From a virus: a DNA stretch of 64,000 nucleotides. Under the pieces are notes generated by a model that saw nothing but the letters and a program-made list of their open reading frames with translations, had not been told where the DNA came from and did not search any database. The stretch lies in the IMG/VR virus record IMGVR_UViG_3300008113_000071, positions 34,434 through 98,433 of that record; one strand, written 5' to 3'. Each line of letters starts with the position of its first letter. Positions within the stretch are counted from its first letter, which is position 1. This document shows positions 1-64,000 of the stretch, piece after piece. Both the position numbers and the translations under genes were made by a program.

Positions 1-3000
1 GAGGATGGAGAGCTGAATGGATTGATCCATCAGGAGTAAGTCAAACTACTTATATAAATGGATGGCCTACTTATGAAAGTAGAATAATTAATGTTAAATT
101 TGGAACTGTTCCTGCTTGTATAGAATATTGTGATCGTTGTGGAATAGTAATAGAATTTTTATATAAAGTGACTGCTTCAACAGATTGTAAAGTAGAAGTT
201 CCACAACCACCAATCACATCTGATCCAGAAGGAAAATACAGACAGATATTTAACTCACCTGAAACATCATTTGGTCAACCATTCTTAGGAGATGTTCTTA
301 AGTTAGAAAGTGTAATTTTTGGTAAAGGATTGGGTCACTTTGTTCAAGTTAAAAGTAATGCTAAGTATAAACTATTAACAGAAGAGGCTCAACAAGATGC
401 ATTAAACTCATCTAGAGAATTAGGAGATTTAACACCTGATTTTAATGCAGGAGCAATGTTTGCTGCATATCAAGCTTATTTAACTATCTATACAAATGGT
501 ATCACAAGAAAGAATTATGCATACTCATTTAATTCTATTGCTGATTACAATTATACAAATGGTGTTCCAAATGATTTAGGAGTTAAACAAAGAGAACTTG
601 ACATTGCTCAATATTTAATTCCTGGAGTTCAATCTGTTGGAAATGATGATCTAAATATTAATAACTTCCAAAGAGAATCTTCAGTGTTCTTAAGAACTGT
701 TGGATCAGATGGTTCTATAGCTTCTCTACCTTTCCCAGATAGAAGTCCATATATGTTAGAAGGTAGTGCTAGTATTATTACAGATAATTCTAGATTTACC
801 ATCTCAGAAATTGGTAATTGTGCAACTCCTGCAAAAGAAGTACCAATTCAGGTGGTATCTTATTATGCATCTGTAAAAAATATATTTATTAATCAATGGG
901 GACAAATTTATTCTTATGATACAATTGATACTGGATTTCAGTATGTATTAGGAAGTAATGAAAGTTTAATAGCCACTGTATTTGGTGGTGATACTTTCAT
1001 CAGTAGATTTGCATTTAAAACTAAACTTCCTTTCTTCATTGATAATAGAGTTAATGCTCCTGATGATTCAGATGTATTCTATGATGAGATTGGTAATATT
1101 GCATATCCTAAATACTGGCATTCAGCTAGATCTATTTTACAAGATTATAGTTGTGATACAGGAGGAACATTACCAACTGTTCTCTCAAATATTATTTCAT
1201 ACAAAGCACACAACTTTGATTGTCCAAATAGTCAAGCATTAGCTCCTGGTGCAGCAGCTGATAGTAATCCTAATAGAACATTCTATGATGGATACTTTTA
1301 TTTGTTTGCATATGGAATCCCTAACTTCTATTGTGAAACATCTTATAACGTAGATCTTCGTCAAGCATTTAATAATAAAGAAGGTGACTTCTGGCCTCAT
1401 GTAAGTACAAGTATTCCTGATGATTGGGTTCAAGAAGATTATGTATCTATCAATTTTGATAATACCTATTATTACAATGTTACCTTCTCTAAACAAAATA
1501 AAGAAAATTTCTTTAGTCACTTACCTATAGATTATACTATAGATTTATGTGCTACTAATTTCCCATTTAGAGCAATCTATTCTGAAGCACAAACAGCTGA
1601 TGCTGATAACACTGTAAACAATTGGTTAATATATAGAGCTGTATCTAAATTTGATTTTCCTCAGAACTATGGTAAGCTTACATCTTTAGATGGTATTCAG
1701 AATAAAGCTACATTAGCTAGATTTGAGAATAAGTCTTTATTGTATGGTACATTATTAACAATTAATACAAGTAATCCACAAGCTGCATATCTTGGAAATC
1801 CATCATTATTTGAGTCTGCTCCTCCTGTTGATTTTGCAGAAACTGATCTTGGTTTTGTTGGTTCTCAAAATAAAATGTTATTAAAGATTCCTCAAGGGCA
1901 AATAAGTATTGATGCTAAAAGAGGTCAAGTTTTCTTAATTCAAGGAACCCAAGTTAAAGATATTTCTCAGTTTGGTTCTGGTATGAACAGGTTCTTTACA
2001 GAACATTTAGCATTTGAGATTCTTAAATACTTCCCAGAAGTAGATACAGATAACCATTTTACTGGTATTGGATTACATGGAACATTTGATAGTAAGTATG
2101 ATAGAGTGTTGATCACTAAACTTGACTATGTTCCTAAAACAAAAGATGTTAAATATGATCCTGTAACTAAAGAGTTTTATATTGAACACATCTATCCAGG
2201 AAACTGTGGTGGTAATACAACAACTACAACTTCTAGTTCTACTAGTACAAGTAGTTCTACAAGTACCACTACAAGTACTACAACATCAGGTGGTGGTCCA
2301 ACTACAACTACCACAACCACTACAGTTACTTGTAATGAATACGAACTTCCTGGTGGTGAAACAGGATATACATACAATTTTACTAATTGTTTAGGAAATC
2401 CTCAAACTGTTGTAGTTCCTGCTGGAGATCAATATGGAGAATGTGCTTTAGGTTTCCCTGGTGGCCCAGCAATATTAGTTGGTCCTTGTACACCAACTAC
2501 AACAACCACTACAACATCTATTCCTGACATAAGTTGTTTCACATTAACTTACTTAAGTCCTTATGGTGCACCTACAACTTGCTTAGGTGAAGAGTTAGAG
2601 ATATTTGGTGGATATTATAGAATTGCATATACTGGTGGACCTTATGTTACTGCAGATGTAACTATAACATATGATATAACTAATGTTGATGGTTGTGATA
2701 GTTCAACAACTTATACAACTGGATCTCAAACAATCACTGCATTTACATCATATGTAGACTTTTTATTTATAGAGTCAACTCCTCAAGATTGTCCTCCTGA
2801 CACTCCTTGTAGAACTTACGTTTCATCAATAGGAGCAATTGTTGGTTCAAGTATACCTTGTTCTGAATTTACAACAACCACTACTACTACCACTCTTGTT
2901 TCTCCACCAATGATGTTTAATAGTATTTCAGAAGGGGCTCCTAGATTGTTAACAGTTCAAACAACTACAACTTGTCCTCCAATTATTATTAGAGAAGTTG

Positions 3001-5087
3001 TTTATCTTACTGATTTAAATTACTTCTGTAATAAATCTTGGAGTTTATCTTACAACTTAAATACAAACAGCTGGATTAGTTTCCACAGTTACATTCCTAA
3101 TTTCTATGTAGCTGAAAACAATTTCTTCTATTCAGGATTAAATGATTGCTGTTCTGTAATTGATGCTATTGTTGCTGAGGTGTTACCTGAACCAACTACT
3201 ACTAGTACAACAACTTCTAGTACAACAACCACATCTAGTACATCTACAACATCTACAACCACTACAAGATTTGCTGGTTGTGATTTAGCAGGTGAAGCAG
3301 AAACTCTTGATTGTACTTTACAAGGTGTTGCTATTGATATTACACCAACAACTACTACAACAACAACAGTTCGTCCTGAGATTGCTGCAGTACTTCTATT
3401 TGTAGATGAAGAATTACTTTGTAGTGCAGATAATACAACAACTCCTACAGCAATTATCTACTTGCCAGTTACATCTCCTTGGTTTGTATTAAATGGATCT
3501 AGTGAGTTAGTACTTGATAACACATGTCCAATTTCTTCATTCCTAAGTGAATATGTAATTACACCTGCATCATTTGCTAGTTACACTGTAAGTTCTCAAT
3601 CTGTTTCTACTGATCCTCCATTATATATTGAGAATATAAATTTTGTTGTAAATGAAGCAAGTTTATTAGATTCAGCAAGTGAAAACATTATAGTAACAGT
3701 AGTTAGTGGTCTTGCATCAGCTATAGGTTGTCCATGTCCTACAACTACAACAACAACTAGTAGCACCAGTAGTAGTACCACTACAACAACCACTACAGCA
3801 ATTCCAAGCATGTCTTGGGTGATGGGAAATGGTGGAACTGGAAGTGGTAGCAGTGGAGCTGCTTGTGGAACATCTATTGGTGGCCCATTATTATATTCAG
3901 GAATCCCTTACACAGGAACTGGTAGCATATTCTATACAGATGCTTCATTAACCACTCCATTTAATGGAGGTAGTTTATGGTATAAACTTTATAATACTGC
4001 TGGTGGATATGAAGTGATTGTACAAATTAATTCTTCTGGTGTAGTGATAGATAGTACTGGTTGTACAACAACTACTACTACCACAGGTGCACCAACAACC
4101 ACCACAACTACCACTCTACAAATAGTAGATTTATGTTGCTCAATTGATGGATCTCCAGAATCAGCATGCTTTACACAAGCAGCATTTTCAGGAGAAACAT
4201 GTGCTGATTTTGGTTACTTTGATTGCACCACTCCAGGTGGATGTGATCCAACCACCACTACCACCACTACAACTGCAACTCCTACAACAACCACTACAAC
4301 TAGCAGCACAAGCACAACTACCACTACAACTACAACATTAGCACCAATAGAGTTATGTTGTTCAATTGATCCATCTCCAGAGACACCATGTTTTACACAA
4401 GGTGCAACAGTAGGACAAAGTTGTTCTGATTTTGGGTATTTTGATTGTACTAATCCAAGTGGTTGTACACCACCATTTACAACAACAACTACTACCACTA
4501 CTATTGGTTTTGATTATTATCTAGCAGATAGATATACATGTGATGGTTGTACAGTTAATAGTGCATCAACTGGAGTTTGTTTTCCAACAGGTACTAGTGT
4601 AACTATTGGTAAGTTTTATGATTCTTCATCTTATTATGGATTGTATACTTATCAAATTACTGCATTAAATCCAGGTGGTACAGGTATGGATGTCATATTA
4701 GAACCACTTGAATATAATACATGTTTATTAGGTTGTGTAATAGATCCACCACCAACAACAACAACTACCACAACTGTAGCTCCTACAACAACAACTACAA
4801 CTACAGCAGGACCTACAACCACAACAACTACAACTGTTGCACCTACAACCACAACAACAACTACAACATGTCTTCCTGCAGGAACATTTATAAATCAATT
4901 CTGTGTAGATTGTGCATTATATTATACTTTAGCAAATGGAACTTGTGGTACATATGATGAACTTCAATCAATTGATTCATCTGAATGTGGACCAGGTTGT
5001 GGACCAACTCCAGGAGTATGTTGTGATTGTGGATATGGATGTGAGTGTGGGTATATAACATGTGATTTTGGATGTTTCCCTTGCTAA
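1..5087 (+). CDS. Large tail/muzzle-type structural protein with poly-Thr-linked Cys-rich knobs (5' partial)
   Basis: The reading frame is open from base 3 with no stop, so the gene starts before the window; the GTG at 168 is internal and about 1694 residues are visible. The first ~735 residues form one long globular region. Its end (around 2040-2150, with a GIGLHGTFDSKYDR-like stretch) reminds me of the stabilisation/muzzle proteins of crAss-like phages; this is from memory, not a search. From about base 2210 on, the protein is a chain of at least ten poly-Thr or Thr/Ser linkers separating small Cys-rich modules of roughly 25-110 residues. Two modules (4132-4245 and 4354-4466) are near-duplicates. 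The tail end is very Cys/Gly-rich. I infer a virion surface protein whose C-terminal half carries many small binding knobs or sugar-acceptor linkers. The virion role is fairly sure; the exact part is not. Confidence 0.6.
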   Translation, partial: GWRAEWIDPSGVSQTTYINGWPTYESRIINVKFGTVPACIEYCDRCGIVIEFLYKVTASTDCKVEVPQPPITSDPEGKYRQIFNSPETSFGQPFLGDVLKLESVIFGKGLGHFVQVKSNAKYKLLTEEAQQDALNSSRELGDLTPDFNAGAMFAAYQAYLTIYTNGITRKNYAYSFNSIADYNYTNGVPNDLGVKQRELDIAQYLIPGVQSVGNDDLNINNFQRESSVFLRTVGSDGSIASLPFPDRSPYMLEGSASIITDNSRFTISEIGNCATPAKEVPIQVVSYYASVKNIFINQWGQIYSYDTIDTGFQYVLGSNESLIATVFGGDTFISRFAFKTKLPFFIDNRVNAPDDSDVFYDEIGNIAYPKYWHSARSILQDYSCDTGGTLPTVLSNIISYKAHNFDCPNSQALAPGAAADSNPNRTFYDGYFYLFAYGIPNFYCETSYNVDLRQAFNNKEGDFWPHVSTSIPDDWVQEDYVSINFDNTYYYNVTFSKQNKENFFSHLPIDYTIDLCATNFPFRAIYSEAQTADADNTVNNWLIYRAVSKFDFPQNYGKLTSLDGIQNKATLARFENKSLLYGTLLTINTSNPQAAYLGNPSLFESAPPVDFAETDLGFVGSQNKMLLKIPQGQISIDAKRGQVFLIQGTQVKDISQFGSGMNRFFTEHLAFEILKYFPEVDTDNHFTGIGLHGTFDSKYDRVLITKLDYVPKTKDVKYDPVTKEFYIEHIYPGNCGGNTTTTTSSSTSTSSSTSTTTSTTTSGGGPTTTTTTTTVTCNEYELPGGETGYTYNFTNCLGNPQTVVVPAGDQYGECALGFPGGPAILVGPCTPTTTTTTTSIPDISCFTLTYLSPYGAPTTCLGEELEIFGGYYRIAYTGGPYVTADVTITYDITNVDGCDSSTTYTTGSQTITAFTSYVDFLFIESTPQDCPPDTPCRTYVSSIGAIVGSSIPCSEFTTTTTTTTLVSPPMMFNSISEGAPRLLTVQTTTTCPPIIIREVVYLTDLNYFCNKSWSLSYNLNTNSWISFHSYIPNFYVAENNFFYSGLNDCCSVIDAIVAEVLPEPTTTSTTTSSTTTTSSTSTTSTTTTRFAGCDLAGEAETLDCTLQGVAIDITPTTTTTTTVRPEIAAVLLFVDEELLCSADNTTTPTAIIYLPVTSPWFVLNGSSELVLDNTCPISSFLSEYVITPASFASYTVSSQSVSTDPPLYIENINFVVNEASLLDSASENIIVTVVSGLASAIGCPCPTTTTTTSSTSSSTTTTTTTAIPSMSWVMGNGGTGSGSSGAACGTSIGGPLLYSGIPYTGTGSIFYTDASLTTPFNGGSLWYKLYNTAGGYEVIVQINSSGVVIDSTGCTTTTTTTGAPTTTTTTTLQIVDLCCSIDGSPESACFTQAAFSGETCADFGYFDCTTPGGCDPTTTTTTTTATPTTTTTTSSTSTTTTTTTTLAPIELCCSIDPSPETPCFTQGATVGQSCSDFGYFDCTNPSGCTPPFTTTTTTTTIGFDYYLADRYTCDGCTVNSASTGVCFPTGTSVTIGKFYDSSSYYGLYTYQITALNPGGTGMDVILEPLEYNTCLLGCVIDPPPTTTTTTTVAPTTTTTTTAGPTTTTTTTVAPTTTTTTTTCLPAGTFINQFCVDCALYYTLANGTCGTYDELQSIDSSECGPGCGPTPGVCCDCGYGCECGYITCDFGCFPC
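2213..4868 (+). repeat. Array of poly-threonine (ACN)n linkers inside the first gene
   Basis: Threonine tracts of 6 to about 12 residues, some mixed with serine, recur at roughly 2213-2325, 2494-2518, 2869-2893, 3199-3270, 3346-3369, 3739-3798, 4066-4113, 4249-4338, 4480-4503 and 4750-4868. ACA, ACT and ACC codons are intermixed, so the repetition lies mainly in the protein and is imperfect in the DNA. The tracts separate Cys-rich modules and look like extended, possibly O-glycosylated spacers. Confidence 0.85.
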
Positions 5088-5109
5088 CTTTTGATTAAAA
5101 TAATAAATT

Positions 5110-5337
5110 ATGATAAAATATTTAAAAAACGAAAATGCAGTAATTAAGGTTGATGATGAAAACCAATCTTTAACTCTAGTAACTATTAGAGAAGGGTCTT
5201 TCATGTTAAGACATGATTACGATAACTCACCATTGTTTAATGATATAACAGTCACTAAATATAATGAAGGTAAATTTGTAGATGCTACAGAGGAAGAATT
5301 TATTGCATTTAAAACCCAGTGTTTAAATCATATATAA
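5110..5337 (+). CDS. Small hypothetical protein
   Basis: A 75-residue acidic protein encoded 22 bases after the preceding structural gene and just before the next one. It has no signal peptide, membrane segment or motif that I recognise. The position suggests a small virion or assembly factor, but nothing in the sequence proves it. Confidence 0.6.
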   Translation: MIKYLKNENAVIKVDDENQSLTLVTIREGSFMLRHDYDNSPLFNDITVTKYNEGKFVDATEEEFIAFKTQCLNHI

Positions 5338-5339
5338 TA

Positions 5340-6206
5340 ATGTCAAAAACAATAGTCATAAAGTTAACAGAGTCTTCATTAAGAAGTGGACCATTTAATA
5401 TTACTGATCAATTTGGTAATGTTATAGCTATTGGTGTGTCTAGAAATGAACTCATTGCTGGTATTGCATACAGTGTTGCTGATGATGTTACATTAATTAC
5501 TATAGAATCTTTTGGTAAATGTAAAAATAAACGTACATTTGCAATAGGAACTATTATTCCAAGTGAGTTAGCTGCTGCTACATACACTCCATCAAACAAT
5601 GCATGTTTATGGACACACTTGAAAAATCCTGTATTATATAATACATTCTATGGAAACATTGAACCTTATATAATTGAATATCCTTTTTCATATCAGTTTA
5701 ATGATGAAATCTTACAGAACGTAAAAGATTATACAAAAGCATACAAGTATCTTCCTGATACTGATTTTGTATCTGATGAGTGTGATAAGATTGAAACAAA
5801 CGATAGATGGTTCAATAAAGCTGTGTTATACAATGGTCAACAATCAACTGGTATATTAGAACTAGTTCCTAAACCATTGCACAACTTAAATGCTTATTTA
5901 AAATATCCAATATATAACGCTGAGAGCAAAACTATTACATTTACTAAGAGCGATAACTTCTACCAGTACAATACATTCTGGTCAGTAATTAAAGATAGAC
6001 AAGAACCATTATTCCTAAGAAGCTGTGAATCATTATCAATCGATAAGATTGTAAATCAAGCTAATATGAACTATGGAACAATGTCCTTTAGAAAGGATCC
6101 TCTTAGAGCAAAAGATTTAAAGGTGAGACACATTCTTGACAATAGATCTGATGCACATTTAGTTAGTCAATTCATTACAACTCCTGCACAAATTTCTTAC
6201 AAATAA
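5340..6206 (+). CDS. Hypothetical structural protein
   Basis: Start chosen at the ATG at 5340, right after the previous stop (5335-5337); an upstream in-frame start would overlap the previous gene. The product has 288 residues, is soluble and mixed alpha/beta, and shows no catalytic motif that I recognise. Its stop overlaps the next start as TAATG, so translation is probably coupled. The place between a large tail-type protein and virion cargo-type proteins suggests a tail or connector component. I do not recognise the family. Confidence 0.6.
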   Translation: MSKTIVIKLTESSLRSGPFNITDQFGNVIAIGVSRNELIAGIAYSVADDVTLITIESFGKCKNKRTFAIGTIIPSELAAATYTPSNNACLWTHLKNPVLYNTFYGNIEPYIIEYPFSYQFNDEILQNVKDYTKAYKYLPDTDFVSDECDKIETNDRWFNKAVLYNGQQSTGILELVPKPLHNLNAYLKYPIYNAESKTITFTKSDNFYQYNTFWSVIKDRQEPLFLRSCESLSIDKIVNQANMNYGTMSFRKDPLRAKDLKVRHILDNRSDAHLVSQFITTPAQISYK

Positions 6207-8494
6207 TGGCTAGTTGGTTAGATAAATATAACGATGATGTTCCTAATGCTCAGAATGGTATTGAGGGCACTATGGGTGGTTTAACAGACCAAGGCTTTAA
6301 CTATAATGGTGCATGGGGTGGAACAATGGCTATGGGTGGTTCTCTTCCTGGTGCTGTAGGATTCACATATGCACGTACACAATCTCCTGCTCCTTCTAAT
6401 GGTAAGTATGCTAAGAAAACAAAAGCTTCTGCACAGAATGGACAAGAGATGAAGTTCTATCAAGAAGGACTTGATTGGAAACCAAAGAATATTAGTAGAG
6501 ATGGTGGGTGGTTAAGTAAATATGAAGAGGGTGGAATCATTGAAGATCCTATGGGACAATGGGCTCATCCAGGAGAGATAACTCGCATTCCTTCAAACGA
6601 AATAACTATGCAGGGTGTAGACTATCCTGTACTAGGTATATCTGACACAGGAGACACTAAAATGATGCAGCCTGGTAAAGACTACAAGTTTAAAGGAAAG
6701 TCTGTTACAGAGATCCCTATGGCTCAGAGAGGAAAAGTTGTTCCATTAAGAGATTTATTAAAACAAGAGGATGAGAAGTTAAAAGGTAAAGCTGATAACA
6801 CTAAACTTGTTCAACCAGTTAGACAACAGCCTAAAGTTTTAATTGATCCTCTCACTGGTAAACCACCAACTGCCAATAGAGAAAATGTTGTAAGAGCTGC
6901 AGCTAATCCTAGAAATCAAGGAACTATCCAAACTCCTTATAAGAGAAGTTTTAGAGAACAAGCAATTGCAGATCTTAATATAATGGATAGACGTGGTGAT
7001 AATGCTGTAGCTAGTATTGTAACTGCTCCAATTAAAGCTGGTTTAAATTTATTAAGACCAGATAAATATTTTGAAGATGTAAATAGTACCTCAAGTCTTG
7101 GAGATGCATTTACATCTTTAGCACTTGATGCATTAACAGCTATTCCTGCTGTTGAAATGGCATCAGAAGCATCTAGATATTTGGGAGTTCCAAGAAGACT
7201 TGGTGTATTAGCTAGTGATGCTAAAGAACTAGGTTCAAACTTTCTTGGAATAAATCCTGCATCTATCCCTTTAGCAGAACAAGAGCTTATTAATACATTT
7301 AGAAATGTTGGACATATTGCTAAGAAAACAGGAGCATCTGCTAAGGCTGAACAATTTGAAGCTTTATTAAAACAAGGAGAATCTTTAAGTGATGAAATGT
7401 TCTTTAACTTAACAGGTTACAATAGATCTGATGTTATTAATAAAATTGGTACATTAAAACAAACTGAATCTTCAGGATTAAAAAACTTCCTTGCTGATCC
7501 AAATGATAGATATGCAGCTCAGTTAGATAGAGATGCTGCAAGATTAAATAGAGCTAATGCTATTGAACGAGCTTCTACAGGAGGACCAAGTGCTGCAGAA
7601 ATGAGATCAGCATTTCAGCAAAATTATAATCCTAGTTCACAAGAACAAATAGTAGCTAGTCTTACTGATGATCTTGTAAATGGAAGAATAACACAAACAC
7701 AGTTTCAAAACAATCTTGAAGCACAAGGTATAGACATGGTAGCGTACTTACGAGGAGCTTCAGTTGATGATGCAACTAATTATGCACAACAAGCAAGAGG
7801 TTCTCAACTTGGTAATATTCCAAGAAGTGAAAATATGCAATTTTTAGATGATCTTAGTGCACAGGTTAGTAATGGAACAATTACTGAAGCAGAATACATG
7901 GATCTTATGGAAGAACATATACGTAATAGACCTCCTTCACCTTCATATTTTGATAGAGATCCAGTAAAAAATAGTAGTTTATCTATGTATGAAAATGCAA
8001 CACGATCACCTATAGGAAGATTAAATGATAAATTCTTTGGAAATAAATATATTCCAAAAACAGAATTAGCAGACAATACAGATGATTTGTTTATTGGATT
8101 ATATACAAATCAATATAATAATCCAGGACTTGAAATGAGAAGTGCATATAACAAAGTAGCTGCTTCCCCAAAAGGATCTTCTTTCTTACCTGCTAAATCT
8201 TTATCAAGTGATAGCTATCCTATGTCATTAAGATTAACTAATAGGGGACTTAAGTCAGGTATTGTTGATGTAAACTATCATGGATTGTTTCCATTAAATT
8301 CATCTGGATTTACTCAGGCTGCAGGAATGCCAATGGATATAAATTTAAAAGAGATCAACACTTTAATTAAAGGTCTAAATACACAATTACCAAAATCTCT
8401 ACCTTATGCAAAAATAGAAGGTGGACAATTAATGTATCCTAATTTTTCTGTAACAAGAAAGAAAAATGGTGGATGGTTAAATAAATACGAATAA
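6206..8494 (+). CDS. Virion-associated protein with AQ-x-G and WLxKY motifs
   Basis: A 762-residue protein starting in a TAATG overlap. Two short motifs recur. A WL(D/S/N)KY pentapeptide occurs at the N-terminus, near residue 110 and at the very C-terminus. AQ-x-G peptides (AQNG, AQNG, AQRG) lie in the first ~175 residues and link it to other proteins in this window. The middle is Ala-rich and helical, with a hydrophobic stretch around residues 290-320. No enzyme motif is visible. From context it is a structural or ejected protein. Confidence 0.6.
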   Translation: MASWLDKYNDDVPNAQNGIEGTMGGLTDQGFNYNGAWGGTMAMGGSLPGAVGFTYARTQSPAPSNGKYAKKTKASAQNGQEMKFYQEGLDWKPKNISRDGGWLSKYEEGGIIEDPMGQWAHPGEITRIPSNEITMQGVDYPVLGISDTGDTKMMQPGKDYKFKGKSVTEIPMAQRGKVVPLRDLLKQEDEKLKGKADNTKLVQPVRQQPKVLIDPLTGKPPTANRENVVRAAANPRNQGTIQTPYKRSFREQAIADLNIMDRRGDNAVASIVTAPIKAGLNLLRPDKYFEDVNSTSSLGDAFTSLALDALTAIPAVEMASEASRYLGVPRRLGVLASDAKELGSNFLGINPASIPLAEQELINTFRNVGHIAKKTGASAKAEQFEALLKQGESLSDEMFFNLTGYNRSDVINKIGTLKQTESSGLKNFLADPNDRYAAQLDRDAARLNRANAIERASTGGPSAAEMRSAFQQNYNPSSQEQIVASLTDDLVNGRITQTQFQNNLEAQGIDMVAYLRGASVDDATNYAQQARGSQLGNIPRSENMQFLDDLSAQVSNGTITEAEYMDLMEEHIRNRPPSPSYFDRDPVKNSSLSMYENATRSPIGRLNDKFFGNKYIPKTELADNTDDLFIGLYTNQYNNPGLEMRSAYNKVAASPKGSSFLPAKSLSSDSYPMSLRLTNRGLKSGIVDVNYHGLFPLNSSGFTQAAGMPMDINLKEINTLIKGLNTQLPKSLPYAKIEGGQLMYPNFSVTRKKNGGWLNKYE

Positions 8495-8513
8495 AAATTA
8501 TTACCTTAGATAT

Positions 8514-11500
8514 ATGAAATCACAATTCTTAAAAATTGCAGGTGTTAAGTCAGAGAAAGCTTTTTACAAAAAGTATCCTACTGAAGCAGCGTTCTTTAAA
8601 GCACATCCAGAAGCTAAGAAAATGGCTAATGGTGGTGAACAAGACAAGGGTCAGATTAAAAAGCTCCAACAGCTAACTGACTTTGGTAATCCTCCTATGG
8701 CTCAGTTTGGTCTTAATCTTCCTGATCCATTTAGTTTTGGTCAGACTAATCCAAGTTTAAATACTAAAGGATTAACTGGACTAGGTGCACAACAGCCAAC
8801 AGGGTTTGGACAATATGTAGCTGGCATGGGTCAAAGCAACAAAGCACTTAAAAGAAATTATAGCCAAATGTTTGGTAATTTCCAAACAGGTCAAAACATA
8901 TCATCAGGTATACCAAGCACTCTTGGTGCTACAGGTGCTACTAAGGGAGCAGGTTTTATGGCTGGATTAAATAAGTTTGCTGATAAAGCTGCTCCATATG
9001 TTGATTCTGCAATGGATGTTGTTGAAGGTATTGGTATGATTAAGCAACAAAAAGAAGCTAAGCGTCAAGCTAAACAACAAGCTCAACTTACTGGACTATT
9101 CTCTCAAGCAGCAAATACAAGACCTGAACAGATTGAAAGAAAGTATGTTCGTCCTGAAGATATGATGATTCAGCCAGAACAACTATTCCCTTCTTATGGT
9201 GTAGGTACAAATGTTCTTGCACAAGATGGTGCTATGATTGGTGGTAATCCAACTGAGATTATGAACACCTTTGCTCCTGATACTATTTACACTGATTCAG
9301 GATATGAACCATTAAATGATACAAGTAGATTAAAAGCTTACTATCATGGTGGTAAAATGAGAAAAGCTCAAGGTGGTTTATCAGCTGCATTAAACTCAGG
9401 TGGCTTTGGTGAGTTCATGACTGAAAAAGGTGGAGAAGATATATTGGGAAGCTTAACTAGTCTTACACAGGGTAGAGGTGGTCCAAGTGCTGGTAATAAA
9501 ATTGGTAGTGGTGTATTAGGTGGAATTGGTACAGCATTTGGTGGACCAGTTGGTGGTATGATTGGTAAAGCTCTTGGTTCAGTTGTAGGTGGATTATTTG
9601 ATAACACTGGACAACAGATTCGTAGATACAATGAACAATCAGATAGAAACATCTCCAATGTTATTGCACAACAAACTGGTATGGGCATTCAAAATAAATA
9701 CAGTAGCTATTTAGAAGATGGTGGTGCTATTGATGATGAACATGCATGGGTTAGCCATTCTTGGCAACCACAAGTGATTGCTACATTTGGTGAGCATAAA
9801 CTAGAAGATTTATTACAACCTCCCAATGATGCAGACATGTTAAGAGCTGGTGGTCATTTAAGAAGTTACACTCCTCCTAGTGCACAAGCTATGTATACAG
9901 GAAGAGAGCAATTTGCTATGGGTGGTGATTTAAAAGTTCATCGTGGTGAAGCTGAGACTATGTCATATAATCCTTATTTACCAGAAGGTGGAGAAACTAT
10001 TATGTTCAGAGGACCTTCTCATGAAGATGGTGGTATGCCTATTGAATATGGATCTAGTCCTGTAGAAGTTGAAGGTGGTGAACCTGCTGTTAAACTTCAA
10101 GATGGAACATCTGGAGATAGTAGTTTAGTTGTATATGGTAACTTGGTTAATCCTAAAACTGGTAAGAAGTTTAAGAAAGATGCTGAGGAAATATCTAAGA
10201 ACGAAGCTAAACAAAACAAAAAGATTGATAAAGCATCTACAGGATTAGATAATCTAAATGTAAATTCATCATTTGATAAACTAGGACTAGATACTTATAA
10301 TGCAATCATCACTGGTGCTAATATGAAATTAAAACAATATGCTGAAGACAAAATGGATTTAGCTGCATTACAAAGTGCAATTAATGACACAGCTGAAGAG
10401 TATGGATTAATTGCTGATGATCTAGCTAAAGGTAAAGTTAAACCTGATACATCAAAAGATGCTACAGCTAAATATGGTACTAGTTTACCAAAAGCTCAAG
10501 ATGGTATTATAGCTAAAAAGTTTGCTGCTGCAAAAGCTGAAGCTGAAGCTGCATTAAAAGCCTTATATCCAGGTAAAAAGGTAGAAATTAAATATGGTAG
10601 TGAAGATAGACCTATTGCTGGTGGTGGTAACAAACCATCACAGAGAGGATTAAAAGGATCTGGTGCATCTAAGACAGATGTATCTATTCACAATATTGGT
10701 GGTGCAAAAGATTTCTTAATCTATGTTGATGGTAAAGTAGTTAATGATGCAAATGTTTACAAACAAACATTACATCCTGCTGCACAAAAACAAGGATTAT
10801 TTACTATTGGTGATTGGGATCCAGGACACGTTACTATAGTTAAAGAAGGTGTTGGTAATCCTTTTGCAACTGCACTTCAACAATATCCAGAATTAAAAAA
10901 CTCTAAAGTATATAAAGATACTGTTACTTTCTTAGAGAAACAAGTTAATAGTAAACAAGCTAGTCCTAGTGAGTTAAGAGCATATTCTCAATTAACTGGT
11001 AAATCTGTAAAAGGAACTCCTGCATACACTCCTGATTATGCAGCAATTGCTAAACAGGAAAATGCTCCTACACAAGAGTGGCAAGATATTCCACCATTCT
11101 ATGTACCTCCTGCACCAAACATTCCTCCAACTACAGATACAACAACAACATTGCCTATTGGTGCAACTCCTCCTAAATTAACTCCACCTTGGAGTGGATT
11201 GATTAACTCTATTATTCCTCGATTAAGACCTAGTGATGCAGAGGCTTTTGATACAGCACAGATAACTCCTGAACTGTATGCAATGATTAGTAATAATTTA
11301 GAACCTGTACAAGCTCAGAAGTATATTCCTCAATTGTTAAATCCTTATGATATATCTCTTCAGGATCAATTGAATGCTAACCAAGCAGACTTTAATGCTA
11401 TGGCAAGAATGACAGGAGGAGATGCTTCTGCATTAGCTCCTTTAGCTGCTCAGAAGTATGCTGCTAACTCTAGAGTGTTAGGAGAACAAATGAGAATCAA

Positions 11501-11975
11501 TCAAGCTAATAAAGCTGGCATTTATAATGCTAACATTAATACAATGAATGATGCTCAATTAAAAAACTTAAGCATTCTTGACAGACAGTATGAAAGACAA
11601 GAGATGGCTAAGAGTAATACAAAAGCTACAAACTTGGAAGCATTAAAATCTATTACAGATAAATATGCTCAGAATAAACTATCTAATAGAACTCTTGCTA
11701 CATATGAGAACTTGTACAACTATAGATATGACCCAAGCTTCAGAGCTCAGAATATGAATCCTTTGGCTAAATTCAATATACCAACAGTTACAACTAAACT
11801 TCCTATTTATGATAACAGTGGTAATATTGTTGGATTTCAACAAGCTGATGGTAGTAGTGCACCAGCTGGAGCAACTCCTCCATATGTAGCTCCTGGTAGT
11901 AGGAAGACAGAAGAGAAACCTAAATCAGCTGTTGCAAGAAATGGTTCAATCGTTAAAGCACTTAAAAATTTATAA
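8514..11975 (+). CDS. Large virion protein with an M15-like peptidase signature
   Basis: An 1153-residue protein. The first third is Gly/Ala/Gln-rich with AQ-x-G-type peptides, and a Gly-rich, membrane-active-looking stretch lies near residues 330-360. Around residues 480-550 there is a repetitive GG/EGGE-rich region of a kind I associate with crAss-like virion proteins. Around residues 715-775 the string S724-x-H726-x2-G-x-A-x-D733 fits the SxHxxGxAxD zinc motif of M15 (D-Ala-D-Ala/VanY-type) peptidases, and D769-P-G-H772 could supply the third ligand. This suggests a virion-borne cell-wall peptidase that opens the wall during entry. The C-terminal third is helical. The M15 call is plausible, not certain. 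Confidence 0.6.
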   Translation: MKSQFLKIAGVKSEKAFYKKYPTEAAFFKAHPEAKKMANGGEQDKGQIKKLQQLTDFGNPPMAQFGLNLPDPFSFGQTNPSLNTKGLTGLGAQQPTGFGQYVAGMGQSNKALKRNYSQMFGNFQTGQNISSGIPSTLGATGATKGAGFMAGLNKFADKAAPYVDSAMDVVEGIGMIKQQKEAKRQAKQQAQLTGLFSQAANTRPEQIERKYVRPEDMMIQPEQLFPSYGVGTNVLAQDGAMIGGNPTEIMNTFAPDTIYTDSGYEPLNDTSRLKAYYHGGKMRKAQGGLSAALNSGGFGEFMTEKGGEDILGSLTSLTQGRGGPSAGNKIGSGVLGGIGTAFGGPVGGMIGKALGSVVGGLFDNTGQQIRRYNEQSDRNISNVIAQQTGMGIQNKYSSYLEDGGAIDDEHAWVSHSWQPQVIATFGEHKLEDLLQPPNDADMLRAGGHLRSYTPPSAQAMYTGREQFAMGGDLKVHRGEAETMSYNPYLPEGGETIMFRGPSHEDGGMPIEYGSSPVEVEGGEPAVKLQDGTSGDSSLVVYGNLVNPKTGKKFKKDAEEISKNEAKQNKKIDKASTGLDNLNVNSSFDKLGLDTYNAIITGANMKLKQYAEDKMDLAALQSAINDTAEEYGLIADDLAKGKVKPDTSKDATAKYGTSLPKAQDGIIAKKFAAAKAEAEAALKALYPGKKVEIKYGSEDRPIAGGGNKPSQRGLKGSGASKTDVSIHNIGGAKDFLIYVDGKVVNDANVYKQTLHPAAQKQGLFTIGDWDPGHVTIVKEGVGNPFATALQQYPELKNSKVYKDTVTFLEKQVNSKQASPSELRAYSQLTGKSVKGTPAYTPDYAAIAKQENAPTQEWQDIPPFYVPPAPNIPPTTDTTTTLPIGATPPKLTPPWSGLINSIIPRLRPSDAEAFDTAQITPELYAMISNNLEPVQAQKYIPQLLNPYDISLQDQLNANQADFNAMARMTGGDASALAPLAAQKYAANSRVLGEQMRINQANKAGIYNANINTMNDAQLKNLSILDRQYERQEMAKSNTKATNLEALKSITDKYAQNKLSNRTLATYENLYNYRYDPSFRAQNMNPLAKFNIPTVTTKLPIYDNSGNIVGFQQADGSSAPAGATPPYVAPGSRKTEEKPKSAVARNGSIVKALKNL

Positions 11976-12016
11976 TTAAAACAGTTATAGCGAATTAACA
12001 AAAACGCTTATAACAC

Positions 12017-12047
12017 TTGGAAAATATAATGTTTTCCATTACATTTG
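12017..12047 (+). promoter_or_regulatory. Bacteroidota-type promoter with internal inverted repeat
   Basis: TTG at 12017-12019, a 20-base spacer, then TACATTTG at 12040-12047, matching the -33/-7 (TAnnTTTG) consensus. A 7-base inverted repeat (TGGAAAA at 12018-12024, TTTTCCA at 12032-12038) lies between the two boxes and could be an operator. The next ATG is at 12064. Confidence 0.75.
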
Positions 12048-12063
12048 TTAAATTAATACAAAC

Positions 12064-14430
12064 ATGGCTTCATTCACAGATAAAATACCACAGTTTAATC
12101 CCTACGTTCAACAATTGCCTGTTCAGGCGATGGTTGAAGTTGGTATGGAAAAACAACGTCGTTATGATGAGGGTGTTCAAAAAATACAAGCAAGTATTGA
12201 TAACGTTGCTGGATTAGATATTATTAACGAAACACAAAAAGTATATCTACAGTCTACACTCAATCAATTAGGATCTAATCTAAAGATGGTTGCTGCTGGT
12301 GATTTCTCTAATTATCAATTAGTTAATTCTGTTTCAGGAATGTCTACACAAATTATTAAAGATCCAGTTATTCAAAATGCTGTAGCTTCAACTGCTAGAT
12401 ATAAAAAAGGAATTGCTGATAGAGAAGCATATAAGAAAGAAGGTAAAGATTCTCCTTCTAATGATTTTATATTTAATCGTGCAGCAAGTCAATTTATAAA
12501 TAGTAAAGATGTTAATGCACAATTCTCAGCTAGCTATGATCCTTATGTTAATTGGAAGAAGAATAGCTTAGAGGTTATTAAAGCCTTAGCTAATGATTCA
12601 ACTATTACAGATGATGCTTTTACAACTGATGCTAATGGAAACTTAGTTATCACTGATGCTCTTGTTCGTAAAAAGATGTCTGGTATCTCTCCTGAGAAAA
12701 TTCAACAAGCTCTTCTTTCTACACTAACTCCTGCTGACTTTAAACAGATGCAGACAGATGCTATTTATAATTACTCTAATCAGGATGCTGATCAGTTTAA
12801 AATTAGTATAAATAACTCTTATACAGATAAGTTACAAGGTTATTCTCAACAGATATCAACATTACAAAACTCTAAACTATCTACTACATCAAACGTAGAG
12901 AAACAAAAAATAGATCTACAAATAGCATCTCTTAGTAAAACAGTAGCTAATCTTACTAAGGAACAGAGCAACTTAATTGGAATGATTGATTCTGATAACT
13001 TAGATGGAGCTAAAGCTCAATTTGGTACATTCAATTCTATCAATGGAATAGCTAAATCTTTTTCTCATTTAGAAGTTTCTCAAACTTATGAAAGTAGTCC
13101 TCTTGCTGATATGCAAATGCGAAGAGAGATTAAAGAACAAGCTCATCAAGAATGGCTAGATAAGTTTAATCAAGATGAAAGATTCCATGCTGATGATCTT
13201 GCTGAAAAAAGAGAAGCTAATAGAATAGCTAAACTTGCAACAGAAGGATATGGAGCTCTTCCAGCAGAAGTTGAACAAACTGATCCTAAAGTTGTTCTTG
13301 CTGATGTTGTTACAAGTATTGAAGTTGGAGATAAAGAATTAGGAACTTATAAGAATCAATTCTTAAAAGAGCAAGGTAAAGATCAGAAATGGTTAGACCA
13401 ACAACAACTTGCTTGGGAGAAAAATCCAAATGGAGTTGATGCCACTGTTTCAAAATACTTTAATGCTGTAGCAGATAAACAAAGAACGATTGATGCTAAT
13501 AAAACCATGCTTAGTAACATTAATGCAGAAGCTGATGAAAAATTTGGATCACTTGATGATTTTATTCCTAAGAATGCACCAAATGTAATATACGCTACAA
13601 AGAGTGGACTTAGAGAAGTTTATACTCCAAAAGACTTTGTTGATTTTAATGCTAAGTTTAGTAGATACGTTGATTATAGTTTACCAGCAGGAAAAGCTGC
13701 TAATCGAACAAAAGTTTATTTAGATGATAAAGCTAAAGCTGAACTATCTCCAAAGGAGTATAGATTATATGAGATCTTAAAGAATCCAGCAGCAGCTGAA
13801 AAAATGGTAGGAAATAAAACGCTATTAGATAATTTAATTAATTATGGTAAAGTTATAAATCCAACTTATCAAAAAGTTGTTAAAGAAAGAAACGATTTTA
13901 CAGCTCAACAGGTTGCTGATAGATTAACTGGAAGTCAAGGTGCATATTATACAATTCCAACAGCAAGTGCTGAACAAAGAGATTCTATGGCTGGTTTGAT
14001 AAATTCATATATTTCAAGAGCAGCAAAACAAACAGGTGGTGTTGCAATATCTCCTGAATGGGATAGTGAAATAGCTAAAGCATTAATTCTTGATCCAAAA
14101 GCAAAATTTCTTATTAAATTAGTAGAAGGAACAGAAGCAAGACCTGTTAAATATGAAATTGTTGGAGCTGGTGATGCAGGTAGAATTAGGTTTAATATGA
14201 CAGCACAAGAAAAGATTGCTGTGTTTGAAAATAGATTTGAAGCTAGTCCTGCTGTTAGAATGATTAGACCATATATTCCTTATCCTAGAAATAAGTTTCT
14301 TAGTGAAGAAGCAGTTGCTCCAGCACTTATTACAATGACTGATGCAGCAATCTATGAATTACTAAATGATGTTCCTCCTTCAGCAGCAGAATTACAAAAA
14401 TTAAAACAAGCTAATAAAAAACCTTTATAA
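12064..14430 (+). CDS. Virion cargo-type structural protein
   Basis: A 788-residue, largely helical, charged protein. The N-terminus (Pro/Phe-rich, then a conserved-looking VGMEKQRRYDEGVQKIQ stretch at about 26-42) resembles a protein I associate with the virion cargo of crAss-like phages next to their giant proteins. It follows a clear promoter (12017-12047), and its stop overlaps the next ATG as TAATG, coupling it to the RNA-polymerase giant. No enzymatic motif is seen. The start is supported by the promoter spacing. Confidence 0.6.
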   Translation: MASFTDKIPQFNPYVQQLPVQAMVEVGMEKQRRYDEGVQKIQASIDNVAGLDIINETQKVYLQSTLNQLGSNLKMVAAGDFSNYQLVNSVSGMSTQIIKDPVIQNAVASTARYKKGIADREAYKKEGKDSPSNDFIFNRAASQFINSKDVNAQFSASYDPYVNWKKNSLEVIKALANDSTITDDAFTTDANGNLVITDALVRKKMSGISPEKIQQALLSTLTPADFKQMQTDAIYNYSNQDADQFKISINNSYTDKLQGYSQQISTLQNSKLSTTSNVEKQKIDLQIASLSKTVANLTKEQSNLIGMIDSDNLDGAKAQFGTFNSINGIAKSFSHLEVSQTYESSPLADMQMRREIKEQAHQEWLDKFNQDERFHADDLAEKREANRIAKLATEGYGALPAEVEQTDPKVVLADVVTSIEVGDKELGTYKNQFLKEQGKDQKWLDQQQLAWEKNPNGVDATVSKYFNAVADKQRTIDANKTMLSNINAEADEKFGSLDDFIPKNAPNVIYATKSGLREVYTPKDFVDFNAKFSRYVDYSLPAGKAANRTKVYLDDKAKAELSPKEYRLYEILKNPAAAEKMVGNKTLLDNLINYGKVINPTYQKVVKERNDFTAQQVADRLTGSQGAYYTIPTASAEQRDSMAGLINSYISRAAKQTGGVAISPEWDSEIAKALILDPKAKFLIKLVEGTEARPVKYEIVGAGDAGRIRFNMTAQEKIAVFENRFEASPAVRMIRPYIPYPRNKFLSEEAVAPALITMTDAAIYELLNDVPPSAAELQKLKQANKKPL

Positions 14431-17400
14431 TGGCTGATAATACTCCTATCCCCCCTTTAGTTGACAGAACAGCATTAGAAGATGCATTTGGTGGTTACGA
14501 ACCACAAGGTGCTCCTGCTGATTTACCCAATGTAGCATTCAGAGGATTAGATAAGTCTAGTGCTACTGCAGGCACAGGAGAACCTGTATCTATATTAGAT
14601 GCTCTAGAGAATAGTCTTACATCTATGCCTAGCAGTGTTAAGCTAACAGGTGGTGGTATTCCTAGAAGTATTGCTGAATTAACTTCTTCTAGATACAAAG
14701 CATATGTTCCTGGTGATTATAATAACGAGGATGCATATGCTCAAGGACAGGGATGGACTGAGAAAATGGTTAATAGTGTTGGTAAAGGATTACTACTTGC
14801 TGGTGGTACATTTTTACAAGGCACTGTTGGTTTAGTTAATGGTGTTGGTAGAGCTGCTATTGATGGTAGAGCTGCATCATTCTATGATAATCCTGAGAAC
14901 AGAGCATTAGATGATTTATATAAATGGTCTGAAGATTTTGCTCCTGTATTTCAAACTGATGCTTATAAAAATTTAAACTGGTATAGTCCTTCTAAATTAT
15001 TTTCAGCAAACTTCCTATGGGATGGTATTGTTAAGAACTTAGGATTTGCTGCTGGTGCTTATTTATCAGGAGGTGTATATGCAGCTGGATTAAAAGCATT
15101 ACCATTAACAGCTAGATTATTCTCTGTTGGAAAAGCAGCAGAAGCTCTTGCAGCTACAGAACAAGGATTACTTGGTGCTAATAAAGTTGCAGATACATTT
15201 GGTAAAATTAAAACATTATCTGATAGATTTTTAACATCATATAAACTTTCAAGTGTTGGTGGTAGAGCATTAGTTGCAGGACTTTCTACAACTGGTGAAG
15301 CAGGATTTGAAGCTGCTGCAAACCTGAATGCATTTAGAGATAAAAAAATTCAAGAGTATGTAAGTACATATGGTGCAGAACCAGATGGAGAAGCTCTTGC
15401 TCAAATTAATAGAGAAGCTGAAGCAGTAGGTAATACATCATTCTTATTGAATGTTGGTTTATTAACTGCTACCAACTATATTCAATTCCCTAAGATTCTT
15501 GGTTCTTCATATAAAGCTGAACGAGGAATGGTTAACAATTTAACCAAAGAGATTGGAGAACTTACTACAGATGAAGCTGGTAAATATATTGCAGCTCCTA
15601 GTAGATTAGGAAAAGTATTAGGAACTCTAAACAAAGCAAGACCTTATATCTTCTCTGCTTCAGAAGGATTTGAAGAAGGTTCACAATATGCAATCCAAAT
15701 TGGAACACAAGATTACTATAACAAGAAAAGTAATAACGAACCAACTACTTTCTTAGATAGTTTAAGTGAGGGTATTACTCAAACCTTAGGAACTAACGAG
15801 GGTATGGAGAATGTTCTTATTGGTGGTTTGTCTGGTGCTATAATGCAAGCAAGAGGTAAGTTCTCTCAAGGAAGAGAAATAACTAAAAACACAGCTGCTG
15901 CAATTGAACAATTTAGTAAATTTAAACTATCTGACTTTAGTAAGGATACAATTGATTCTGTAAACAGAGGAACAACTATCCAAGAAGAAAGAGAACAACA
16001 GTTAAAAGAAGGTAATGTTGCTAACAGTAAAGATCTTGAAGCTGATTACATTATCAACTATTTAACTCCTCGTATTAAGTATGGTAGATTTGATCTTGTA
16101 AGAGCAGAGATTGATGATTACAGAGCACTAGCTTTAACTGATGCTGGCTTTGCACAATTACAAGCTGAAGGTAAAGCTCTTGCTACAGATACAAAAGAAC
16201 AGTATTTAGAAAGATTAAATGGCTTAGAAGCTACAGCTAATAATGTTAAATCATTATACCAATCACTAAACCTTCGTTATGGTGGTATGGTTAACTCTAA
16301 AGGTGAAGAAATTTATTCATCAGATGTGATGGATAAGATGGTTTATGCTGCATCTAAAGTGGCTGACTATGATAAACGTATTCCTCAATTAACTAGTCAA
16401 TTAACTGACACTAGTATTGATGTAATGGGTATTGTTGATGAACTTGTTAATGATAAGAAGTCTGATAAGTTTGATGCTGCAATAGTTGAATTAGAACAAG
16501 GAAAAGCAATCACTGCAGAAGAAGATATTCAAACATTACAAGATATTGGAAAACTTTCTCTTCGTAGAGATTTATTCTTAAATGAATATAGTGAGTTAAA
16601 GAAAAGTCCTGAGAAGTTTAAGGAACCAGAACCTCTTGCAGAAACTGCTAAAGTTCCTGGAGCACCTGTAGAAACTGTTACCATCAAAACAAAAGATGGT
16701 GATGAAGATATTGAGGTGGGCACAGAATACTTCCTAGGTAAAGTTACTGAATATAGTGCTGAAGGAAGTGAGGTTTATCGTTTTCCTACACTAACTATTG
16801 TTGGAGAAAATGAAGATGGTACAGTTCAAATTAAAACCTCTACAGGTGAGATTAGAAATGTATCTAAAGATGTATTAGCTGATTACAAACTTGGAAAGGT
16901 TAGTGATACGCTAAACAATAAGAAAGCTAAATACTTCATGGACAACATCAATACCATGTTTGAACACTATGGTATTAAAGATAAAGATGGTAAACCTGAA
17001 GTTGGTAGATTAGAATACTCTCTAAAGAAAGATAAACTTGTATTTGTATACAAAGATGATAGTGGTAAGATTGTAAGAAGAGAAGTATTGAACACTATGT
17101 TCAAAGCTGCTGAAGGTTACAGAGATGCAATGGTTCGTGAGATTGGTAAGCTTACAGCTACTCAAACAGAATCTAAGAAAGCTTTTGTTGAAGACACTAC
17201 TACAATGTCTGACAAGCTTAGAGTTAGAAACCAGATTGTTACTGACTTATATGAGAACAGTGTTAAACGTGTTCAAGAGATTGAAGATAAATTAACAAAG
17301 AATAGAGAGAAGTTAAATGAGATAGCTGATTCTTTAGATGCTGCTAGCAAAACTAAAGATGGTAAAGATCGTAAGAGAATTACTAAAACTTTAAAGAAAT

Positions 17401-20400
17401 CTATTAATGAACTATCTTCTTTACGTAACAATATTGAGAAAGAGAACAATGCACTATTAGGTGAGAAGAATGAATTGGAAGTTAACATTCCATTATTCAA
17501 AAACTTTATTGATGAGTTAGCTTCTCTTCCTGAAGATAGTAAAGAGTTTGTTGCTCAGTTAAAAGATGATGTTTCTACTTTTGAAGATTTAATTGACATT
17601 ACTAACGATGCTATTAAATCTAATAACACTTTATTACAGGACATAGACAAAACATTATCTGATGCTCTATCTGTCTTTACTGATTACATCAAACGTTTAA
17701 GAGAAGAGAATCCTGGTATTCCTTTGTTCATGGATGAATTGGTTGCTAAGCTTGAGAAGTATCAAGGTGAAGAAGGAGCAAAACAATTTATTGCTGAACG
17801 ATTAGGGTTTACTGATTTAGTTGCAGATCTAGAATCTGATATAAATGATTTCTCAGCAGAACTTAAACTTCCTGAGCTAACAGCTAAAGCAGATAAACTA
17901 TCTAATGATATCAAGGAACTAAGAAAAGGTCTTGATGATTTAGTTACTCAACAGATTGCTAGAAGAAACATTCTAGATGCATTTGAAGAGTTTGTAGAAA
18001 AACAAAAACAAATTAAGCTTGAAGAAAATAAAATACAAGCTGATAAACAATTACTAGCACAGTTCTTAGGAACTATGGATAACAGTGTTCAGAATAATCC
18101 TGAACCAACTAAAGGTTATGAAGCTGCTAGCAAGAAACCTTGGCAATCTGTTGTAGGTGGAACTGTTGCTCCTGGATATAAAGATGCTGAAAAGTCTTTC
18201 AATAAAAGAGCTAATAACTTTGGATTTAAGTTTAATAGTTTAGAGAACAAAGATTCTATTCGTGGTGTAGTTGTAACTAATGCTACACAGGATCAAATCA
18301 TTCCTGGATTAACAGAACACTTAATTGGTGAGTCTGGTTTAGATCCTAAGACTGTTATTGCTTTAGTAATGGTTCAGGAGAACAAAGATGGTTCTTATAC
18401 ATTAGTAGATGAGAATGGTGTAGCTATTCCTGAAGGAGCTGACTTACTTAACACTGCTATCTTCCAAGTGTTTCCAACTGAAAAGTTAGAAGCTACTTAT
18501 GATGGTAAGAAAGAAAGTATGTTCAGAGAAACAACTCCTGAATATGTAGAAGCTTCTTTAAGAGAACAATATACTGGTTGGAGAGAGAATGAATTAAAAC
18601 AAACTCAATTAGGTCAGCCACAAGGTATCACTGCTTCTTTTGGTATTCCTCAATATGTAACTAGATTAAATGAAAAAGGAATAGAAGAAAGAAACTATGA
18701 TGCTAGAGTTTCTGCAGAAGAAGCTGGTTTAGTTGATTCTGAAATGTTAACAGAAGAACCAGTAATCGCTGTAGCTACAAATAATACCTCTATAACAAAT
18801 GGTTCTGTTACATTCACTACACCTCTTGGACGTGTGTTCTTACAGATTCCTGGAGGCTTAGCTAAGTTATTTAATAGAAAGTTTAATAGCAAAGAAGCTA
18901 ATACTATCTATGATGTAATTCTTCAGTTGACTAAGAATGCTGTTACAGATGGTGATATTAAAACTGAAAAATCTCAACGATTAATCAATTGGTTAAAGTC
19001 TACAGTTTATTGGGGTATTGCTAAAAATCAAGCTGGTGAAAGAATACCTGCTGGATATAATAACGTATGGTTTGAAGAAGTTAATGATGAAGATGGTAAA
19101 CCTGTAACTAAGTTATATATTTCAGGTAAGGGTGAAGGATTTGAATTTACTCCAACATCATTGGAAGAAAACAAAGGTGAGATTGTTACATTGTTACAAA
19201 ACATGTATAACAATACTAATGCTACAATGGTTAATCAAAATGCATGGAACAATCCATACTTTGAAATAACTGGTATTGATAGCAATGGTGAACCTATAAC
19301 TAAGAAGTGGGACAACTACCAAACATACTTATTATCTTCTGAAGGAAGAACTAATGAAGAGATTCCATTAGCTACACAATTCAAACCAATCACTGATACA
19401 GCTCCTGTAAATAGAGTGGGTATTTATTTTACATTAGATACAACAGTTGATGATTATGTAGTTCCTCAGAGTGCTCCTGTTGTAACACCAATGGAAGAAG
19501 CTCCTAAAGCTCCTGAACTTCCTACAGAATTTTTTCTTGCTCCTAAAACTCAACCTGAAGCTAAATCAGTAGAAGCTCCTAAACAAGAAGGATTTGTATT
19601 AGATGGTGTTAAAGAAAATACTGTTCAACTAGGAACATTTGGTGCTGTTACATTTACATTAGATGGTAAATTGTACAATGAAACTAATGGTGATAAAGGA
19701 TTTAATCCTACCATTCCTGCATCTGTAACAGAGGCTGTAATGAAAGCTAAAGATGTTACTGAAGAAAAAGCACAACAAATTATTGCTGCATCTGTTATTG
19801 CTAAGGTGGCTCCACAATTAGAATCAATGAAGCTTCCTGTTGTTGAACCTATTGTAGAGTTTACAGAAGAAGAGAATGATGAGTGGAATAACTCTGCTCC
19901 TAATACACCAGATGATACAGCTTATCGTTTACAATTAGTAAAAGAAGCTAAACAGTTTGACACTGAAATCTGGCCTAAGGTAGAAGAGTTCTTGAGAACT
20001 AAATTCCCAATGCTTCCTATATACAGAGTGAAGAATGTTATTCAGGCTACTAATGGTAGACAAGCTTTTGGTATGCTTCATAATGCTGCTATCTACTTAC
20101 AAGAGAATGCTCAGGTAGGTACAGTTTATCATGAAGTGTTTGAAGCTGTATGGAAGATGTTTGCTACTCCTGAAGAAAAGACTGCTTTAATTAAAGAGTT
20201 TAGAAACAGAGAAGGAAGTTACACTGATAGATTTACAGGTGAGGAGATTAAATACTCTGAAGCTACAGAAGCTCAATTAAAAGAAGAGATTGCTGAAGAG
20301 TACAGAGACTTTGAATTATTTGGTAAAGCTCCAGATAGATCTAATGGTAAATCTTTAATCTCTAGATTATTCTCTGATATAGTTAACTTCTTCAAAACAT

Positions 20401-23400
20401 TCTTCACTGGAAAGAATGCAGCTAATAACACAGAAGAGTTATTTAAAAAGATGAGCAGTGGATATTATGCAGAAAACTATAATCCATACATTGCTCCATT
20501 ATCTTTTGCTAACGTTGGTGTAATTGATATACAAGATGCTTTTGGTGGTCCTGATGCAGAATATAGATTAGAAACCATTCCTGCTACACAGGTTAATGAG
20601 ATCATGCAACAAATGACTTATAGCACTCTTACTGATTTAATTAAAACAGATAAGAGCTTATTCACTATTGCTTCTGTCAACAAGAAAGAACTATATGAGA
20701 AACTTCAGAAGGAACTTCTTGAAATAGTTAGATGGAAAGGATCACAATATGAAAGTGCTGCAGCTAAAGGTGAATTAACTAATGAGGAAGCAGCTCGTGA
20801 GGTGGGTAACTTAAAAACTCTTTACAAGAATATCAAAGCTGATTGGAATGATATTATTGCTAAACATCAAGAATACTTAAAGACTTATTCTATTGAGTTT
20901 GATGAGAACGATAATAGTATTCTTACTGATGAGAATAACTCAGGTAAATCTGATTACCAAGCTGCTAACAAAATTGATTCATTCAGAAGAGCTAATAGCG
21001 CAATTAAAATCTTATTAGCAACTCTTCCTGTAACTGAAGTTACTAATGAAGGTGTTAAGATTAAACGCTCATCTATTGGTGGTGCTGTATTAATGCCTTC
21101 TGATCAAGTGTTTATTAACTTGATGAATCAATTACATGATTCAACTAATGTTGATGATATGTTTGATAGATTAAGAACTATGGCTTTGGGTAATCCAAAC
21201 TATGCTTCTCTATACAAACGCTTAACTAAACTTGCTCCATCTGAACAAGTTGATTTTAGTAAACTTGATGATACTGGATTGCAATTAGTTTCTGCATTCT
21301 GGAAATCATTCAAGAGACAAAATGCTGATGTTATATCTGTGTTTGTTCTTCCTGAAGGAGATATTGTTATTAGTGATTCAACCTTATCATCTGCAGCTAA
21401 ACAATCTAAACGTGATATGACTGCTAACTTGATTAATACAATCAAGGGTGATAACAAGTATGTTAAATATGATCCAAAGACATTTAAGTATAATGCATTA
21501 GGAGCTATTAATAATGTACAGTTTACTGGTTCTCAATTAAATGGATACACTGACTTCTTAAAGAATCTAGGAATTGAATTTGATATTAAGGCTGTAAGAA
21601 AGCTTAATGATGATCAATTAAAAATGTTTAGAAAAGCTGTAGAAGGATTAAAAACAAGTATTTCTCAAATAGAAGATGTAGCAACTCTTTCTACAAAAAC
21701 TTTAAACATTGATGGTCGTATGTTAGAGCTTGGTACTATTCAAGCTATAATTGAAAACCCTACATTTGAATCTACATATTTTAATATCAATGGTGAACGT
21801 ACACAGAACTTCATTGGTACAAATGCATTAAGTGGTTTATACGATGTTCTTTCTAAGATAGATAACATTAATGATCTAGCAGGTACAGAATATGCTTTCC
21901 TACTTACTGATGTATTTAGTAAAGGTAATTCTAGTGTGATGTTAAACAAGATGTTTAATATTGCTAAGTCTGGTGGACGCATTAAAGGTAGTGAAGAATT
22001 TATGAAACCTGTATACATTGATGGTACAATCAATGAACAAAAAGGTAAGAGTAAAGAATCTTCTAAACTTAATTACAAAGAACGTCTCATCCAAGAGATC
22101 AATCTTAACTTATCAGGATTCTATCTTAATCTTGTTCCTGGAGATGCATCTATGGAATGGGCTATTAAAATGCACAAAGAGGAATCTCCTTTTGTAACTG
22201 AAGAATCTTATTTAACAAAAGACTATCTTAACATATTCAAGAACTACTTCATCTCTGAGGTGGAACTTGCTAGAGATGGTCGTAAGACAGTTAAACCAGA
22301 AAACAGTAAAGACTTACGTTTCTTCAAAGCTATTCTTGGTGATGCTTTACACAAGCAAATCATGACCAAGGCTAATCTTAAACTTTCTCCTGAGGAAGTA
22401 TATGAGAATAACAAGAAAGAAATTAATGCTGCTGTAGAAGAGTTTATTAAAAATGATGCCCAAGATACTCGTGAACTACTTGCAGGTTATGGAGCTATTG
22501 GGTATGATGAAGATGGTTTGTATGTAGAGAACCTTGCATTTGGTGATAACATCACTGAGCAATCATTGAACACTAAATTACAATTGCTTTCTGTTAACTA
22601 CATGATTGCAAACATTGAAATGCATAAGCTTGTTTATTCTGATCCATACCAGTATTCAGATGAGTTGAAGCGTATTAAGAACTTTAACTCTCCAAGACAA
22701 CCTCTTGTGTATGGTTCTAAAAAGATTAACGCTGCATTTAATAAACAATATAACAAAGGATACTCTAAAGATGATATTGGTTACACTGATATGAATAGAG
22801 ATGTATTCAGATCATCTGTAATCAGTGATGTATTTACAGTTGGTAGTCTTCCTGGATATGAAATTCCATTTGAAGAAACTGATGGTGGTGGTTACATCTC
22901 ATCAAAAGCTAATCGTATTTTTGGTATTCGTTCTGGTGAATGGACTGAGGATAATGAAAAACAATACAGATATGATGTAGCTTGGGAGAAACGTGATAAA
23001 GGATTTGATTTATCTAAAGATGAACAACTTCTTTTAGCACAAGGTAATCCTAATGTAAGAAGTACTTACACTCCAAGAAAACCTATTGTATCTGGAAGTA
23101 AAGCTGATGGTAAAAACTATAATGATATTGTTCTTGATAAGTTTGCATTAGTTCCTCTATCATATCGTCTTCTAAAAGAAATCAATGCTGATTCAAATGC
23201 AATTAAGTTGTATGAGAAAATGCAAAGAGACGATGTTGATTATGTAGTTTACAACACTGGTAGAAAAGTTGGAGCTGGTATAACTACTCCATTATATAAT
23301 GAAGATGGTTCATTTAATAATAATCCTTTCGAAGAAATAAACAATATTCCATTTGCTATCATGGGTGTACAAACAGAGGTGCCTTCTAAAGATACTCCTC

Positions 23401-26400
23401 TTGTTACTCGTGGTTCTCAAATCACTAAGCTTGTTACACTTGACTTCTTAGAAGCTGGTATGCCTACTGACTTTGAAGCTGATGGAGATTTTGATTCTCG
23501 TTTTGCTAAATGGATCACTCTTGATGAAAATAAAAAATTAGAGTCTTCTGAGATTTATAAATTAATCAAAGAGAACCAAGATTTATTAGTTGCTAAAACT
23601 GAAGCAGATTACCAAACTCTTATTAAGAAACTTGGCATTCAACAAACTGTTGTAAATGGTAAGAAAGCATTTGTATTAGGAGATGTAGATAAATTAATTG
23701 ATACATTACGTGATGAGATATTAAAGAGAGAGGTAAATGAAAATATTACTGATGCTCTTAATGGATTTAAACAAGGTGATGTTGTATTAGAAGCTACTCC
23801 TGCATACCAACAAATCAGAAACATCTTATATTCGATTGCAGATAAAACTGTAGTTCGTCCTAAGATCTCTGGTGGTTTGAAAGTTCAAATTCCTTCTACA
23901 CTATTAGAATCAACTCGTGTTAAAGGTAAAGAGTTTACTGATAAAAATGGTAATGTTAAATACTCTTATGAGTCTAATAATTTAAAATTCTATACTAACA
24001 AAGAAGGAAAACGTATTTGTGAGATTATGGTTGGTAGATGGTTCAAGTCAGATAAGACTGATGCAGAACTTCTTAAATACTTTAATGATACTCCTGAAGG
24101 ACAAAAGGTTCTAGAAGGAATTGGATTTCGTATTCCTACACAAAAACAAAACTCTATTGATTCATTTGTTATTAAACAATTCCTTCCAGAAGAATTTGGT
24201 GACTCAGTAGTTATTCCTTCTGAACTTGTAAGAAAAGTGGGATCTGACTTTGACATAGATAAACTTTCTATCTACTTGAAAAATATTTATGTAGATGGTA
24301 AAGGTGATATTAAAGCTGTTCCATATTTTGGTATTGGTGAACAAGCAAAAGCTAAGTTTGCTGATATGTTTGATAGAGGTGAGTTCTTAACTGAAGAACA
24401 AGTTAAACAACTAGACAGATATATTAATGAAGAGAGAGAAAGAGAATTTGATTTAAATTCTCCTGAAGCTAAATTGATTAGAGATATATTCCCAGAAGCA
24501 TTTACTGATGAAGCATTTGCAAAAGAGTTTATAGCTGATCTTGCTAAGAAGGGAATGAAAGAAGGTATTGTTGATAACATGTATGTTAAGTCATTAGAGA
24601 ATCAATACATCCAATCTTTACAAAACCTAGTATCTCATGAGTCAAACTTTGATAACTTAATCAAACCAAACTCTGCAGACCAATTAAAAGATCTTGCAAA
24701 AGACATTAACAAAAAACTTGGAAGAGAAGAAATCGATTACTCTTCTGTAGGAAACATGTTACATAGATCATTCATGTCTAGACTAAGACAAGATTTTGTT
24801 AGTGGTAAATACGCTATTGGTATTGCAGCTGTTTCTCAAACAAACCATGCTCAGAATCAACGTGCTGTTATGTACATTGATACTGATAGATTAAAAACTA
24901 AGAACATCAGTGAAGCAGATAAAAAATGGTTAGGTGATGGTCAAATTAAATTAAAAGAATACAATTCAATATTTGCTAAAGATAAAAAGAGACCTACACT
25001 TTCTATGATTAAGAATGCTGCAGGTGAATACATCTCTGATATCATTGGTCAATTCATTGATGGTTATGTGGATATATCTAAAGGTCCTTGGATCATGGAA
25101 CTTGGTGCTACACCTAATGTTGCATCTACATGGTTGTTCTTAACTAAAATTGGTGTTCCCATTAAGACCACTGCGTATTTCATGAACCAACCAATTGTTC
25201 GTGACTACTTACGTACAGTGGAAAGTGCTGGTTACTCATGGTTATTCATTGACAACTTTGTTGATGACATGATGGAAATCTACACTCCTCAAGAAGATAT
25301 AACAGTTACAGAACTTCCTAATGAGGCTGGACTTGGTGAAATGATTGGTAAGAAAACTAGTCAGCTAAGTAATACTCAAAAGGCACAACAACAATTAATT
25401 CTAGAAGAGTTCTTGAAATATGCTAAGATGGCTGAGCATTTGTTCCAAGTGACGCAAGGTTCTAACTTTGACACTGCAACAATCAATGATCCATATTTGG
25501 TATTCAAGAAACAAATGCAATTGAAGAAAGCACAGAATACAATTATTTCTTCTGTTGATGACATTCTAGATAAATCATTCATTGGATCATTAAAAGATAT
25601 TATCTATGATGTTAGAGATGCGTTCTCAACAATATTAATATCTGATAGAACATCTGATGATACAAGTAAGATTTCTGTAAGAGATGTTATGGAAGCTGTA
25701 TTAGCACCATATACAGATCTTAGTGACAGAGACTTTGTTAAAGTGTCTCAGAAAGCTGTAGCTGACTTATTTGATTGGGCTGTACAAACAGATACAAAAT
25801 TAAATAACTTTATAACTAATGCACTACTTGGAACTGACACTTATGAAAGTGCAGCTAAGAAGGTTATTGAATACAGAGATAAAGTGCTAAAAGATGAAAG
25901 CCATCCTTTACATGATAACTTAATTATCAATTCAATTAAACTAGAACCTGGTTCTAAAAATGGAAAACCTGATAACTTGTATATTGCAGGAAGAGATAAT
26001 AAGGTGTATAATCAGAACCAGACTATAGCTGCATTTCGTGAGCTAAGAGAGCAGTTAAAAGCTGAAGGTAGTGATTTGTATGGTAGACTAGTTAGACTTG
26101 CTGTAATCCAATCTGGTACAACTACATCGCCTATATCTTTTACATCTATTCTTCCTTATGAAGATTTTAAAGCATATTATAATAAAACTTTGTCAGAGTT
26201 AGAAAATTTACCTAACTTAGATGAATTTTATAATCTTCATGTACTTGAGAGAAACAATTGGAATAATACAGACATAGTTCCATTCAAACCATATACATTA
26301 ATTAAAAATAAAAAGGGAGAATTATTTAATCCAAATATGGCATTTGTTGCTAAGAGATTAGTAGGAGCAATGAATAGAAAAGAAATTCCTAAAGTGATTA

Positions 26401-26867
26401 ATATTTCTACACTTTCAAGAGAAGGATCATCTGACTTTGTTGTTTACACTTGGGAGAATAGAATTTCTAAAGCTGATAAAGCCAAAGCTAAAAGAAAAGG
26501 TGATAGATCATATATCAATAAAGGATTATTCCAAAAGGTGTATTACATTAATGAAGATGGACTGAGAGTACCATTAGTGCAAGTTTCTGAATACAACAAT
26601 AAGATTTATAAAAACTTTGTATACAAACATGTTAATGCTTGGGGTGATTCATTCAGAGCTAATGAGTTCTATAACTTTATCAGACCATCTGTATTAGATA
26701 ATGATTTTATTAAAGTGGAAGAGAAGTTTAACGATGAGACTAGTGTGAAGATTTCTTCAGCTGAGGTGGCAGATGATGTAATTGCAAACATATATCTTGC
26801 AGGAACTAAAACTGAACCAAAGATTGAAACAGGAACAGAATTGAAAACTGATGATTTTAAATGCTAA
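14430..26867 (+). CDS. Giant virion RNA polymerase polyprotein (DFDID catalytic loop)
   Basis: A 4145-residue protein. Residues 3273-3277 read DFDID, preceded at about residues 3224-3272 by GFRIPTQKQ-type sequence. The order and spacing mirror the RxPTLH...NADFDGD region of cellular beta' subunits, so this is the metal-binding loop of a double-psi beta-barrel RNA polymerase, as in the phi14:2 gp66/YonO group. The N-terminal ~450 residues contain hydrophobic Ala/Gly-rich segments (about 110-135 and 205-230) suited to membrane passage. Residues ~930-1250 are coiled coil. A degenerate HEVFE motif lies at 1901-1905. I infer that it is packaged, ejected with the DNA and transcribes early phage genes. 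It lies between two other cargo-type genes. Confidence 0.8.
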   Translation: MADNTPIPPLVDRTALEDAFGGYEPQGAPADLPNVAFRGLDKSSATAGTGEPVSILDALENSLTSMPSSVKLTGGGIPRSIAELTSSRYKAYVPGDYNNEDAYAQGQGWTEKMVNSVGKGLLLAGGTFLQGTVGLVNGVGRAAIDGRAASFYDNPENRALDDLYKWSEDFAPVFQTDAYKNLNWYSPSKLFSANFLWDGIVKNLGFAAGAYLSGGVYAAGLKALPLTARLFSVGKAAEALAATEQGLLGANKVADTFGKIKTLSDRFLTSYKLSSVGGRALVAGLSTTGEAGFEAAANLNAFRDKKIQEYVSTYGAEPDGEALAQINREAEAVGNTSFLLNVGLLTATNYIQFPKILGSSYKAERGMVNNLTKEIGELTTDEAGKYIAAPSRLGKVLGTLNKARPYIFSASEGFEEGSQYAIQIGTQDYYNKKSNNEPTTFLDSLSEGITQTLGTNEGMENVLIGGLSGAIMQARGKFSQGREITKNTAAAIEQFSKFKLSDFSKDTIDSVNRGTTIQEEREQQLKEGNVANSKDLEADYIINYLTPRIKYGRFDLVRAEIDDYRALALTDAGFAQLQAEGKALATDTKEQYLERLNGLEATANNVKSLYQSLNLRYGGMVNSKGEEIYSSDVMDKMVYAASKVADYDKRIPQLTSQLTDTSIDVMGIVDELVNDKKSDKFDAAIVELEQGKAITAEEDIQTLQDIGKLSLRRDLFLNEYSELKKSPEKFKEPEPLAETAKVPGAPVETVTIKTKDGDEDIEVGTEYFLGKVTEYSAEGSEVYRFPTLTIVGENEDGTVQIKTSTGEIRNVSKDVLADYKLGKVSDTLNNKKAKYFMDNINTMFEHYGIKDKDGKPEVGRLEYSLKKDKLVFVYKDDSGKIVRREVLNTMFKAAEGYRDAMVREIGKLTATQTESKKAFVEDTTTMSDKLRVRNQIVTDLYENSVKRVQEIEDKLTKNREKLNEIADSLDAASKTKDGKDRKRITKTLKKSINELSSLRNNIEKENNALLGEKNELEVNIPLFKNFIDELASLPEDSKEFVAQLKDDVSTFEDLIDITNDAIKSNNTLLQDIDKTLSDALSVFTDYIKRLREENPGIPLFMDELVAKLEKYQGEEGAKQFIAERLGFTDLVADLESDINDFSAELKLPELTAKADKLSNDIKELRKGLDDLVTQQIARRNILDAFEEFVEKQKQIKLEENKIQADKQLLAQFLGTMDNSVQNNPEPTKGYEAASKKPWQSVVGGTVAPGYKDAEKSFNKRANNFGFKFNSLENKDSIRGVVVTNATQDQIIPGLTEHLIGESGLDPKTVIALVMVQENKDGSYTLVDENGVAIPEGADLLNTAIFQVFPTEKLEATYDGKKESMFRETTPEYVEASLREQYTGWRENELKQTQLGQPQGITASFGIPQYVTRLNEKGIEERNYDARVSAEEAGLVDSEMLTEEPVIAVATNNTSITNGSVTFTTPLGRVFLQIPGGLAKLFNRKFNSKEANTIYDVILQLTKNAVTDGDIKTEKSQRLINWLKSTVYWGIAKNQAGERIPAGYNNVWFEEVNDEDGKPVTKLYISGKGEGFEFTPTSLEENKGEIVTLLQNMYNNTNATMVNQNAWNNPYFEITGIDSNGEPITKKWDNYQTYLLSSEGRTNEEIPLATQFKPITDTAPVNRVGIYFTLDTTVDDYVVPQSAPVVTPMEEAPKAPELPTEFFLAPKTQPEAKSVEAPKQEGFVLDGVKENTVQLGTFGAVTFTLDGKLYNETNGDKGFNPTIPASVTEAVMKAKDVTEEKAQQIIAASVIAKVAPQLESMKLPVVEPIVEFTEEENDEWNNSAPNTPDDTAYRLQLVKEAKQFDTEIWPKVEEFLRTKFPMLPIYRVKNVIQATNGRQAFGMLHNAAIYLQENAQVGTVYHEVFEAVWKMFATPEEKTALIKEFRNREGSYTDRFTGEEIKYSEATEAQLKEEIAEEYRDFELFGKAPDRSNGKSLISRLFSDIVNFFKTFFTGKNAANNTEELFKKMSSGYYAENYNPYIAPLSFANVGVIDIQDAFGGPDAEYRLETIPATQVNEIMQQMTYSTLTDLIKTDKSLFTIASVNKKELYEKLQKELLEIVRWKGSQYESAAAKGELTNEEAAREVGNLKTLYKNIKADWNDIIAKHQEYLKTYSIEFDENDNSILTDENNSGKSDYQAANKIDSFRRANSAIKILLATLPVTEVTNEGVKIKRSSIGGAVLMPSDQVFINLMNQLHDSTNVDDMFDRLRTMALGNPNYASLYKRLTKLAPSEQVDFSKLDDTGLQLVSAFWKSFKRQNADVISVFVLPEGDIVISDSTLSSAAKQSKRDMTANLINTIKGDNKYVKYDPKTFKYNALGAINNVQFTGSQLNGYTDFLKNLGIEFDIKAVRKLNDDQLKMFRKAVEGLKTSISQIEDVATLSTKTLNIDGRMLELGTIQAIIENPTFESTYFNINGERTQNFIGTNALSGLYDVLSKIDNINDLAGTEYAFLLTDVFSKGNSSVMLNKMFNIAKSGGRIKGSEEFMKPVYIDGTINEQKGKSKESSKLNYKERLIQEINLNLSGFYLNLVPGDASMEWAIKMHKEESPFVTEESYLTKDYLNIFKNYFISEVELARDGRKTVKPENSKDLRFFKAILGDALHKQIMTKANLKLSPEEVYENNKKEINAAVEEFIKNDAQDTRELLAGYGAIGYDEDGLYVENLAFGDNITEQSLNTKLQLLSVNYMIANIEMHKLVYSDPYQYSDELKRIKNFNSPRQPLVYGSKKINAAFNKQYNKGYSKDDIGYTDMNRDVFRSSVISDVFTVGSLPGYEIPFEETDGGGYISSKANRIFGIRSGEWTEDNEKQYRYDVAWEKRDKGFDLSKDEQLLLAQGNPNVRSTYTPRKPIVSGSKADGKNYNDIVLDKFALVPLSYRLLKEINADSNAIKLYEKMQRDDVDYVVYNTGRKVGAGITTPLYNEDGSFNNNPFEEINNIPFAIMGVQTEVPSKDTPLVTRGSQITKLVTLDFLEAGMPTDFEADGDFDSRFAKWITLDENKKLESSEIYKLIKENQDLLVAKTEADYQTLIKKLGIQQTVVNGKKAFVLGDVDKLIDTLRDEILKREVNENITDALNGFKQGDVVLEATPAYQQIRNILYSIADKTVVRPKISGGLKVQIPSTLLESTRVKGKEFTDKNGNVKYSYESNNLKFYTNKEGKRICEIMVGRWFKSDKTDAELLKYFNDTPEGQKVLEGIGFRIPTQKQNSIDSFVIKQFLPEEFGDSVVIPSELVRKVGSDFDIDKLSIYLKNIYVDGKGDIKAVPYFGIGEQAKAKFADMFDRGEFLTEEQVKQLDRYINEEREREFDLNSPEAKLIRDIFPEAFTDEAFAKEFIADLAKKGMKEGIVDNMYVKSLENQYIQSLQNLVSHESNFDNLIKPNSADQLKDLAKDINKKLGREEIDYSSVGNMLHRSFMSRLRQDFVSGKYAIGIAAVSQTNHAQNQRAVMYIDTDRLKTKNISEADKKWLGDGQIKLKEYNSIFAKDKKRPTLSMIKNAAGEYISDIIGQFIDGYVDISKGPWIMELGATPNVASTWLFLTKIGVPIKTTAYFMNQPIVRDYLRTVESAGYSWLFIDNFVDDMMEIYTPQEDITVTELPNEAGLGEMIGKKTSQLSNTQKAQQQLILEEFLKYAKMAEHLFQVTQGSNFDTATINDPYLVFKKQMQLKKAQNTIISSVDDILDKSFIGSLKDIIYDVRDAFSTILISDRTSDDTSKISVRDVMEAVLAPYTDLSDRDFVKVSQKAVADLFDWAVQTDTKLNNFITNALLGTDTYESAAKKVIEYRDKVLKDESHPLHDNLIINSIKLEPGSKNGKPDNLYIAGRDNKVYNQNQTIAAFRELREQLKAEGSDLYGRLVRLAVIQSGTTTSPISFTSILPYEDFKAYYNKTLSELENLPNLDEFYNLHVLERNNWNNTDIVPFKPYTLIKNKKGELFNPNMAFVAKRLVGAMNRKEIPKVINISTLSREGSSDFVVYTWENRISKADKAKAKRKGDRSYINKGLFQKVYYINEDGLRVPLVQVSEYNNKIYKNFVYKHVNAWGDSFRANEFYNFIRPSVLDNDFIKVEEKFNDETSVKISSAEVADDVIANIYLAGTKTEPKIETGTELKTDDFKC

Positions 26868-26871
26868 ATAA

Positions 26872-29800
26872 ATGAATACTTGTCAAGTAGGTATAAAGAG
26901 TACAGTTGAAAAATATGTAAGTGGTAAATCCTATTTAGGGTTTAATGGAAAAAACTTTATCCAGATTTTTACATCTGTTAAAGAGAAAGTTAATCCATCT
27001 AACTTTTATGGTGTTGCTACAAGTGTTGCAAACACTTTAAACAAAGCTATCAATTCTGATCTTGTATTAGGAAGAGTATTTTATCCAACACAAACTCCTG
27101 GTGGAGTTGTTGGTGTTTCTATAAACCCAACAGCAGCTCAATTAAATCTATTGAATGCTAAAGAGGAAGCTGAGATTCAAGAAGCATTAGATATGCTTAA
27201 TGCAGAAACTCCTGAACCTGATAGACTTGATATAGAAAATGACTTAGCGTTTGGAGTTGATGAGAGTGGAGATAGTTTCATTGCTTATCAAAATCAAGAA
27301 GTACCAGTTTCTAAAGCTAACTCTGAAACAGTTGCATTAGTAAAAGATGCTGCTGTTAAAATGGGCATTGATATGCAAGCTCTGTCTGATTATGCTAAAG
27401 CTAATCCAGATGTAGATGTTAAAGATGTTAATGGTTTAGCTGATCTTACTAGAGGAGTTATTGCTATTGCTACTGGTAAAGAAGATACTGCAATCACAGA
27501 AGAGGTTGTACATGTTGCTACAGCTATTCTTGAACAAACTAATCCACAACTAATCACTGCACTTATATCTAAGATTGATAGGTTCAAAATCTACAAACAA
27601 GTCTTTGATTCTTATAGTAAACTTAAAGGCTATCAATTACCTAATGGTAAACCTGATATTCGTAAGATTAAAAAGGAAGCTGTAGATAAATTAATAGCTG
27701 AAGCGATTGTTAATCAATCAGAAGGATCTACAGAGTTCCCTGAACTTATGCAGGAAGAAAATAGATCTATGATTAAACAATGGTGGGATACCATCAAAGA
27801 TTATATCAAGGGTGTATATTCTAAAACAAACATTGATTTATTCCAAAAGGCTGGAGTATTAATTACTGAAGGTGAAGTTAATGGAACTGTATCTGATCTT
27901 GTAGAAGGTGGTGTATTCTTTCAAAGAATAGAGAATGCTATTCGTGATGAGTATTACGATAAGGTGATAACTGAGAATAATAAGATGCAGTTAAATCCTA
28001 AGACACCAACTGATAAACGTCATTACACTTATGAAGGAGAACGTGTTACAAAATCTGTAACAGAAAAGGTTGATGAGGGTAAAAAAGAAATAGGTGGAGA
28101 TGAGATTGATAAAATGATTTACGATCAGAAAAAAGACTTTGGTCTTGGAGGACATGATCTTATTGAAAATGAAATACTTACCAACTTAATTGATAAAGAT
28201 GGTTTTGCAAAAAAAGAATTTACAAACACTCCAATTGCTAGTGACTTAAGTCCAGCAATACAAGAAAAGATAAAAGCATTTGCTAGAGAATTAATCCTAT
28301 CATATCCAGAAGGAACTAGATTTCTTATTGAGAAGATGGTTATTAATACTAAAGAGAAAGGCATGCTTGCTTCTAAAGTAGATTTTAAAGCTATCATTCC
28401 TGTTATAAATAAAGAAGGACAACCTGATATTAAGGTGGACACTCTTGACTGGAAGTTTATTGGTATTGACAAAAACAAAACTGAAGATGTTCCTTGGTAT
28501 AAAAGAAAGGATTGGATTGCTCAGATGCTTGAGTATGTGAAGATTGATCGTAACTATGGATTAAGACCAGATCAAACTAGAAAATCTAGAATGGTCCCAT
28601 TCATAGTTAATTATGAATATAACATTCCTGGAGTTCGTAAGAGTGGTGTATATGCTAAGTCTTTAGAGATTGGTAAATTAGATAGCACACAAGAAACAAA
28701 CTTATACTTACTTCCTGTTCCTGTTATCAGTGAAACTACTGGAAACAAAGAAGTTGATAAATTAATTTTAGCTCTAAGAAAACAATGGGAGAAATTATAT
28801 TCAAAACCAGTTACTCCAGAGAATAGAGATGCTAAGAACTTACAACTTAATGAGATTGATAAAGCTATTCGTCACTTACATGTTAAGATTGACTTTGAAC
28901 CTTTATACAATGTAGGTAAAACATTCTTAGATAGTGCAGCTACAACATTTAAATCTTTTGAGAATATTGATTACTCAAACTTATCAGCAGAACAAATTCA
29001 AGAAAAACTTGGAGAACTATTATCATATCAAGCTAGTGCTCAAAAGTTTACAAACTTAGATCAAATCTTCCTATCTCATATTTCTAGAGAGGACATGAGT
29101 CCAGCAGATAAATTAATTCTTTCACGTTTAGAAGATGTTTCTAAAGCTACAGAAAGAATGATGGATAGAATTGAACAAATACAAAAAGATTATGTTGTTC
29201 AATTAGCTCTCAAAGAAGGATTTACAACAGAGACTGAGGGTGATTCTATATTAGATGCTGAGGTTGCAGTGACTGCATTTGCTAAAACATTTTTAGAAGC
29301 ATCAAAACTTTCATCTAAGATTATTAATCTTGCTTCTAATTTATGGTTAAGAGCAAAAAGTTTAACTGACATTAGTGTATCTAATAAGATAGATGATTTT
29401 GAGAAGGTATTAACTCCTGCATTTAATGAAGCTAGAGCAAAAGGTAAAAGCGTATTTGATTTAATTGGTAGAGTTTATAATGGTGAGTTATCACTTAATA
29501 AAAAGATTGACTCTAAGTTCTTAACTGAAATTGATGCAGCAAAAGAAAAAGGAGATAAACAATTTTTCTTAACTAACTTAAACATTGATGAGTATAATAG
29601 ACTTGCTCAGGATATGATTACAAAAGGTGAAGCTGAAATCAATGCTATCACATTCTCATCTAATGAGGAGCAAGATGATGCAGAAAAAACTTATAGAATT
29701 AGTAAGCTTAAAGATTCACTAGATATTACACGACCAACATTTAATGGATATAAAGATTATAAGTTTGGTGAGTTAGTTAAGAAAACATTAATTGAAGAAG

Positions 29801-31911
29801 GTCATTATTCTGAAGAGTATACACAAATGGCTAAGAGTCAAGCTTCTCTTGATTTGTGGAATTTTATTACAGCTCTTAATGATGAAGCAGCTGCTTTAGG
29901 TTTTATTACAAATCAAGGAACATCATTCTTGCCACTTATAGAAGCAAGTGTTTTAGAAAAGATTTCCCAATCTAAAGAATTTTCTGAAACTGCAAAAGAT
30001 ATATTTACTGATCTTTATACAGTGAGAGTTGATGAAGAACAAACATATTCTGCAACTGATAAAGAAACTGGTGAGATCAGAAAACAAATTCCAAAATACT
30101 TTACAAGAACTGATAAAGCAGTAGAACAATTATCTAAAGATGTAACTAAAATTATTCCTCTTTATATTAAAGCCCTACAAGAATATAAGAATGCTAAGAA
30201 TATGGAGAACACTCTTCTTACATTACATTCTGTAGAACAAGCTAAAGGAAGTTTAGTAACTAATGCTGATGGTGATATTATATTTGAAGGTGAGGTTCCT
30301 AAAATTAATGAAACTGAAAATAAGAATGCAGAATTATTACAAACAATTGTAGATGACTCTCTATATGGATTAGGTGAAGATCTTGGAGCATTTGGAAATA
30401 CAAAAATAACTGCTTTTGTAAGTAAGTTTGCTAAGTCTGAAGAAGGTAAACAAAAAGGTATTGTCTCTGCTAAAAAAGGATTAAAGAGTGCTGATACACT
30501 TGTAAGAGCATTAGCTGTAGGTTTAAAACCATTAATTGGTATAGCTAACTGGGCTGGTGGTCAATTTCAAGCTTATATTAATGCTGGTGGATTTTATAAC
30601 TTCTTGGGAGATTTTGAAAAGAATAATTTAATGGTTACATCAGGTGTTGGGTTTACAACATTAAAGAAAGGACTATTAGATATGTTTATTCCTCTTGGAG
30701 AAGATGTTACAGAAGAAAGAATCAAAAAATTAGCTAAAGAACAATCTTATATTAAATGGTTAGGAGCTTGGTCATTTACTGACGTAATGATGGCTACTAA
30801 CTCATTCCCTGAGAGAAAGTTACAATTTGCTAATGCATTGAGTATGCTTGATAACGCAATGGTTGTTGATGGTAAGATTGTAAACATTAGACAATACTTA
30901 TCTAAGCAAGATACAAAAGCTAAATATGATTTGTCTTATACTGAAAGAAAAGCATTAGAAGACTCATTTGAAGATAGAGTTAAAGCTCTAAGAGAATCAT
31001 CATCATTAGAGAAGATTGCTAAGATAGAGAATGATAAAGTTGTTATACCTGGAGTAAGTGATGAAGCAATAGCTAACTATCGTGTTACCATTAGAGAATA
31101 TGGTAGAACATTGAATGGTCAGATGAGTCAAGATAATAAAGCTGGATTTAGAAGAGATTCTTTACTTAGCTCGTTCATGATGTTCAAAACATGGATTCCT
31201 AAATTATTATATTCTCGTGTGGGAGATATTAAAAAGAATGCTGAACTTGATCAATGGGAATATGGTAGAGCAAGAGCTTTCTTGAAAGTGTGGGCTAATG
31301 TAGGACTTTTAAATATCAAATCATTACGTGATGTTTATCTTGGTAATGAAGAAGGTCTAAAAATAATGGATGAACTTCTTGAAGCTAAGAAGGACGAATA
31401 TTATAAAAAGACAGGACAAGTCTTACAGATTACTAATGAGGAGTTTTATGATTTAATGAGAACTCAAATTACTAATCAGATGAAAGAGTTAAAGTTATTG
31501 TTTAGTACAATGGCTCTTGTTATTGCAGCAAAATCTGCTGAACCACCTGAAGATGCAACTGACTTTGAGAAAAACAGATATAAATATTGGGCTAAAGCTT
31601 TAAACAAAATATCTGATGAGGTTAGCTTTTACTATGATCCTAGATCAGCAGACTCTATTACTAGAGGATCTATAATTCCTGCTTTGGGATTATTAGTAAA
31701 ATCTGAACAAGTTATAAATAGTCTTCGTAAAGAAGTTACAGGTTATGTATTGAATGATCAGAAGATGATGGATAAAGCATATCCTACTAAATACTTCTTG
31801 AACATGATTCCTGGAGCTGCTCAATTCCAAAGTGACATATTACCACTTGTTAATCCAGAACTTGCTAAAGAAATGGGTATCAGAGTTACTGCTGAATCAA
31901 GACAGAGATAA
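26872..31911 (+). CDS. Large virion cargo protein with PD-(D/E)XK-like nuclease motif
   Basis: A 1679-residue protein starting 4 bases after the RNA-polymerase gene. Near residues 485-555 it shows E487, D504 (VDFKA), D526-W-K528 and Q551, a layout typical of RecB-type PD-(D/E)XK nucleases with the acidic-x-Lys core and a trailing Q helix. The remainder is helical and charged. The C-terminal part (about 1200-1679) contains hydrophobic stretches and a Pro/Gly-rich segment as in ejected proteins. I infer that it enters the host with the polymerase and may cut host DNA or process the incoming phage DNA. Both the ejection and the nuclease activity are inferences. Confidence 0.6.
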   Translation: MNTCQVGIKSTVEKYVSGKSYLGFNGKNFIQIFTSVKEKVNPSNFYGVATSVANTLNKAINSDLVLGRVFYPTQTPGGVVGVSINPTAAQLNLLNAKEEAEIQEALDMLNAETPEPDRLDIENDLAFGVDESGDSFIAYQNQEVPVSKANSETVALVKDAAVKMGIDMQALSDYAKANPDVDVKDVNGLADLTRGVIAIATGKEDTAITEEVVHVATAILEQTNPQLITALISKIDRFKIYKQVFDSYSKLKGYQLPNGKPDIRKIKKEAVDKLIAEAIVNQSEGSTEFPELMQEENRSMIKQWWDTIKDYIKGVYSKTNIDLFQKAGVLITEGEVNGTVSDLVEGGVFFQRIENAIRDEYYDKVITENNKMQLNPKTPTDKRHYTYEGERVTKSVTEKVDEGKKEIGGDEIDKMIYDQKKDFGLGGHDLIENEILTNLIDKDGFAKKEFTNTPIASDLSPAIQEKIKAFARELILSYPEGTRFLIEKMVINTKEKGMLASKVDFKAIIPVINKEGQPDIKVDTLDWKFIGIDKNKTEDVPWYKRKDWIAQMLEYVKIDRNYGLRPDQTRKSRMVPFIVNYEYNIPGVRKSGVYAKSLEIGKLDSTQETNLYLLPVPVISETTGNKEVDKLILALRKQWEKLYSKPVTPENRDAKNLQLNEIDKAIRHLHVKIDFEPLYNVGKTFLDSAATTFKSFENIDYSNLSAEQIQEKLGELLSYQASAQKFTNLDQIFLSHISREDMSPADKLILSRLEDVSKATERMMDRIEQIQKDYVVQLALKEGFTTETEGDSILDAEVAVTAFAKTFLEASKLSSKIINLASNLWLRAKSLTDISVSNKIDDFEKVLTPAFNEARAKGKSVFDLIGRVYNGELSLNKKIDSKFLTEIDAAKEKGDKQFFLTNLNIDEYNRLAQDMITKGEAEINAITFSSNEEQDDAEKTYRISKLKDSLDITRPTFNGYKDYKFGELVKKTLIEEGHYSEEYTQMAKSQASLDLWNFITALNDEAAALGFITNQGTSFLPLIEASVLEKISQSKEFSETAKDIFTDLYTVRVDEEQTYSATDKETGEIRKQIPKYFTRTDKAVEQLSKDVTKIIPLYIKALQEYKNAKNMENTLLTLHSVEQAKGSLVTNADGDIIFEGEVPKINETENKNAELLQTIVDDSLYGLGEDLGAFGNTKITAFVSKFAKSEEGKQKGIVSAKKGLKSADTLVRALAVGLKPLIGIANWAGGQFQAYINAGGFYNFLGDFEKNNLMVTSGVGFTTLKKGLLDMFIPLGEDVTEERIKKLAKEQSYIKWLGAWSFTDVMMATNSFPERKLQFANALSMLDNAMVVDGKIVNIRQYLSKQDTKAKYDLSYTERKALEDSFEDRVKALRESSSLEKIAKIENDKVVIPGVSDEAIANYRVTIREYGRTLNGQMSQDNKAGFRRDSLLSSFMMFKTWIPKLLYSRVGDIKKNAELDQWEYGRARAFLKVWANVGLLNIKSLRDVYLGNEEGLKIMDELLEAKKDEYYKKTGQVLQITNEEFYDLMRTQITNQMKELKLLFSTMALVIAAKSAEPPEDATDFEKNRYKYWAKALNKISDEVSFYYDPRSADSITRGSIIPALGLLVKSEQVINSLRKEVTGYVLNDQKMMDKAYPTKYFLNMIPGAAQFQSDILPLVNPELAKEMGIRVTAESRQR

Positions 31912-31968
31912 TAGCTATATTATATCATCTATTTAATCTTTCATTACTAAAATTACGTTAATTATAAA

Positions 31969-31976
31969 TAAATTTG
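31969..31976 (+). promoter_or_regulatory. TAnnTTTG promoter element giving a near-leaderless message
   Basis: TAAATTTG lies 6 bases before the ATG at 31983. No good TTTG box is visible 19-20 bases upstream. It follows a 57-base gap after the giant-protein genes and would start the fibre operon. Confidence 0.5.
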
Positions 31977-31982
31977 TATATT

Positions 31983-32624
31983 ATGAGAACTGCTGCTATA
32001 TGCCCCACCTGTGCCACGTATGAGAACGCTATCTGCGTCCTTTATGATGGACCCTACTTACCCTGTACAGGGATAAGTCCATTAGATTCTATTGCTGAAG
32101 CCTTAGCTAAAATTGATGCTGCTATTTGTGCACTTGGTGGAACAACCACCACTAGTACAACTAGTACAACAACAACAGCTGGACCAACAACAACCACCAC
32201 TACTACAATAGCTGGACCAACTACTACCACTACAACTAGTGTTGCACCTACAACAACAACCACTACAACAGCTGCACCTACCACAACTACTACCACCACC
32301 ACTTTAAACTGTGTGTATCCTACATTGGATGAGTTAACAACTGATGGATTTGGTAATATGACCTTAACCTATGATCTTCATGGTTCTACATGTTCAGGTG
32401 TATTTGTAGAATATTCTAGTGATCCTGCCTTTCCTGACCCTGTCTCTGGTCAAATTATTTTTAATGGTTGTAATCTAACATCATATGTGTTATATGTACC
32501 TTCTGAAACTACTCTTTATGTAAGGGTGTCTACAACATGTGGTCAACTTTCACTTATAAGTGATGCACTATCAATTATACCAGGTGTTCCTGCAACAACA
32601 ACAACCACTACTACACTTCCTTAA
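31983..32624 (+). CDS. Short fibre/bristle protein: anchor module, poly-Thr linker, C-terminal domain
   Basis: Start taken at the ATG at 31983, because the upstream in-frame TTG lies inside the promoter box. The product has 213 residues. Residues 1-52 form a Cys-containing module (C-x2-C... then V-L-Y-D-G and KIDAAI) that is clearly related to the start of the next gene. Then come about 50 residues of poly-Thr blocks separated by AGP/AAP/VAP, a beta-rich domain of about 90 residues and a last TTTTTTT tail. I infer a virion surface appendage in which the first module docks on the virion and the Thr stalk displays the head. Confidence 0.6.
   Translation: MRTAAICPTCATYENAICVLYDGPYLPCTGISPLDSIAEALAKIDAAICALGGTTTTSTTSTTTTAGPTTTTTTTIAGPTTTTTTSVAPTTTTTTTAAPTTTTTTTTLNCVYPTLDELTTDGFGNMTLTYDLHGSTCSGVFVEYSSDPAFPDPVSGQIIFNGCNLTSYVLYVPSETTLYVRVSTTCGQLSLISDALSIIPGVPATTTTTTTLP
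32140..32304 (+). repeat. Poly-threonine tract
   Basis: Four to five blocks of 6-8 threonine codons (ACA/ACT/ACC mixed), separated by AGP, VAP or AAP. A further Thr tract ends the gene at about 32593-32618. Confidence 0.85.
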
Positions 32625-32635
32625 AATATAATACC

Positions 32636-35600
32636 ATGAATGTTGGATGCTCTGCAATTCCTTGTCCTATAATATTAAATTCCACCTGCGTTATATACGA
32701 GGGTGGTAATCTTATATATACAGGAATTAATACTAACGATACTATCCAAACAGCTCTACAAAAGATAGATGCTGTTATTGGAGATATTGCTGTTGGTACC
32801 TCAGGTACTGCAGGCACTAGTGGTACCACTGGAACTTCAGGTTCTAGTGGAACAGCAGGTACATCAGGTGATGATGGTATATCTAGTGGTAGGGTTTTCT
32901 ACTTCAATGAATCTCAAGTATCTAGTGTAGCACCATATAAGGTGTTATCAACAACCCCTTCTGGAGGACCTGAACAAGTTGTTCCTGCTGTAACAAGTGG
33001 GAGCACTCCTGTTCTAGTTGCTGAATTCATAACAGAACAATTAAATGTTATTACTGTTCCTGCAGGTATACAAAGATTCTTCTTACACTTCTTAAAGAGT
33101 GCACAAACAGATATTGTTAATACATATGTAGAAATTATATTAGCTGATGTTAATGGTATTCCTATTTCTCCAGCTTTTACAACAAACGTTGCTTCTGTTG
33201 GATGGGTAGATGCTGTCACTCCTGTAGAGATTCCTGTTGATATTGTTATTCCTTCATCACCTGTATCTACATCAGATAAAGCAATTGTTAAAATATATAT
33301 TACAGATGATGTTGCTGGTGCATACAATGTTAATTTCTATACAGAAGGTGCTGCCAACTATTCATATGCTGTAACAACTATTGCTACACTGTCAGGAACT
33401 AGTGGCACATCAGGAAGCTCTGGCACTTCTGGTATAGCAGGAACTAGTGGTACCTCTGGTATTGCTGGTACTTCTGGGACATCAGGTATTGCTGGCACCT
33501 CAGGTACTTCTGGTATAAATGGTACAAGTGGAATCAATGGAACCTCTGGGTCTTCAGGCACTGGAGGTACAGATGGTACTAGTGGTTCTTCAGGATCATC
33601 AGGTACAAGTTCTACAGGTGGTACTTCTGGTACAAATGGAACAGGAGGAACTAGTGGTACTGATGGTAGCAATGGTACATCAGGAAGTTCAGGAACTGCA
33701 GGTTCACATGGTACTTCTGGTACTAGCTCAACAGGTGGTACTAGTGGAACTTCAGGCACAACTGGAACCAGTGGTACTGATGGAACCAGTGGAACTACAG
33801 GTACTAGTGGAACGAGTGGTTTAGATGGTACAAGTGGATCTGATGGATCTAATGGTACCTCAGGCAGCAGTGGAACTGATGGCACTTCTGGAACAGATGG
33901 TTCAAGTGGTACAAGTGGAACTGCAGGTAGCAATGGAACTAGTGGCACTGATGGTACATCAGGCACAAGTGCTCTTGATGGCACAAATGGAACTAGTGGT
34001 ACAACAGGAACTAGTGGAACAGCTGGATCAGGTGGTACATCTGGCTCCTCTGGAACAAGTGGTACATCAGGTTCTACTGGTGACTTATATGCTACAACAT
34101 CCTCTACATCTTATACATTACAAGCAGCAGGTAATCCTGGAACTATAACAGTAGGACTAGGACTTGCATATACTCCTGCTCAATCTATTATTATTGCATA
34201 CAATGCTTTAAATCACAATGAAGCAATTGTAACATCATATAATGCAGGCACTGGAAGTTTAAGCTTCACTACAACTTCATTAACAGGATCTGGAACTTAC
34301 ACAGCATGGGATGTCAATCTTGATGGTGCTACAGGGGGTGATGGATCAAGTGGAACCTCTGGAACCACAGGAACATCTGGCTCTAGTGGTGTAAGTGGAA
34401 CTTCTGGCACTACAGGTACTTCTGGTACAACAGGTAGTTCAGGAACTTCAGTAACTGTATCAGGAACTAATAATACTGTTGTTAAATTCACAAGTGCATC
34501 CACTATTGGTAATTCAAATATTACTGATACAGGTACACTTATTTCATTAGGTTCTAATACAACTATTTCAAGTGGAGCATTAGGTATAGGTACGAGTGCA
34601 TTAACTGATACTGCTTTAAGGGTAGGGAAAGGAATAACTGGTAGCACTACACCTGCTGGTATTCAAGTTACTTCTGCAATACAAAATGATGCTACTTCAA
34701 GTGCGATAATTTTTCAATCAACTCCATCACAAGCTGCTGGTGGAACACTTACAACATTATATCATTTTGCTGCAAGTCAATCTACACTTAGTGGAACTGT
34801 AACTACACAAATAGGTTATCAGGTATTTGCAAGTGTTAGTGGTGCTACAAACAATCGTGCTTTTCAAGGTCAATTAGCTGCTGCTGCAAATACACATAAC
34901 TTGTATATGTCAGGTACAGCTGATAACTATGTGGCAGGTGCTTTGGGTATAGGTACTACATCTTTAACAGGTTATAGTTTAAGAGTAGCTAAAACTCTAA
35001 CAGGTGCTACTACAGCTTATGGTATTCTTAATTCAGGACAAATACAATCTGATGTTACTGCAAATGCTATTTATAATAGAACATTAGCTTCTACTGCTGC
35101 TGCTTCATTTACATTAGCAAATCTATATCATTATTTTGCAGACCAAAGCACATTTGGTGCAGGTTCATCTGTTACAAATCAATTTGGATTTTATGTAGAT
35201 AGTGGATTAACAGGTGCAACTAATGATTATGGTTTTTATGGCAACTTAGCATCTTCTGCAAATGTTTGGAACTTGTACATGAATGGCACTGCATCTAATT
35301 ATCTAAGTGGTGTTTTAACTATTGGTACAAACTCTCCAAATGCATCTGCAAAACTACAAGTAGATAGTACAACAAGTGGTTTCTTGCCACCAAGAATGAC
35401 AGAAGCACAAAAGAATGCTATAGCTTCTCCTGCCACTGGATTAATAATTTATCAAACAGATGCTAGTGCAGGTCCTTATTACTATAATGGTTCAGCTTGG
35501 ATTCAAAATGTATCAGGTACATCAGGTACCTCAGGAGTAAATGGGACTTCTGGAACTTCTGGTACCACAGGTACAAGTGGCACAACTGGAACCAGTGGTA

Positions 35601-36973
35601 CTACAGGAACCTCAGGGACCTCTGGTATCAATGGTACATCTGGCACTAGTGGAATAAATGGTACAAGTGGTACAACAGGCACAAGTGGGACTAGTGGTGT
35701 AAATGGCACTAGTGGAACATCAGGAATCAATGGTACTTCTGGAGTTAATGGAACCTCAGGAACTAGTGGGGTGAATGGTACTAGTGGAGTGAATGGAACA
35801 TCAGGATCTTCTGGTATTAATGGCACTAATGGAACTTCTGGAATCAATGGTACGTCAGGTATAAATGGTACAAATGGAACCAGTGGTATTAATGGTACTA
35901 ATGGAACGTCAGGAATTAATGGAACCAATGGTACTTCTGGTATCAATGGAACAAGTGGTACTAATGGAACAGGTGGTACAAGTGGTACCTCTGTAACTGT
36001 ATCAGGTACAACAAACTATGTTGTTAAGTTTACAAGTGCTTCTACAATTGGTAACTCAAATATTACAGACAGTGGAACACTTGTTAGTTCTGCTGTAAAT
36101 ACAAGTATAACAGGAAGTTTACAAGCTGGAGATGCTTCAGTATTAGGTGCTGTTTCTTTTGGAGATACCCCCACCACAATCATAGGCAAAACTACAGGAG
36201 CTATATTAGATTTAAGAAATACTAATACAGTAATTGCTGCAGGAGATTTAGCAGGTAGTATTCAATACACTGTTAAAGATGATACAACAGCAGGGTATTG
36301 TGTATCAAAAATAGATACAATAACATTAGCTGCAGCAGGTACTGGTAATAGTGGTGGTGGTATTATGAGATTCTTCACTAATCCAGGAGGAATGAGTGCA
36401 GTTCCACTTGAGAGAATGCGTATTACAGCAGCTGGTAATATTCAGATTGGTTCTGCAACTGGTTTCTTTGTAGCCTCTAAATTACAAGTTACTGGAGACA
36501 TATGTGTAAGCTCTGGAAGTAGAATTTTACTTGATTCCTCTGCTAGTACATTAAGTATAAAGAGTAGTACATCAGGAGCTGGTGGTGATATGGAATTTTA
36601 CACTGGTGGTAGTTCTTCAACTAGTATTCGTGTAAAAATTGCTGCTGATGGTGCTGTAGCTATATACAATACATTTAATAGACAAACTGCTTCTTATACA
36701 CTTGTTCTTGGAGATGCTGGTAAAATAGTTGAGATGAATGTTGCAGGAGCTAACAATTTAACTGTACCTTTGAACTCAAGCGTTGCATTCACTATTGGAA
36801 CTGAAATTCAAGTATTACAATATGGTGCAGGTCAAACTACTATTGTAGCTACTGGTGGTGTAACATTGAGGAGTAAGTCAGGTCAATTAAAAATTGGTAA
36901 CCAATACACAGGTGTAACGCTTGTTAAAGTTGGTACTGACGAATGGTATGTAATTGGTAATTTAACTGCATAA
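32636..36973 (+). CDS. Collagen-like (Gly-Thr-Ser) tail fibre
   Basis: A 1445-residue protein. Its first ~50 residues match the N-terminal module of the previous gene (Cys pair, V-I-Y-E-G, TGI, KIDAVI). Long Gly-x-y runs follow, mostly GTS, at residues ~55-80, 252-480, 567-606 and 960-1120. Between them are beta-rich domains, including two tandem copies of a ~120-residue module (about 34578-34940 and 34941-35310). A GFLPPRMT...GLIIYQTD stretch near 35380-35460 is of a kind common in Bacteroidota phage fibres. The C-terminal ~110 residues resemble a fibre tip. The likely role is receptor binding. The Thr/Ser-rich Gly-x-y runs are good candidates for glycosylation by the neighbouring transferase. 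Confidence 0.85.
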   Translation: MNVGCSAIPCPIILNSTCVIYEGGNLIYTGINTNDTIQTALQKIDAVIGDIAVGTSGTAGTSGTTGTSGSSGTAGTSGDDGISSGRVFYFNESQVSSVAPYKVLSTTPSGGPEQVVPAVTSGSTPVLVAEFITEQLNVITVPAGIQRFFLHFLKSAQTDIVNTYVEIILADVNGIPISPAFTTNVASVGWVDAVTPVEIPVDIVIPSSPVSTSDKAIVKIYITDDVAGAYNVNFYTEGAANYSYAVTTIATLSGTSGTSGSSGTSGIAGTSGTSGIAGTSGTSGIAGTSGTSGINGTSGINGTSGSSGTGGTDGTSGSSGSSGTSSTGGTSGTNGTGGTSGTDGSNGTSGSSGTAGSHGTSGTSSTGGTSGTSGTTGTSGTDGTSGTTGTSGTSGLDGTSGSDGSNGTSGSSGTDGTSGTDGSSGTSGTAGSNGTSGTDGTSGTSALDGTNGTSGTTGTSGTAGSGGTSGSSGTSGTSGSTGDLYATTSSTSYTLQAAGNPGTITVGLGLAYTPAQSIIIAYNALNHNEAIVTSYNAGTGSLSFTTTSLTGSGTYTAWDVNLDGATGGDGSSGTSGTTGTSGSSGVSGTSGTTGTSGTTGSSGTSVTVSGTNNTVVKFTSASTIGNSNITDTGTLISLGSNTTISSGALGIGTSALTDTALRVGKGITGSTTPAGIQVTSAIQNDATSSAIIFQSTPSQAAGGTLTTLYHFAASQSTLSGTVTTQIGYQVFASVSGATNNRAFQGQLAAAANTHNLYMSGTADNYVAGALGIGTTSLTGYSLRVAKTLTGATTAYGILNSGQIQSDVTANAIYNRTLASTAAASFTLANLYHYFADQSTFGAGSSVTNQFGFYVDSGLTGATNDYGFYGNLASSANVWNLYMNGTASNYLSGVLTIGTNSPNASAKLQVDSTTSGFLPPRMTEAQKNAIASPATGLIIYQTDASAGPYYYNGSAWIQNVSGTSGTSGVNGTSGTSGTTGTSGTTGTSGTTGTSGTSGINGTSGTSGINGTSGTTGTSGTSGVNGTSGTSGINGTSGVNGTSGTSGVNGTSGVNGTSGSSGINGTNGTSGINGTSGINGTNGTSGINGTNGTSGINGTNGTSGINGTSGTNGTGGTSGTSVTVSGTTNYVVKFTSASTIGNSNITDSGTLVSSAVNTSITGSLQAGDASVLGAVSFGDTPTTIIGKTTGAILDLRNTNTVIAAGDLAGSIQYTVKDDTTAGYCVSKIDTITLAAAGTGNSGGGIMRFFTNPGGMSAVPLERMRITAAGNIQIGSATGFFVASKLQVTGDICVSSGSRILLDSSASTLSIKSSTSGAGGDMEFYTGGSSSTSIRVKIAADGAVAIYNTFNRQTASYTLVLGDAGKIVEMNVAGANNLTVPLNSSVAFTIGTEIQVLQYGAGQTTIVATGGVTLRSKSGQLKIGNQYTGVTLVKVGTDEWYVIGNLTA
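33391..34080 (+). repeat. Collagen-like Gly-x-y repeat region (main block)
   Basis: About 230 residues with glycine at nearly every third position and Thr-Ser filling most x-y positions, with Ile-Ala, Ile-Asn and Asp-Gly variants. Codons vary freely (GGT/GGA/GGC, AGT/TCA/TCT, ACT/ACA/ACC), so the DNA is far less repetitive than the protein. Further blocks lie at 32799-32878, 34333-34450 and 35512-35990. Confidence 0.9.
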
Positions 36974-36976
36974 TAT

Positions 36977-37351
36977 ATGGGACATCTATTATCTTCAGCA
37001 ATCAAAATGAGTGCTTCGTCTGGAATACCTACTGGAGTTTTTACTGTTATATATAACGAATTACCAACAATAGCAGGTGCGAGTGTTATTCCATTAAAAA
37101 ATGGTTCAGTTTATTTATCAAGAGTATCTACAGGTACATCTACAGGTACTATAACAACAGGAGATACATTTTCTGCAACTTTACCTTCTCCAAGTGGACC
37201 ATATAGATATTTATCAATAGTAAGTTCGTCAAGAGGTACATTATTTTATGGTGAATTTGAACCTGGAATGAGTGGAACAATATCATCCCCTACATTTACA
37301 AAAGTAGATAATGAAGATATTACCATAAATGGATTTGTTGACTTTACATAA
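36977..37351 (+). CDS. Fibre-associated hypothetical protein
   Basis: A 124-residue, Thr/Ser/Gly-rich, beta-predicted protein starting 3 bases after the collagen-like fibre gene. It has no signal peptide or membrane segment. Placement suggests a fibre cap, chaperone or accessory domain. I do not recognise the family. Confidence 0.55.
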   Translation: MGHLLSSAIKMSASSGIPTGVFTVIYNELPTIAGASVIPLKNGSVYLSRVSTGTSTGTITTGDTFSATLPSPSGPYRYLSIVSSSRGTLFYGEFEPGMSGTISSPTFTKVDNEDITINGFVDFT

Positions 37352-37383
37352 TAAATAATACATCTAGGAAATTACAGTTATTC

Positions 37384-39483
37384 TTAACCTATCATTTCAG
37401 AATTAATTTTATCTATAACCATTTGTGATGTAATACTAGTCTGACATTCAAATTGTCTATCAGTTCCTTTATTAACAGGACACCAATTCCAATCTCCCCT
37501 ATCAAACTTATACTGAGGATCATTCCAACATCCATGACATACACTTGTGTTCGTCACTCTAATGCATTCAAACTCGTGATCTGCTTGAGTAAAATTGCTT
37601 ATCATCACAACTTCTTTTCTAAGTGCCCAAGCTAACCAGCTTAACCCACTAGATAAGCCTACAAAGAACTTACTATAATAGATAAGGTTCATTGTATTCT
37701 CTATCGACTTATCCTCTGGCACTAGACAGTTATCAAATGGGTTATCCTCTAATGATACATTCACTATCTTATATCCTTTCTTGTGATAATGATTGATTAA
37801 CTCCTGCCACGACTCTCTTGTCCAGAACTTACATCCTGCAGTTGAATTGGTGGCTATGGTGATGTAATTATCGTATGGCCTCTTACTTGGACTGAAACTG
37901 ATTCTAGGAACGACTTCCCGATATTGGAGTCCCAAAATGTTTGTGGCTGCTTTCTGTAATGGAATAGTGTTAGGTAGCTCTGGTTCCTTATTGCTATCAT
38001 AGAACCATCCTAAAGTGTACATACCCATAATGTTCTGCACATTAGTTCCTGGTTCTACAAACTCTAATTCTGGATACACATCCTGGAATAAGTTATTCCT
38101 GAAGGTAGATACTATTACATGGCAATTGTGTTTCTGCTTGAACTCCAAACAATAAGGTATCCACGCTATTGTGTCTCCCAAGGACTTGCTGTCAAACGCA
38201 ATGTATACACGCTTTCCTGTGTAGTCTAACGTGCTTTCATACACAAGCTCATCATTCTCTCTTACAGTTACATTCCATTTGGTGTAATAGCTCCTGTTGA
38301 GTCTCACCCAACTGTTACACGCAATATTGTTCTGGTAATGTAGCTCTCCAGACTCATCATAAAACCTCACATTAAAAATGCTTTCTGAGCTCCCTTTGAT
38401 TTCTAAGAAGGGTTGTCCTACGCAATAGTTGGTGATTGTTATAGGCTGCTTGTATGGTGCAGCTTTGCACACAGCTCTGTACATTTCGTCATGCAATTTT
38501 GCAAATTCCTCTTCTTGCCCTTCAGGTATTTCATATTGCATAGGTTCATCAAGAGCTTTTATTAATTGAGCCTTTAGATTGTTTTCGTCTATTGGTGTAA
38601 TGTATTCATCAAACATTCCACAGTATTGTGGTAGGTTGCGTGCTAATATTTTACAGCCATAACTAACAGCTTCTCTAACAACAAGAGGATTACATTCCCA
38701 TGTGCTATTGAACATGAATACATCTGAAGCTAACATAAACTTCCACGCATCCTCTCTCTCTCCCCACACCTTACAATTAGCTGGTAGGTCTGCCATGATT
38801 GGTTCCCAATATTCTTGGAAGTTAACAGCTTGGTTTCCTACAAAATGGAATTGTACATCAGGCATTCTTCTAGCTATTTCTACAGCTTCTTTCTGATTCT
38901 TTCCTGGTGTCCATAGTCCAACGTTTACAACATGTTCTTTGGCTTCATCAAATTCTAATTCTGTAAATGCATCCTGCCAATTATATGTCTGACGTTTGTC
39001 TTCAATTGGAAACTCCAATACATATTTAGGAGATTGCATGTTAGCAAATGTCTGCAAATGATATGGTGTACAGAAAGCATATGCATCTGGATGATAACGT
39101 TTGCTCTGGTCTGGATTAAACCAAACATTGTGACAGGTTTCTACTATTCTCCAAGTTCTGTCTGGTGCATACAAAGCTCTCATCAGCTCCTCAGGAACTT
39201 GATTGTGGCTATCGAATCCTTCAATCATTTCATCAACATGCACAACATCAATATGCAAATCTTGAATGACATCTATTAACATCATCTTGTCTGTTCCAAG
39301 TGTAATCACTTGTGTTAGCTTGTTAATCTTGTTCTTCTGAACAACATACTCAGAGCTATAGTTCTTGAACTCCACTACATATACATCAGCATCTGTGTAC
39401 TTCTGTAGTGTCTCAATTCTCTTTAGTAAAAATGCAGGCATCCCTCCTGTCGAAAGATGTGGGGCTAAGAATAGTATTTTCAT
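37384..39483 (-). CDS. Bifunctional glycosyltransferase: GT4-like domain fused to Aah/TibC-like O-heptosyltransferase
   Basis: Start set at the ATG at 39481-39483 (699 residues). It begins MKILFLAPHLSTGG, typical of GT-B enzymes, and lies 5 bases after a promoter box. Residues 1-380 look GT4-like, with an NVGLWTPGKNQ motif followed by a W-E-C-N-P-L-V-V-R-E-A segment. Residues from about 445 begin KRVYIAFDSKSLGDTIAW, as in heptosyltransferases (GT9-like). The tail has Cys649, Cys652, Cys668 and Cys680 in a CHGCWND...DWNWCP...FEC context, the hallmark of autotransporter O-heptosyltransferases (Aah/TibC), which bind iron there and modify Ser residues. I infer protein O-glycosylation with extension by the first domain. 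It lies on the opposite strand directly after the Thr/Ser-rich fibre genes. Confidence 0.8.
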   Translation of the reverse strand: MKILFLAPHLSTGGMPAFLLKRIETLQKYTDADVYVVEFKNYSSEYVVQKNKINKLTQVITLGTDKMMLIDVIQDLHIDVVHVDEMIEGFDSHNQVPEELMRALYAPDRTWRIVETCHNVWFNPDQSKRYHPDAYAFCTPYHLQTFANMQSPKYVLEFPIEDKRQTYNWQDAFTELEFDEAKEHVVNVGLWTPGKNQKEAVEIARRMPDVQFHFVGNQAVNFQEYWEPIMADLPANCKVWGEREDAWKFMLASDVFMFNSTWECNPLVVREAVSYGCKILARNLPQYCGMFDEYITPIDENNLKAQLIKALDEPMQYEIPEGQEEEFAKLHDEMYRAVCKAAPYKQPITITNYCVGQPFLEIKGSSESIFNVRFYDESGELHYQNNIACNSWVRLNRSYYTKWNVTVRENDELVYESTLDYTGKRVYIAFDSKSLGDTIAWIPYCLEFKQKHNCHVIVSTFRNNLFQDVYPELEFVEPGTNVQNIMGMYTLGWFYDSNKEPELPNTIPLQKAATNILGLQYREVVPRISFSPSKRPYDNYITIATNSTAGCKFWTRESWQELINHYHKKGYKIVNVSLEDNPFDNCLVPEDKSIENTMNLIYYSKFFVGLSSGLSWLAWALRKEVVMISNFTQADHEFECIRVTNTSVCHGCWNDPQYKFDRGDWNWCPVNKGTDRQFECQTSITSQMVIDKINSEMIG

Positions 39484-39488
39484 ATAGA

Positions 39489-39519
39489 CAAATGTAAAAA
39501 AACATTTGCAAATCTCAAA
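39489..39519 (-). promoter_or_regulatory. Bacteroidota-type promoter for the glycosyltransferase
   Basis: Read on the minus strand: TTTG (39516-39519), a 19-base spacer, then TACATTTG (39489-39496), a full match to the consensus. The start codon at 39481-39483 is only 5 bases further, so the message should be leaderless or nearly so. Confidence 0.8.
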
Positions 39520-39536
39520 ACTATTAATTACATTTG
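39505..39536 (+). promoter_or_regulatory. Divergent Bacteroidota-type promoter for the envelope cassette
   Basis: TTTG at 39505-39508, a 20-base spacer, then TACATTTG at 39529-39536. It interleaves with the minus-strand promoter at 39489-39519. The first clear gene downstream starts at 39649, leaving a leader of about 105 bases. Confidence 0.7.
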
Positions 39537-39648
39537 TATGCAGAACTGACCACAGGTACAACCAACTACCTAACGCTACTAGTTCTTTGTAGCAATAGTT
39601 CATGTATTATTATTGTAATTATAATTTTTTTCTTAGAATTAATAGCAA

Positions 39649-39978
39649 ATGGCTACAAACGAATCTGTTGCTAACAGCATCAAGATATGGGCATTCCCTA
39701 CATTGGTGACATGTCTGTCTGTAATGATATGGACTGACGTTAGAGAAATCCAGAGTGATGTAAAACATCTCATGGCTGAATCTAATATTAGTGGAACAAA
39801 AATTGAAGGAGTTGAAGCTCGTGTTAACAAGCTTGAACAAGTTGTGTTCTTAGACAAACTTGCTAAAACTTCTGATGAACCAAAAAAAGAAACCAACCAA
39901 CAACAAGTTCTTGTAGCTGTGCTCAAGAATGATGACCAAGATAATAATGGTAAAAAGAAACAATTATTAAACTTTTAA
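39649..39978 (+). CDS. Small membrane protein with coiled coil
   Basis: A 109-residue protein with a membrane segment at about residues 12-28, then a coiled-coil stretch (about 30-70) and a charged Lys/Gln-rich tail. The layout (N-terminal anchor plus coiled coil) is common among phage lysis accessory and holin-like proteins. It opens the cassette behind the divergent promoter. Function is not proven. Confidence 0.6.
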   Translation: MATNESVANSIKIWAFPTLVTCLSVMIWTDVREIQSDVKHLMAESNISGTKIEGVEARVNKLEQVVFLDKLAKTSDEPKKETNQQQVLVAVLKNDDQDNNGKKKQLLNF

Positions 39979-39980
39979 TT

Positions 39981-40109
39981 ATGGCAACATTTCATGAAGC
40001 ATTCTGGTGGTTTGGTGTAACACTGTTTACAGCAGGTTTAATTCTATTTTATGGCACTTTAATTTATGCTGTCTTTGCACATTTAAAAGGATTAGTAACC
40101 AACAAATAA
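39981..40109 (+). CDS. Very small single-span membrane protein
   Basis: A 42-residue protein (ATG at 39981, stop at 40107-40109) with one strongly hydrophobic span of about 25 residues. It starts 2 bases after the previous stop and is followed after 7 bases by the next gene, so it is part of the same operon. A lysis or envelope role is suggested by context only. Confidence 0.6.
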   Translation: MATFHEAFWWFGVTLFTAGLILFYGTLIYAVFAHLKGLVTNK

Positions 40110-40116
40110 AACCACA

Positions 40117-40725
40117 ATGAAAAGAAACCTTCTATTTTTTGTATTAGCTGCACTCCTAGTTTATCTAGCTTTAGATAAGGTGGGAATAATTGGTGGCTAT
40201 GATGTTAAAACTCCAGACACAACTATCGTAAGAGATACTGTGTGGCATGAAACTAGCAAAACTGTTGTAAGAGAAATACAACAGGTTGGTGGTGATGAGG
40301 GATATGTTCCTCCTGGTGAAGATATGTATATAGCTGTTGACAGTTATGACTCTCTTCTAAACAAGTTCAATGTATTAGTAAAAGAATTAACAGCTCGTAA
40401 GTTCTACAAAGATAGCTTACAGCTAGACTCAATAGGATATATTGTTGTGAAAGACACTGTGCAATTTAATAGCTTACAGAAAAGATCCTATAATTATTTC
40501 TACAAGGTGCCACATGTCACAGAAACTATGACAATCACCAAGTATGCTCCACCTACTAGACAACTGTTTATTGGTGCTGGTTTAGGTAAGAGTGATTTCC
40601 AAGCTGGGTTCTTGTACAAAACAAGAAAGGATTTATTGTTTGGGGCTTATGTTGCTCCACCATTGCAAGGAGTTCCATTACAGTTTGGTGTACAAGCTTA
40701 TTGGAAAATTAAACTGAAAAAATAA
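40117..40725 (+). CDS. Membrane-anchored envelope protein, possible spanin-like
   Basis: A 202-residue protein with an N-terminal signal anchor (about residues 4-24). A soluble region follows with repeated D-T-V/D-S strings, and the last ~50 residues are beta-rich, beginning QLFIGAGLG, as in small outer-membrane-like strands. An inner anchor plus a periplasmic body would suit a spanin or envelope-bridging role near the lysis genes. The stop overlaps the next start (TAATG). No firm family call. Confidence 0.5.
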   Translation: MKRNLLFFVLAALLVYLALDKVGIIGGYDVKTPDTTIVRDTVWHETSKTVVREIQQVGGDEGYVPPGEDMYIAVDSYDSLLNKFNVLVKELTARKFYKDSLQLDSIGYIVVKDTVQFNSLQKRSYNYFYKVPHVTETMTITKYAPPTRQLFIGAGLGKSDFQAGFLYKTRKDLLFGAYVAPPLQGVPLQFGVQAYWKIKLKK

Positions 40726-41207
40726 TGAAATATCTTTTCATACTGTTATTCTTGATGTTGTCTGTGTCTGCAAAGTCACAGACTTCGTTGCATCTAGACA
40801 GTGTTGAAAACAAAATTAAAATAGGTAAGATGGCTGGTAACAGAAATCTTGCATTTGGAATAAAGAATATTCTTGAGGAATATCTTCAGGAAAAAGAAAT
40901 AGACTTGACTGATAAAGCAAGTCAATCATTAAAAGTGGAGATCATCTTCTTAGATGTACTCACAACCTCTGGAAACTTATCAGTATTCCATAAGAGTGAA
41001 GCCAAAGTTGTTATTAGACTTAAAGGATTCATCATTGATAGAACCAACAACCAAATATTAAAATCAGCAATAGCAGAACAAAGTGCTAGTGAGATTTCTA
41101 TGTCAACTCTGGTTGTGGACACTGGGGGAAAACTAAACCAACAGAATCTTAGTATCGCTATTAAAAAGTCCTGTGACAAACTTGTTACATCACTATTAAA
41201 GCAATAA
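40725..41207 (+). CDS. Secreted CsgG-like (small) protein
   Basis: A 160-residue protein with a classical signal peptide (MKYLFILLFLMLSVSAKSQ) and no lipobox Cys. The mature part alternates strand and helix: LKVEIIFLDV, then VVIRLKGFIIDRTNNQIL, then a C-terminal helix ending CDKLVTSLLKQ. That layout recalls CsgG/YajG-type outer-membrane assembly proteins, though the protein is shorter than CsgG. It may pair with the larger CsgG-like gene at 44505. The family call is moderate. Confidence 0.45.
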   Translation: MKYLFILLFLMLSVSAKSQTSLHLDSVENKIKIGKMAGNRNLAFGIKNILEEYLQEKEIDLTDKASQSLKVEIIFLDVLTTSGNLSVFHKSEAKVVIRLKGFIIDRTNNQILKSAIAEQSASEISMSTLVVDTGGKLNQQNLSIAIKKSCDKLVTSLLKQ

Positions 41208-42938
41208 ATGAGAAAACTGTACATCATGTTAGCTTTTGTCTTATTAGGCATGAGCTCTTTCGCACAAACACTAAAGTTTAAAATTACAGAAGCTGAGACA
41301 CGCACTAATGTTAATGGGAGTCCTATTAATAAAGGTGATGAGTTCGAGATTTCTATCTGGGTTAATCCAAATGGAAACACCACCACACGTTCATTGTATT
41401 TTGATTTCGAATATCAGAATACAGCATTTGATTTGATGAGTGTTAATCACACTGGTACAAATGGAAATGGTGGAGCTCTTCCAACTGGCTCAAGTATATC
41501 TATGAACTATCAGGACTATCCTGGATACTCATGGTTATCTACACAACAGAACAGCAGTGTAGATGGTAATGTTAAATATAACAATGCTAACTATACTTAT
41601 ACTCCAGGAGGACCTAAGTCTATCCTTCGTGTATATCTAAACTGGGCTACCAACAATACTAACTTTGCTGAGTGGCATTTAATTAAACTACGTTTTAAAT
41701 TAAAAACAGATGCTCCTGGCTACACTTGGGATCCTATCAAGTTTAACTTCGTTGCTGCATTCAACCAAAATGGAACAAGTGGTTCTACAATCATGGAGAT
41801 TCCTGAAACTACAATCATCTATTTGGATCCTGTAGCTACGTCATATATCAATGGTACAATAGAACTAAATAGCAACTTGCAAGCTATTTCACCTATCAAG
41901 GTGGCATTCGTTGATAGTGCTCTTAACCAGGGACCAATATTTGATGTTGCATCTAATGGTAAGATAAATATTGACCAATCACAACTGAAAGCTAACACTA
42001 CATATAAGGTGATGGCTATGGTTAATATGGATAAGCTGTATGATATATACAATGCTGGTGTTACAGTGAGTGATTATACCACAGCAGAAGGTGAGTTCAT
42101 TACACAGAACCTTGATGGTACATTCAAAAATAGTAACATCAAAACTGGTATGGGCTATTTTGCAGCTGATATTAATCGTAACAAAAAATTAGATGGGGGG
42201 GACCTTACAAAATTGTTCTCTCAGACTGTTAGTGTAGATCAATTAGTTCTTCTTCCATCACAATACACTCCTGGTTCTGGTGGACATATGAGTGTAATGA
42301 CACTTGAGAAGAGTGTATTCAATGGTCTTGATACAGAGAGCTGGAAAACTGCACTACCACATGTATTGTTTAGAACAGGAAATATTGGTACTAACCTACC
42401 ACTAGATCTTAAGTATGCATTAATTGGTGACATTAATAGATCACATAGCTCACAAGTTGTGGATGCTCAAGGAGTTATTAAGGTGAATAGTTTCATCAAT
42501 ACACCAAACCCAATACAAGGAATCAATGTATCCTTAAATAACTTAGTAATCACATCAAACGATATCGAAATCCCAATAGCTCTATCAACAGGAAACATTT
42601 CTATTAGTGGATTACAGTTTGAGTTTATATATGATGCTACTAAGATAAAGTTTGATCAACTATTAAGCTCACTACCTAATGGTTGGGTGGTATTTGGTAC
42701 TCCTGTGAATGGTAAGATTAAGTTTGGAGCTGTTGATAAAGAATTAAAGGTTCCTGTAAATGGTGACATAGTTCCATTCAAACTGAAGTTCACTTCTTTA
42801 GTTCCTGGTGTGGACCTTGCTACACAAGTTAAGGTTGGATCTATTATGGATGCATCAGATAACAAAGGAAAACAAGTTGGTATCAATTTAAACACTACAA
42901 CAATTAAATTAACTGGTTACAACAAATTTAACAACTAA
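41208..42938 (+). CDS. Secreted cohesin/dockerin-like protein
   Basis: A 576-residue protein with a signal peptide (about 1-20). Residues ~22-200 and ~440-570 have the beta-sandwich layout of cohesin-like domains, the second clearly so, with an ISGLQFEFIYDATKIKF strand pair. Two calcium-loop-like segments are visible: D321-I-N-R-N-K-K-L-D329-G-G-D332 and D408-I-N-R-S-H-S. They resemble dockerin half-sites but lie about 87 residues apart instead of about 24. A run of seven G (42195-42201) codes part of the first loop. It would be exported to the periplasm or surface and bind protein or glycan partners. Such a gene is unexpected in a phage. Confidence 0.6.
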   Translation: MRKLYIMLAFVLLGMSSFAQTLKFKITEAETRTNVNGSPINKGDEFEISIWVNPNGNTTTRSLYFDFEYQNTAFDLMSVNHTGTNGNGGALPTGSSISMNYQDYPGYSWLSTQQNSSVDGNVKYNNANYTYTPGGPKSILRVYLNWATNNTNFAEWHLIKLRFKLKTDAPGYTWDPIKFNFVAAFNQNGTSGSTIMEIPETTIIYLDPVATSYINGTIELNSNLQAISPIKVAFVDSALNQGPIFDVASNGKINIDQSQLKANTTYKVMAMVNMDKLYDIYNAGVTVSDYTTAEGEFITQNLDGTFKNSNIKTGMGYFAADINRNKKLDGGDLTKLFSQTVSVDQLVLLPSQYTPGSGGHMSVMTLEKSVFNGLDTESWKTALPHVLFRTGNIGTNLPLDLKYALIGDINRSHSSQVVDAQGVIKVNSFINTPNPIQGINVSLNNLVITSNDIEIPIALSTGNISISGLQFEFIYDATKIKFDQLLSSLPNGWVVFGTPVNGKIKFGAVDKELKVPVNGDIVPFKLKFTSLVPGVDLATQVKVGSIMDASDNKGKQVGINLNTTTIKLTGYNKFNN

Positions 42939-42940
42939 TA

Positions 42941-43312
42941 ATGAAGAAGATTATATTCATCCTGGCAGTAATTACATTATCTATTGGTTCTTGCAGAAAG
43001 ACTGATGTAGTTCCTACAACTAAACCTTCTATCATTGACCTTGGTAAACATTCAGACTCAATGAGTTATAATGATTTTCCAAGACTAAACAATGGCACAT
43101 TATCAATTAACCTTAACGTAACTCCTGGATCTAAATACTCAATTCAATTAAACAACTTCAATGGTGAAGAAGTTATCACTAAAGGATTGAGTGCTGATTC
43201 TACTAATGAGATAGTAACGTTAGACGTTAGCAAATTAACACCTGGCTTCTATGATATTTCAATCCTAGATGTTACTGGTGGCGAGATTAAGAGTCCAATA
43301 ATAATTCACTAA
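42941..43312 (+). CDS. Small lipoprotein
   Basis: A 123-residue protein with a lipoprotein signal (hydrophobic core then LSIGSC, Cys at about residue 18). The mature part is beta-rich and ends like a small Ig-type or T9SS-sorting-domain fold (TPGFYDISILDVTGGEI). It starts 2 bases after the cohesin-like gene. It would be anchored in the outer membrane and may dock the secreted neighbour or act in exclusion; both are inferences. Confidence 0.65.
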   Translation: MKKIIFILAVITLSIGSCRKTDVVPTTKPSIIDLGKHSDSMSYNDFPRLNNGTLSINLNVTPGSKYSIQLNNFNGEEVITKGLSADSTNEIVTLDVSKLTPGFYDISILDVTGGEIKSPIIIH

Positions 43313-43323
43313 AATATACAATC

Positions 43324-43623
43324 ATGTCAGAAGAAAACGAAGAAGGAACATTTAGCAGTATAAAAAAAACTGTGTTAGGTACCTTGGCTACTGTTATAAC
43401 AGCAGGTGGTGCATGGTTAGGATCAACATTGTTTGGTGGTGGAAGCGAAGAAGCTGCTAGCCCAGCTGCTGCTCCTGCTCCTGTAATTAACATCACTAAT
43501 ACACAAACTCAGCAACAATCTACTGCTGGGGGTAAGACTGTTATTATTAAAGAACCTGCAAAACCTGCAGCTCCTAAAAAGAAAACTGAGAAGGAACAGC
43601 TTGAAGAAGCTCCTGCTTGGTAA
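43324..43623 (+). CDS. Small membrane protein with Pro/Ala/Lys tail
   Basis: A 99-residue protein with one hydrophobic span (about residues 16-38), then a Gly-Ser/Ala-Pro linker, a Gln-rich stretch and a Lys/Pro tail. It lies directly before the holin-like gene. Possibly a lysis accessory or wall-spanning protein. No family recognised. Confidence 0.55.
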   Translation: MSEENEEGTFSSIKKTVLGTLATVITAGGAWLGSTLFGGGSEEAASPAAAPAPVINITNTQTQQQSTAGGKTVIIKEPAKPAAPKKKTEKEQLEEAPAW

Positions 43624-43648
43624 TTATTAACCCCTATATCTATATATT

Positions 43649-43903
43649 ATGAAATTAAAAGACCTATTTAACGACAAGAATGACATCAATGAGAAATCAG
43701 TAATTGGTTTCTTAGCATTCATTATTATGACTGTATTTGCTATTGCAGATATTGTTACTGGCTATCTTGGTAAAGACCTTGTAGTTAATGAATTTATTTT
43801 TAATGCATTCCTTGTACTTGTATTGGGAACATTTGGTATCTCTGGTGTAGAGAAAATTATGAATCGTAAAACTGAGGCTGAGTCTCAAGAAGAAGAAAAC
43901 TAA
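43649..43903 (+). CDS. Holin-like protein
   Basis: An 84-residue protein with two membrane segments (about 18-38 and 48-66), a short N-terminal charged region and an acidic C-terminal tail. It sits 2 bases before the endolysin-like gene, the usual holin-endolysin arrangement. I infer that it makes the inner-membrane lesion at lysis. Confidence 0.65.
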   Translation: MKLKDLFNDKNDINEKSVIGFLAFIIMTVFAIADIVTGYLGKDLVVNEFIFNAFLVLVLGTFGISGVEKIMNRKTEAESQEEEN

Positions 43904-43905
43904 TC

Positions 43906-44505
43906 ATGGCAAAATATTCAAAAGATAAAATTCAAGCAGCTCTTAAAGCTAAGGGCTATGTATTCTTTGAGGATGCAGCTAACAAAGGTTTAGATTTAAA
44001 CATTGTTGGTGTTCGTAACTCAGACACTGGTAAGAAAGTAACTAACGCATTTGATGATGTTATCACTGTATCATATAAAAAAGATGGTGCATGGGTATAT
44101 CATGAGTGGGCTAACACTACTGATCCAGGTAAGAAAGGTGTTGAACAGTTCCACAATGCTAAAGGTGTTGCACGTTTAGTACCTGGTCAATATCGCAGTT
44201 CTCACACATTAGGATTACACCAAGGAAAATATCAATGCTTAAAGCAATTGAATCCTGTGAAAGTATATCGTGATGCTAACAAAGATGCAACTTATGATGA
44301 AACTAAAATCGATACTGGAGTATTTGGTATCAACATTCATAAGGCTGGTGTTGATTCTACTTACGTAGAGAACTGGTCTGAAGGATGTCAAGTGTTTAAA
44401 CGTATTGCAGACTTTGATGAGTTTATGAAGATTGCAAATGCTGCTTCTAAAATTCATGGTAACAAATTTACTTATACATTAATCGAGTCTAAAGACATCG
44501 TATAA
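43906..44505 (+). CDS. Endolysin-like peptidoglycan-active protein (L,D-transpeptidase-like motif)
   Basis: A 199-residue protein without a signal peptide. Residues H145 and S158-E-G-C161-Q-V resemble the H...(S/T)xGC(V/I) catalytic pair of YkuD/L,D-transpeptidase-fold enzymes. Similar GINIH...WSxGCQVF strings occur in Bacteroidota phage lysis proteins, as far as I recall. The expected action is cutting of wall cross-links at lysis, released by the holin-like protein just upstream. The stop overlaps the next start (TAATG). Confidence 0.65.
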   Translation: MAKYSKDKIQAALKAKGYVFFEDAANKGLDLNIVGVRNSDTGKKVTNAFDDVITVSYKKDGAWVYHEWANTTDPGKKGVEQFHNAKGVARLVPGQYRSSHTLGLHQGKYQCLKQLNPVKVYRDANKDATYDETKIDTGVFGINIHKAGVDSTYVENWSEGCQVFKRIADFDEFMKIANAASKIHGNKFTYTLIESKDIV

Positions 44506-45218
44506 TGAAATACCTATTAACTAGTATATTACTAGTTCTTTCCTTTACATTATCAGCTCAAGTAGCCTCTGTGAAAACAGAGAGCTACAAGGCTGATTTT
44601 GAAAAGAAGGAAGACTTTAGTGCATTGTTTGATTATTCAGGCAAGACTATTCCTGTTCAGATCCTTTCCTTAGGAATCTCTGAAGAGGTGTATGCTATGT
44701 ATCCTGAGTTAAAAGACAAACGTGTTGGGCTTGGTGTAACTAACATCGTTATTGAGTTCCTTGAGGAATCAAATAGATTTACGTTCACTGAAGAGAAAGC
44801 TGAGATTAAAAACAGAATGGTTAAACAATTCCAGGCTTCTAAGGCTGGCATCTCAGAAAACCAACTGGATGGTAAGGGCAAGATTAAGCTTGCTAATTAC
44901 TTTGTTTACATCGAAGTGTATGATTTTTCTGTATCTGTTGATGAGGAAATCAGAGTGAAGGATGGAATAAAAGAAACAATGGTTACTAGACTTGGCTTAC
45001 AGGTTAGATTTGTTAATGCTGAAACTGGTGAGTATTTAACTGGTTCAGGATTGGGCGAAGCTAAAACTGTTAAAGAAGCTACATTAATGAATGATGAGAA
45101 CTTGAGTGAAATCAAATTCAATCAATCAACCATTGGTACCACAACTAAGAAAGCGTTAGAGATTGCTGCTGGAAAGATTGTACAACGTATGATCAAAAAA
45201 GGCATCTTTCCTAACTAA
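44505..45218 (+). CDS. CsgG-like outer-membrane secretion protein
   Basis: A 237-residue protein with a signal peptide (about 1-19, ending SAQ). The mature part follows the CsgG order: GLGVTNIVIEFLEES early, a basic helix with Gln, ANYFVYIEVYDFS in the middle, LQVRFVNAETGEYL, then ALEIAAGKIVQRM near the end. CsgG forms the outer-membrane pore that exports curli. This copy lacks the N-terminal lipid Cys, so any pore would be unlipidated. It is coupled by TAATG overlaps to both the endolysin-like gene and the following barrel gene, so it may act in lysis, export or exclusion. Confidence 0.6.
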   Translation: MKYLLTSILLVLSFTLSAQVASVKTESYKADFEKKEDFSALFDYSGKTIPVQILSLGISEEVYAMYPELKDKRVGLGVTNIVIEFLEESNRFTFTEEKAEIKNRMVKQFQASKAGISENQLDGKGKIKLANYFVYIEVYDFSVSVDEEIRVKDGIKETMVTRLGLQVRFVNAETGEYLTGSGLGEAKTVKEATLMNDENLSEIKFNQSTIGTTTKKALEIAAGKIVQRMIKKGIFPN

Positions 45219-46531
45219 TGAAAAGACTATTACTACTATTATTTATATTGATTGGGACTAGTGCAAAGGCACAAGTTCTTACAACTACATTTGTTGATCC
45301 CTGTACCAAGGAAGTAAAACTAATCACAGTTCCTCTTGTAGGAAGTACAACTGTTGCACTCTATAATAAGACTAAAACATTTACAGCTGCTGATGTTACA
45401 TCTGGTGCTTTGTATCAGTGGATAGCTGATGCCTATCTTGCATGGAGTTCTAGAAACCCATGTTCAACTGGTCAAGCTGCAACCACAGCTACACAAGTGG
45501 CTGCTAATACAGTGAGTTCTGTTGTTGCTGGAGCTATAAGTGTTCCTCCTCCACCACCTCCTCCTGTAGCTCCTCCACCTCCTGCACCTGGTCCAGCACC
45601 TGCTAATTCTCCTCCTCCTCCTCCACAAGGGGGTGGTGATCCTCCTCCTGCTAATGGTGGAGGTGGTAGTGAACAAGGTCCTGCTCCTAAGAGTGAATCA
45701 AAGTCTGAATCAAAGTCTGAAGGTGGTGGTGAAAGTTCTTCTTCAGGAGAATCTAAGTCAGAATCCAAGAGTGAATCTAAGAGCTCATCAAAGAGTTCTA
45801 AGTCTGATAGTAAAGCAAAAGCTAAGGCTGCTGCTAAAGCTGCAAAGGTTGCTAACCCAATGTTGTTAGCTAGTGACTTAACAGCTGGACAAAACTTAGA
45901 TGGATCTATACAAGCTATTGCTTCATTTGGTTTATCACAATCCTCTATGGCTGGAGATGAATCCTGGGGAGTAACATCAATGATTTGGACAAACTTGAAT
46001 CAGTTTGCATTCAATGGTAGATATACCAAGATGGGTTTTGTTGATGGGAAACTTAAATATATAAACAACTTCTCTTACACCTGGGCTTATAGCTATGGTA
46101 CAAAGATGGGAGTGTTGGGATTTGCACACATTAGACCATTAGATAAATGGGGTGTGACTGGCTTTAACCTATCACAAATTGTGATTGGTATTCCTCATCA
46201 GTTTGGTGTAGATACATTAGGTGAGGCTGTGTATGTTAATCAATCAGCACTGCTTTATTCAATTACAGCATTCTACACTAAACCAATAACACTATCTAAA
46301 AGGATCAACATATCTCCAGAGATGTACATAACATGTAATCCATATATGTACCTCACTAGAGACCACTTACCAATAAGGGATTATACATTAAACTTCCTTT
46401 CAGGAGTGAGTGGAGATGTATCAATAACTAAAAGATTTAAATTAAGCACTAGCCTAAAAGCTAGTTTTAGTACAAATAAACAAATACCAATTCTATTCAA
46501 CGTCCTTATAGGATCTAAAATCAATCTTTAA
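45218..46531 (+). CDS. Secreted protein with Pro-rich and Ser/Lys linkers and C-terminal outer-membrane barrel
   Basis: A 437-residue protein with a signal peptide (about 1-19), a ~90-residue globular part and a Pro-rich stretch (about 108-148). A highly charged Ser/Lys/Glu linker follows (about 155-205), then ~230 residues of alternating aromatic beta strands ending in a hydrophobic terminal strand, as in outer-membrane barrels. The Pro-rich and charged linkers could cross the periplasm and wall. It is translationally coupled to the CsgG-like gene. I infer an outer-membrane partner of that protein or an outer-membrane disruptor. No specific family recognised. Confidence 0.6.
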   Translation: MKRLLLLLFILIGTSAKAQVLTTTFVDPCTKEVKLITVPLVGSTTVALYNKTKTFTAADVTSGALYQWIADAYLAWSSRNPCSTGQAATTATQVAANTVSSVVAGAISVPPPPPPPVAPPPPAPGPAPANSPPPPPQGGGDPPPANGGGGSEQGPAPKSESKSESKSEGGGESSSSGESKSESKSESKSSSKSSKSDSKAKAKAAAKAAKVANPMLLASDLTAGQNLDGSIQAIASFGLSQSSMAGDESWGVTSMIWTNLNQFAFNGRYTKMGFVDGKLKYINNFSYTWAYSYGTKMGVLGFAHIRPLDKWGVTGFNLSQIVIGIPHQFGVDTLGEAVYVNQSALLYSITAFYTKPITLSKRINISPEMYITCNPYMYLTRDHLPIRDYTLNFLSGVSGDVSITKRFKLSTSLKASFSTNKQIPILFNVLIGSKINL

Positions 46532-46533
46532 TT

Positions 46534-46668
46534 ATGGCAAAGAAAACCACATTATCAAAAAACTCTTCTCAAAAAGTATCATTTGGTAAACGTAGAGAAG
46601 GAAAACATGCTAAAACTATAAACAAGCATGCATCACCTAGTTCTAAATATAGAGGACAAGGAAAATAA
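46534..46668 (+). CDS. Tiny basic protein
   Basis: A 44-residue, Lys/Arg/His-rich protein (ATG at 46534, 2 bases after the previous stop). The start MAKKTTLSKN and the end KYRGQGK resemble other small basic proteins of Bacteroidota phages. It may bind nucleic acid. It is the last gene before a weak terminator-like hairpin. Confidence 0.55.
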   Translation: MAKKTTLSKNSSQKVSFGKRREGKHAKTINKHASPSSKYRGQGK

Positions 46669-46675
46669 TTAATTT

Positions 46676-46694
46676 GATTAGAGTTGCTCTAATC
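46676..46694 (+). terminator. Weak terminator-like hairpin
   Basis: GATTAGAG (46676-46683) and CTCTAATC (46687-46694) form a perfect 8-base stem with a 3-base loop, followed by only short T runs. It separates the envelope cassette from the next promoter. Confidence 0.45.
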
Positions 46695-46709
46695 TGTTTC
46701 GTTATAGTA

Positions 46710-46755
46710 AATTTCTGCAATGTTATAAAATGTTGCAGAAATTATTTTACTTTTG
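46710..46755 (+). promoter_or_regulatory. TAnnTTTG promoter with an 11-base inverted repeat
   Basis: TACTTTTG at 46748-46755 is followed 4 bases later by the ATG at 46760, so the message would be leaderless. Immediately upstream, AATTTCTGCAA (46710-46720) and TTGCAGAAATT (46733-46743) form a perfect 11-base inverted repeat with a 12-base centre. It overlies the expected -33 region, where no TTTG box is seen, and looks like an operator. Confidence 0.65.
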
Positions 46756-46759
46756 TAAT

Positions 46760-48097
46760 ATGAGTATACCTAATCGTCAAATAGGCTGGAGTCAGGAATC
46801 TAATCTCCTTTGGGGGATATGGAATGACCTATCTAAGGTTAGTAGAGCTGTGAACTGTTGTACTACAGGAAGTTCTACTAATCCTGATAATGTTATATTG
46901 CCTTCTGTAAACTATGATTCTTTTGGTAGACTTAGAGTTTCTGAACCTTTTACACTTTTTGATTCTAGTCATAGATACGATGATAACAATCTTTGGTCTA
47001 CAGCTACTGCTACAGGTGGAACTGCTGTATTTAATGGAGATCAAGGATTAATAGACTTAAATGTTACAGCAGCATCTGGATCTTCTGTTGTAAGAGAAAC
47101 AACAAAAGTGTTCTCTTACCAGCCTGGTAAATCACTTCTTGTTATGAATACATTTGTTATGTCTTCTGCTAAAACAGGACTTACACAACGTATTGGATAT
47201 TATAGTGATGATAATGGATTCTATTTAGAACAAGAAGATAATGCTGTAGCTTTTGTAGAAAGAAGTGTAGTAACTGGTTCTTTAGTAGAAACACCTATTT
47301 TACAGGCTGACTGGAATGGAGATAAGTTAGATGGATCTGGTCCTTCACGTATTACACTTGATCTTACTAAAGCCCAAATACTTTGGATGGATCTTGAGTG
47401 GTTAGGAGTGGGATCTGTGCGTGTTGGATTTGTGATAAATGGACAATTTATTGTTTGCCACACATTCCATCATGCAAACATTATTGCTAGTACATATATT
47501 ACAACTGCATCCTTACCATTACGTTACGAGATTGAGAATACAGCTGAAACATCTGGAGCTAGTACATTAAAACAAATTTGTTCTACAGTGATCTCTGAAG
47601 GTGGATATCAACTTGCAGGATTACAACAATCTGCTGGTACAGCTATTACAGCTGCGAGAACTTTTGCTGTTGCTGGTACATACTATCCAATCGTATCCAT
47701 ACGATTAAAATCTACAAGACTTGATGCTATTGTTATTGTAACAGCTATTTCTCTTTTAGGAATAGGTAATGGTAAAAGTTATCAATGGAGAGTAGTGGCT
47801 TCTGCTACAACTACTGGAGGATTATGGGTAGATGCAGGAGTTAATTCTGCTGTAGAGTATAATCTAACTGGATCTAGTGTATCAGGAGGAAGAATCTTAG
47901 CTAGTGGGTATGTTAACTCATCTAATCAAGGATCTCCATCAATTAATATACTAAAAGAAGCTTTGTTTGCCAATCAATTAGAAAGAAATGCATTAACAGG
48001 AACACCTTATGAAGTTTCAATAGAGGTGGCTGTAGCAACAACATCTGGTGGTGAAGGTGCTTATGCATCAATAGATTGGGAAGAAGTAAGTAGATAA
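46760..48097 (+). CDS. Virion structural protein with NRQIGWS anchor module
   Basis: Start set at the ATG at 46760 rather than 46730, because the promoter box lies between them and MSIPNRQIGWS matches the start of the next gene. 445 residues. The first ~25 residues form the anchor module. The rest is beta-rich, with a SFGRLRVSEPFTLFDSSHRY stretch (about residues 52-71) of a kind seen in minor structural proteins of several phages. I infer a virion decoration or appendage protein. Confidence 0.65.
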   Translation: MSIPNRQIGWSQESNLLWGIWNDLSKVSRAVNCCTTGSSTNPDNVILPSVNYDSFGRLRVSEPFTLFDSSHRYDDNNLWSTATATGGTAVFNGDQGLIDLNVTAASGSSVVRETTKVFSYQPGKSLLVMNTFVMSSAKTGLTQRIGYYSDDNGFYLEQEDNAVAFVERSVVTGSLVETPILQADWNGDKLDGSGPSRITLDLTKAQILWMDLEWLGVGSVRVGFVINGQFIVCHTFHHANIIASTYITTASLPLRYEIENTAETSGASTLKQICSTVISEGGYQLAGLQQSAGTAITAARTFAVAGTYYPIVSIRLKSTRLDAIVIVTAISLLGIGNGKSYQWRVVASATTTGGLWVDAGVNSAVEYNLTGSSVSGGRILASGYVNSSNQGSPSINILKEALFANQLERNALTGTPYEVSIEVAVATTSGGEGAYASIDWEEVSR

Positions 48098-48116
48098 CAA
48101 ATAAAAATATAAAGAA

Positions 48117-48257
48117 ATGGCAATTCCAAACAGACAAATAGGATGGAGCACAACAGATAACTTGTTGTGGCAGATTAGTAAGCAATTAGAGCAACTTATT
48201 AAAGTTACTTATGCTAATACAACTACTACCACCACAACCACTACTGCTGCTCCTTAA
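48117..48257 (+). CDS. Mini-protein: NRQIGWS anchor plus bare poly-Thr tail
   Basis: A 46-residue protein. Residues 2-20 repeat the NRQIGWS...NLLW-x-I anchor of the preceding gene. A short helix follows, then nine consecutive threonines and a terminal AAP. No head domain follows the linker. If the anchor docks on the virion, this protein would display only a Thr stalk, a natural acceptor for sugars. The gene lies between the anchor paralogue and a glycosyltransferase gene. Confidence 0.65.
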   Translation: MAIPNRQIGWSTTDNLLWQISKQLEQLIKVTYANTTTTTTTTTAAP

Positions 48258-48287
48258 TAAAATTAAAACCAACAAACAACTACATAT

Positions 48288-49313
48288 ATGAAGAGAGAAC
48301 TCAGATTTATCTGTGCTCAACCAGATGATACCTACTACACATGGCAGGTACATTTATGGCTTGAAAGCTTAAAAAAGCTTGGACACTCAGACAAAGCAAC
48401 CATCCTAGTTTACACTCCTGGATTCAGAGAGAAGAATACTAAGTGGGATCAGATTGTAAACCTCTATCCTGAATCAGAATTTGTATTCTATAAGGATGAA
48501 GAAAACGCAATTACAAACTATCTAGGGATTTACATTCCCATATTAAGACCTTATTGTCTTACTAGATACTTTAGTGATAACCCTGATATGCAGGACAAAG
48601 CTGTGTTCTATTGTGACTCAGATGTTATCTTCACAGAGAATTTTAACGTTGATAAATACATCGATGATGATGTAAACTATCTGTCTGATACAAACAGTTA
48701 CATAAACGCTTCATATTTTGATAGTAAAGAACGAGATGTTCTTCCAGATAGACTGGATAGGTACAAAGAGAGAGATATTCTTGGTGAGTTAGCTGAGAAG
48801 ATTGGAATCTCTAGAGAGATAGCTGAAGCTAATAACGAACATTCTGGAGGAGCACAATATCTCCTTAAGAACGTTAATGCTGAGTTCTGGAGTAGAGTGA
48901 CTACAAGTTGTATCATTATACGTACAGAATTACAAGCTGTTAATAAAGAGTTCTTCGAAAGTGAGAACGCAGGTTTCCAAAGCTGGTGTGCAGATATGTG
49001 GGCTGTGTTATGGAACCTATGGAGAAACGAAGCTGAAACTAGAAACATTCCTGAACTAGAGTTCTCTTGGAGCTCTGATCAGATTGATAAACTAAAAAGA
49101 ACAGGCATCTTACACAATGCAGGGATCACAGATCAAAATATGGGTGGAGCTTATCCAGCTTTCTATAAAGGAAGCTACCATATGGGTAAAGACCCTTTTG
49201 AGGATCCTCATTTACAAGTGGTGTTGAATAGTGAGATCACTAAGAAATACTGCAACCACTATTATGCATCTCAATTAATGGAATTAAAAGAGAAGTATAA
49301 TCTTAATTATTAA
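48288..49313 (+). CDS. GT-A type glycosyltransferase
   Basis: A 341-residue soluble protein. The opening (RFICAQPDDTYYTWQVHLWLESLKK) and the acidic motif Y-C-D110-S-D112-V-I-F fit a GT-A, metal-dependent transferase. The early YxxWQ string recalls plant peptidyl-serine and hydroxyproline glycosyltransferases, but only as a weak resemblance. It lies among three genes with poly-Thr tails (48117, 49408, 49641), which makes those tails its most obvious candidate substrates. The substrate sugar cannot be read from the sequence. Confidence 0.65.
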   Translation: MKRELRFICAQPDDTYYTWQVHLWLESLKKLGHSDKATILVYTPGFREKNTKWDQIVNLYPESEFVFYKDEENAITNYLGIYIPILRPYCLTRYFSDNPDMQDKAVFYCDSDVIFTENFNVDKYIDDDVNYLSDTNSYINASYFDSKERDVLPDRLDRYKERDILGELAEKIGISREIAEANNEHSGGAQYLLKNVNAEFWSRVTTSCIIIRTELQAVNKEFFESENAGFQSWCADMWAVLWNLWRNEAETRNIPELEFSWSSDQIDKLKRTGILHNAGITDQNMGGAYPAFYKGSYHMGKDPFEDPHLQVVLNSEITKKYCNHYYASQLMELKEKYNLNY

Positions 49314-49407
49314 TATGAATAAAGATTTTGTAGCCTAGTTGCTAGAAGTCTTGCTTAATTTATATACATAAAGAAAATTTTTATTCACAATTTAAAACAA
49401 ATTTAAA

Positions 49408-49629
49408 ATGGCAAATGGTAATAACAGTCGTCCTTTAAAAGCTTATGTGCGTTTTGATGGATCAGGACGTGTAGTAGCTGGTAGCTTAATCTTGAGAAAG
49501 AATAAGCCAAAGGTTGGTAAATGGCAAGAAATTAATGCATATGAATGCTGCAATTATATCCCTACTACTACTACAACTACTACAGCAGCTCCCACCACCA
49601 CCACCACTACTACTACAGTAGGGGGTTAA
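49408..49629 (+). CDS. Mini-protein: LKAYVR anchor plus bare poly-Thr tail
   Basis: A 73-residue protein. Residues 1-50 form a small beta module (MANGNN, LKAYVRFDGSGRVV, then ECCNY). A TTTTTTT-AAP-TTTTTTTT tail follows and the protein ends in VGG. The first 50 residues closely match the next gene. There is no head domain, so it looks like an anchor with a naked Thr stalk. The ~95 bases upstream contain no clear TAnnTTTG box. Confidence 0.65.
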   Translation: MANGNNSRPLKAYVRFDGSGRVVAGSLILRKNKPKVGKWQEINAYECCNYIPTTTTTTTAAPTTTTTTTTVGG

Positions 49630-49640
49630 TTCGAACAGTT

Positions 49641-50039
49641 ATGGCAAATGGAAATAATAAAAGATTAAAAGCTTATGTACGCTATGATGGTACAGGGCGA
49701 GTTGTACCCAGCAGTTTGATTCTTCAAAGATTTAAACCTAAAGATGGTAACTATCAAGAGATTGATGCGTATGAGTGTTGTAACTATGTAGCACCAACAA
49801 CTACATCTACAACAACTACTGCAGCACCTGAATGTTTTTGTTATCAAGTAGATAATCAAACAGTAGGACTACTTGATTTCACATATACAGATTGTGGTAG
49901 TGAAGTACCTACATCTACATCTATTGCAGCAGATACAATTACATATGTATGTTCTTCTACAGCTGTAACAGGAGATGATGGACTTATTATTACTGGTGGA
50001 ACTGTTTCTTGTAACAATGCAGAAGGTTGTGTATCATAA
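49641..50039 (+). CDS. Bristle protein: LKAYVR anchor, Thr linker, Cys-rich head
   Basis: Start set at the ATG at 49641 by match to the previous gene (an earlier in-frame start would overlap it). 132 residues. The anchor (1-50) is nearly the same as its neighbour, followed by a short Thr/Ser linker and AAP, then a ~70-residue head with several Cys (CFCYQVDNQ... and CNNAEGC). The head is similar in style to the knobs at the end of the first gene of the window. I infer a virion surface protein. Confidence 0.65.
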   Translation: MANGNNKRLKAYVRYDGTGRVVPSSLILQRFKPKDGNYQEIDAYECCNYVAPTTTSTTTTAAPECFCYQVDNQTVGLLDFTYTDCGSEVPTSTSIAADTITYVCSSTAVTGDDGLIITGGTVSCNNAEGCVS

Positions 50040-50058
50040 CAATCTCAATTAAATAATT

Positions 50059-50475
50059 ATGGCAATCAAATCCCTATTTCCAGAAGACATGATGAAATCA
50101 TCATCTTCTGAAGGCTTAACGTTAGAAAGTATAGCTGCAAAGCTTACTTACTTCCATGAGCAGTTACATTTATTGCACTGGCAAACTTCTAGTTATGCAG
50201 AGCACCAAGCTCTTGGTAGTCTTTATGATTATGTACATGACTTTAAAGATGGTGTTGTAGAGAAACTTATGGGTTACTTAGGTAAGCGTCCAGGAGTTTA
50301 TAAGATTGAACCTCTATCTGCAGCAAGTCCTATGGCAGTTGCAGAGAGTTTATGCATGTTTGCTTCTGATCTAAAAGCATATGGTGAAGCTAACAAGTTC
50401 CATGACATCTGTAATTTAGCAGACGCATTGTCTGGTGAAGCAGCTAAAACCAAATACTTACTGACACTAAGCTAA
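50059..50475 (+). CDS. Dps/ferritin-like protein
   Basis: A 138-residue helical protein. H37, H49, D64 and E68 reproduce the H-x11-H-x14-D-x3-E spacing of the Dps ferroxidase site, with the HW and LYD context of that family. It is slightly shorter than typical Dps. Dps proteins oxidise and store iron and bind DNA. In a virion-gene neighbourhood it may protect or pack DNA, or be a structural protein that reuses the fold. Similar genes occur in crAss-like phages to my knowledge. Confidence 0.65.
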   Translation: MAIKSLFPEDMMKSSSSEGLTLESIAAKLTYFHEQLHLLHWQTSSYAEHQALGSLYDYVHDFKDGVVEKLMGYLGKRPGVYKIEPLSAASPMAVAESLCMFASDLKAYGEANKFHDICNLADALSGEAAKTKYLLTLS

Positions 50476-50478
50476 TAT

Positions 50479-50766
50479 ATGCAAGTAAATAAAAAGTTCT
50501 TTCCTGCAGTTATGTTAGATAACGAGGAATTATACTTTGCTCACTTAGAAGGAATCATAGATTCTGTAGATGAGCTGTCCATAATGGAAATTGTTAAGAC
50601 TCCTACATCTTATCATTTTAGATTGGCACCAAGCCTACCTAAATATAACCCAATGTTATTGGAAGAGATATTGAAGTTTCATAACATGTTTCAGATTAAG
50701 CTAGACCTTTCTAAAAGCATCAAAGCATCTGCAACAATAAATTTCCAAATAACCTTGGATAATTAA
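50479..50766 (+). CDS. Hypothetical protein
   Basis: A 95-residue soluble alpha/beta protein starting 3 bases after the Dps-like gene. No motif that I recognise. Its 3' end contains the -33 box of the next promoter. Confidence 0.55.
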   Translation: MQVNKKFFPAVMLDNEELYFAHLEGIIDSVDELSIMEIVKTPTSYHFRLAPSLPKYNPMLLEEILKFHNMFQIKLDLSKSIKASATINFQITLDN

Positions 50767-50784
50767 AACTTTTTATTATATTTG
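50755..50784 (+). promoter_or_regulatory. Bacteroidota-type promoter
   Basis: TTG at 50755-50757, a 19-base spacer, then TATATTTG at 50777-50784; the ATG at 50807 follows 22 bases later. The -33 box lies inside the end of the preceding gene. Confidence 0.75.
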
Positions 50785-50806
50785 CTATCTTAAACCAAAT
50801 ACTATT

Positions 50807-51055
50807 ATGTCAGATAAAATTACCTACGACCCAAGCAAACGTTATACTTGGACCCCAGCAACTGAATTCACATTAACTGGTGAACAGTTTGGACTTATTT
50901 TAAACTCTCTTAGAGGAGTGATTAGCACACAGGAAGCTGCTAAGATTTTATTAGCTGCACAAGCTAATGATTCATTAGAAGCTGTATTAGCCAGAGCTGT
51001 TGAATCTGGTGCTGTTGTTGAAGCTCCTGAAGAACCACAACAAAACAATGGCTAA
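50807..51055 (+). CDS. Small hypothetical protein (virion operon)
   Basis: An 82-residue acidic protein. An aromatic start (YTWTPATEFTLTGEQFGLILNSLR) is followed by a helical part and a Pro/Gln tail. It is first in the operon behind the 50755-50784 promoter and overlaps the next gene by 8 bases. The opening resembles small conserved proteins next to virion genes in Bacteroidota phages. No function known. Confidence 0.6.
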   Translation: MSDKITYDPSKRYTWTPATEFTLTGEQFGLILNSLRGVISTQEAAKILLAAQANDSLEAVLARAVESGAVVEAPEEPQQNNG

Positions 51056-51200
51056 ACAAATGTTAAAACGTAAGGATGGATCTGTTTCACAACGTGGTTT
51101 GTGGGATAATATTCGTGCTAACAAGGGCTCAGGTAAAAAACCTACAGCTCAAATGTTAAAACAGGAACGCAAGATTAAAGCTGCTTCCAAAAAGAAATGA
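51048..51200 (+). CDS. Tiny basic protein
   Basis: A 50-residue, strongly Lys/Arg-rich protein (MAKQMLKRKDGSVSQRGLWDN...). It overlaps the previous gene by 8 bases and the next by 4 (ATGA), so translation is coupled. It is the first of a run of small basic proteins that may condense DNA or act as virion internal proteins. Confidence 0.6.
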   Translation: MAKQMLKRKDGSVSQRGLWDNIRANKGSGKKPTAQMLKQERKIKAASKKK

Positions 51201-51397
51201 TCTTCGAACCTACAAATAGGTTAGAAGTTACAACTCCAAAAGGTGATGGTGTAGTGTGGTTGGTTACTGACTATGGTCATGAAACAGATACCATCTACAC
51301 CATTATCATTGATGCTACAGGAGAACTGTGGCAATTCGCACATAAAGACATTATTGTTAAACCCAATATAACATTCAGAAGAAATGGCAAAACTTAA
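51197..51397 (+). CDS. Small hypothetical protein
   Basis: A 66-residue beta-rich protein starting in an ATGA overlap. It differs from its Lys-rich neighbours in being near neutral. No family recognised. It overlaps the next gene by 14 bases. Confidence 0.55.
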   Translation: MIFEPTNRLEVTTPKGDGVVWLVTDYGHETDTIYTIIIDATGELWQFAHKDIIVKPNITFRRNGKT

Positions 51398-52097
51398 AAA
51401 GCCTTCCTTAAAAAAAGCCCAAGGTGGTATCTCTGTTTCTCAGGATAAAAAAGGGAACTACTATTATACTAAAAAAGTAACCACTAAAAATGGTCCTAGA
51501 TACTATCAAGGTGTTTCTCCAGATTATAATATGGCAGAGTCAGAAGCTAACTTTAAAGCTAAACGTATGCCTCAAGATTCAACTCGCAAAGCTACTCTCC
51601 TTCCTTATGAATTAAAGAAGATGGATGAGAAGAAAAAGGGTGGTGTTATAAAAAAGAAAATGGGTGGAGCTATTAAAAAGATGCAGACTGGTGGTAAAAT
51701 TGAAGAACAATATCAGAAACAGAAAAAGGTAACATCTAAACAAGCTGAAATGGATAAGATTAAAACTGCTTATCCTAAAACCACTTTAAAGAAAGCTCAG
51801 AATGGTGCAGCTACTAGAGATAGTACAAAGTTTTATCAAGATAAACTTAAAGGTTTATCAACAACTTCTCGAAAATGGTCTGCAGCTATGAATATAATTA
51901 ATTCAAACAAGAAGGATGAAAATTTTGCAGAAAGACAAAAAACTAAATATGATCTTTTAAGACAATATAGAAAAGGTAGATCTGGGTTTGATGCAAATGG
52001 TAATCCTTTAAAGAAAAATAAAACAGGTGGTGTTGTTAAGAAAACTATAAAACCTGTAGCAAAAAAGATTGTTAAATCTATTAAAAAGAAAAAATAA
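51384..52097 (+). CDS. Lys-rich protein with repeated KxxQxG motifs
   Basis: A 237-residue, very basic protein. It carries KKAQGG (about residue 11), KKMQTGG (about 97) and KKAQNG (about 137), plus related KTGG and KKGG strings. The motif is shared with the structural proteins at 6206 and 8514 and with the genes at 52097 and 53172. A ~40-residue aromatic part (NYYYTKK...RYYQGVSPDYN) is the only globular-looking part. I infer an internal virion or DNA-packing protein, possibly processed at the motifs. Confidence 0.6.
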   Translation: MAKLKKPSLKKAQGGISVSQDKKGNYYYTKKVTTKNGPRYYQGVSPDYNMAESEANFKAKRMPQDSTRKATLLPYELKKMDEKKKGGVIKKKMGGAIKKMQTGGKIEEQYQKQKKVTSKQAEMDKIKTAYPKTTLKKAQNGAATRDSTKFYQDKLKGLSTTSRKWSAAMNIINSNKKDENFAERQKTKYDLLRQYRKGRSGFDANGNPLKKNKTGGVVKKTIKPVAKKIVKSIKKKK

Positions 52098-52477
52098 TGG
52101 CAAAGATTAAAAAAATGCAAGCTGGTGGTGTAACCAAATCAGCAAAACGTGTAGGACCTGTTGATCCTAATGGTGCTTGGACTAAAGTACAAGAGCGTAC
52201 CATTGCTGGTGCAAAAGCTCCTAAAGTTGCTTTAGTAAAGGATAAAGAACTTGATGCTTCTGCTGCTGAAAGAAAACAAGCAGGTGCTAAGATGAAAAAT
52301 GGTGGTAAAGCTAAACTTGGTTCAGGTGCACGCTTTGCAGCTCTTAAATCTAAGATTCAATCAAAAGGTAAATCAGCTAAAGCTGCTGGTGCTATTGCTG
52401 CATCTATAGGTCGTAAGAAATATGGTGCTAAGAAAATGACAGCTATGGCTGTAGCTGGTCGCAAGAAAGCTAAGTAA
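52097..52477 (+). CDS. Small basic protein with KKMQAGG motif
   Basis: A 126-residue basic protein starting in a TAATG overlap. It opens MAKIKKMQAGG and contains a second GG site (KMKNGG). The C-terminal half (GARFAALKSKI... then AIAASIGRKKYG... AVAGRKK) resembles a small conserved phage protein that I have seen in many genomes, function unknown. It is probably a virion or DNA-binding component. Confidence 0.6.
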   Translation: MAKIKKMQAGGVTKSAKRVGPVDPNGAWTKVQERTIAGAKAPKVALVKDKELDASAAERKQAGAKMKNGGKAKLGSGARFAALKSKIQSKGKSAKAAGAIAASIGRKKYGAKKMTAMAVAGRKKAK

Positions 52478-52479
52478 TA

Positions 52480-52908
52480 ATGGCTACTGTTAAGAAACCT
52501 AAAAAGATTGGTCCTGGACCATACAACCCACAGAAAGCTGTTGCTTATGTAGGTAAAGGTGTTCTTAGAAATGGTGATACTATTCCTGCTATTAAAGGAG
52601 CAATCACTCCTGTACCTAATGGTCCTCTAATTAAAAAGAAAGGTCCATTCAAAGGATCCACACTTAAGAAAGGTGGAACTGTTGTAAAGGTTGGGGGACA
52701 AACACATAAAGTGTTTAAGAATAAAAAAGGTAATGTAGTTGTTGATCATACAGCTGGTATACCTGCTGGTAAATGGGACAAGATTAACTTAACTAAGAAA
52801 GCTAAGGCTAAAACTGTTAAACAAGGTGTTGCTTCTGTAAAGAAATGGCACAAAGATAATCCTGATTATTATGGCAAAAAGTCCAGCGTGGCAAAGAAAA
52901 GAAGGTAA
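52480..52908 (+). CDS. Small basic protein
   Basis: A 142-residue, Lys/Gly-rich protein ending KKSSVAKKRR. A short beta region (VVKVGGQTHKVFKNKKGNVVVDH) sits in the middle. It starts 2 bases after the previous stop and overlaps the next gene by 38 bases. No enzyme motif. Possibly DNA-binding. Confidence 0.55.
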   Translation: MATVKKPKKIGPGPYNPQKAVAYVGKGVLRNGDTIPAIKGAITPVPNGPLIKKKGPFKGSTLKKGGTVVKVGGQTHKVFKNKKGNVVVDHTAGIPAGKWDKINLTKKAKAKTVKQGVASVKKWHKDNPDYYGKKSSVAKKRR

Positions 52909-53152
52909 AAATCCTTCTGGTGGTTTAAATGCTAAGGGAGTAGCTTCATATAGAAAAGCTAATCCTGGATCTAAACTTAAAACTGCTGTCACCACTAAAC
53001 CCTCTAAACTTAAAGCTGGCAGTAAAGCTGCAAGTAGACGTAAGTCTTTTTGTAGTAGAATGTCAGGGATGAAAAAGAAATTAACTTCTGCTAAGACAGC
53101 TAATGATCCAAACAGCAGAATTAATAAGTCTCTTCGTAAATGGAACTGTTAA
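52871..53152 (+). CDS. DUF6321-like small protein
   Basis: A 93-residue basic protein opening MAKSPAWQRKEGKNPSGGLN, then a Ser/Lys-rich middle and the end SLRKWNC. This order (SPAWQRxEGKxxxGGLNxKG... LRxW) is that of a widespread small phage protein family, DUF6321 as I recall, of unknown function. The 38-base overlap with the previous gene is unusually long for this region. Confidence 0.65.
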   Translation: MAKSPAWQRKEGKNPSGGLNAKGVASYRKANPGSKLKTAVTTKPSKLKAGSKAASRRKSFCSRMSGMKKKLTSAKTANDPNSRINKSLRKWNC

Positions 53153-53171
53153 CAATTAAAAACTCATTATA

Positions 53172-53861
53172 ATGAAAAAAATAATTAAAAAATCTTCTGT
53201 TAAAAAAATGCAAACAGGAGGAAAACTTTCTAAAGCAGAGTTATCTGCATTAGCTCATCAGAAACGAGGAAAGGGAGATATTGATTTTAATAGTGGTTAT
53301 GTTAAAAGTTCTGATCCAATCATGAATAGAACAGGTTTCTTAACAGCAGATCAAAGAAAACAACTTAAAGAATATATGAATAAGTCTTCTATTGGTGAGA
53401 AAGTGTATCAATCTCTTCCTAATGTTGGTAGAATGTTTGGTGAAGGTAAAAGTGCTGCAGATCTTCCTAAAGGTTCTAAATTAAAACAAAAAATGGGTGG
53501 TGTTACTAAGAAAGCTAAATCTGGTGGTTCATTCCCTGACTTAAACAAAGATGGTAAAATCACTAAAGCTGACATCCTTAAAGGTCGTGGTGTGATTGCT
53601 AAAAAAGGTGCTACATTAAAGAAACAAGCTGCTGTAGCAATTGCTATGAAGAAAGCTGGTAAAACTCCTAAAGCTCAAACTGGAAATAATATTAAAGTAA
53701 ATCCTCCAGCTGGTTACACAAAAGGAAGTGGTTATAAATCTTTTGGTAAATCTGGTGTATCAGTAAAGAAAATGCAATATGGTGGTGCTGCTGCATCTAT
53801 GGTTCCTCCTATGATGAAAAAAGGTGGTGCTACAAAGAAATGCAAATATGGCTGCAAGTAA
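53172..53861 (+). CDS. Lys-rich protein with KKMQxGG motifs and an EF-hand-like loop
   Basis: A 229-residue basic protein. It carries VKKMQTGG (about residue 12), PKAQTG (about 169) and VKKMQYGG (about 198), and ends with a Cys-containing KKCKYGCK. Between them, at about residues 121-132, D-L-N-K-D-G-K-I-T-K-A-D fits a calcium-binding EF-hand or dockerin-type loop. I infer a virion-internal basic protein; the calcium site may be structural. It overlaps the next gene by 14 bases. Confidence 0.6.
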   Translation: MKKIIKKSSVKKMQTGGKLSKAELSALAHQKRGKGDIDFNSGYVKSSDPIMNRTGFLTADQRKQLKEYMNKSSIGEKVYQSLPNVGRMFGEGKSAADLPKGSKLKQKMGGVTKKAKSGGSFPDLNKDGKITKADILKGRGVIAKKGATLKKQAAVAIAMKKAGKTPKAQTGNNIKVNPPAGYTKGSGYKSFGKSGVSVKKMQYGGAAASMVPPMMKKGGATKKCKYGCK

Positions 53862-54021
53862 ATCAATGACAGCTGGTAAAGCTAAAGGATCTGGTAAACC
53901 TAAAAAAGCTCCTAAGGTTAAGAATCCAAGACCTAAGGATAACTATATGAAGGAAGCAGATACTAAGCTTAGACTTAAGAGCCCTATGTGGCCCATGAAA
54001 CAAAAACGTTTATCCAAATGA
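53848..54021 (+). CDS. Tiny basic protein
   Basis: A 57-residue Lys-rich protein (MAASKSMTAGKAKGSGKPKKAP...). Start set at the ATG at 53848; a start 24 bases earlier is possible. It overlaps its neighbours on both sides. Same class as the other basic proteins here. Confidence 0.5.
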   Translation: MAASKSMTAGKAKGSGKPKKAPKVKNPRPKDNYMKEADTKLRLKSPMWPMKQKRLSK

Positions 54022-54137
54022 TGTGTTCTTGGAAAAGAACCAAACGTTATAGAGATTTGATGTTTGCATTCTGGCTAATTAAAAATAAGAGATTAGTTAG
54101 TTCTTTTAAAGAAGCTATAAAAAAAGCCCAAGATTAA
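54018..54137 (+). CDS. Tiny hypothetical protein
   Basis: A 39-residue basic protein starting at ATGATG (54018) in overlap with the previous stop. Its last codons form one arm of a bidirectional terminator. It is the last plus-strand gene before the convergent minus-strand block. It is real only if the coupled start is used. Confidence 0.4.
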   Translation: MMCSWKRTKRYRDLMFAFWLIKNKRLVSSFKEAIKKAQD

Positions 54138-54155
54138 TTTCTCTGGGCTTTTTTT
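54119..54155. terminator. Bidirectional terminator between convergent operons
   Basis: AAAAAAAGCCCA (54119-54130) and TGGGCTTTTTTT (54144-54155) form a 12-base stem with a 13-base loop and T runs on both strands. It overlaps the 3' ends of the coding regions on both strands. Confidence 0.85.
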
Positions 54156-54712
54156 ATTACAAGCATTTTTCCACCATGCTTTTGTTCAACGCTCTCTATT
54201 TCAAAGTTGTTTTGAGTTATAATATTACTAACCTCTGGTATAGTGAATTGTGCATTTGAATACACACTGTGTAAATCTTCAATTATATAATACCCACCTG
54301 GATTAAGATGTGGAAATAGATGTTTGAAACTTGTAAGGATGTGTTCTGAGTAGTGTGAACCATCATCTAATATGATATCAAATTCTCCTCCATAGGTATT
54401 AATACACCTTTGTATATCCTCAGGATTGTTTTGATTACCAATGAATATGTTTATGTTTGGTTCTTCAAACTGTTTAGCTTGTTGATTAATATCATACCCA
54501 ACAAAAAATAAGTTTGGAAAATAATCCCTCCACATCTTTACACCAGCTCCTGGAAATCTTGGATCAGCTACACCAATCTCAAGCATTCTAATACTCTTAT
54601 CGACTAACTCTTCAAAGTATTCATTATATGTAGGAGTGTAGTTGTGACACCATGATTCAAAGTTACCTTTGTCTGTGCCCCATTTATTTGCTAACAGCGT
54701 CAATTTGTCCAT
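54134..54712 (-). CDS. Class I SAM-dependent methyltransferase
   Basis: A 192-residue protein. LEIGVAD (44-50) is the SAM-binding glycine loop, D74 in GYDIN a likely ribose-binding acid, and D112-I-I-L-D-D-G-S-H the following strand. The LANKWGTDKG start and MWRDYFP string are typical of the small-molecule or sugar O-methyltransferases related to macrocin/TylF-type enzymes. Placed directly after two glycosyltransferases (29-base overlap with the GT2 gene), it may methylate a sugar of the same glycan. Confidence 0.75.
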   Translation of the reverse strand: MDKLTLLANKWGTDKGNFESWCHNYTPTYNEYFEELVDKSIRMLEIGVADPRFPGAGVKMWRDYFPNLFFVGYDINQQAKQFEEPNINIFIGNQNNPEDIQRCINTYGGEFDIILDDGSHYSEHILTSFKHLFPHLNPGGYYIIEDLHSVYSNAQFTIPEVSNIITQNNFEIESVEQKHGGKMLVIKKAQRN

Positions 54713-55385
54713 AATAATCTTCTTTAAAATGTGGTTTAAGTTCTATCACTCCTGTTGTATTATCTAATATTCTATCAGCCTGTGCTAATACAACATCATT
54801 AGGTTGTACACCCATACCAGATATGTGTAAGGTTTGCATTCCCCATCTATATAACATTGTATGATTTAATTTAGACTCATAGATATTACCATTGTGTCCA
54901 AAGGTAATGTCTGCATCTTCTGTTCCTGATAGATCAGGGAATTTAATCCTGTCTAAATAGGCTTTGGTGTATACATTACCATTGTTAATATTGCTACTCT
55001 CGCTCTCAAACTTATTGTTCACAAAGAAATAGAATCCTTTGCTTCTATAAATTTCATGTCCTGGGTTGTTTGTAATATCAGAATAAACATTATCAAGAGC
55101 CCATGAAGCAAGTAAGTCATCATCATCTAATCGATAGATGTAATCATGTTTACATTGTTTATATCCCCACTCAAGCTTAGCAGCAATAGAAGGGAATCGT
55201 TCTTTGTGGTTAATAATTCTAACTTGTGGATGATCAAATACATAATCAACCTCAACGTTATCATTAATGATAACCATTTCTGTTGGTTCATCTTTAGGAA
55301 TTTTGTTTTCCTGTCTAAGAAAAGACTCAATCGCTTCTTCTAGAAGATGATGTCTTTTGTATGTTATTGTTAATACTGAAATCAT
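54684..55385 (-). CDS. GT2-family glycosyltransferase
   Basis: A 233-residue protein. It opens ISVLTITYKRHHLLEEAIESFL, with R-L-D-D-D-D (85-90) as the metal/nucleotide-sugar site, so it is a GT-A fold, family 2 enzyme. It overlaps the fucosyltransferase-like gene by 4 bases and the methyltransferase by 29, forming a three-gene sugar cassette. The target could be virion protein glycans or the host surface. Confidence 0.8.
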   Translation of the reverse strand: MISVLTITYKRHHLLEEAIESFLRQENKIPKDEPTEMVIINDNVEVDYVFDHPQVRIINHKERFPSIAAKLEWGYKQCKHDYIYRLDDDDLLASWALDNVYSDITNNPGHEIYRSKGFYFFVNNKFESESSNINNGNVYTKAYLDRIKFPDLSGTEDADITFGHNGNIYESKLNHTMLYRWGMQTLHISGMGVQPNDVVLAQADRILDNTTGVIELKPHFKEDYYGQIDAVSK

Positions 55386-56179
55386 GATGGTATTATAAAT
55401 CCATTTTCAAATCTTGTTGGTAATACTATCCAGTCCTTACAGTACATAGTATTCCATTTATGTGGGCACTCTGGACCAAACCAAGTTTCTGGAGCTACAA
55501 CAATCTTTCCAGGGTTTCTAGATAGATATGCAGCCCACCAACTAAAGGATGAATTAGAGATCACATAATGATGGCATAATGATAAGATCCATAACTGTTC
55601 ATGACTTTTATACCCCTCTAGGTAAGTTACATTAGGTAGTTGTAGATTCTCTTTACACCAAGGAATATCATCACTAGCAATTAGATAGTGTTCACTAGGA
55701 ATAAGTTCTAATGCTTTGTAAATGTATTGTGGTGTAACTGTAGGGTGGTAGTTAGGATAGTGAAGGTAATCACCTCTGCGTACATTGATAACTGTCACCT
55801 TCTTTTCAAAGATGACAGGTATCTCAGCACGAATCCTATTGATAAAGTCTAATGGTGCACCAAATAAGCTTTTGATGTTCTCACTATATTTATCAAAATA
55901 CTGTTCACTCTGGTAATATCCAAAGTAAACAGTGTGTTTATCATCTGATGGAACAGAACGATTGTAGTTCTTATTATCATCAAATGTATCTATAAACTCT
56001 AGTTTGCTACATATGTTTGTTGAATAATCATTTCCCTCATAGGCAAGTTGTGACTTGCAAACAACCACTTGTTTGTTAAACTCAAGACCCTTGGCATAGG
56101 CATGAGCTATCATGAAGAGATTGTTTCCAAGTCTACCACCTAATGAGGGAATAATATAATCAATGTTTAACATTACCAA
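55382..56179 (-). CDS. GT11-like (alpha-1,2-fucosyltransferase family) glycosyltransferase
   Basis: A 265-residue protein with GGRLGNNLF (14-22), V-R-R-G-D-Y (133-138) and ISNSSFSWWAAYL (about 210-222), the three marks of family GT11. Members move fucose from GDP-fucose to galactose. The start could be Met1 or Met3; the gene overlaps the GroES-like gene by 7 bases. It forms a cassette with the GT2 enzyme and methyltransferase. Confidence 0.8.
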   Translation of the reverse strand: MVMLNIDYIIPSLGGRLGNNLFMIAHAYAKGLEFNKQVVVCKSQLAYEGNDYSTNICSKLEFIDTFDDNKNYNRSVPSDDKHTVYFGYYQSEQYFDKYSENIKSLFGAPLDFINRIRAEIPVIFEKKVTVINVRRGDYLHYPNYHPTVTPQYIYKALELIPSEHYLIASDDIPWCKENLQLPNVTYLEGYKSHEQLWILSLCHHYVISNSSFSWWAAYLSRNPGKIVVAPETWFGPECPHKWNTMYCKDWIVLPTRFENGFIIPS

Positions 56180-56466
56180 ATTAAAGCAACAGACATGGAT
56201 GGAACCATAAGTTTCTCTTCATCATTAATAGTGACAAAGGTACCACGTTTTAATTCCTCTACAGGAACATAAACAAGATCTCCAGGTTGAATATCAGTAA
56301 CAGCATCACCAATAGCATAAACCTCAAGTTTATCCATCTTAGTTGCATACTCTCTATTCATTTCTTCTTTTAACTCAGGGCTTAATTCAATCCCTTTATC
56401 ATCTCTCTTTGGAAGGCTCAATAAAATTCTGATACCTTTCAATTGTTTGTAACCTTTATTTGACAT
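56173..56466 (-). CDS. GroES-like co-chaperonin
   Basis: A 97-residue beta-barrel protein. An LKGIRILLSLP start, a mobile acidic loop region and then VYAIGDAVTDIQPGDLVYVP, with a final ALIW, fit the GroES layout. No GroEL-like gene is in the window, so it would work with the host chaperonin, as T4 gp31 does, probably to fold virion proteins. Confidence 0.65.
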   Translation of the reverse strand: MSNKGYKQLKGIRILLSLPKRDDKGIELSPELKEEMNREYATKMDKLEVYAIGDAVTDIQPGDLVYVPVEELKRGTFVTINDEEKLMVPSMSVALIW

Positions 56467-56467
56467 A

Positions 56468-56740
56468 TTACAAGCTTGTTAATTGTTCAAAACGTGCAGC
56501 ATCTTCTGCATTTAAATAAATCTCTGATTGGAAAGTGTCTCTCTGACGTTTCATTCCTTTCATTTTGTTAGTCTTAAGATCAACATCAGGAACATCCTGA
56601 GATCTCTCATGTAAGTCATCTAACAATACTAATGTACGTCCATCTTCTAGAGTGACTGTACGTACAACCTTATTAATGTTAAGGCTGTCTTTGAAGGATT
56701 TCTCACCTTCAGTTCTTGTGTAAAAGAATTGGTTTTTCAT
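56468..56740 (-). CDS. Small hypothetical protein
   Basis: A 90-residue charged protein lying exactly between the thioredoxin and GroES-like genes (0- and 1-base gaps). An alpha/beta start with a VTLEDGRTLVLLDDLHER strand pair. No family recognised. Confidence 0.55.
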   Translation of the reverse strand: MKNQFFYTRTEGEKSFKDSLNINKVVRTVTLEDGRTLVLLDDLHERSQDVPDVDLKTNKMKGMKRQRDTFQSEIYLNAEDAARFEQLTSL

Positions 56741-56992
56741 TTATTTATTATTTAATCGATTAATAATCTCTTCATATTTAGCTAGAGGCATAGCTCCTAC
56801 AGTTCTCTCCACTTCTTTACCATCCTGTAGAAAGACTAGTGTAGGAACACTTCTTACACTATATTGAGCTGTTAGTTCTCTGTTCTGATCTATATCAATC
56901 TCTTTGAGACCTTCAGCATCTTTCAATGTTGCAGACAATAATTTACATGGTGTACACCAGCTAGCACTAAACTTTAATACTTCTATACTCAT
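56741..56992 (-). CDS. Thioredoxin
   Basis: An 83-residue short thioredoxin. The active site is W12-C13-T-P-C16-K, with the cis-proline at P50 (SVPT). It is shorter than the ~105-residue host type but keeps the core fold. It would reduce the class II ribonucleotide reductase encoded upstream in the same strand block. It overlaps the next upstream gene by 4 bases. Confidence 0.85.
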   Translation of the reverse strand: MSIEVLKFSASWCTPCKLLSATLKDAEGLKEIDIDQNRELTAQYSVRSVPTLVFLQDGKEVERTVGAMPLAKYEEIINRLNNK

Positions 56993-57387
56993 TCTATTTC
57001 GTATTTTAATTTTAATAATTCACGTCTCTTGTTTACTTCTGGATACTTATACATATCACTTTCAACATTCGTGTGTTCGTCGAGTGTCAAAAGTATGATA
57101 TTTTCTTCATCAAAACAAGCCTTAGGATATTTTTCTTTAGCAAGGATATGATGAAAGTAAGTAGACATAGGTTCTGATCCTAGGTAAGTACCACTAACTT
57201 CAGACTTATGTGGTCTATTCTTCCATATACCAAGGAAGAACTCTTGCATCTTGAGGATCCTATCAGTATTGTTGACAGGTTTTGGTATGCTCTTTAAAGC
57301 CTTTTTGGGGATGTGATTCTTACACACACCCCCAGACCAAGCTCTCATCTTGCAACCAACCTCTTTACAAAGCTTAATTGCAAACAT
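56989..57387 (-). CDS. HNH-like endonuclease
   Basis: A 132-residue protein. The N-terminus has C7, C12, C22 and H25, a possible zinc site. The C-terminal half reads YFHHILAKEKYP... D-E-E-N-I-I-L-L... D-E-H-T-N-V-E, which fits an HNH core (HH...N...H). It is similar in layout to the NinG-type phage nucleases. It sits between dUTPase and thioredoxin genes and overlaps the former by 1 base. The role is probably DNA processing. Confidence 0.55.
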   Translation of the reverse strand: MFAIKLCKEVGCKMRAWSGGVCKNHIPKKALKSIPKPVNNTDRILKMQEFFLGIWKNRPHKSEVSGTYLGSEPMSTYFHHILAKEKYPKACFDEENIILLTLDEHTNVESDMYKYPEVNKRRELLKLKYEIE

Positions 57388-57815
57388 TATACACCTGTTG
57401 ATCCAAACCCACCTTCACCTCTCTCTGTATCAGATAGTTCTTCTACTTCTTCAAACTCAATCTGTGGATAAGGCATGATGATTATCTGTCCCACTCTATC
57501 ACCCACTCTGTAATAACGATCATCTTCTTCGTTCAAACATCTGTATTTAAACATCATTGATCCTCTATATCCAGAATCAATTACACCAACACAGTTTGTT
57601 AACTGTAATGGAGTTTTATATACAGAACTTCTAGGGAATAATAATCCTACATATCCTTCAGGAATCTCAATAGATAATCCTGTATCATATGTAACTATAC
57701 CACTTTTATCATCCCAAGATACACTGACTGCTACTAAATCCATACCTGCATCACCAGGTTTTGCATAAGCTGGGATTACCCCAGCCTCATGCGTCTTTTT
57801 AATTTTTACTTTCAT
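57387..57815 (-). CDS. dut: dUTPase
   Basis: A 142-residue trimeric-type dUTPase with all five motifs: AGMDLVA (23-29), PRSS (61-64), GVIDSGYRG (77-85), RVGQIII (107-113) and the C-terminal ERGEGGFGSTG (131-141). It converts dUTP to dUMP, keeping uracil out of phage DNA and feeding dTTP synthesis. Part of the nucleotide/recombination operon. Confidence 0.95.
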   Translation of the reverse strand: MKVKIKKTHEAGVIPAYAKPGDAGMDLVAVSVSWDDKSGIVTYDTGLSIEIPEGYVGLLFPRSSVYKTPLQLTNCVGVIDSGYRGSMMFKYRCLNEEDDRYYRVGDRVGQIIIMPYPQIEFEEVEELSDTERGEGGFGSTGV

Positions 57816-57827
57816 TATAATAAATTG

Positions 57828-57914
57828 TTATTTTTTCTTTTTAGTTTCACACCACCCAAGACAAACTTTACCAAAGGTGATTTTCTGAATGAATAAACAT
57901 ATTAATTTTTTCAT
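57828..57914 (-). CDS. Tiny Cys-containing protein
   Basis: A 28-residue frame (MKKLICLF... KVCLGWCETKKKK) filling the gap between the recA-like and dut genes. It has Cys residues spaced CLGWC and a Lys tail. Too short to classify; possibly real because it fits the operon spacing. Confidence 0.35.
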   Translation of the reverse strand: MKKLICLFIQKITFGKVCLGWCETKKKK

Positions 57915-57924
57915 AGTGATTAAA

Positions 57925-59082
57925 TTATAATAAATCGTTATTAGCTAATGCTTGTTGTTTTAATTGCTCATAGATAGTTGTTGGTTCAGGTTTAACTGTT
58001 TCAATAATTGCAGGTTCTGGACTTGTACAAGCTGGAACTTCTTCAATTACATCCTCTTCAACTTCTACTTCTTCTACTGGCATATCAGATTCTTTAATCT
58101 TAGCTACAATATCATTAGTGATAGACTCTAAGAACTCAGGGTTATCTGTTAGTAATGCTTCGAACTCCTCAATTGGATACTTAACATCAGCATATGTAAT
58201 GGTCTTACCATACTTACGCAAGATCTCAAAATCATTACCAAGCTCCATGATCTCCTTAAACTTATCAATACCTACACCATAAACAATCTCAAACTGAGAT
58301 AATCTGTAAGGAGGAGACATTTTATTCTTGATACCTTTTAGCTTAGTGATATTACCATAAGTTACATCACCATCTTTTGCAAGACTTCTGCTAACCTCTA
58401 TACGTACATCACTATAGAACTTCAATGCATGACCACCCTGAGTTGTAGTAGGATTACCAAACATCACACCAATCTTCTCACGATACTGAGAGATAACAAT
58501 AACACACACGTTGTGTTGTGATAGAGCACCTTTCAATTTAGGATATGCATTGCTATTCAATAAAGCTTTCTTACCAATAGAGCTGTCACCCACTTCACCA
58601 TCTAACACTTTCTTTGGTATTAGTGATGAATCTGAATCGATGATTACTAAATCAATCTCACCAGTCTGGATCATTTCCATTGCAATATTGAAACCTTCCT
58701 CACCACATGATGGTTGAGCAATTAACATTTTAGTTGTGTCTACACCCAAAGCTTGGAAATATTTTCTATCAACAGCATGCTCGCCATCTATATATAACAC
58801 TTTACCACCTTGTTTCTGACATTCTGCAGTTACGTGACCACAGATAGTTGATTTACCTGTACCTTCCCAACCCATCAATTCATACATCTTTCCCTTCACA
58901 AATCCACCCACACCTAGTGTAATCCAATCAAAGCCAATAGACCCTGTACTAATTACATCATAGTTGTTATTATTTTTAGAATCTAATTCTAAAACTGTCC
59001 CTACACCATAGGTTTTATTTAACCTGTCTAGTGCTTCCTGAAATTTGTTTGAGCTTTCAGTGCTCGCTGCTTTCTTTGCCAT
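57925..59082 (-). CDS. recA: RecA-like recombinase
   Basis: A 385-residue protein of bacterial RecA type. Walker A G-W-E-G-T-G-K-S-T (71-79), Walker B DLVIIDSDS (144-151), the GEVGDSSIG string (162-170) and the DNA-binding loop FGNPTTTQGGHALKFY (208-223) are all present. The C-terminal ~60 residues are acidic and Pro-rich. It catalyses strand exchange in phage recombination and repair. It has its own promoter (59105-59136) and appears to lead the operon running through dut and the thioredoxin gene. Confidence 0.92.
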   Translation of the reverse strand: MAKKAASTESSNKFQEALDRLNKTYGVGTVLELDSKNNNNYDVISTGSIGFDWITLGVGGFVKGKMYELMGWEGTGKSTICGHVTAECQKQGGKVLYIDGEHAVDRKYFQALGVDTTKMLIAQPSCGEEGFNIAMEMIQTGEIDLVIIDSDSSLIPKKVLDGEVGDSSIGKKALLNSNAYPKLKGALSQHNVCVIVISQYREKIGVMFGNPTTTQGGHALKFYSDVRIEVSRSLAKDGDVTYGNITKLKGIKNKMSPPYRLSQFEIVYGVGIDKFKEIMELGNDFEILRKYGKTITYADVKYPIEEFEALLTDNPEFLESITNDIVAKIKESDMPVEEVEVEEDVIEEVPACTSPEPAIIETVKPEPTTIYEQLKQQALANNDLL

Positions 59083-59104
59083 AATTTAATTGTTTTTTAC
59101 TATT

Positions 59105-59136
59105 CAAATATAAGATTTTTTATCCAGTTTTCCAAA
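59105..59136 (-). promoter_or_regulatory. Bacteroidota-type promoter for recA operon
   Basis: Read on the minus strand: TTTG (59133-59136), a 20-base spacer, then TATATTTG (59105-59112). The start codon lies 22 bases downstream at 59080-59082. Confidence 0.8.
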
Positions 59137-59142
59137 AAATAA

Positions 59143-59169
59143 GCCCTGGAAGTGACAAGTTTCCAGGGC
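59143..59169 (-). terminator. Terminator after the ribonucleotide reductase block
   Basis: GCCCTGGAA (59143-59151) and TTCCAGGGC (59161-59169) form a 9-base stem. On the minus strand it is followed by TTATTTTTT. It ends the reductase transcript just before the recA promoter. Confidence 0.8.
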
Positions 59170-59200
59170 ATTATTTCAACAAAAAACAATTGGACATTGT

Positions 59201-59356
59201 TTACTTTTCTATGGGTTCTCCATAGGGGCAGTGTCTGCATTTATTACCACAGCACTTCCCTTTTTCTTTTAGATATTGAGCTGTAAATATTATCATACCA
59301 TTCTCTAGGTAGTAATGTACATTCTCAATAAATTCTTTTTTAGATGTTGACTTCAC
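59201..59356 (-). CDS. DUF5522-like mini-protein
   Basis: A 51-residue protein with a C-terminal KGKCCGNKCRHCPYG motif, the CCgxxCRHCPY signature of DUF5522, preceded by the usual YYLENG...FTAQY part. The start is taken as the GTG at 59354-59356, inside the end of the reductase gene and 4 bases after AGGAGGT. An ATG at 59294-59296 would give 31 residues and lose part of the domain. The Cys cluster suggests a metal or redox role. Its 16-base overlap with the reductase suggests that they work together. Confidence 0.65.
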   Translation of the reverse strand: MKSTSKKEFIENVHYYLENGMIIFTAQYLKEKGKCCGNKCRHCPYGEPIEK

Positions 59357-61208
59357 AGGCACCTCCTGCACATGCTGCTACTTGACCAAAGTCTACAGTA
59401 TCATCTAGTTCTAACACTTTAGTAAGATCTACATTCTTAAGAGTGATAATACGTTCTTCGTATTCTTCCTTTGTAATGTCTTCAAAAGGAGCTTGTTTGT
59501 ACGTACCACCAAAGTGTGGCAATACAGACAAACCATTATACACTTCACGATTCTCCCACATCCATGTACCAACTTCTTCCCATCCATTTTCTAGAATAGA
59601 AATAGTTGCACTTACGTTGTGTGTGTTAGCACCATCAATGTGACCAGGTTTAATCCATTCGTTAGAGAACTTCTTAACACGCTCTAGTGTATCAATAGCT
59701 GTTTCTGTTCTGAAGATAGATCCTTCAGGAGCTTTAACAGGAATACGTACACATACAGTATCTGTAGGTCTTAACACATCATCTTCACATAGCTCAGGAT
59801 GTTTATCCATTAGATATACAGCAACATCTTCATTCTTATTAAAACGCATTGTACGTAAATAATAATCATTATGCCATGCATGAATACCAGATGCTGTTCC
59901 TAGCACTAAACTAGTTGTACCAGATGGTTTAATACATGTGATACGAGCTGCTTCATTAGTTCCAATCTTCTCAGTGATGAGTTGATTAACCACCTTAGCT
60001 GTGTTAGCTGCAATCTCTAGATTGTATTTCAAGATTTCTCCTGAACCAATACCAGTCATACCTATACCTAATAGAGCATCCTTCTGAGTAGTCTTAGCCC
60101 AGATTGGACGTAGATAGTGGAAATCAAAGAAACCTGCTTGTAATGTACCAAAGAATGCTGCTACAGATACACGATCATTAAGATCTATTTGGTTCTCAAT
60201 ATCACTTACATTCACCTCACATAGGTTACAGAATTGATATGGACGCAATGCAATCTCACAGCATGGGTTAGTTCCCCAGTCTTTATCATTAGTCCAGTAG
60301 ATACCAGGCTCACCAGAACCAGATGCTTCAATACGTTCCCATAATGATTTAAACTCTTGTTCACTAATCTCACCACGCTTTAGTACAGCAGAGTTGTTTG
60401 CTCTACCACGTTGTTCATTAGTCTCCCACCAGTCACCATACTTACAAGTGATCATAGCTTCATCATCATGATCAAATAAACAGATCATTGCACTTCTTCT
60501 AATACCACCAGCTAACACAGAGTTAGCAATGAAGCAAAGAATATCATGGCATTCTAATGATGTAAGTGATTCACCTTCTTTCTTTCTTTCTAATACAGCT
60601 TGGATGTGTGATAGGCAAAGCTTCAAAGGTTCTGGACCTGGAGCTTTACCACCAGCTGTTACTAATCTAGCACCTTTCTGACGAACAGCTCTGAAATCAA
60701 ATGTAGGCATGAACTTACCTTCGAAATAAGCTTTCATCAACACCTTTACAGCATCAGCCCATCCCATAATACTATCTTCTACTAGGTAGTTACGTTTCTT
60801 ACCAGGAGTTTTAATAGTTGGTAATTGTGCTACGTGATGATTCTGTACAGAATATCCTACACCTGTTCCTCCTAATAGAAGAAACATTGTTTCAGAGAAG
60901 CTATGTAAGCTGTCTATTGGTAAATAGCAGCAATTGTATATGCGTGCATTATTAACCTCAGCAGCTGGTCCAGCAAACTGTAAAGCTCTCATAGAAGGCA
61001 ATACCTTCTTAGCTCTAATAAGCTCAGCACTTTTAATAATAGCTTCTTCTAATTTAGGATATTTCTTGATCATCATATTCTGATAACGATCTACTATCTC
61101 ATCCCATGTTTCACGTCTTTTCAGCTCAGGAATATACTTTGCATACTTGCTGAAGACAGTTAATTTTGACAGTGCATCTAAGCCCAAGTCCACTTGTTGT
61201 TCGTCCAT
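59340..61208 (-). CDS. nrdJ: Class II (adenosylcobalamin-dependent) ribonucleotide reductase
   Basis: A 622-residue protein. C93 in YNCCYLP, the NPCCEIALRPYQFCNLCEVN stretch (314-333), the GEPGIYWTND loop (299-308), PSGTTSLVLGTASGIHAWH near 445-465 and the C-terminal CAGGACE redox pair fit the monomeric B12-dependent reductase type. It is shorter than the ~740-residue Lactobacillus-type enzyme. It makes deoxynucleotides without oxygen or a second subunit but needs host cobalamin. A phage thioredoxin downstream can recycle it. There is no separate activase or NrdB gene in view. Confidence 0.88.
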   Translation of the reverse strand: MDEQQVDLGLDALSKLTVFSKYAKYIPELKRRETWDEIVDRYQNMMIKKYPKLEEAIIKSAELIRAKKVLPSMRALQFAGPAAEVNNARIYNCCYLPIDSLHSFSETMFLLLGGTGVGYSVQNHHVAQLPTIKTPGKKRNYLVEDSIMGWADAVKVLMKAYFEGKFMPTFDFRAVRQKGARLVTAGGKAPGPEPLKLCLSHIQAVLERKKEGESLTSLECHDILCFIANSVLAGGIRRSAMICLFDHDDEAMITCKYGDWWETNEQRGRANNSAVLKRGEISEQEFKSLWERIEASGSGEPGIYWTNDKDWGTNPCCEIALRPYQFCNLCEVNVSDIENQIDLNDRVSVAAFFGTLQAGFFDFHYLRPIWAKTTQKDALLGIGMTGIGSGEILKYNLEIAANTAKVVNQLITEKIGTNEAARITCIKPSGTTSLVLGTASGIHAWHNDYYLRTMRFNKNEDVAVYLMDKHPELCEDDVLRPTDTVCVRIPVKAPEGSIFRTETAIDTLERVKKFSNEWIKPGHIDGANTHNVSATISILENGWEEVGTWMWENREVYNGLSVLPHFGGTYKQAPFEDITKEEYEERIITLKNVDLTKVLELDDTVDFGQVAACAGGACEVNI

Positions 61209-61235
61209 TTGTTTAAATATTTTATGTTTTAAATT

Positions 61236-61272
61236 AAAAAAGAAAGGGCTGTAAAGATACTACAACCCTTTC
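61236..61272 (-). terminator. Terminator between the upstream nuclease operon and the reductase gene
   Basis: GAAAGGGCTGTA (61242-61253) pairs with TACAACCCTTTC (61261-61272) with one mismatch. On the minus strand it is followed by a T run (61241-61236). It ends the operon that begins beyond 64000. The reductase promoter in the remaining ~27 bases is not obvious. Confidence 0.75.
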
Positions 61273-61297
61273 AATTTATCAAGAGATTTAGAAAATT

Positions 61298-61549
61298 TTA
61301 ACTAACTAAATTTCTTATTGCCATACCAAGATCTGTATTGTTTGGATACTTATTAACTAGATCAATTATTTGCATCTCTAGTGTCATCTTTTTCTCTATA
61401 TAGAGAGTTGCATCCATCAGTTCTTGTTGTAGATGAATAAGATAATTGTCAGTGTTGTTCTTCTCTAGTGTTGTACCATACTTCTTGATACCTACAGAAC
61501 TTCTACCTTCGTATTTCTGTATTACTTGTTCTACTATTTGATCTTTCAT
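61298..61549 (-). CDS. Small MazG-like/phage conserved protein
   Basis: An 83-residue protein. The R-S-S-V-G-I-K-K-Y-G-T-T-L string followed by LIHLQQELMDATLYIEKK resembles a family of short, all-alpha phage proteins often grouped with MazG-like nucleotide pyrophosphohydrolases. The E-x3-D pair (QELMDA) could bind metal. The function would be nucleotide housekeeping. It overlaps the next gene by 1 base. Confidence 0.55.
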   Translation of the reverse strand: MKDQIVEQVIQKYEGRSSVGIKKYGTTLEKNNTDNYLIHLQQELMDATLYIEKKMTLEMQIIDLVNKYPNNTDLGMAIRNLVS

Positions 61550-61923
61550 TACAAATCTGAGTTTACTATTTTATCATTAAGTACTTGGAATACTTCCTCG
61601 ATAGCATACTTCTCTGCTTCTTTTCTACTAGAGAAGAAGTTAGGAGTTGATGCTCCATCAATGCTATACCACCACTTTCCACCATTGTGAACAGTTTCAA
61701 TAATGATCTCATTCTCATCAAAGAAATCAAATAACAATCTAGGAGCCCCATCAATCATCTTTGCAATTTTATCCTCATCAATAGGAGTGGCCCTCATCAT
61801 CTCTTTGAAATCATCAGGAACAGAATCATCGTTAAATGATTCTAACATTTTGTCTAAATACCAAGCCTGAATTAGCTTGGTAGTTTCTGGATGTTGTTTT
61901 AATAATTCTAATGTACTGCTCAT
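61549..61923 (-). CDS. Hypothetical protein
   Basis: Start set at the ATG at 61921-61923 (ATGA overlap with the upstream gene); 124 residues. An acidic helical first half is followed by a beta part (GGKWWYSIDGASTPNFFSSRKEAE) like a small single-strand or sugar-binding fold. No family recognised. Confidence 0.55.
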   Translation of the reverse strand: MSSTLELLKQHPETTKLIQAWYLDKMLESFNDDSVPDDFKEMMRATPIDEDKIAKMIDGAPRLLFDFFDENEIIIETVHNGGKWWYSIDGASTPNFFSSRKEAEKYAIEEVFQVLNDKIVNSDL

Positions 61924-62123
61924 GATTGTTCCTCCAATTCTTTGTATTTGTTTTCCCACCAATCAGCCTCATACTTATATTCATCAGGCCAGTCTTGGAT
62001 GTTTCTCTCTTGTAAATCAACAGACATGTGTCTGTTCTTCATAGCTTCGATCTTGCAATAGATCATAGCTGCTTGTCTTCCATGCTCTGCAAGGATTTTC
62101 TGTGTTAATTCTTCGTTAAACAT
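61920..62123 (-). CDS. Hypothetical protein
   Basis: A 67-residue helical, charged protein with overlaps at both ends (19 bases upstream, 4 downstream). No family recognised. Confidence 0.5.
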   Translation of the reverse strand: MFNEELTQKILAEHGRQAAMIYCKIEAMKNRHMSVDLQERNIQDWPDEYKYEADWWENKYKELEEQS

Positions 62124-62668
62124 AATTCTTTTATATTATTTAAGTTAAGAGTTTCTTCGTCCTCAAAGAAACCATTCCACACTTCTTGGTCATCAGCAAA
62201 TGATACACCAAGCTTATCTTCCCAAAATTGTATTAGATCTTCTGTTCTGTTGAATATTCGATACTGCAGACTGATCTCATCTCTGTGCAAACCATTCTTC
62301 TTAAGCTTCACTACCTTTGGAAACTTAGATTGAAATCCTTCAGAGGTTAATGAATACTTACCATGTGTGATAAGCTCAAAATCTCTTTTGTATTTCTTGT
62401 CTAGTTTATACACAACAACAACAAACCCATCCTCATAATCATAATCATCGATCACCTGCTGTGTTCTCTCATATTCTTCGTCTAGAAAATCTTTAAATAC
62501 ATCTAGATCATCAGGTTGAAAGAGAAGATATACGCAATTTTCATATTGTATATCTTTTCTTGCATCCTTGACATAAGCATTTAAGAAGTTATTACTCTTT
62601 AGTTTCTCTTTATCAATCGCAAGAGTAGGCACCATAAATATACTGGTGATTGTCTTCTTTAGCTCCAT
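62105..62668 (-). CDS. Hypothetical protein
   Basis: A 187-residue acidic protein with alternating strands and helices (ENCVYLLFQPDDLDVFKDFL, then DGFVVVVYKLDKKYKRDF). It starts 3 bases after the nuclease stop. No catalytic motif recognised. It may be an accessory of the nuclease. Confidence 0.55.
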   Translation of the reverse strand: MELKKTITSIFMVPTLAIDKEKLKSNNFLNAYVKDARKDIQYENCVYLLFQPDDLDVFKDFLDEEYERTQQVIDDYDYEDGFVVVVYKLDKKYKRDFELITHGKYSLTSEGFQSKFPKVVKLKKNGLHRDEISLQYRIFNRTEDLIQFWEDKLGVSFADDQEVWNGFFEDEETLNLNNIKELCLTKN

Positions 62669-62671
62669 GTT

Positions 62672-63721
62672 CTATCTAATTTTAACTTGTCCATTACTAG
62701 TGAAATTCTCTCTTGAGATATTCCACACATTATTTTCTTGAGCCCATTTCAAATCTTGAATAAGATCTTTAACTCCTGGATACTTACGTCCTTTATATTC
62801 AAAGCCTACGTAAGCATCTTCCATGTCCTGATCACCTAATGTATAGATGAGTGGGTTCATGTAGTTGGTGCTATCGCAAACAATGAATTTAGGAAACTCT
62901 ACTTTATAACCAGCAAGTTCTTCTTCTCTCTCTGTCATGAACACACCAGCTTGCCAATAAAGTAGTGCTTGAATATAAGCTCTTCTGTAAAGATAATACT
63001 CTTCTAGGAAATTTTCAACAGACCAAGTACATTTTAAATCATAAATTTGTAATGTCTTGTTCTGGTGATCAATCACGACTTTGTCCATCATAGACTTGAA
63101 CTGATGACCATCTACAATATAACCCTCTACCTGGAACTGATTTCTCACTTCATAACGAGAACTATTAACTAGATTAACAACATCTGCAGTTGCAAAGTTG
63201 TTCTTCAATTCTTCTACAATCTTCTCAGCATTAGTAACATCTTTAGTTGTTACAACTGTAAGTCCTTTGCTTCTAATCTCTCTGATCTCTTGGTAATAAA
63301 GCTCATTATCACTGCTAATAAACTTACTAAGAACAGCTTCAAATTTAATCTTGAATCCTGAATCAACATATGCATCTCTTGCAATATCTTCAAACTCTCT
63401 AGTAATATTACCAAACTCATCTGTAGCATTTGCACTGTGGCGATATAATGCTTCAACAAAATCTAACATCAATCCTGTTGGTGCACTTGCTAAAGCAGAT
63501 AGATAGAATCTACCATCAAACTCTTCTGGTTCCATGAGTAGAGTTTCTACAATTCTACCCATGTTAGCAGCCAAGTTTTCTTTCTCTGCAACTTCTTCAC
63601 TAAGGACATATTTTTTGTAATACTTTCTCCTGTCCATGGAGAACTCTTTTAGACTAGAAGAGCTATCCAATAGGACAGCTCTGTAGTTTGCTTCTGTTTT
63701 ACTTTTTCCCTGTATCATCAT
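62672..63721 (-). CDS. PD-(D/E)XK nuclease (RecE/Cas4-like)
   Basis: A 349-residue protein. G55 in NMGRIVETLLMEPEEF matches the early helix of phage RecE-type exonucleases. The core is D213 (SMMDKVV), D228-L-K230 (IYDLKCTW), and the Q helix is YIQALLYWQ (249-257). I infer a DNA exonuclease acting in recombination or replication together with the RecA-like protein. Crass-like phages commonly encode such a nuclease. It overlaps the upstream gene by 23 bases. Confidence 0.8.
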   Translation of the reverse strand: MMIQGKSKTEANYRAVLLDSSSSLKEFSMDRRKYYKKYVLSEEVAEKENLAANMGRIVETLLMEPEEFDGRFYLSALASAPTGLMLDFVEALYRHSANATDEFGNITREFEDIARDAYVDSGFKIKFEAVLSKFISSDNELYYQEIREIRSKGLTVVTTKDVTNAEKIVEELKNNFATADVVNLVNSSRYEVRNQFQVEGYIVDGHQFKSMMDKVVIDHQNKTLQIYDLKCTWSVENFLEEYYLYRRAYIQALLYWQAGVFMTEREEELAGYKVEFPKFIVCDSTNYMNPLIYTLGDQDMEDAYVGFEYKGRKYPGVKDLIQDLKWAQENNVWNISRENFTSNGQVKIR

Positions 63722-63956
63722 CTTGGGCTTTAGATTTAAACGCTTCTATTATCTGTGGTATGAGTGCTCTCACTTCCCTAGGAACTCTAGCAAAGAACCA
63801 ACGAACATCTATTTCATATTCATTCCCATTGATATCTATTCCTTTAGGATGTATCAACCAGAACTGATGTTCTTTACCTTCGTGTATCACTTTACCTTCA
63901 TGCCATATCTCATAGAATGATGGCTCTCTATTAATTTCTATTCTGTTCTGTTCCAT
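63699..63956 (-). CDS. Small hypothetical protein
   Basis: An 85-residue protein, beta-rich first (FYEIWHEGKVIHEGKEHQFWLIHP) and then helical. It overlaps the nuclease gene by 23 bases and starts in a TAATG overlap with the truncated upstream gene. No family recognised. Confidence 0.55.
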   Translation of the reverse strand: MEQNRIEINREPSFYEIWHEGKVIHEGKEHQFWLIHPKGIDINGNEYEIDVRWFFARVPREVRALIPQIIEAFKSKAQDDDTGKK

Positions 63957-64000
63957 TATAATTCTATTGTATCAGGTTCCCAATTATATCCAATTAACTT
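63956..64000 (-). CDS. 3' end of an upstream gene (partial)
   Basis: The last 14 codons (KLIGYNWEPDTIEL) and a stop at 63956-63958 overlap the next start as TAATG, so the minus-strand operon continues beyond the window. Too short to name. Confidence 0.6.
   Translation of the reverse strand, partial: KLIGYNWEPDTIEL

What the first reader, a model, noticed from the sequence alone, without database searches (positions are those of the whole stretch)
37384..39483. Phage-encoded O-heptosyltransferase fusion beside Thr/Ser-rich fibres: a possible virion glycosylation system
The C-terminal domain carries the four-Cys tail (C649, C652, C668, C680 in CHGCWND...NWCP...FEC) that marks Aah/TibC autotransporter O-heptosyltransferases, fused behind a GT4-like domain. 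It lies directly after a fibre made of Gly-Thr-Ser repeats and a poly-Thr protein. Known relatives modify Ser-rich repeat proteins with heptose. The fusion suggests priming and extension by one polypeptide, with substrates encoded next door. A phage that sugars its own fibres this way would be new to me.
Basis: partly seen in the sequence, partly recalled or inferred. Interest (0 to 1): 0.88.

Follow-up and report, generated by a model that had tools for sequence, protein, structure and literature searches.

The report
Phage enzyme sugaring collagen-like tail fibres
A crAss-like phage carries a two-domain sugar-transferring enzyme from a previously unseparated branch of the TibC family whose genes, in very different phages and in free-living bacteria, sit beside proteins with collagen-like Gly-Thr-Ser repeats, which suggests that the enzyme coats those repeats, here the phage's own fibre, with sugar.

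Summary
A 699-aa gene (minus strand, 37384-39483) of a 98-kb crAss-like phage joins a GT4 domain to a TibC-type domain: TIGR04414 261.9 bits (cut-off 200), best fold match TibC. The catalytic Asp, the four iron-finger Cys and the GT4 EX7E motif are intact and invariant in relatives. TIGR04414 splits into two clades: autotransporter enzymes with the dodecamer 'thumb' (WNxIPxG in 64/64) and a thumbless clade holding this protein, the other phage versions and stand-alone bacterial genes. The thumbless clade tracks Thr/Ser-rich Gly-X-Y (collagen-like) tracts: 12/16 cellular-genome loci versus 0/64 thumbed ones; 9 versus 13 crAss-like contigs with no discordance; 14 of 21 contigs picked only for such tracts carry the domain. 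The window fibre next door is collagen-like (PF01391, 178 bits). Best reading: a collagen-tract O-glycosyltransferase that primes Ser/Thr on the phage's own fibre, with the fused GT4 extending the glycan. Heptose is not established: the Arg-286 donor contact is Thr here. Phage virion glycosylation is not new (mycobacteriophages), nor is a GT beside a collagen-like protein (SgtA/BclA3); this enzyme class and pairing look new. All substrate evidence is genomic association.

The parts
37384..39483 (-). GT4-TibC fusion glycosyltransferase gene (699 aa from ATG at 39483; ORF open to 39603)
   Evidence: ORF and translation; family and PDB matches; AlphaFold2 model pLDDT 84.8, pTM 0.61
38449..39483 (-). 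N-terminal GT4-type (GT-B, presumably retaining) domain, residues about 1-345
   Evidence: PF00534 41.4 bits; Foldseek matches to GT4 enzymes MshA, BshA, PimA, PglA
38671..38697 (-). EX7E motif E263-E271 of the GT4 domain
   Evidence: both Glu invariant in 25 phage proteins
37402..38439 (-). C-terminal TibC-type domain, residues about 349-694
   Evidence: TIGR04414 261.9 bits; Foldseek 4rap E 4e-28, TM 0.81 by target length
38173..38175 (-). D437, equivalent of catalytic base D110 of TibC
   Evidence: alignment, invariant
37705..37758 (-). residues 576-593, where the TibC beta-hairpin thumb should be; shortened here
   Evidence: 21 residues instead of 31, no WNxIPxG motif; no hairpin in the model
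37693..37695 (-). T597 at the position of the sugar-binding R286 of TibC
   Evidence: alignment; invariant Thr in 25 phage relatives
37444..37539 (-). four-Cys iron finger C649, C652, C668, C680
   Evidence: aligned with C339/342/358/370 of TibC; invariant
32636..36973 (+). collagen-like fibre, proposed substrate (1445 aa)
   Evidence: PF01391 Collagen 178 bits, 6 stretches; about 150 Gly-X-Y triplets
33395..34087 (+). main Gly-X-Y block 1 (fibre residues 254-484)
35516..35992 (+). Gly-X-Y block 2, 53 triplets without interruption (fibre residues 961-1119)
36977..37351 (+). 124-aa ORF between the fibre and the GT gene; homologues (MGHLLSSAIKM) at the same place in L001-L003
   Evidence: no family match
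31974..32624 (+). poly-Thr (mucin-like) protein; possible second substrate, but poly-Thr does not track the enzyme
54134..56179 (-). second glycan cluster (methyltransferase, GT2, GT11 fucosyltransferase-like); possible later glycan steps
   Evidence: link to the fibre is inference only

Best explanation
The gene encodes a bifunctional protein O-glycosyltransferase that decorates the phage's own collagen-like fibre. During infection the TibC-type C-terminal domain transfers a sugar from a nucleotide donor of the host to Ser/Thr side chains in the (Gly-Thr-Ser)n tracts of the fibre at 32636-36973, in the cytoplasm and probably before or during trimer assembly. The fused GT4 domain then adds a second sugar, and other phage or host enzymes may finish the glycan. 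The enzyme belongs to a thumbless branch of the TibC family that pairs with Thr/Ser-rich Gly-X-Y proteins instead of autotransporters. Shown: domain identity and fold, intact catalytic residues, the clade split, and the genomic association. Inferred: enzymatic activity, Ser/Thr of Gly-X-Y as acceptor, order of the two steps, incorporation into virions. Unknown: the sugar (heptose is plausible but the donor pocket is changed). A likely benefit is stabilisation or shielding of collagen-like shafts that contain no proline.
For: TIGR04414 above cut-off; fold match to TibC; D437, T548, K552, W616 and four Cys aligned and invariant; EX7E invariant. Two clades, SH-aLRT 100 each: of thumbed enzymes (WNxIPxG 64/64) 0 of 64 loci have a Gly-[ST]-X tract within 5 kb, of thumbless ones 12 of 16, Fisher 3e-11. 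In nine thumbless-type gammaproteobacterial genomes of 2.3-6.1 Mb such tracts are nearly confined to the enzyme's locus, in small, often lipoprotein-like proteins, several passing PF01391. In crAss-like contigs covering both flanks: 9 with enzyme and tract, 13 with neither, none discordant; at least 6 changes on the capsid tree. Converse: 14 of 21 contigs chosen only for the tract carry the domain, 13 over cut-off. Most enzyme-bearing large phages also have tracts. In G022 the TibC domain (367 aa) and GT4s are separate genes in one run beside the fibre, which supports joint function. Precedent: SgtA glycosylates Thr/Ser of the neighbouring collagen-like BclA3 (PMC7157674).
Against: No biochemical evidence. 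Enzyme and fibre may travel together as a cassette without being enzyme and substrate, and the tree supports few independent pairs (3 on well-supported branches). Four thumbless genome loci (L059, L060, L066, L071) and the 636-kb phage LR756504 show no such tract; 7 of 21 tract-bearing contigs show no TibC domain (IMG/VR records may be fragments). R286 to Thr weakens the heptose claim and could weaken activity. TibC needs its thumb to form the active dodecamer (PMC4358343), so the thumbless form must assemble differently.
Confidence: 0.74

Rival explanations
1. Autotransporter-type heptosyltransferase: the domain works as Aah/TibC do, adding heptose from ADP-heptose to a beta-helix or repeat protein, and the phage borrowed it.
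For: TIGR04414 above cut-off; catalytic base and iron finger conserved; S611 matches the Ser of AAH at the stereoselectivity position.
Against: Separate clade from all thumbed enzymes; thumb missing in all phage versions; R286 replaced; no autotransporter beside it.
Confidence: 0.13
2. The enzyme modifies host surface glycans or another host target (superinfection exclusion or serotype-type conversion), and the link with the fibre reflects co-inheritance of a host-range cassette.
For: Phage glycosyltransferases are known to change host serotype (PMC12619734); fibre and GT vary together between close relatives.
Against: The same enzyme type sits beside non-phage collagen-like lipoproteins in bacterial chromosomes, with nearly no other tract in the genome; known relatives of the TibC domain act on proteins (PMC4358343).
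Confidence: 0.08
3. The main substrate is the poly-Thr, mucin-like protein(s), not the Gly-X-Y tract.
For: Poly-Thr protein at 31974-32624 near the gene; Thr-rich stretches are typical O-glycan acceptors (general knowledge).
Against: Poly-Thr occurs in other window genes (3741-4868, 49564) and in enzyme-free relatives (L047, L053, L057), and is absent around many enzyme genes, so it does not track the enzyme as Gly-X-Y does.
Confidence: 0.07
4. DNA glycosylation: the enzyme adds sugar to modified bases of the phage genome.
For: Phage glycosyltransferases that modify DNA are common (PMC12619734).
Against: TibC fold and family act on protein (PMC4358343); association is with protein tracts, also in bacterial genomes. 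A base-hydroxymethylation gene was not searched for systematically.
Confidence: 0.03

Closest known systems
TibC/Aah bacterial autotransporter heptosyltransferases (TIGR04414; PDB 4RAP, 4RB4; PMC4358343)
   Same: Fold, catalytic Asp, Lys-230, Trp-305 and Thr-226 equivalents, four-Cys iron finger; family HMM above cut-off
   Different: No thumb, R286 to Thr, fused to GT4 (and often to further domains), separate clade, collagen-like fibre instead of an autotransporter beside it, sugar unknown
SgtA and BclA3 of Clostridioides difficile (PMC7157674)
   Same: Glycosyltransferase gene immediately next to a collagen-like protein gene; O-glycosylation of Thr (also Ser) in Gly-X-Y repeats
   Different: SgtA is a 358-aa enzyme with an N-terminal GT domain that uses UDP-GlcNAc; spore coat, not phage; homology with our enzyme was not tested; acceptor triplets Gly-Pro-Thr, here Gly-Thr-Ser
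Mimivirus collagen-modifying enzymes L230 and R699 (PMC9546862)
   Same: A virus that encodes both collagen-like proteins and the enzymes that glycosylate them
   Different: Act on hydroxylysine, use UDP-glucose, related to animal enzymes; giant virus of amoebae
Glycosylated virions of cluster F1 mycobacteriophages such as Che8 (Freeman et al. 2023, as cited in PMC11256854 and PMC12619734)
   Same: Phage-encoded glycosyltransferases linked with sugar on virion proteins
   Different: Capsid and tail-tube C-termini, not collagen-like fibres; no TibC-type enzyme reported in the passages read

Membership tests
TIGR04414 / autotransporter heptosyltransferases (BAHT) | Score above curated HMM cut-off (200 bits) | tested here: met
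   261.9 bits
TIGR04414 / autotransporter heptosyltransferases (BAHT) | TibC fold | tested here: met
   Foldseek 4rap E 4e-28, TM 0.81 by target length
TIGR04414 / autotransporter heptosyltransferases (BAHT) | Catalytic base Asp-110 and sugar contacts Thr-226, Lys-230, Trp-305 | tested here: met
   D437, T548, K552, W616, invariant
TIGR04414 / autotransporter heptosyltransferases (BAHT) | Sugar-contact Arg-286 | tested here: not met
   T597, invariant Thr in the 25 nearest phage proteins
TIGR04414 / autotransporter heptosyltransferases (BAHT) | Four-Cys iron finger (motif) | tested here: met
   C649, C652, C668, C680; iron binding itself not testable
TIGR04414 / autotransporter heptosyltransferases (BAHT) | Beta-hairpin thumb needed for the dodecamer | tested here: not met
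   segment 21 against 31 residues, WNxIPxG absent in all phage versions, present in 64/64 thumbed bacterial enzymes
TIGR04414 / autotransporter heptosyltransferases (BAHT) | Partner autotransporter encoded next door | tested here: not met
   neighbours are a collagen-like fibre and phage genes; no autotransporter domain found in the neighbours scanned
TIGR04414 / autotransporter heptosyltransferases (BAHT) | Use of ADP-heptose | not testable with these tools
   needs biochemistry
GT4 glycosyltransferases (N-terminal domain) | Family profile and EX7E motif | tested here: met
   PF00534 41.4 bits; E263/E271 invariant; GT4 fold matches
Collagen-like proteins (fibre 32636-36973) | Gly-X-Y repeat, PF01391 | tested here: met
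   178 bits, 6 stretches; about 150 triplets
Collagen-like proteins (fibre 32636-36973) | Triple helix | not testable with these tools
   no structural data; no proline in the tracts
Crassvirales | Crassvirus major capsid protein and P22-like portal | tested here: met
   PF23898 105.3 bits, PF16510 39 bits

The most novel reading that the evidence does not exclude
A distinct class of collagen O-glycosyltransferases, the thumbless TibC clade, shared by crAss-like phages, very large phages, a cyanophage and free-living Gammaproteobacteria; in phages it is built into single polypeptides of up to 1914 aa that also carry other glycosyltransferase, methyltransferase and pyruvyltransferase domains, an assembly line for sugar-coated collagen-like fibres.
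Probability: 0.6. Interest if true: 0.87.

Novelty: new variant of a known kind. Interest (0 to 1): 0.77.

Why it matters
If true, it gives a genetic and structural handle on how collagen-like proteins without proline are modified in bacteria and their viruses. It separates a large annotated family into two groups with different substrates, so many genes now named 'autotransporter heptosyltransferase' would need renaming. It suggests that sugar-coated fibres are widespread in aquatic phages, which bears on host binding and virion stability. It can be tested with an isolated phage (Microcystis phage Mel-JY01) and with stand-alone bacterial enzymes.

Tried and rejected
First genome scan with a phage-only alignment found nothing; a mixed alignment worked. 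Poly-Thr as the tracking feature was tested and dropped. Contigs with the tract but no TibC domain were examined: G003 and G023 end within or close to the fibre; G024 ends inside a gene whose start resembles the fusion; G064's tract lies near a contig end; G062 is unresolved, because its tract at 65.4-66.7 kb is followed by about 7 kb without a TibC domain. Contigs with neither feature were counted only if both flank markers were present, because fragments would inflate the association. Sigma-70 scan around the gene gave no more than shuffles. 'Phage virion glycosylation would be new' was rejected from the literature.

Full report
What is there. The finding lies on the minus strand. The ORF 37384-39603 (739 aa) has a homology-supported start at 39483, giving 699 aa. 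The record is an IMG/VR virus of 98,433 bp, of which the window is 34434-98433. It has a Crassvirus capsid protein and a P22-like portal, so it is a crAss-like phage. Residues 370-694 pass TIGR04414 with 261.9 bits (cut-off 200) and match TibC chains of the PDB at E 7e-49. The N-terminal part is GT4-like. An AlphaFold2 model (pLDDT 84.8, pTM 0.61) finds TibC 4RAP first in the PDB (E 4e-28, TM 0.81 by target length), then GT4 enzymes such as MshA, BshA and PglA.

Residues. From the TibC paper (PMC4358343): catalytic base D110; sugar contacts T226, K230, R286, W305; iron cysteines 339, 342, 358, 370; thumb residues F265 and V266 needed for the dodecamer. In our protein these are D437, T548, K552, T597, W616 and C649/C652/C668/C680. 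All are invariant in 25 phage relatives, including Thr at the R286 position. P300 of TibC is S611, as in AAH. The thumb segment is 21 residues instead of 31, and the model shows no hairpin there. The GT4 EX7E motif (E263, E271) is invariant. So both active sites look intact, but the donor pocket and the oligomer contact differ from TibC.

Spread and architecture. Thirty-three IMG/VR contigs encode relatives, most over the full length of the fusion. The GT4-TibC core is often preceded by more domains, up to a 1914-aa protein with FkbM, sugar-binding GT, methyltransferase, pyruvyltransferase, GT4 and TibC domains (L025). The TibC domain is also in the 735-kb and 636-kb phage records LR756501 and LR756504 and in the cultured Microcystis phage Mel-JY01. 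In contig G022 the TibC domain (367 aa), two GT4-like genes and a GT9 gene are separate but adjacent, beside a collagen-like fibre. This supports joint function of the fused domains.

The neighbour. The fibre at 32636-36973 is collagen-like: PF01391 178 bits in 6 stretches, about 150 Gly-X-Y triplets, X mostly Thr and Y mostly Ser; 225 of 298 X/Y residues are Thr or Ser and none is Pro.

Association within the crAss-like lineage. I sampled contigs by capsid protein or by the gene upstream of the fibre, then asked for TIGR04414 and for Gly-[ST]-[ST]-like tracts. Because fragments can lack both, I kept contigs that hold both flanking markers. Result: 9 with both features, 13 with neither, none discordant (simple Fisher p 2e-6). 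Related genomes are not independent: on the capsid tree the trait changes at least 6 times, but only 3 contrasts rest on well-supported branches. Three further enzyme-bearing contigs that lack one flank also have tracts (G010, G063, G067). Tract-bearing contigs without the domain are mostly truncated at or near the fibre (G003, G023, G064). G024 is cut inside a gene whose start resembles the fusion. G062 is unresolved.

Association elsewhere. Of 16 enzyme-bearing records, 14 contain such tracts, including LR756501 and Mel-JY01; LR756504 and one fragment do not. Conversely, of 21 contigs of at least 60 kb chosen only for a run of such triplets, 14 carry a TibC-type domain, 13 above cut-off.

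The bacterial test. Eighty genome-collection loci (most bacterial, two titled as archaeal MAGs) fall into two groups. Sixty-four have the thumb motif WNxIPxG and none of these has a Gly-[ST]-X tract within 5 kb. Sixteen lack it, and 12 of these have a tract (Fisher 3e-11). The tree puts all thumbless and all phage sequences in one clade and the thumbed ones in the other, each with SH-aLRT 100, with the thumb columns left out. Three phage sequences (L343, L350, L351) have a segment of similar length but not the motif. In nine thumbless-type gammaproteobacterial genomes the tracts are nearly confined to the enzyme's locus (in G072 most lie about 12 kb away on what appears to be the same contig); of seven thumbed-type genomes only one has a match, a GTT simple repeat. 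The neighbouring proteins are small, often lipoprotein-like, and several pass PF01391.

Interpretation. The simplest account is that the thumbless clade glycosylates Ser/Thr in collagen-like tracts, and that this phage uses a GT4-fused version on its own fibre. TibC acts on protein hydroxyls (PMC4358343), and SgtA of C. difficile, encoded next to collagen-like BclA3, glycosylates Thr and Ser in Gly-X-Y repeats (PMC7157674), so the chemistry has a precedent. Glycosylation is thought to improve the hydration network of collagen-like BclA (PMC8968730), and these tracts have no proline, so stabilisation is a reasonable guess. Which sugar is used is open: the R286 change argues against assuming heptose.

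What is known and what is new. Phage virion glycosylation is known in mycobacteriophages (cited in PMC11256854, PMC12619734), and mimivirus modifies its own collagens (PMC9546862). I found no paper in the held library linking TibC-type enzymes to phages or to collagen-like proteins; the search was limited to open-access text. I therefore rate it a new variant of a known kind.

Limits. All evidence for the substrate is genomic association. The ratio of true to incidental association cannot be set exactly because viral contigs are fragments and lineages are related. Activity, sugar, site and virion location are untested.

Noticed in passing
54134-56179 (-): Second glycan cluster: methyltransferase (PF13578, sub-threshold), GT2 (PF00535) and GT11 fucosyltransferase-like (PF01531, E 2e-27); may finish the fibre glycan.
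   Followed up: partly
3741-4868, 32220-32303, 49564-49617 (+): Long poly-Thr (mucin-like) tracts in at least three different genes of the window.
   Followed up: partly
41208-42938 and 53172-53861 (+): Near-threshold cohesin-like domain (22.9 bits, cut-off 24.1) and sub-threshold dockerin-like match (17.4, cut-off 22.9); a possible cohesin-dockerin-like pair in a phage.
   Followed up: no
14430-26867 (+): A 4145-aa ORF that was not run against any family library here.
   Followed up: no
L064, L067, L069 (upstream of the stand-alone TibC-like gene): A DUF6502 gene (PF20112 confirmed in L064; similar start in L067 and L069) lies directly upstream of the bacterial thumbless enzymes.
   Followed up: partly
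L025:4428-10169: 1914-aa phage polypeptide with FkbM, sugar-binding GT, methyltransferase, pyruvyltransferase, GT4 and TibC domains.
   Followed up: partly
L038 (PP395634, Microcystis phage Mel-JY01) 4750-8430: Annotated as 'methyltransferase FkbM', but its C-terminal part is a TibC-type domain; the gene upstream but one is annotated as a structural protein.
   Followed up: partly
L042 (Burkholderia savannae plasmid): TIGR04414-annotated gene with Glu and Ala at the D110 and K230 positions, next to a YadA-like adhesin; possibly inactive or altered.
   Followed up: no
L058, L059, L099: Cellular MAG contigs (Rickettsiaceae, Thermoplasmatales, Nitrosotalea) with phage-like TibC fusions; the contigs may be viral.
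   Followed up: no

Follow-up and report, generated by a model that had tools for sequence, protein, structure and literature searches.

The segment 39649-46668 of the window (the whole 64,000-nucleotide stretch analysed, positions 34,434 to 98,433 of the IMG/VR virus record IMGVR_UViG_3300008113_000071) carries a core module of five genes, belonging to the families c0, c5, c1, c4 and c2, which center on a protein with a predicted CsgG fold. We tentatively propose, with somewhat less than an even chance of being right, that these genes specify a phage-specific, non-curli export and surface-display system built on a CsgG-fold ring, which is swapped as a unit between unrelated Bacteroidota phages and coats infected cells with a phage adhesin (or else opens the outer membrane), often from within the lysis operon.

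The module shows a characteristic integrity across genomes: c1 is encoded on at least 489 IMG/VR contigs, and in all of the 108 loci with enough flanking sequence c0, c5, c1 and c4 share a strand and occur within 6 kb, an arrangement far beyond chance; c2 joins them in 105. The intact module is also found in loci left out of profile training. With c2 as the bait, c0 and c5 are present in 39/39 loci; those without c1 were not counted against the module because they end about where c1 is expected. Further, phages with terminases that lack any BLASTP similarity have c1 proteins of 52-89% identity, indicating that the module crosses phage lineages. Among its components c1 is the most conserved. 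As for a recent bacterial (host) source, none emerged from the Bacteroidia: a c1 profile search of 395 genomes returned as its sole match a MAG already known, with none in the other 394, and a c2 search of 299 genomes from the family likewise yielded nothing beyond that MAG. In 97/108 loci there is a holin-like gene or a known endolysin within 6 kb, and holin-like genes are interleaved among c5, c1 and c4, which suggests a tie to lysis. The cultured Flavobacterium phage immuto (host Flavobacterium sp. LMO8) also carries the module (immuto_14-19, with immuto_17 as its c1), here 8.4 kb from a lysozyme-like gene and beside nucleotide-metabolism genes, among genes for DNA metabolism.

All ORFs named in an earlier note on this DNA were found at the coordinates given there, on the plus strand; neighboring genes of the array are spaced by -1 to +25 bases, with the TAATG stop/start overlaps (at 40725, 44505 and 45218) that the note had seen as coupling them. 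Megablast against phage records gave no match; the MCP, TerL and portal of the window's phage are assigned to PHROGs. At the upstream end lies c11 (39649-39978; common to 20 loci), which frequently opens the array. Its product is small, with a helical tail and a single hydrophobic segment, and family profile searches gave no useful match for it. It is followed by a 42-aa hydrophobic peptide (39981-40109; hydrophobic segment 10-39) with no relatives seen. The downstream end is formed by c10 (46534-46668), a small basic protein found in 30 loci and located within the array in relatives.

Two products had been described in the earlier note as CsgG-like proteins without a lipobox, and both descriptions hold. 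The AlphaFold2 model of c1 (44505-45218; pLDDT 72) has a predicted CsgG fold: the first 18 PDB rows recovered by Foldseek are all CsgG (best E=1.3e-8), and CsgG is the top PDB match with Z=11.4 over 156 aligned residues (VIA). By profile-profile alignment, c2 (40725-41207; 143/165 loci) is a distant paralogue of c1 (hhalign 87%, E=4.1e-6); a single-sequence scan recovered 1 relative of c2 and an alignment-based search 514. The sequence profiles of c1 and c2 retrieved nothing useful from the PDB. In the window both have signal peptides without a Cys, and neither is matched by the Pfam CsgG profile; about 30/160 relatives of c1 carry a lipobox, and the view that lipidation is always absent from c1 was abandoned. 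Compared to E. coli CsgG, c1 shares the fold but differs in its 12-16% identity, the missing lipobox of the window protein, the lack of a Pfam match and the uncertain membrane hairpins. In the model, strands 132-151 and 154-171 are long enough for a transmembrane hairpin; as the second hairpin is of low confidence and the first includes an acidic run (S-E-D-E), insertion of c1 into the outer membrane stays a proposal.

Phage-borne CsgG is already known, with CsgG/CsgF encoded by pelagimyophages, HTVC023P-type podophages and the OM43 phage Melnitz (PMC7029224, PMC9599517, PMC9004378). Like the module described here, these combine a phage-carried CsgG-fold secretion protein with exported partners and have been transferred between phage families. 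However, whereas the SAR11/OM43 versions are recognizable curli genes of the alphaproteobacterial type with CsgF and partly CsgA/B, no curli partner was found for the window's c1, which is instead accompanied by cohesin/dockerin-like, T9SS-sorted, barrel-like and membrane proteins and was found only in phages. The c1 module is a different, Bacteroidota-type version. A further parallel is presented by the TraT surface-exclusion lipoprotein of F plasmids, an outer-membrane ring likewise encoded by a mobile element and a candidate for working alike in exclusion (PMC11733297, PMC12658005). The structural match of c1 to TraT is weak (Z=6.8), and values under 8 may reflect a mere common arrangement. 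We know of no c0-type partner of TraT.

The secreted protein c0 (41208-42938) was thought to be cohesin/dockerin-like, and its family bears this out: while the window copy scores 22.9 bits against Pfam Cohesin, just below the cut-off of 24.1, relatives exceed it (36.8 bits in locus L086 and 36.6 bits in immuto_15), and the alignment reveals a dockerin-like D-x-N-x-(N/D) loop. The Por_Secre_tail domain is absent from the window's c0 and is instead matched by the adjacent c7 (42941-43312; 27.0 bits, exactly at the cut-off of 27), a lipoprotein as had been claimed; on the fused c0 of L014, L086 and immuto_15 it scores above the Pfam cut-off. Across the loci the sorting domain is fused to c0 in 78, replaced by a separate c7 in 51, and both occur in 0. 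This strict alternation indicates that c0 and c7 act together, and c7 looks like a split-off C-terminal sorting domain of c0. In bearing this domain c7 and the c0 relatives resemble T9SS cargo proteins of Bacteroidota, from which the window differs by having it on a separate lipoprotein. A lipobox is present in 53/57 c7 proteins, and the residues after the lipid Cys are mostly acidic in 24/35 distinct sequences; in the window's c7 (CRKTDV) a single acidic residue is accompanied by two basic ones. Acidic residues after the lipid Cys are a feature of Bacteroidota surface-export signals. Extra c0-type genes also encode C-type lectin domains.

The remaining core components are proposed, from their sequences, to reach into the periplasm or across it. 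In c5 (43324-43623; 157/165 loci), the alignment points to an N-terminal hydrophobic membrane helix followed by a long Pro/Lys/Glu arm ending in an invariant C-terminal Trp. In c4 (45218-46531; 161/165 loci), a signal peptide and a small Cys-containing N-terminal domain precede a long low-complexity linker rich in Pro/Ser/Lys; the C-terminal part resembles outer-membrane proteins and is probably barrel-like, in line with the Pro-rich linker and barrel recognized earlier; its sequence profile gave only low-complexity matches in the PDB.

The lysis genes recognized earlier are also present. The two-TM protein c3 (43649-43903; 109/165 loci) is called holin-like solely by its two hydrophobic segments, and the putative endolysin (43906-44505) matches an endolysin PHROG (7e-8) and, more strongly, phrog_3000 (5e-35), a family of unknown function. 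In many relatives a GH19 endolysin at another position of the array takes the place of this type; family c9, considered as an endolysin, was rejected as it is a two-TM protein. The earlier note had seen no classical spanin pair, but it missed a one-piece spanin candidate, c8 (40117-40725), for which the model predicts an N-terminal TM helix (helix 2-21; hydropathy 1-28), a beta-rich middle and four C-terminal strands. The model matches DUF6808 phage proteins (E=2.9e-6, BFVD), and its C-terminal strands resemble the barrel subunits of trimeric autotransporters at a weak level within noise (AtaA Z=5.0, Hia Z=4.5). c8 resembles spanins in its predicted inner-membrane helix, its C-terminal strands of possible outer-membrane type and the adjoining holin-like and endolysin genes; in contrast to them, a beta-strand outer-membrane anchor is proposed to replace the lipoprotein or second TM helix. 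Lysis enzymes accompany c8 in 30/37 loci, 7 of those 30 without c1, and c8, the holin-like gene and GH19 endolysin also occur together in phages without the CsgG module. Given this candidate, and the distance between the immuto module and its lysozyme-like gene, the suggestion that the set replaces spanins is unsupported. From the same note, the CsgG and cohesin/dockerin resemblances stand, and export or a surface coat is the best-supported of its functional readings.

We consider it slightly less likely than not that the segment joins two units in one operon, an ordinary lysis unit (the holin-like c3, the spanin-like c8 and the endolysin) and a phage-specific envelope module that displays a phage-coded adhesin-like coat on the infected cell. 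From the predicted fold, exported nature and conservation of the components, module integrity, spread over unrelated lineages and c0/c7 fusion and fission, we infer oligomerization, membrane insertion, export route, surface location, timing and phage benefit as follows: c1 would assemble as a CsgG-type ring, its paralogue c2 lying on the periplasmic face, and would form or seat an outer-membrane channel; c4 would sit in the outer membrane as a barrel and extend a long arm into the periplasm; and c5 would span from the inner membrane and, with the others, hold the complex across the envelope. The host T9SS would deliver c0 to the cell surface where the sorting domain is present, with the c1 channel as a possible route otherwise, and c0 would stay attached there through either the lipoprotein c7 or a sorting domain of its own. 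Such a coat could prevent superinfection or cause cells and debris to adhere. The CsgG fold of c1, the module's integrity, the T9SS-type domain of c0 relatives, the alternation of fused domain and separate c7, the acidic residues of c7, the lectin paralogues, the immuto module without close lysis enzymes and the lysis unit without the module elsewhere all favor display; the low-confidence second hairpin and acidic run of c1, the proximity to lysis genes in 97/108 loci and the interleaved holin-like genes speak against it.

The proximity and interleaving would suit an accessory lysis device, a doubtful but possible alternative, wherein the outer membrane would be weakened or opened at the end of infection by the c1 ring together with c4 and c5, with c8 helping, and the cohesin-like c0 would loosen surface layers or aid virion exit. 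The long arms on both the membrane-helix protein c5 and the barrel-like c4 would suit it too, and a role in lysis timing has been proposed for CsgG of phage Melnitz (PMC9004378); yet it must contend with the module-free lysis units, the immuto locus and the lack of an obvious lysis role for the lectin paralogues and for an adhesin-type c0 targeted to the surface. An outer-membrane channel that takes up nutrients or cofactors during infection, as suggested for SAR11 phage CsgG (PMC7029224, PMC9599517), is improbable, as it leaves c0, c5 and c4 unexplained although they accompany c1 in all loci whose flanks are long enough. Still less probable is that c0/c7 and their partners belong to the virion and are exported or trapped in assembly: tail-fibre-like genes adjoin the array in the window, but c0, c1, c2, c4 and c7 all bear signal peptides or lipoboxes and the immuto module sits among DNA-metabolism genes. 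Least probable is a curli-type (type VIII) system producing amyloid fibres, for despite the fold of c1 and the full curli operons reported in HTVC023P-type phages (PMC9599517), none of 25 members matches the Pfam CsgG profile with E values up to 10 allowed, and no cassette protein matches the CsgA/B subunit or CsgE/CsgF families.

Going by the sequence and model evidence, the module probably remodels the exterior of infected cells, and it may have a part in opening their outer membrane. Little is known of the genes for lysis and exclusion in Bacteroidota phages, and c8 adds to them a candidate for a proposed type of spanin that would be anchored in the outer membrane by beta strands. The module provides a second, different system for the question of why phages carry CsgG, and its presence in the cultured phage immuto, where it had gone unnamed, makes it experimentally testable. 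An exported five-gene module in hundreds of contigs from unrelated lineages must serve something valuable at the host envelope.

The array at 39649-46668, in a virus record of 98,433 bases of which the window covers 64 kb, comprises twelve + strand genes with intergenic gaps of -1 to +25 bases and TAATG at three of its junctions. It begins with a small protein, c11 (start 39649), a 42-aa peptide (39981), the spanin candidate c8 (40117) and c2 (40725), followed by the secreted cohesin/dockerin-like c0 (41208), the small lipoprotein c7 (42941), the long-tailed membrane protein c5 (43324), the two-TM holin-like c3 (43649), an endolysin (43906), c1 (44505), the linker and barrel-like c4 (45218) and another small protein, c10 (46534). 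The endolysin was the sole addition from a PHROGs search of the array; in Pfam, c0 reached Cohesin at 22.9 bits (below the cut-off of 24.1), c7 reached Por_Secre_tail at 27.0 (cut-off 27), and the remaining exported proteins gave no useful match.

An earlier note had called c1 and c2 CsgG-like, and both calls stand, firmly for c1 on structural matches and more weakly for c2 on its alignment to c1. Modelled with AlphaFold2 from 25 sequences (pLDDT 72.3), c1 shows helices and three long strands arranged in CsgG order, and Foldseek against the PDB returned CsgG chains at all of places 1-18 (best E 1.3e-8). VIA-align gave Z 11.4 (rmsd 4.0, 156 residues) to the non-lipidated pre-pore CsgG and 11.2 to the curli complex, followed by FlgT, PelC and LptE (Z 8 to 9.4), with TraT, the plasmid surface-exclusion ring, at Z 6.8. 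The c1 sequence matched neither Pfam CsgG nor PDB chains; hhalign aligned c2 with c1 at 87% probability (E 4.1e-6). In the model, c1 strands 132-151 and 154-171 could form a membrane hairpin; a conserved acidic run breaks the first, and the second hairpin is of low confidence.

A scan of IMG/VR with c1 as the only bait yielded 242 relatives, another at least 489. Neighbour profiles built from the first 80 loci and run on 165 matched c0 in 157, c4 in 161, c5 in 157 and c2 in 143. Among loci with enough flank, c0, c5, c1 and c4 lie on the same strand within 6 kb in 108/108, and the full five-gene module is present in 105 of these; with c2 as bait, c0 and c5 are present in 39/39. Two orders dominate, c0-c5-c1-c4-c2 (the most frequent, 46 loci) and c2-c0-c7-c5-c1-c4 (40 loci). 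In many relatives a two-TM holin-like family with a D-x-D-x-D-G calcium-loop-like tail (L018:6053-6649, L067:7947-8501) is interleaved between c5, c1 and c4, and may be a module member rather than a holin. One cassette holds inserted GIY-YIG homing endonuclease-like genes (L060:4462-5058 and 8186-8785).

Relatives of c0 carry a C-terminal Por_Secre_tail domain above the Pfam cut-off. Of 133 loci, 78 have it fused to c0 and lack c7, 51 have an unfused c0 with a separate c7 gene, none has both and four have neither, three of the latter encoding two other small lipoproteins instead (e.g. L048). A lipobox is present on c7 in 53/57. This fusion-fission pattern indicates that c0 and c7 act together. 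In the cultured Flavobacterium phage immuto, c0 is split otherwise, into immuto_14 and 15, with an additional C-type lectin protein.

To judge by sequence comparison, the module passes from phage to phage. Of 24 long records carrying c1, three have the window's MCP family, and its TerL family is present in 3/12; Terminase_6N is found in 15/24, those three not among them. Across 59 phage pairs whose terminases lack similarity by BLASTP, the only comparison used, so that remote homology may remain, c1 identity is 52-89% (median 61). The window's c1 shares ~74% identity with its counterparts in L058, L059 and L046, whose terminases show no BLASTP relationship to the window's. A search outside phages found no c1 in 394 other Bacteroidia genomes and no c2 in 298 other genomes from the Flavobacterium family.

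Several sugar-related genes flank the module (37384-39603, 48288-49313, 54134-56179), with glycosyltransferase-like, fucosyltransferase-like and methyltransferase-like products predicted from sequence. Elsewhere in the window, a tail-type protein (32636-36973) has long collagen-like GTSGTSG runs, with poly-Thr linkers in its neighbours, and two successive long ORFs (14430-26867), the first of 4145 aa and the second of 1679 aa, lie upstream of the tail genes. Most of the seven proteins examined at 6206-14430 and 51384-53861 are enriched in a short motif, [AM]-Q-x-G, often in the form K-(A/M)-Q-x-G-G (16 observed versus ~2 expected from shuffles), at which virion proteins could be processed.

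The module is close to lysis genes in 97/108 loci; in immuto it lies among nucleotide-metabolism genes, 8.4 kb from a lysozyme-like gene. Loci recovered with c8 have a known lysis enzyme nearby in 30/37. Fourteen, one truncated at the locus edge, lack c1; seven of these encode GH19, several in the order c3, c8, GH19, an arrangement that suits c8 as a spanin candidate. The window lacks this GH19 gene and has a different endolysin between c3 and c1. The c8 model combines an inner-membrane helix with long strands and with four strands at the C-terminus. Among its structural matches in viruses are DUF6808 phage proteins (E 2.9e-6), and its C-terminal sheet matches the AtaA and Hia trimeric autotransporter barrel subunits within noise (Z 5.0 and 4.5).

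CsgG with CsgF has been reported in pelagimyophages, with 'sibling capture' or uptake offered as guesses (PMC7029224); HTVC023P-type podophages are reported to carry a fuller curli operon with cross-family transfer (PMC9599517), and for Melnitz the suggested role is that of a pinholin or gated secretin (PMC9004378). Our literature search found no paper on the Bacteroidota version, which appears to work like these phage modules but, by the tests applied here, is not a curli system.

The module is exported and has a CsgG-type protein at its centre; c0, its variable member, has surface-sorting and adhesin-type domains. We tentatively read it as displaying or exporting material at the surface of infected cells, which would account for most of its parts. 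A role in lysis, which we consider less likely, draws on the lysis-operon placement, for which true outer-membrane opening, or aggregation at release, would fit better than exclusion. Exclusion, expected early, offers no explanation for the frequent weaving of the module into that operon; display at the surface of the infected cell is therefore kept as a possible role, and lysis as a less likely one.

Follow-up and report, generated by a model that had tools for sequence, protein, structure and literature searches.

A phrog_4417 glycosyltransferase flanked by poly-threonine proteins: a probable virion O-glycosylation unit in phages

A small glycosyltransferase encoded between proteins that end in runs of threonine very probably forms, with these proteins, a dedicated unit for virion O-glycosylation in the phage of IMG/VR record IMGVR_UViG_3300008113_000071. 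The stretch of DNA that was analysed (the window) comprises 64,000 nt, from positions 34,434 to 98,433 of that record, and all coordinates given here refer to it. Since the same enzyme is found beside Thr-tagged coat and tail proteins in very different phages, it most likely adds sugars to virus particles. In a wider reading, which we consider moderately probable, an unannotated family of peptide O-glycosyltransferases and a poly-Thr sequon would make up a portable glycan-tag system across phages of several bacterial phyla, and large environmental phages would possess acceptor-only proteins, each a docking module with a bare Thr stalk, through which their virions acquire a mucin-like coat.

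A sequence-only reading of the window had placed a GT-A gene between two poly-Thr mini-proteins, and the open reading frames agree with it in position (Table 1). Both mini-proteins have the Thr-ended C-termini attributed to them: the 46-residue product reads MAIPNRQIGWSTTDNLLWQISKQLEQLIKVTYAN-T9-AAP, and in the 73-residue product a 52-residue head precedes the two terminal Thr blocks, T7-AAP-T8-VGG. For the reading frame that ends at 50039, the internal ATG at 49641 is a better start, giving 132 aa, than the start of the longer frame at 49545, and the N-terminus of this protein is identical in type to the head of the 73-aa protein, module B being repeated. Two further window proteins, of 1639 aa and 216 aa, contain poly-Thr at a great distance from the enzyme; the sixteen Thr runs of the former separate domains, several of which are Cys-rich.

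Table 1. The glycosyltransferase of the window and the proteins discussed with it.
Feature	Position	Strand	Characteristics
GT-A glycosyltransferase, phrog_4417, 341 aa	48288..49313	+	DxD = D110/D112, H276-N-A-G, K294
46-aa protein, proposed acceptor	48117..48257	+	module A (IPNRQIGW..LLWQISKQLE) and C-terminal T9-AAP stalk
73-aa protein, proposed acceptor	49408..49629	+	module B (LKAYVRFDGSGRVVAGSLIL..KPKVGKWQEI) and T7-AAP-T8-VGG stalk
132-aa protein, possible acceptor	49641..50039	+	module B, T3-S-T4 linker, Cys-containing C-terminal domain
445-aa virion-type protein, phrog_1645	46760..48097	+	N-terminal module A, lectin-like beta-rich body, without Thr tract
216-aa Thr-rich protein	31974..32624	+	five T6-T8 runs; gene distant from enzyme; likely additional acceptor in trans
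1639-aa virion structural protein, phrog_37948	168..5087	+	sixteen T6-T8 linkers; likely acceptor in trans

The Thr tracts are far from a matter of chance composition. Homopolymer runs of at least 6 residues number 25 in the 42 listed proteins of the window, and 24 of these are Thr runs, confined to four proteins, where only 0.0005 Thr runs of at least 7 residues would be expected by chance. Thr codons are freely mixed within the runs (adjacent identical codons 0.37, expectation 0.36), which places the selection on the protein and rules out an origin of the tracts as DNA microsatellites. Run length peaks at 7 in the group to which the window belongs and at 6-7 elsewhere, with xxP or other short spacers between runs. 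In 17 of 24 loci, the Thr-tagged C-termini of the capsid and tail proteins of one prophage agree in their last two residues, where shuffling leads one to expect 5.6 and never gave more than 11, as if the tags had been copied or were jointly constrained.

The enzyme itself matches phrog_4417 (E 1.4e-52; residues 6-324 against profile positions 2-287 of 293), a family annotated as of unknown function, and searches of Pfam, NCBIfam, and the PDB by sequence assigned it to no family. It does not belong to GT8 by profile, as Glyco_transf_8 (CAZy GT8) gave no match in 44 homologues at E 0.1. An AlphaFold model built from these 44 homologues has a mean pLDDT of 96.5, and its top match by VIA-align is glycogenin (Z 14.8, 4.0 Å over 234 residues), an enzyme that acts on a protein side chain, with LgtC, UGGT, and Skp1 alpha-galactosyltransferase ranking next. 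Glycogenin and other GT8/GT24 GT-A enzymes have the fold, the DxD, and an H..G..K-type motif in common with the phage enzyme, to which glycogenin is only 8% identical in sequence. Both aspartates of D110-S-D112 are invariant in the 44 sequences, in keeping with a GT-A fold with DxD, while H276-N-A-G and K294 vary hardly at all. From the model and these motifs the enzyme would be metal-dependent and nucleotide-sugar-using; its predicted fold is that of a soluble GT-A protein with neither a membrane segment nor a recognisable secretion signal.

A recurring order is found in 80 IMG/VR relatives, in which module A with a Thr tract lies upstream of the enzyme and module B with a Thr tract downstream. 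Bare Thr stalks make up 61 of the 107 module-A proteins at these loci and 73 of the 122 module-B proteins, while the others either combine Thr with a domain or have a domain or fibre but no Thr. A search with module B alone, a query lacking any Thr run, retrieved 80 loci, and the enzyme is present in 78; the two others are cut contigs, so that it occurs in 78/78 loci that reach its site. Module A also heads the 445-aa virion-type protein, whose beta-rich body sits on quite different N-termini in other phages. Its model, of modest confidence (pLDDT 71.6), has a helix at 12-32 and the lectin-like body; across L475-L554 and the window this body is conserved while an N-terminus of roughly 45 residues is exchanged between unrelated modules. 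The N-termini of the mini-proteins had earlier been taken for anchors; membrane anchors are ruled out because these N-termini are hydrophilic modules common to larger virion-type proteins nearby. As modules A and B occur on other virion-type bodies and swap, they are probably virion-docking modules.

Pairing of enzyme and tag extends to distant phages. A tblastn search with the enzyme matched 74 phage records, mostly from Lactobacillus, Enterococcus, Staphylococcus, and Lactococcus, and in phages of Firmicutes the enzyme often adjoins the major capsid and major tail proteins, which carry a C-terminal poly-Thr tag. In phiFL1A the capsid protein ends in ..TTTTTKPTTTTTKPTTTTTTTQG and the tail protein in ..TTTTTSTTTTTTSSTTTTTTTQASSK; in phage 1706 the capsid/protease ends in ..TTTTTTTTTHHD and the major structural protein in ..TTTTTTTTTTHHD. 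The same tag is thus borne by unrelated proteins, and the glycosyltransferase gene is linked to capsid and tail proteins with Thr/Ser-rich tails, a feature expected of phage systems for virion-protein glycosylation. A Thr-rich protein lies near the enzyme in all 16 distinct phages examined, the stretch being interrupted or internal, with no clean terminal run, in Levilactobacillus ENFP1, LP65, and Chryseobacterium MA9V-3. Conservation in relatives had been named as a check on the pairing, and it was kept: poly-Thr occurs within 3.5 kb of single-domain enzyme homologues in 24/25, 8/8, 25/27, and 30/36 de-replicated loci, and runs of T6 or longer reach a density of 1-4 per kb beside the enzyme versus 0-0.03 per kb beyond 4 kb.

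No clear poly-Thr neighbour was found at the viral loci L181 and L182, both distant, and L067. Two other exceptions have Ser/Thr-rich neighbours. At L311 (4146-5988), a Lentilactobacillus prophage-like locus, two virion-type proteins that adjoin and precede the enzyme carry tags that are Ser/Thr-rich and not pure Thr, and these tags could be used to test a preference for Ser or Thr. At L306 (4057-7312), a Chitinophaga locus that is apparently a prophage, the enzyme has a Ser/Thr-rich neighbour; tandem enzyme copies of 272 and 343 aa are present, and a module-B-like protein is encoded together with the Ser/Thr-rich one. The association also has a direction. When viral contigs were scanned by pattern for poly-Thr ORFs, the enzyme was nearby for only 6 of 44, many contigs being short; with 38/44 lacking it, the enzyme predicts the tag but the tag does not predict the enzyme, and Thr tracts are not a signature unique to the enzyme.

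Presence and absence were compared with two major-tail-protein cores as queries. The tail was removed from these, making the selection of loci blind to both enzyme and Thr trait; 159 and 251 genomes were searched and the surroundings fetched, giving 39 prophage loci. A poly-Thr protein is encoded in 15/15 enzyme-bearing loci, in 13 of them as the tail protein itself, and in 0/23 enzyme-free loci; the remaining locus (L387) ends ahead of the expected enzyme site. For the tail trait alone, with L387 counted against the hypothesis, a Fisher test gives p 1.7e-7, the loci being related and not independent samples. Six phages with homologous tail operons, in which the enzyme is absent across the whole records, have a Thr tail in 0/6. 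Trees of the two tail-protein families show 7 and 3 changes of state for the enzyme, and in paired comparisons the Thr trait in no case moves against it, though with only two independent pairs per tree on well-supported branches this comparison has no power by itself and counts as support, not proof.

Homologues of the enzyme are also found in cellular genomes. Five such loci were examined (L262, L264, L268, L299, and L315); they hold single- and multi-domain copies, and their neighbours include C39-peptidase ABC transporters and LanC-like proteins, with a grasp-with-spasm ATP-grasp maturase at L264. Such proximity to RiPP maturation and export genes is a peptide-modification setting that fits a peptide acceptor, and the Bacteroidota chromosomal homologues near RiPP genes are candidate peptide glycosyltransferases. 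What sets the cellular copies apart from the phage ones is that many are longer and multi-domain (480-830 aa), with a poly-Thr neighbour in 0/17 of those on Bacteroidota chromosomes.

Several other explanations of the locus can be weighed against these results. The Thr tracts might be plain, unglycosylated linkers or stalks, next to the enzyme merely through a common late structural cassette; Thr-rich linkers do occur in many proteins without the enzyme, and some tracts of the window lie far from it. Tail homologues in like cassettes, however, lack the tract when the enzyme is missing (0/23 and 0/6), a Thr tract on the tail protein or a Thr-rich neighbour accompanies the enzyme wherever it is present (15/15), and unrelated capsid and tail proteins bear the same tag, which leaves this explanation quite improbable. 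Virion proteins might be glycosylated with the phrog_4417 enzyme adding only a later sugar, another phage or host enzyme having initiated on Thr, and the GT4/GT9, GT2, and GT11 enzymes and a methyltransferase of the window, together with the frequency of GT2s in large relatives, lend this some weight. It is nevertheless judged unlikely, as GT2 is found in 0/6 Firmicutes phages that bear the enzyme and the other glycosyltransferases vary among relatives whereas this one is constant.

Receptor-modifying glycosyltransferases are carried by phages, and an enzyme of this kind could act on a host surface glycan or lipid in the manner of gtr-type genes, for receptor masking or superinfection exclusion, with the Thr proteins a separate matter. 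Other glycosyltransferases in the window, including a weak GtrB-like match, are compatible with such a role, but the gene stays within the structural cassette beside Thr-tagged virion proteins across phages of very different hosts, and the fold is predicted to be soluble without a membrane segment; we regard a host-surface target as very unlikely. Phage glycosyltransferases that act on modified DNA bases exist as well, and glycosylation of phage DNA or of a nucleotide precursor can be envisaged. With linkage to virion proteins and not to base-modification genes, and with RiPP peptide genes near the cellular homologues, its probability is close to negligible.

The reading that is preferred, virion O-glycosylation, treats the enzyme and the Thr-stalk proteins as one unit with Thr as putative acceptor, as had been proposed at the outset; adjacency, presence and absence, and the capsid and tail tags support it, as do a GT-A fold near that of a protein-glucosylating enzyme and cellular homologues beside RiPP genes. 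The narrower proposal that the two mini-proteins are the acceptors holds in part, in that they stay proposed acceptors, while the substrates are probably all poly-Thr virion proteins and not these two only. The small GT-A enzyme, encoded amid structural genes, would use a nucleotide sugar supplied by the host cell and move its sugar onto Thr of the poly-Thr tracts, typically runs of six or seven Thr that are set apart by xxP spacers or stand at the C-terminus. In the window phage such tracts are carried by two minimal proteins, each a probable docking module and a Thr stalk, and by the linkers of larger virion proteins; in phages of Firmicutes they form C-terminal tags on the major capsid protein, on small neighbouring proteins, and on the major tail protein. 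Through docking of the tagged proteins, the virus particle may gain a mucin-like coat, and the benefit could be shielding, adhesion to host or matrix, or stability.

Virion glycosylation as a kind is already known. In PMC12363180, glycosyltransferases of mycobacteriophages are described as glycosylating capsid and tail tube proteins, by which the particles are shielded from antibody binding, and Che8, Corndog, and Myrna are such cases (Freeman et al., 2023, as cited in PMC12363180 and PMC13313380). A phage glycosyltransferase that acts on virion proteins would be common to that system and to the proposed unit of the window, in which the putative acceptor is distinguished as a tag of nearly pure poly-Thr that is carried in part by mini-proteins of its own. 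As regards homology to the mycobacteriophage glycosyltransferases (Che8 gp110, Corndog gp38), the 74 phage records that tblastn matched included no mycobacteriophage. The enzyme's own family is phrog_4417, or "prophage pi2 protein 34", and a literature search on poly-threonine phage proteins and pi2 protein 34 returned nothing linking the enzyme to Thr tags. Within the searchable literature, the association of the phrog_4417 enzyme with a tag of nearly pure Thr, and with mini-proteins that are acceptors only, thus appears to be new. A concrete substrate and function are thereby proposed for a phage family labelled "unknown", and phages with glycosylated coats might be predicted from sequence alone. 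If the proposal is true, sugar-coated virions would be far commoner than the handful of examples from mycobacteriophages suggests, and enzyme and tag, a minimal pair of about 300 aa plus T6-T9, could be put to use as a simple bacterial O-glycosylation tag.

Further genes of the window bear on glycans or on the virion. A second glycan cluster at 54134-56179 (minus strand) encodes a GT11 enzyme (fucosyltransferase family), a GT2 enzyme, and a methyltransferase; GT11 is found in 2 and GT2 in 11 of 16 large records, and the cluster was set aside as a part of the unit, being variable among relatives, with GT2 missing from the six Firmicutes phages. A 739-aa protein (37384-39603, minus strand) joins GT4-type and GT9 (heptosyltransferase-type) domains. 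These other glycan genes may serve to lengthen or cap the chain begun by the first sugar, or they may have a role elsewhere. A 1445-aa fibre with long GTSGTSG collagen-like repeats is encoded at 32636-36973, and the middle part of a 437-aa protein (45218-46531) holds a P7 run together with Ser/Lys-rich repeats. The Thr cluster is followed immediately, at 50059-50475, by the gene for a 138-aa protein with matches to DUF5856 and to a PHROG of starvation-inducible (Dps-like) proteins, and a gene of this type occupies the same place in L067.
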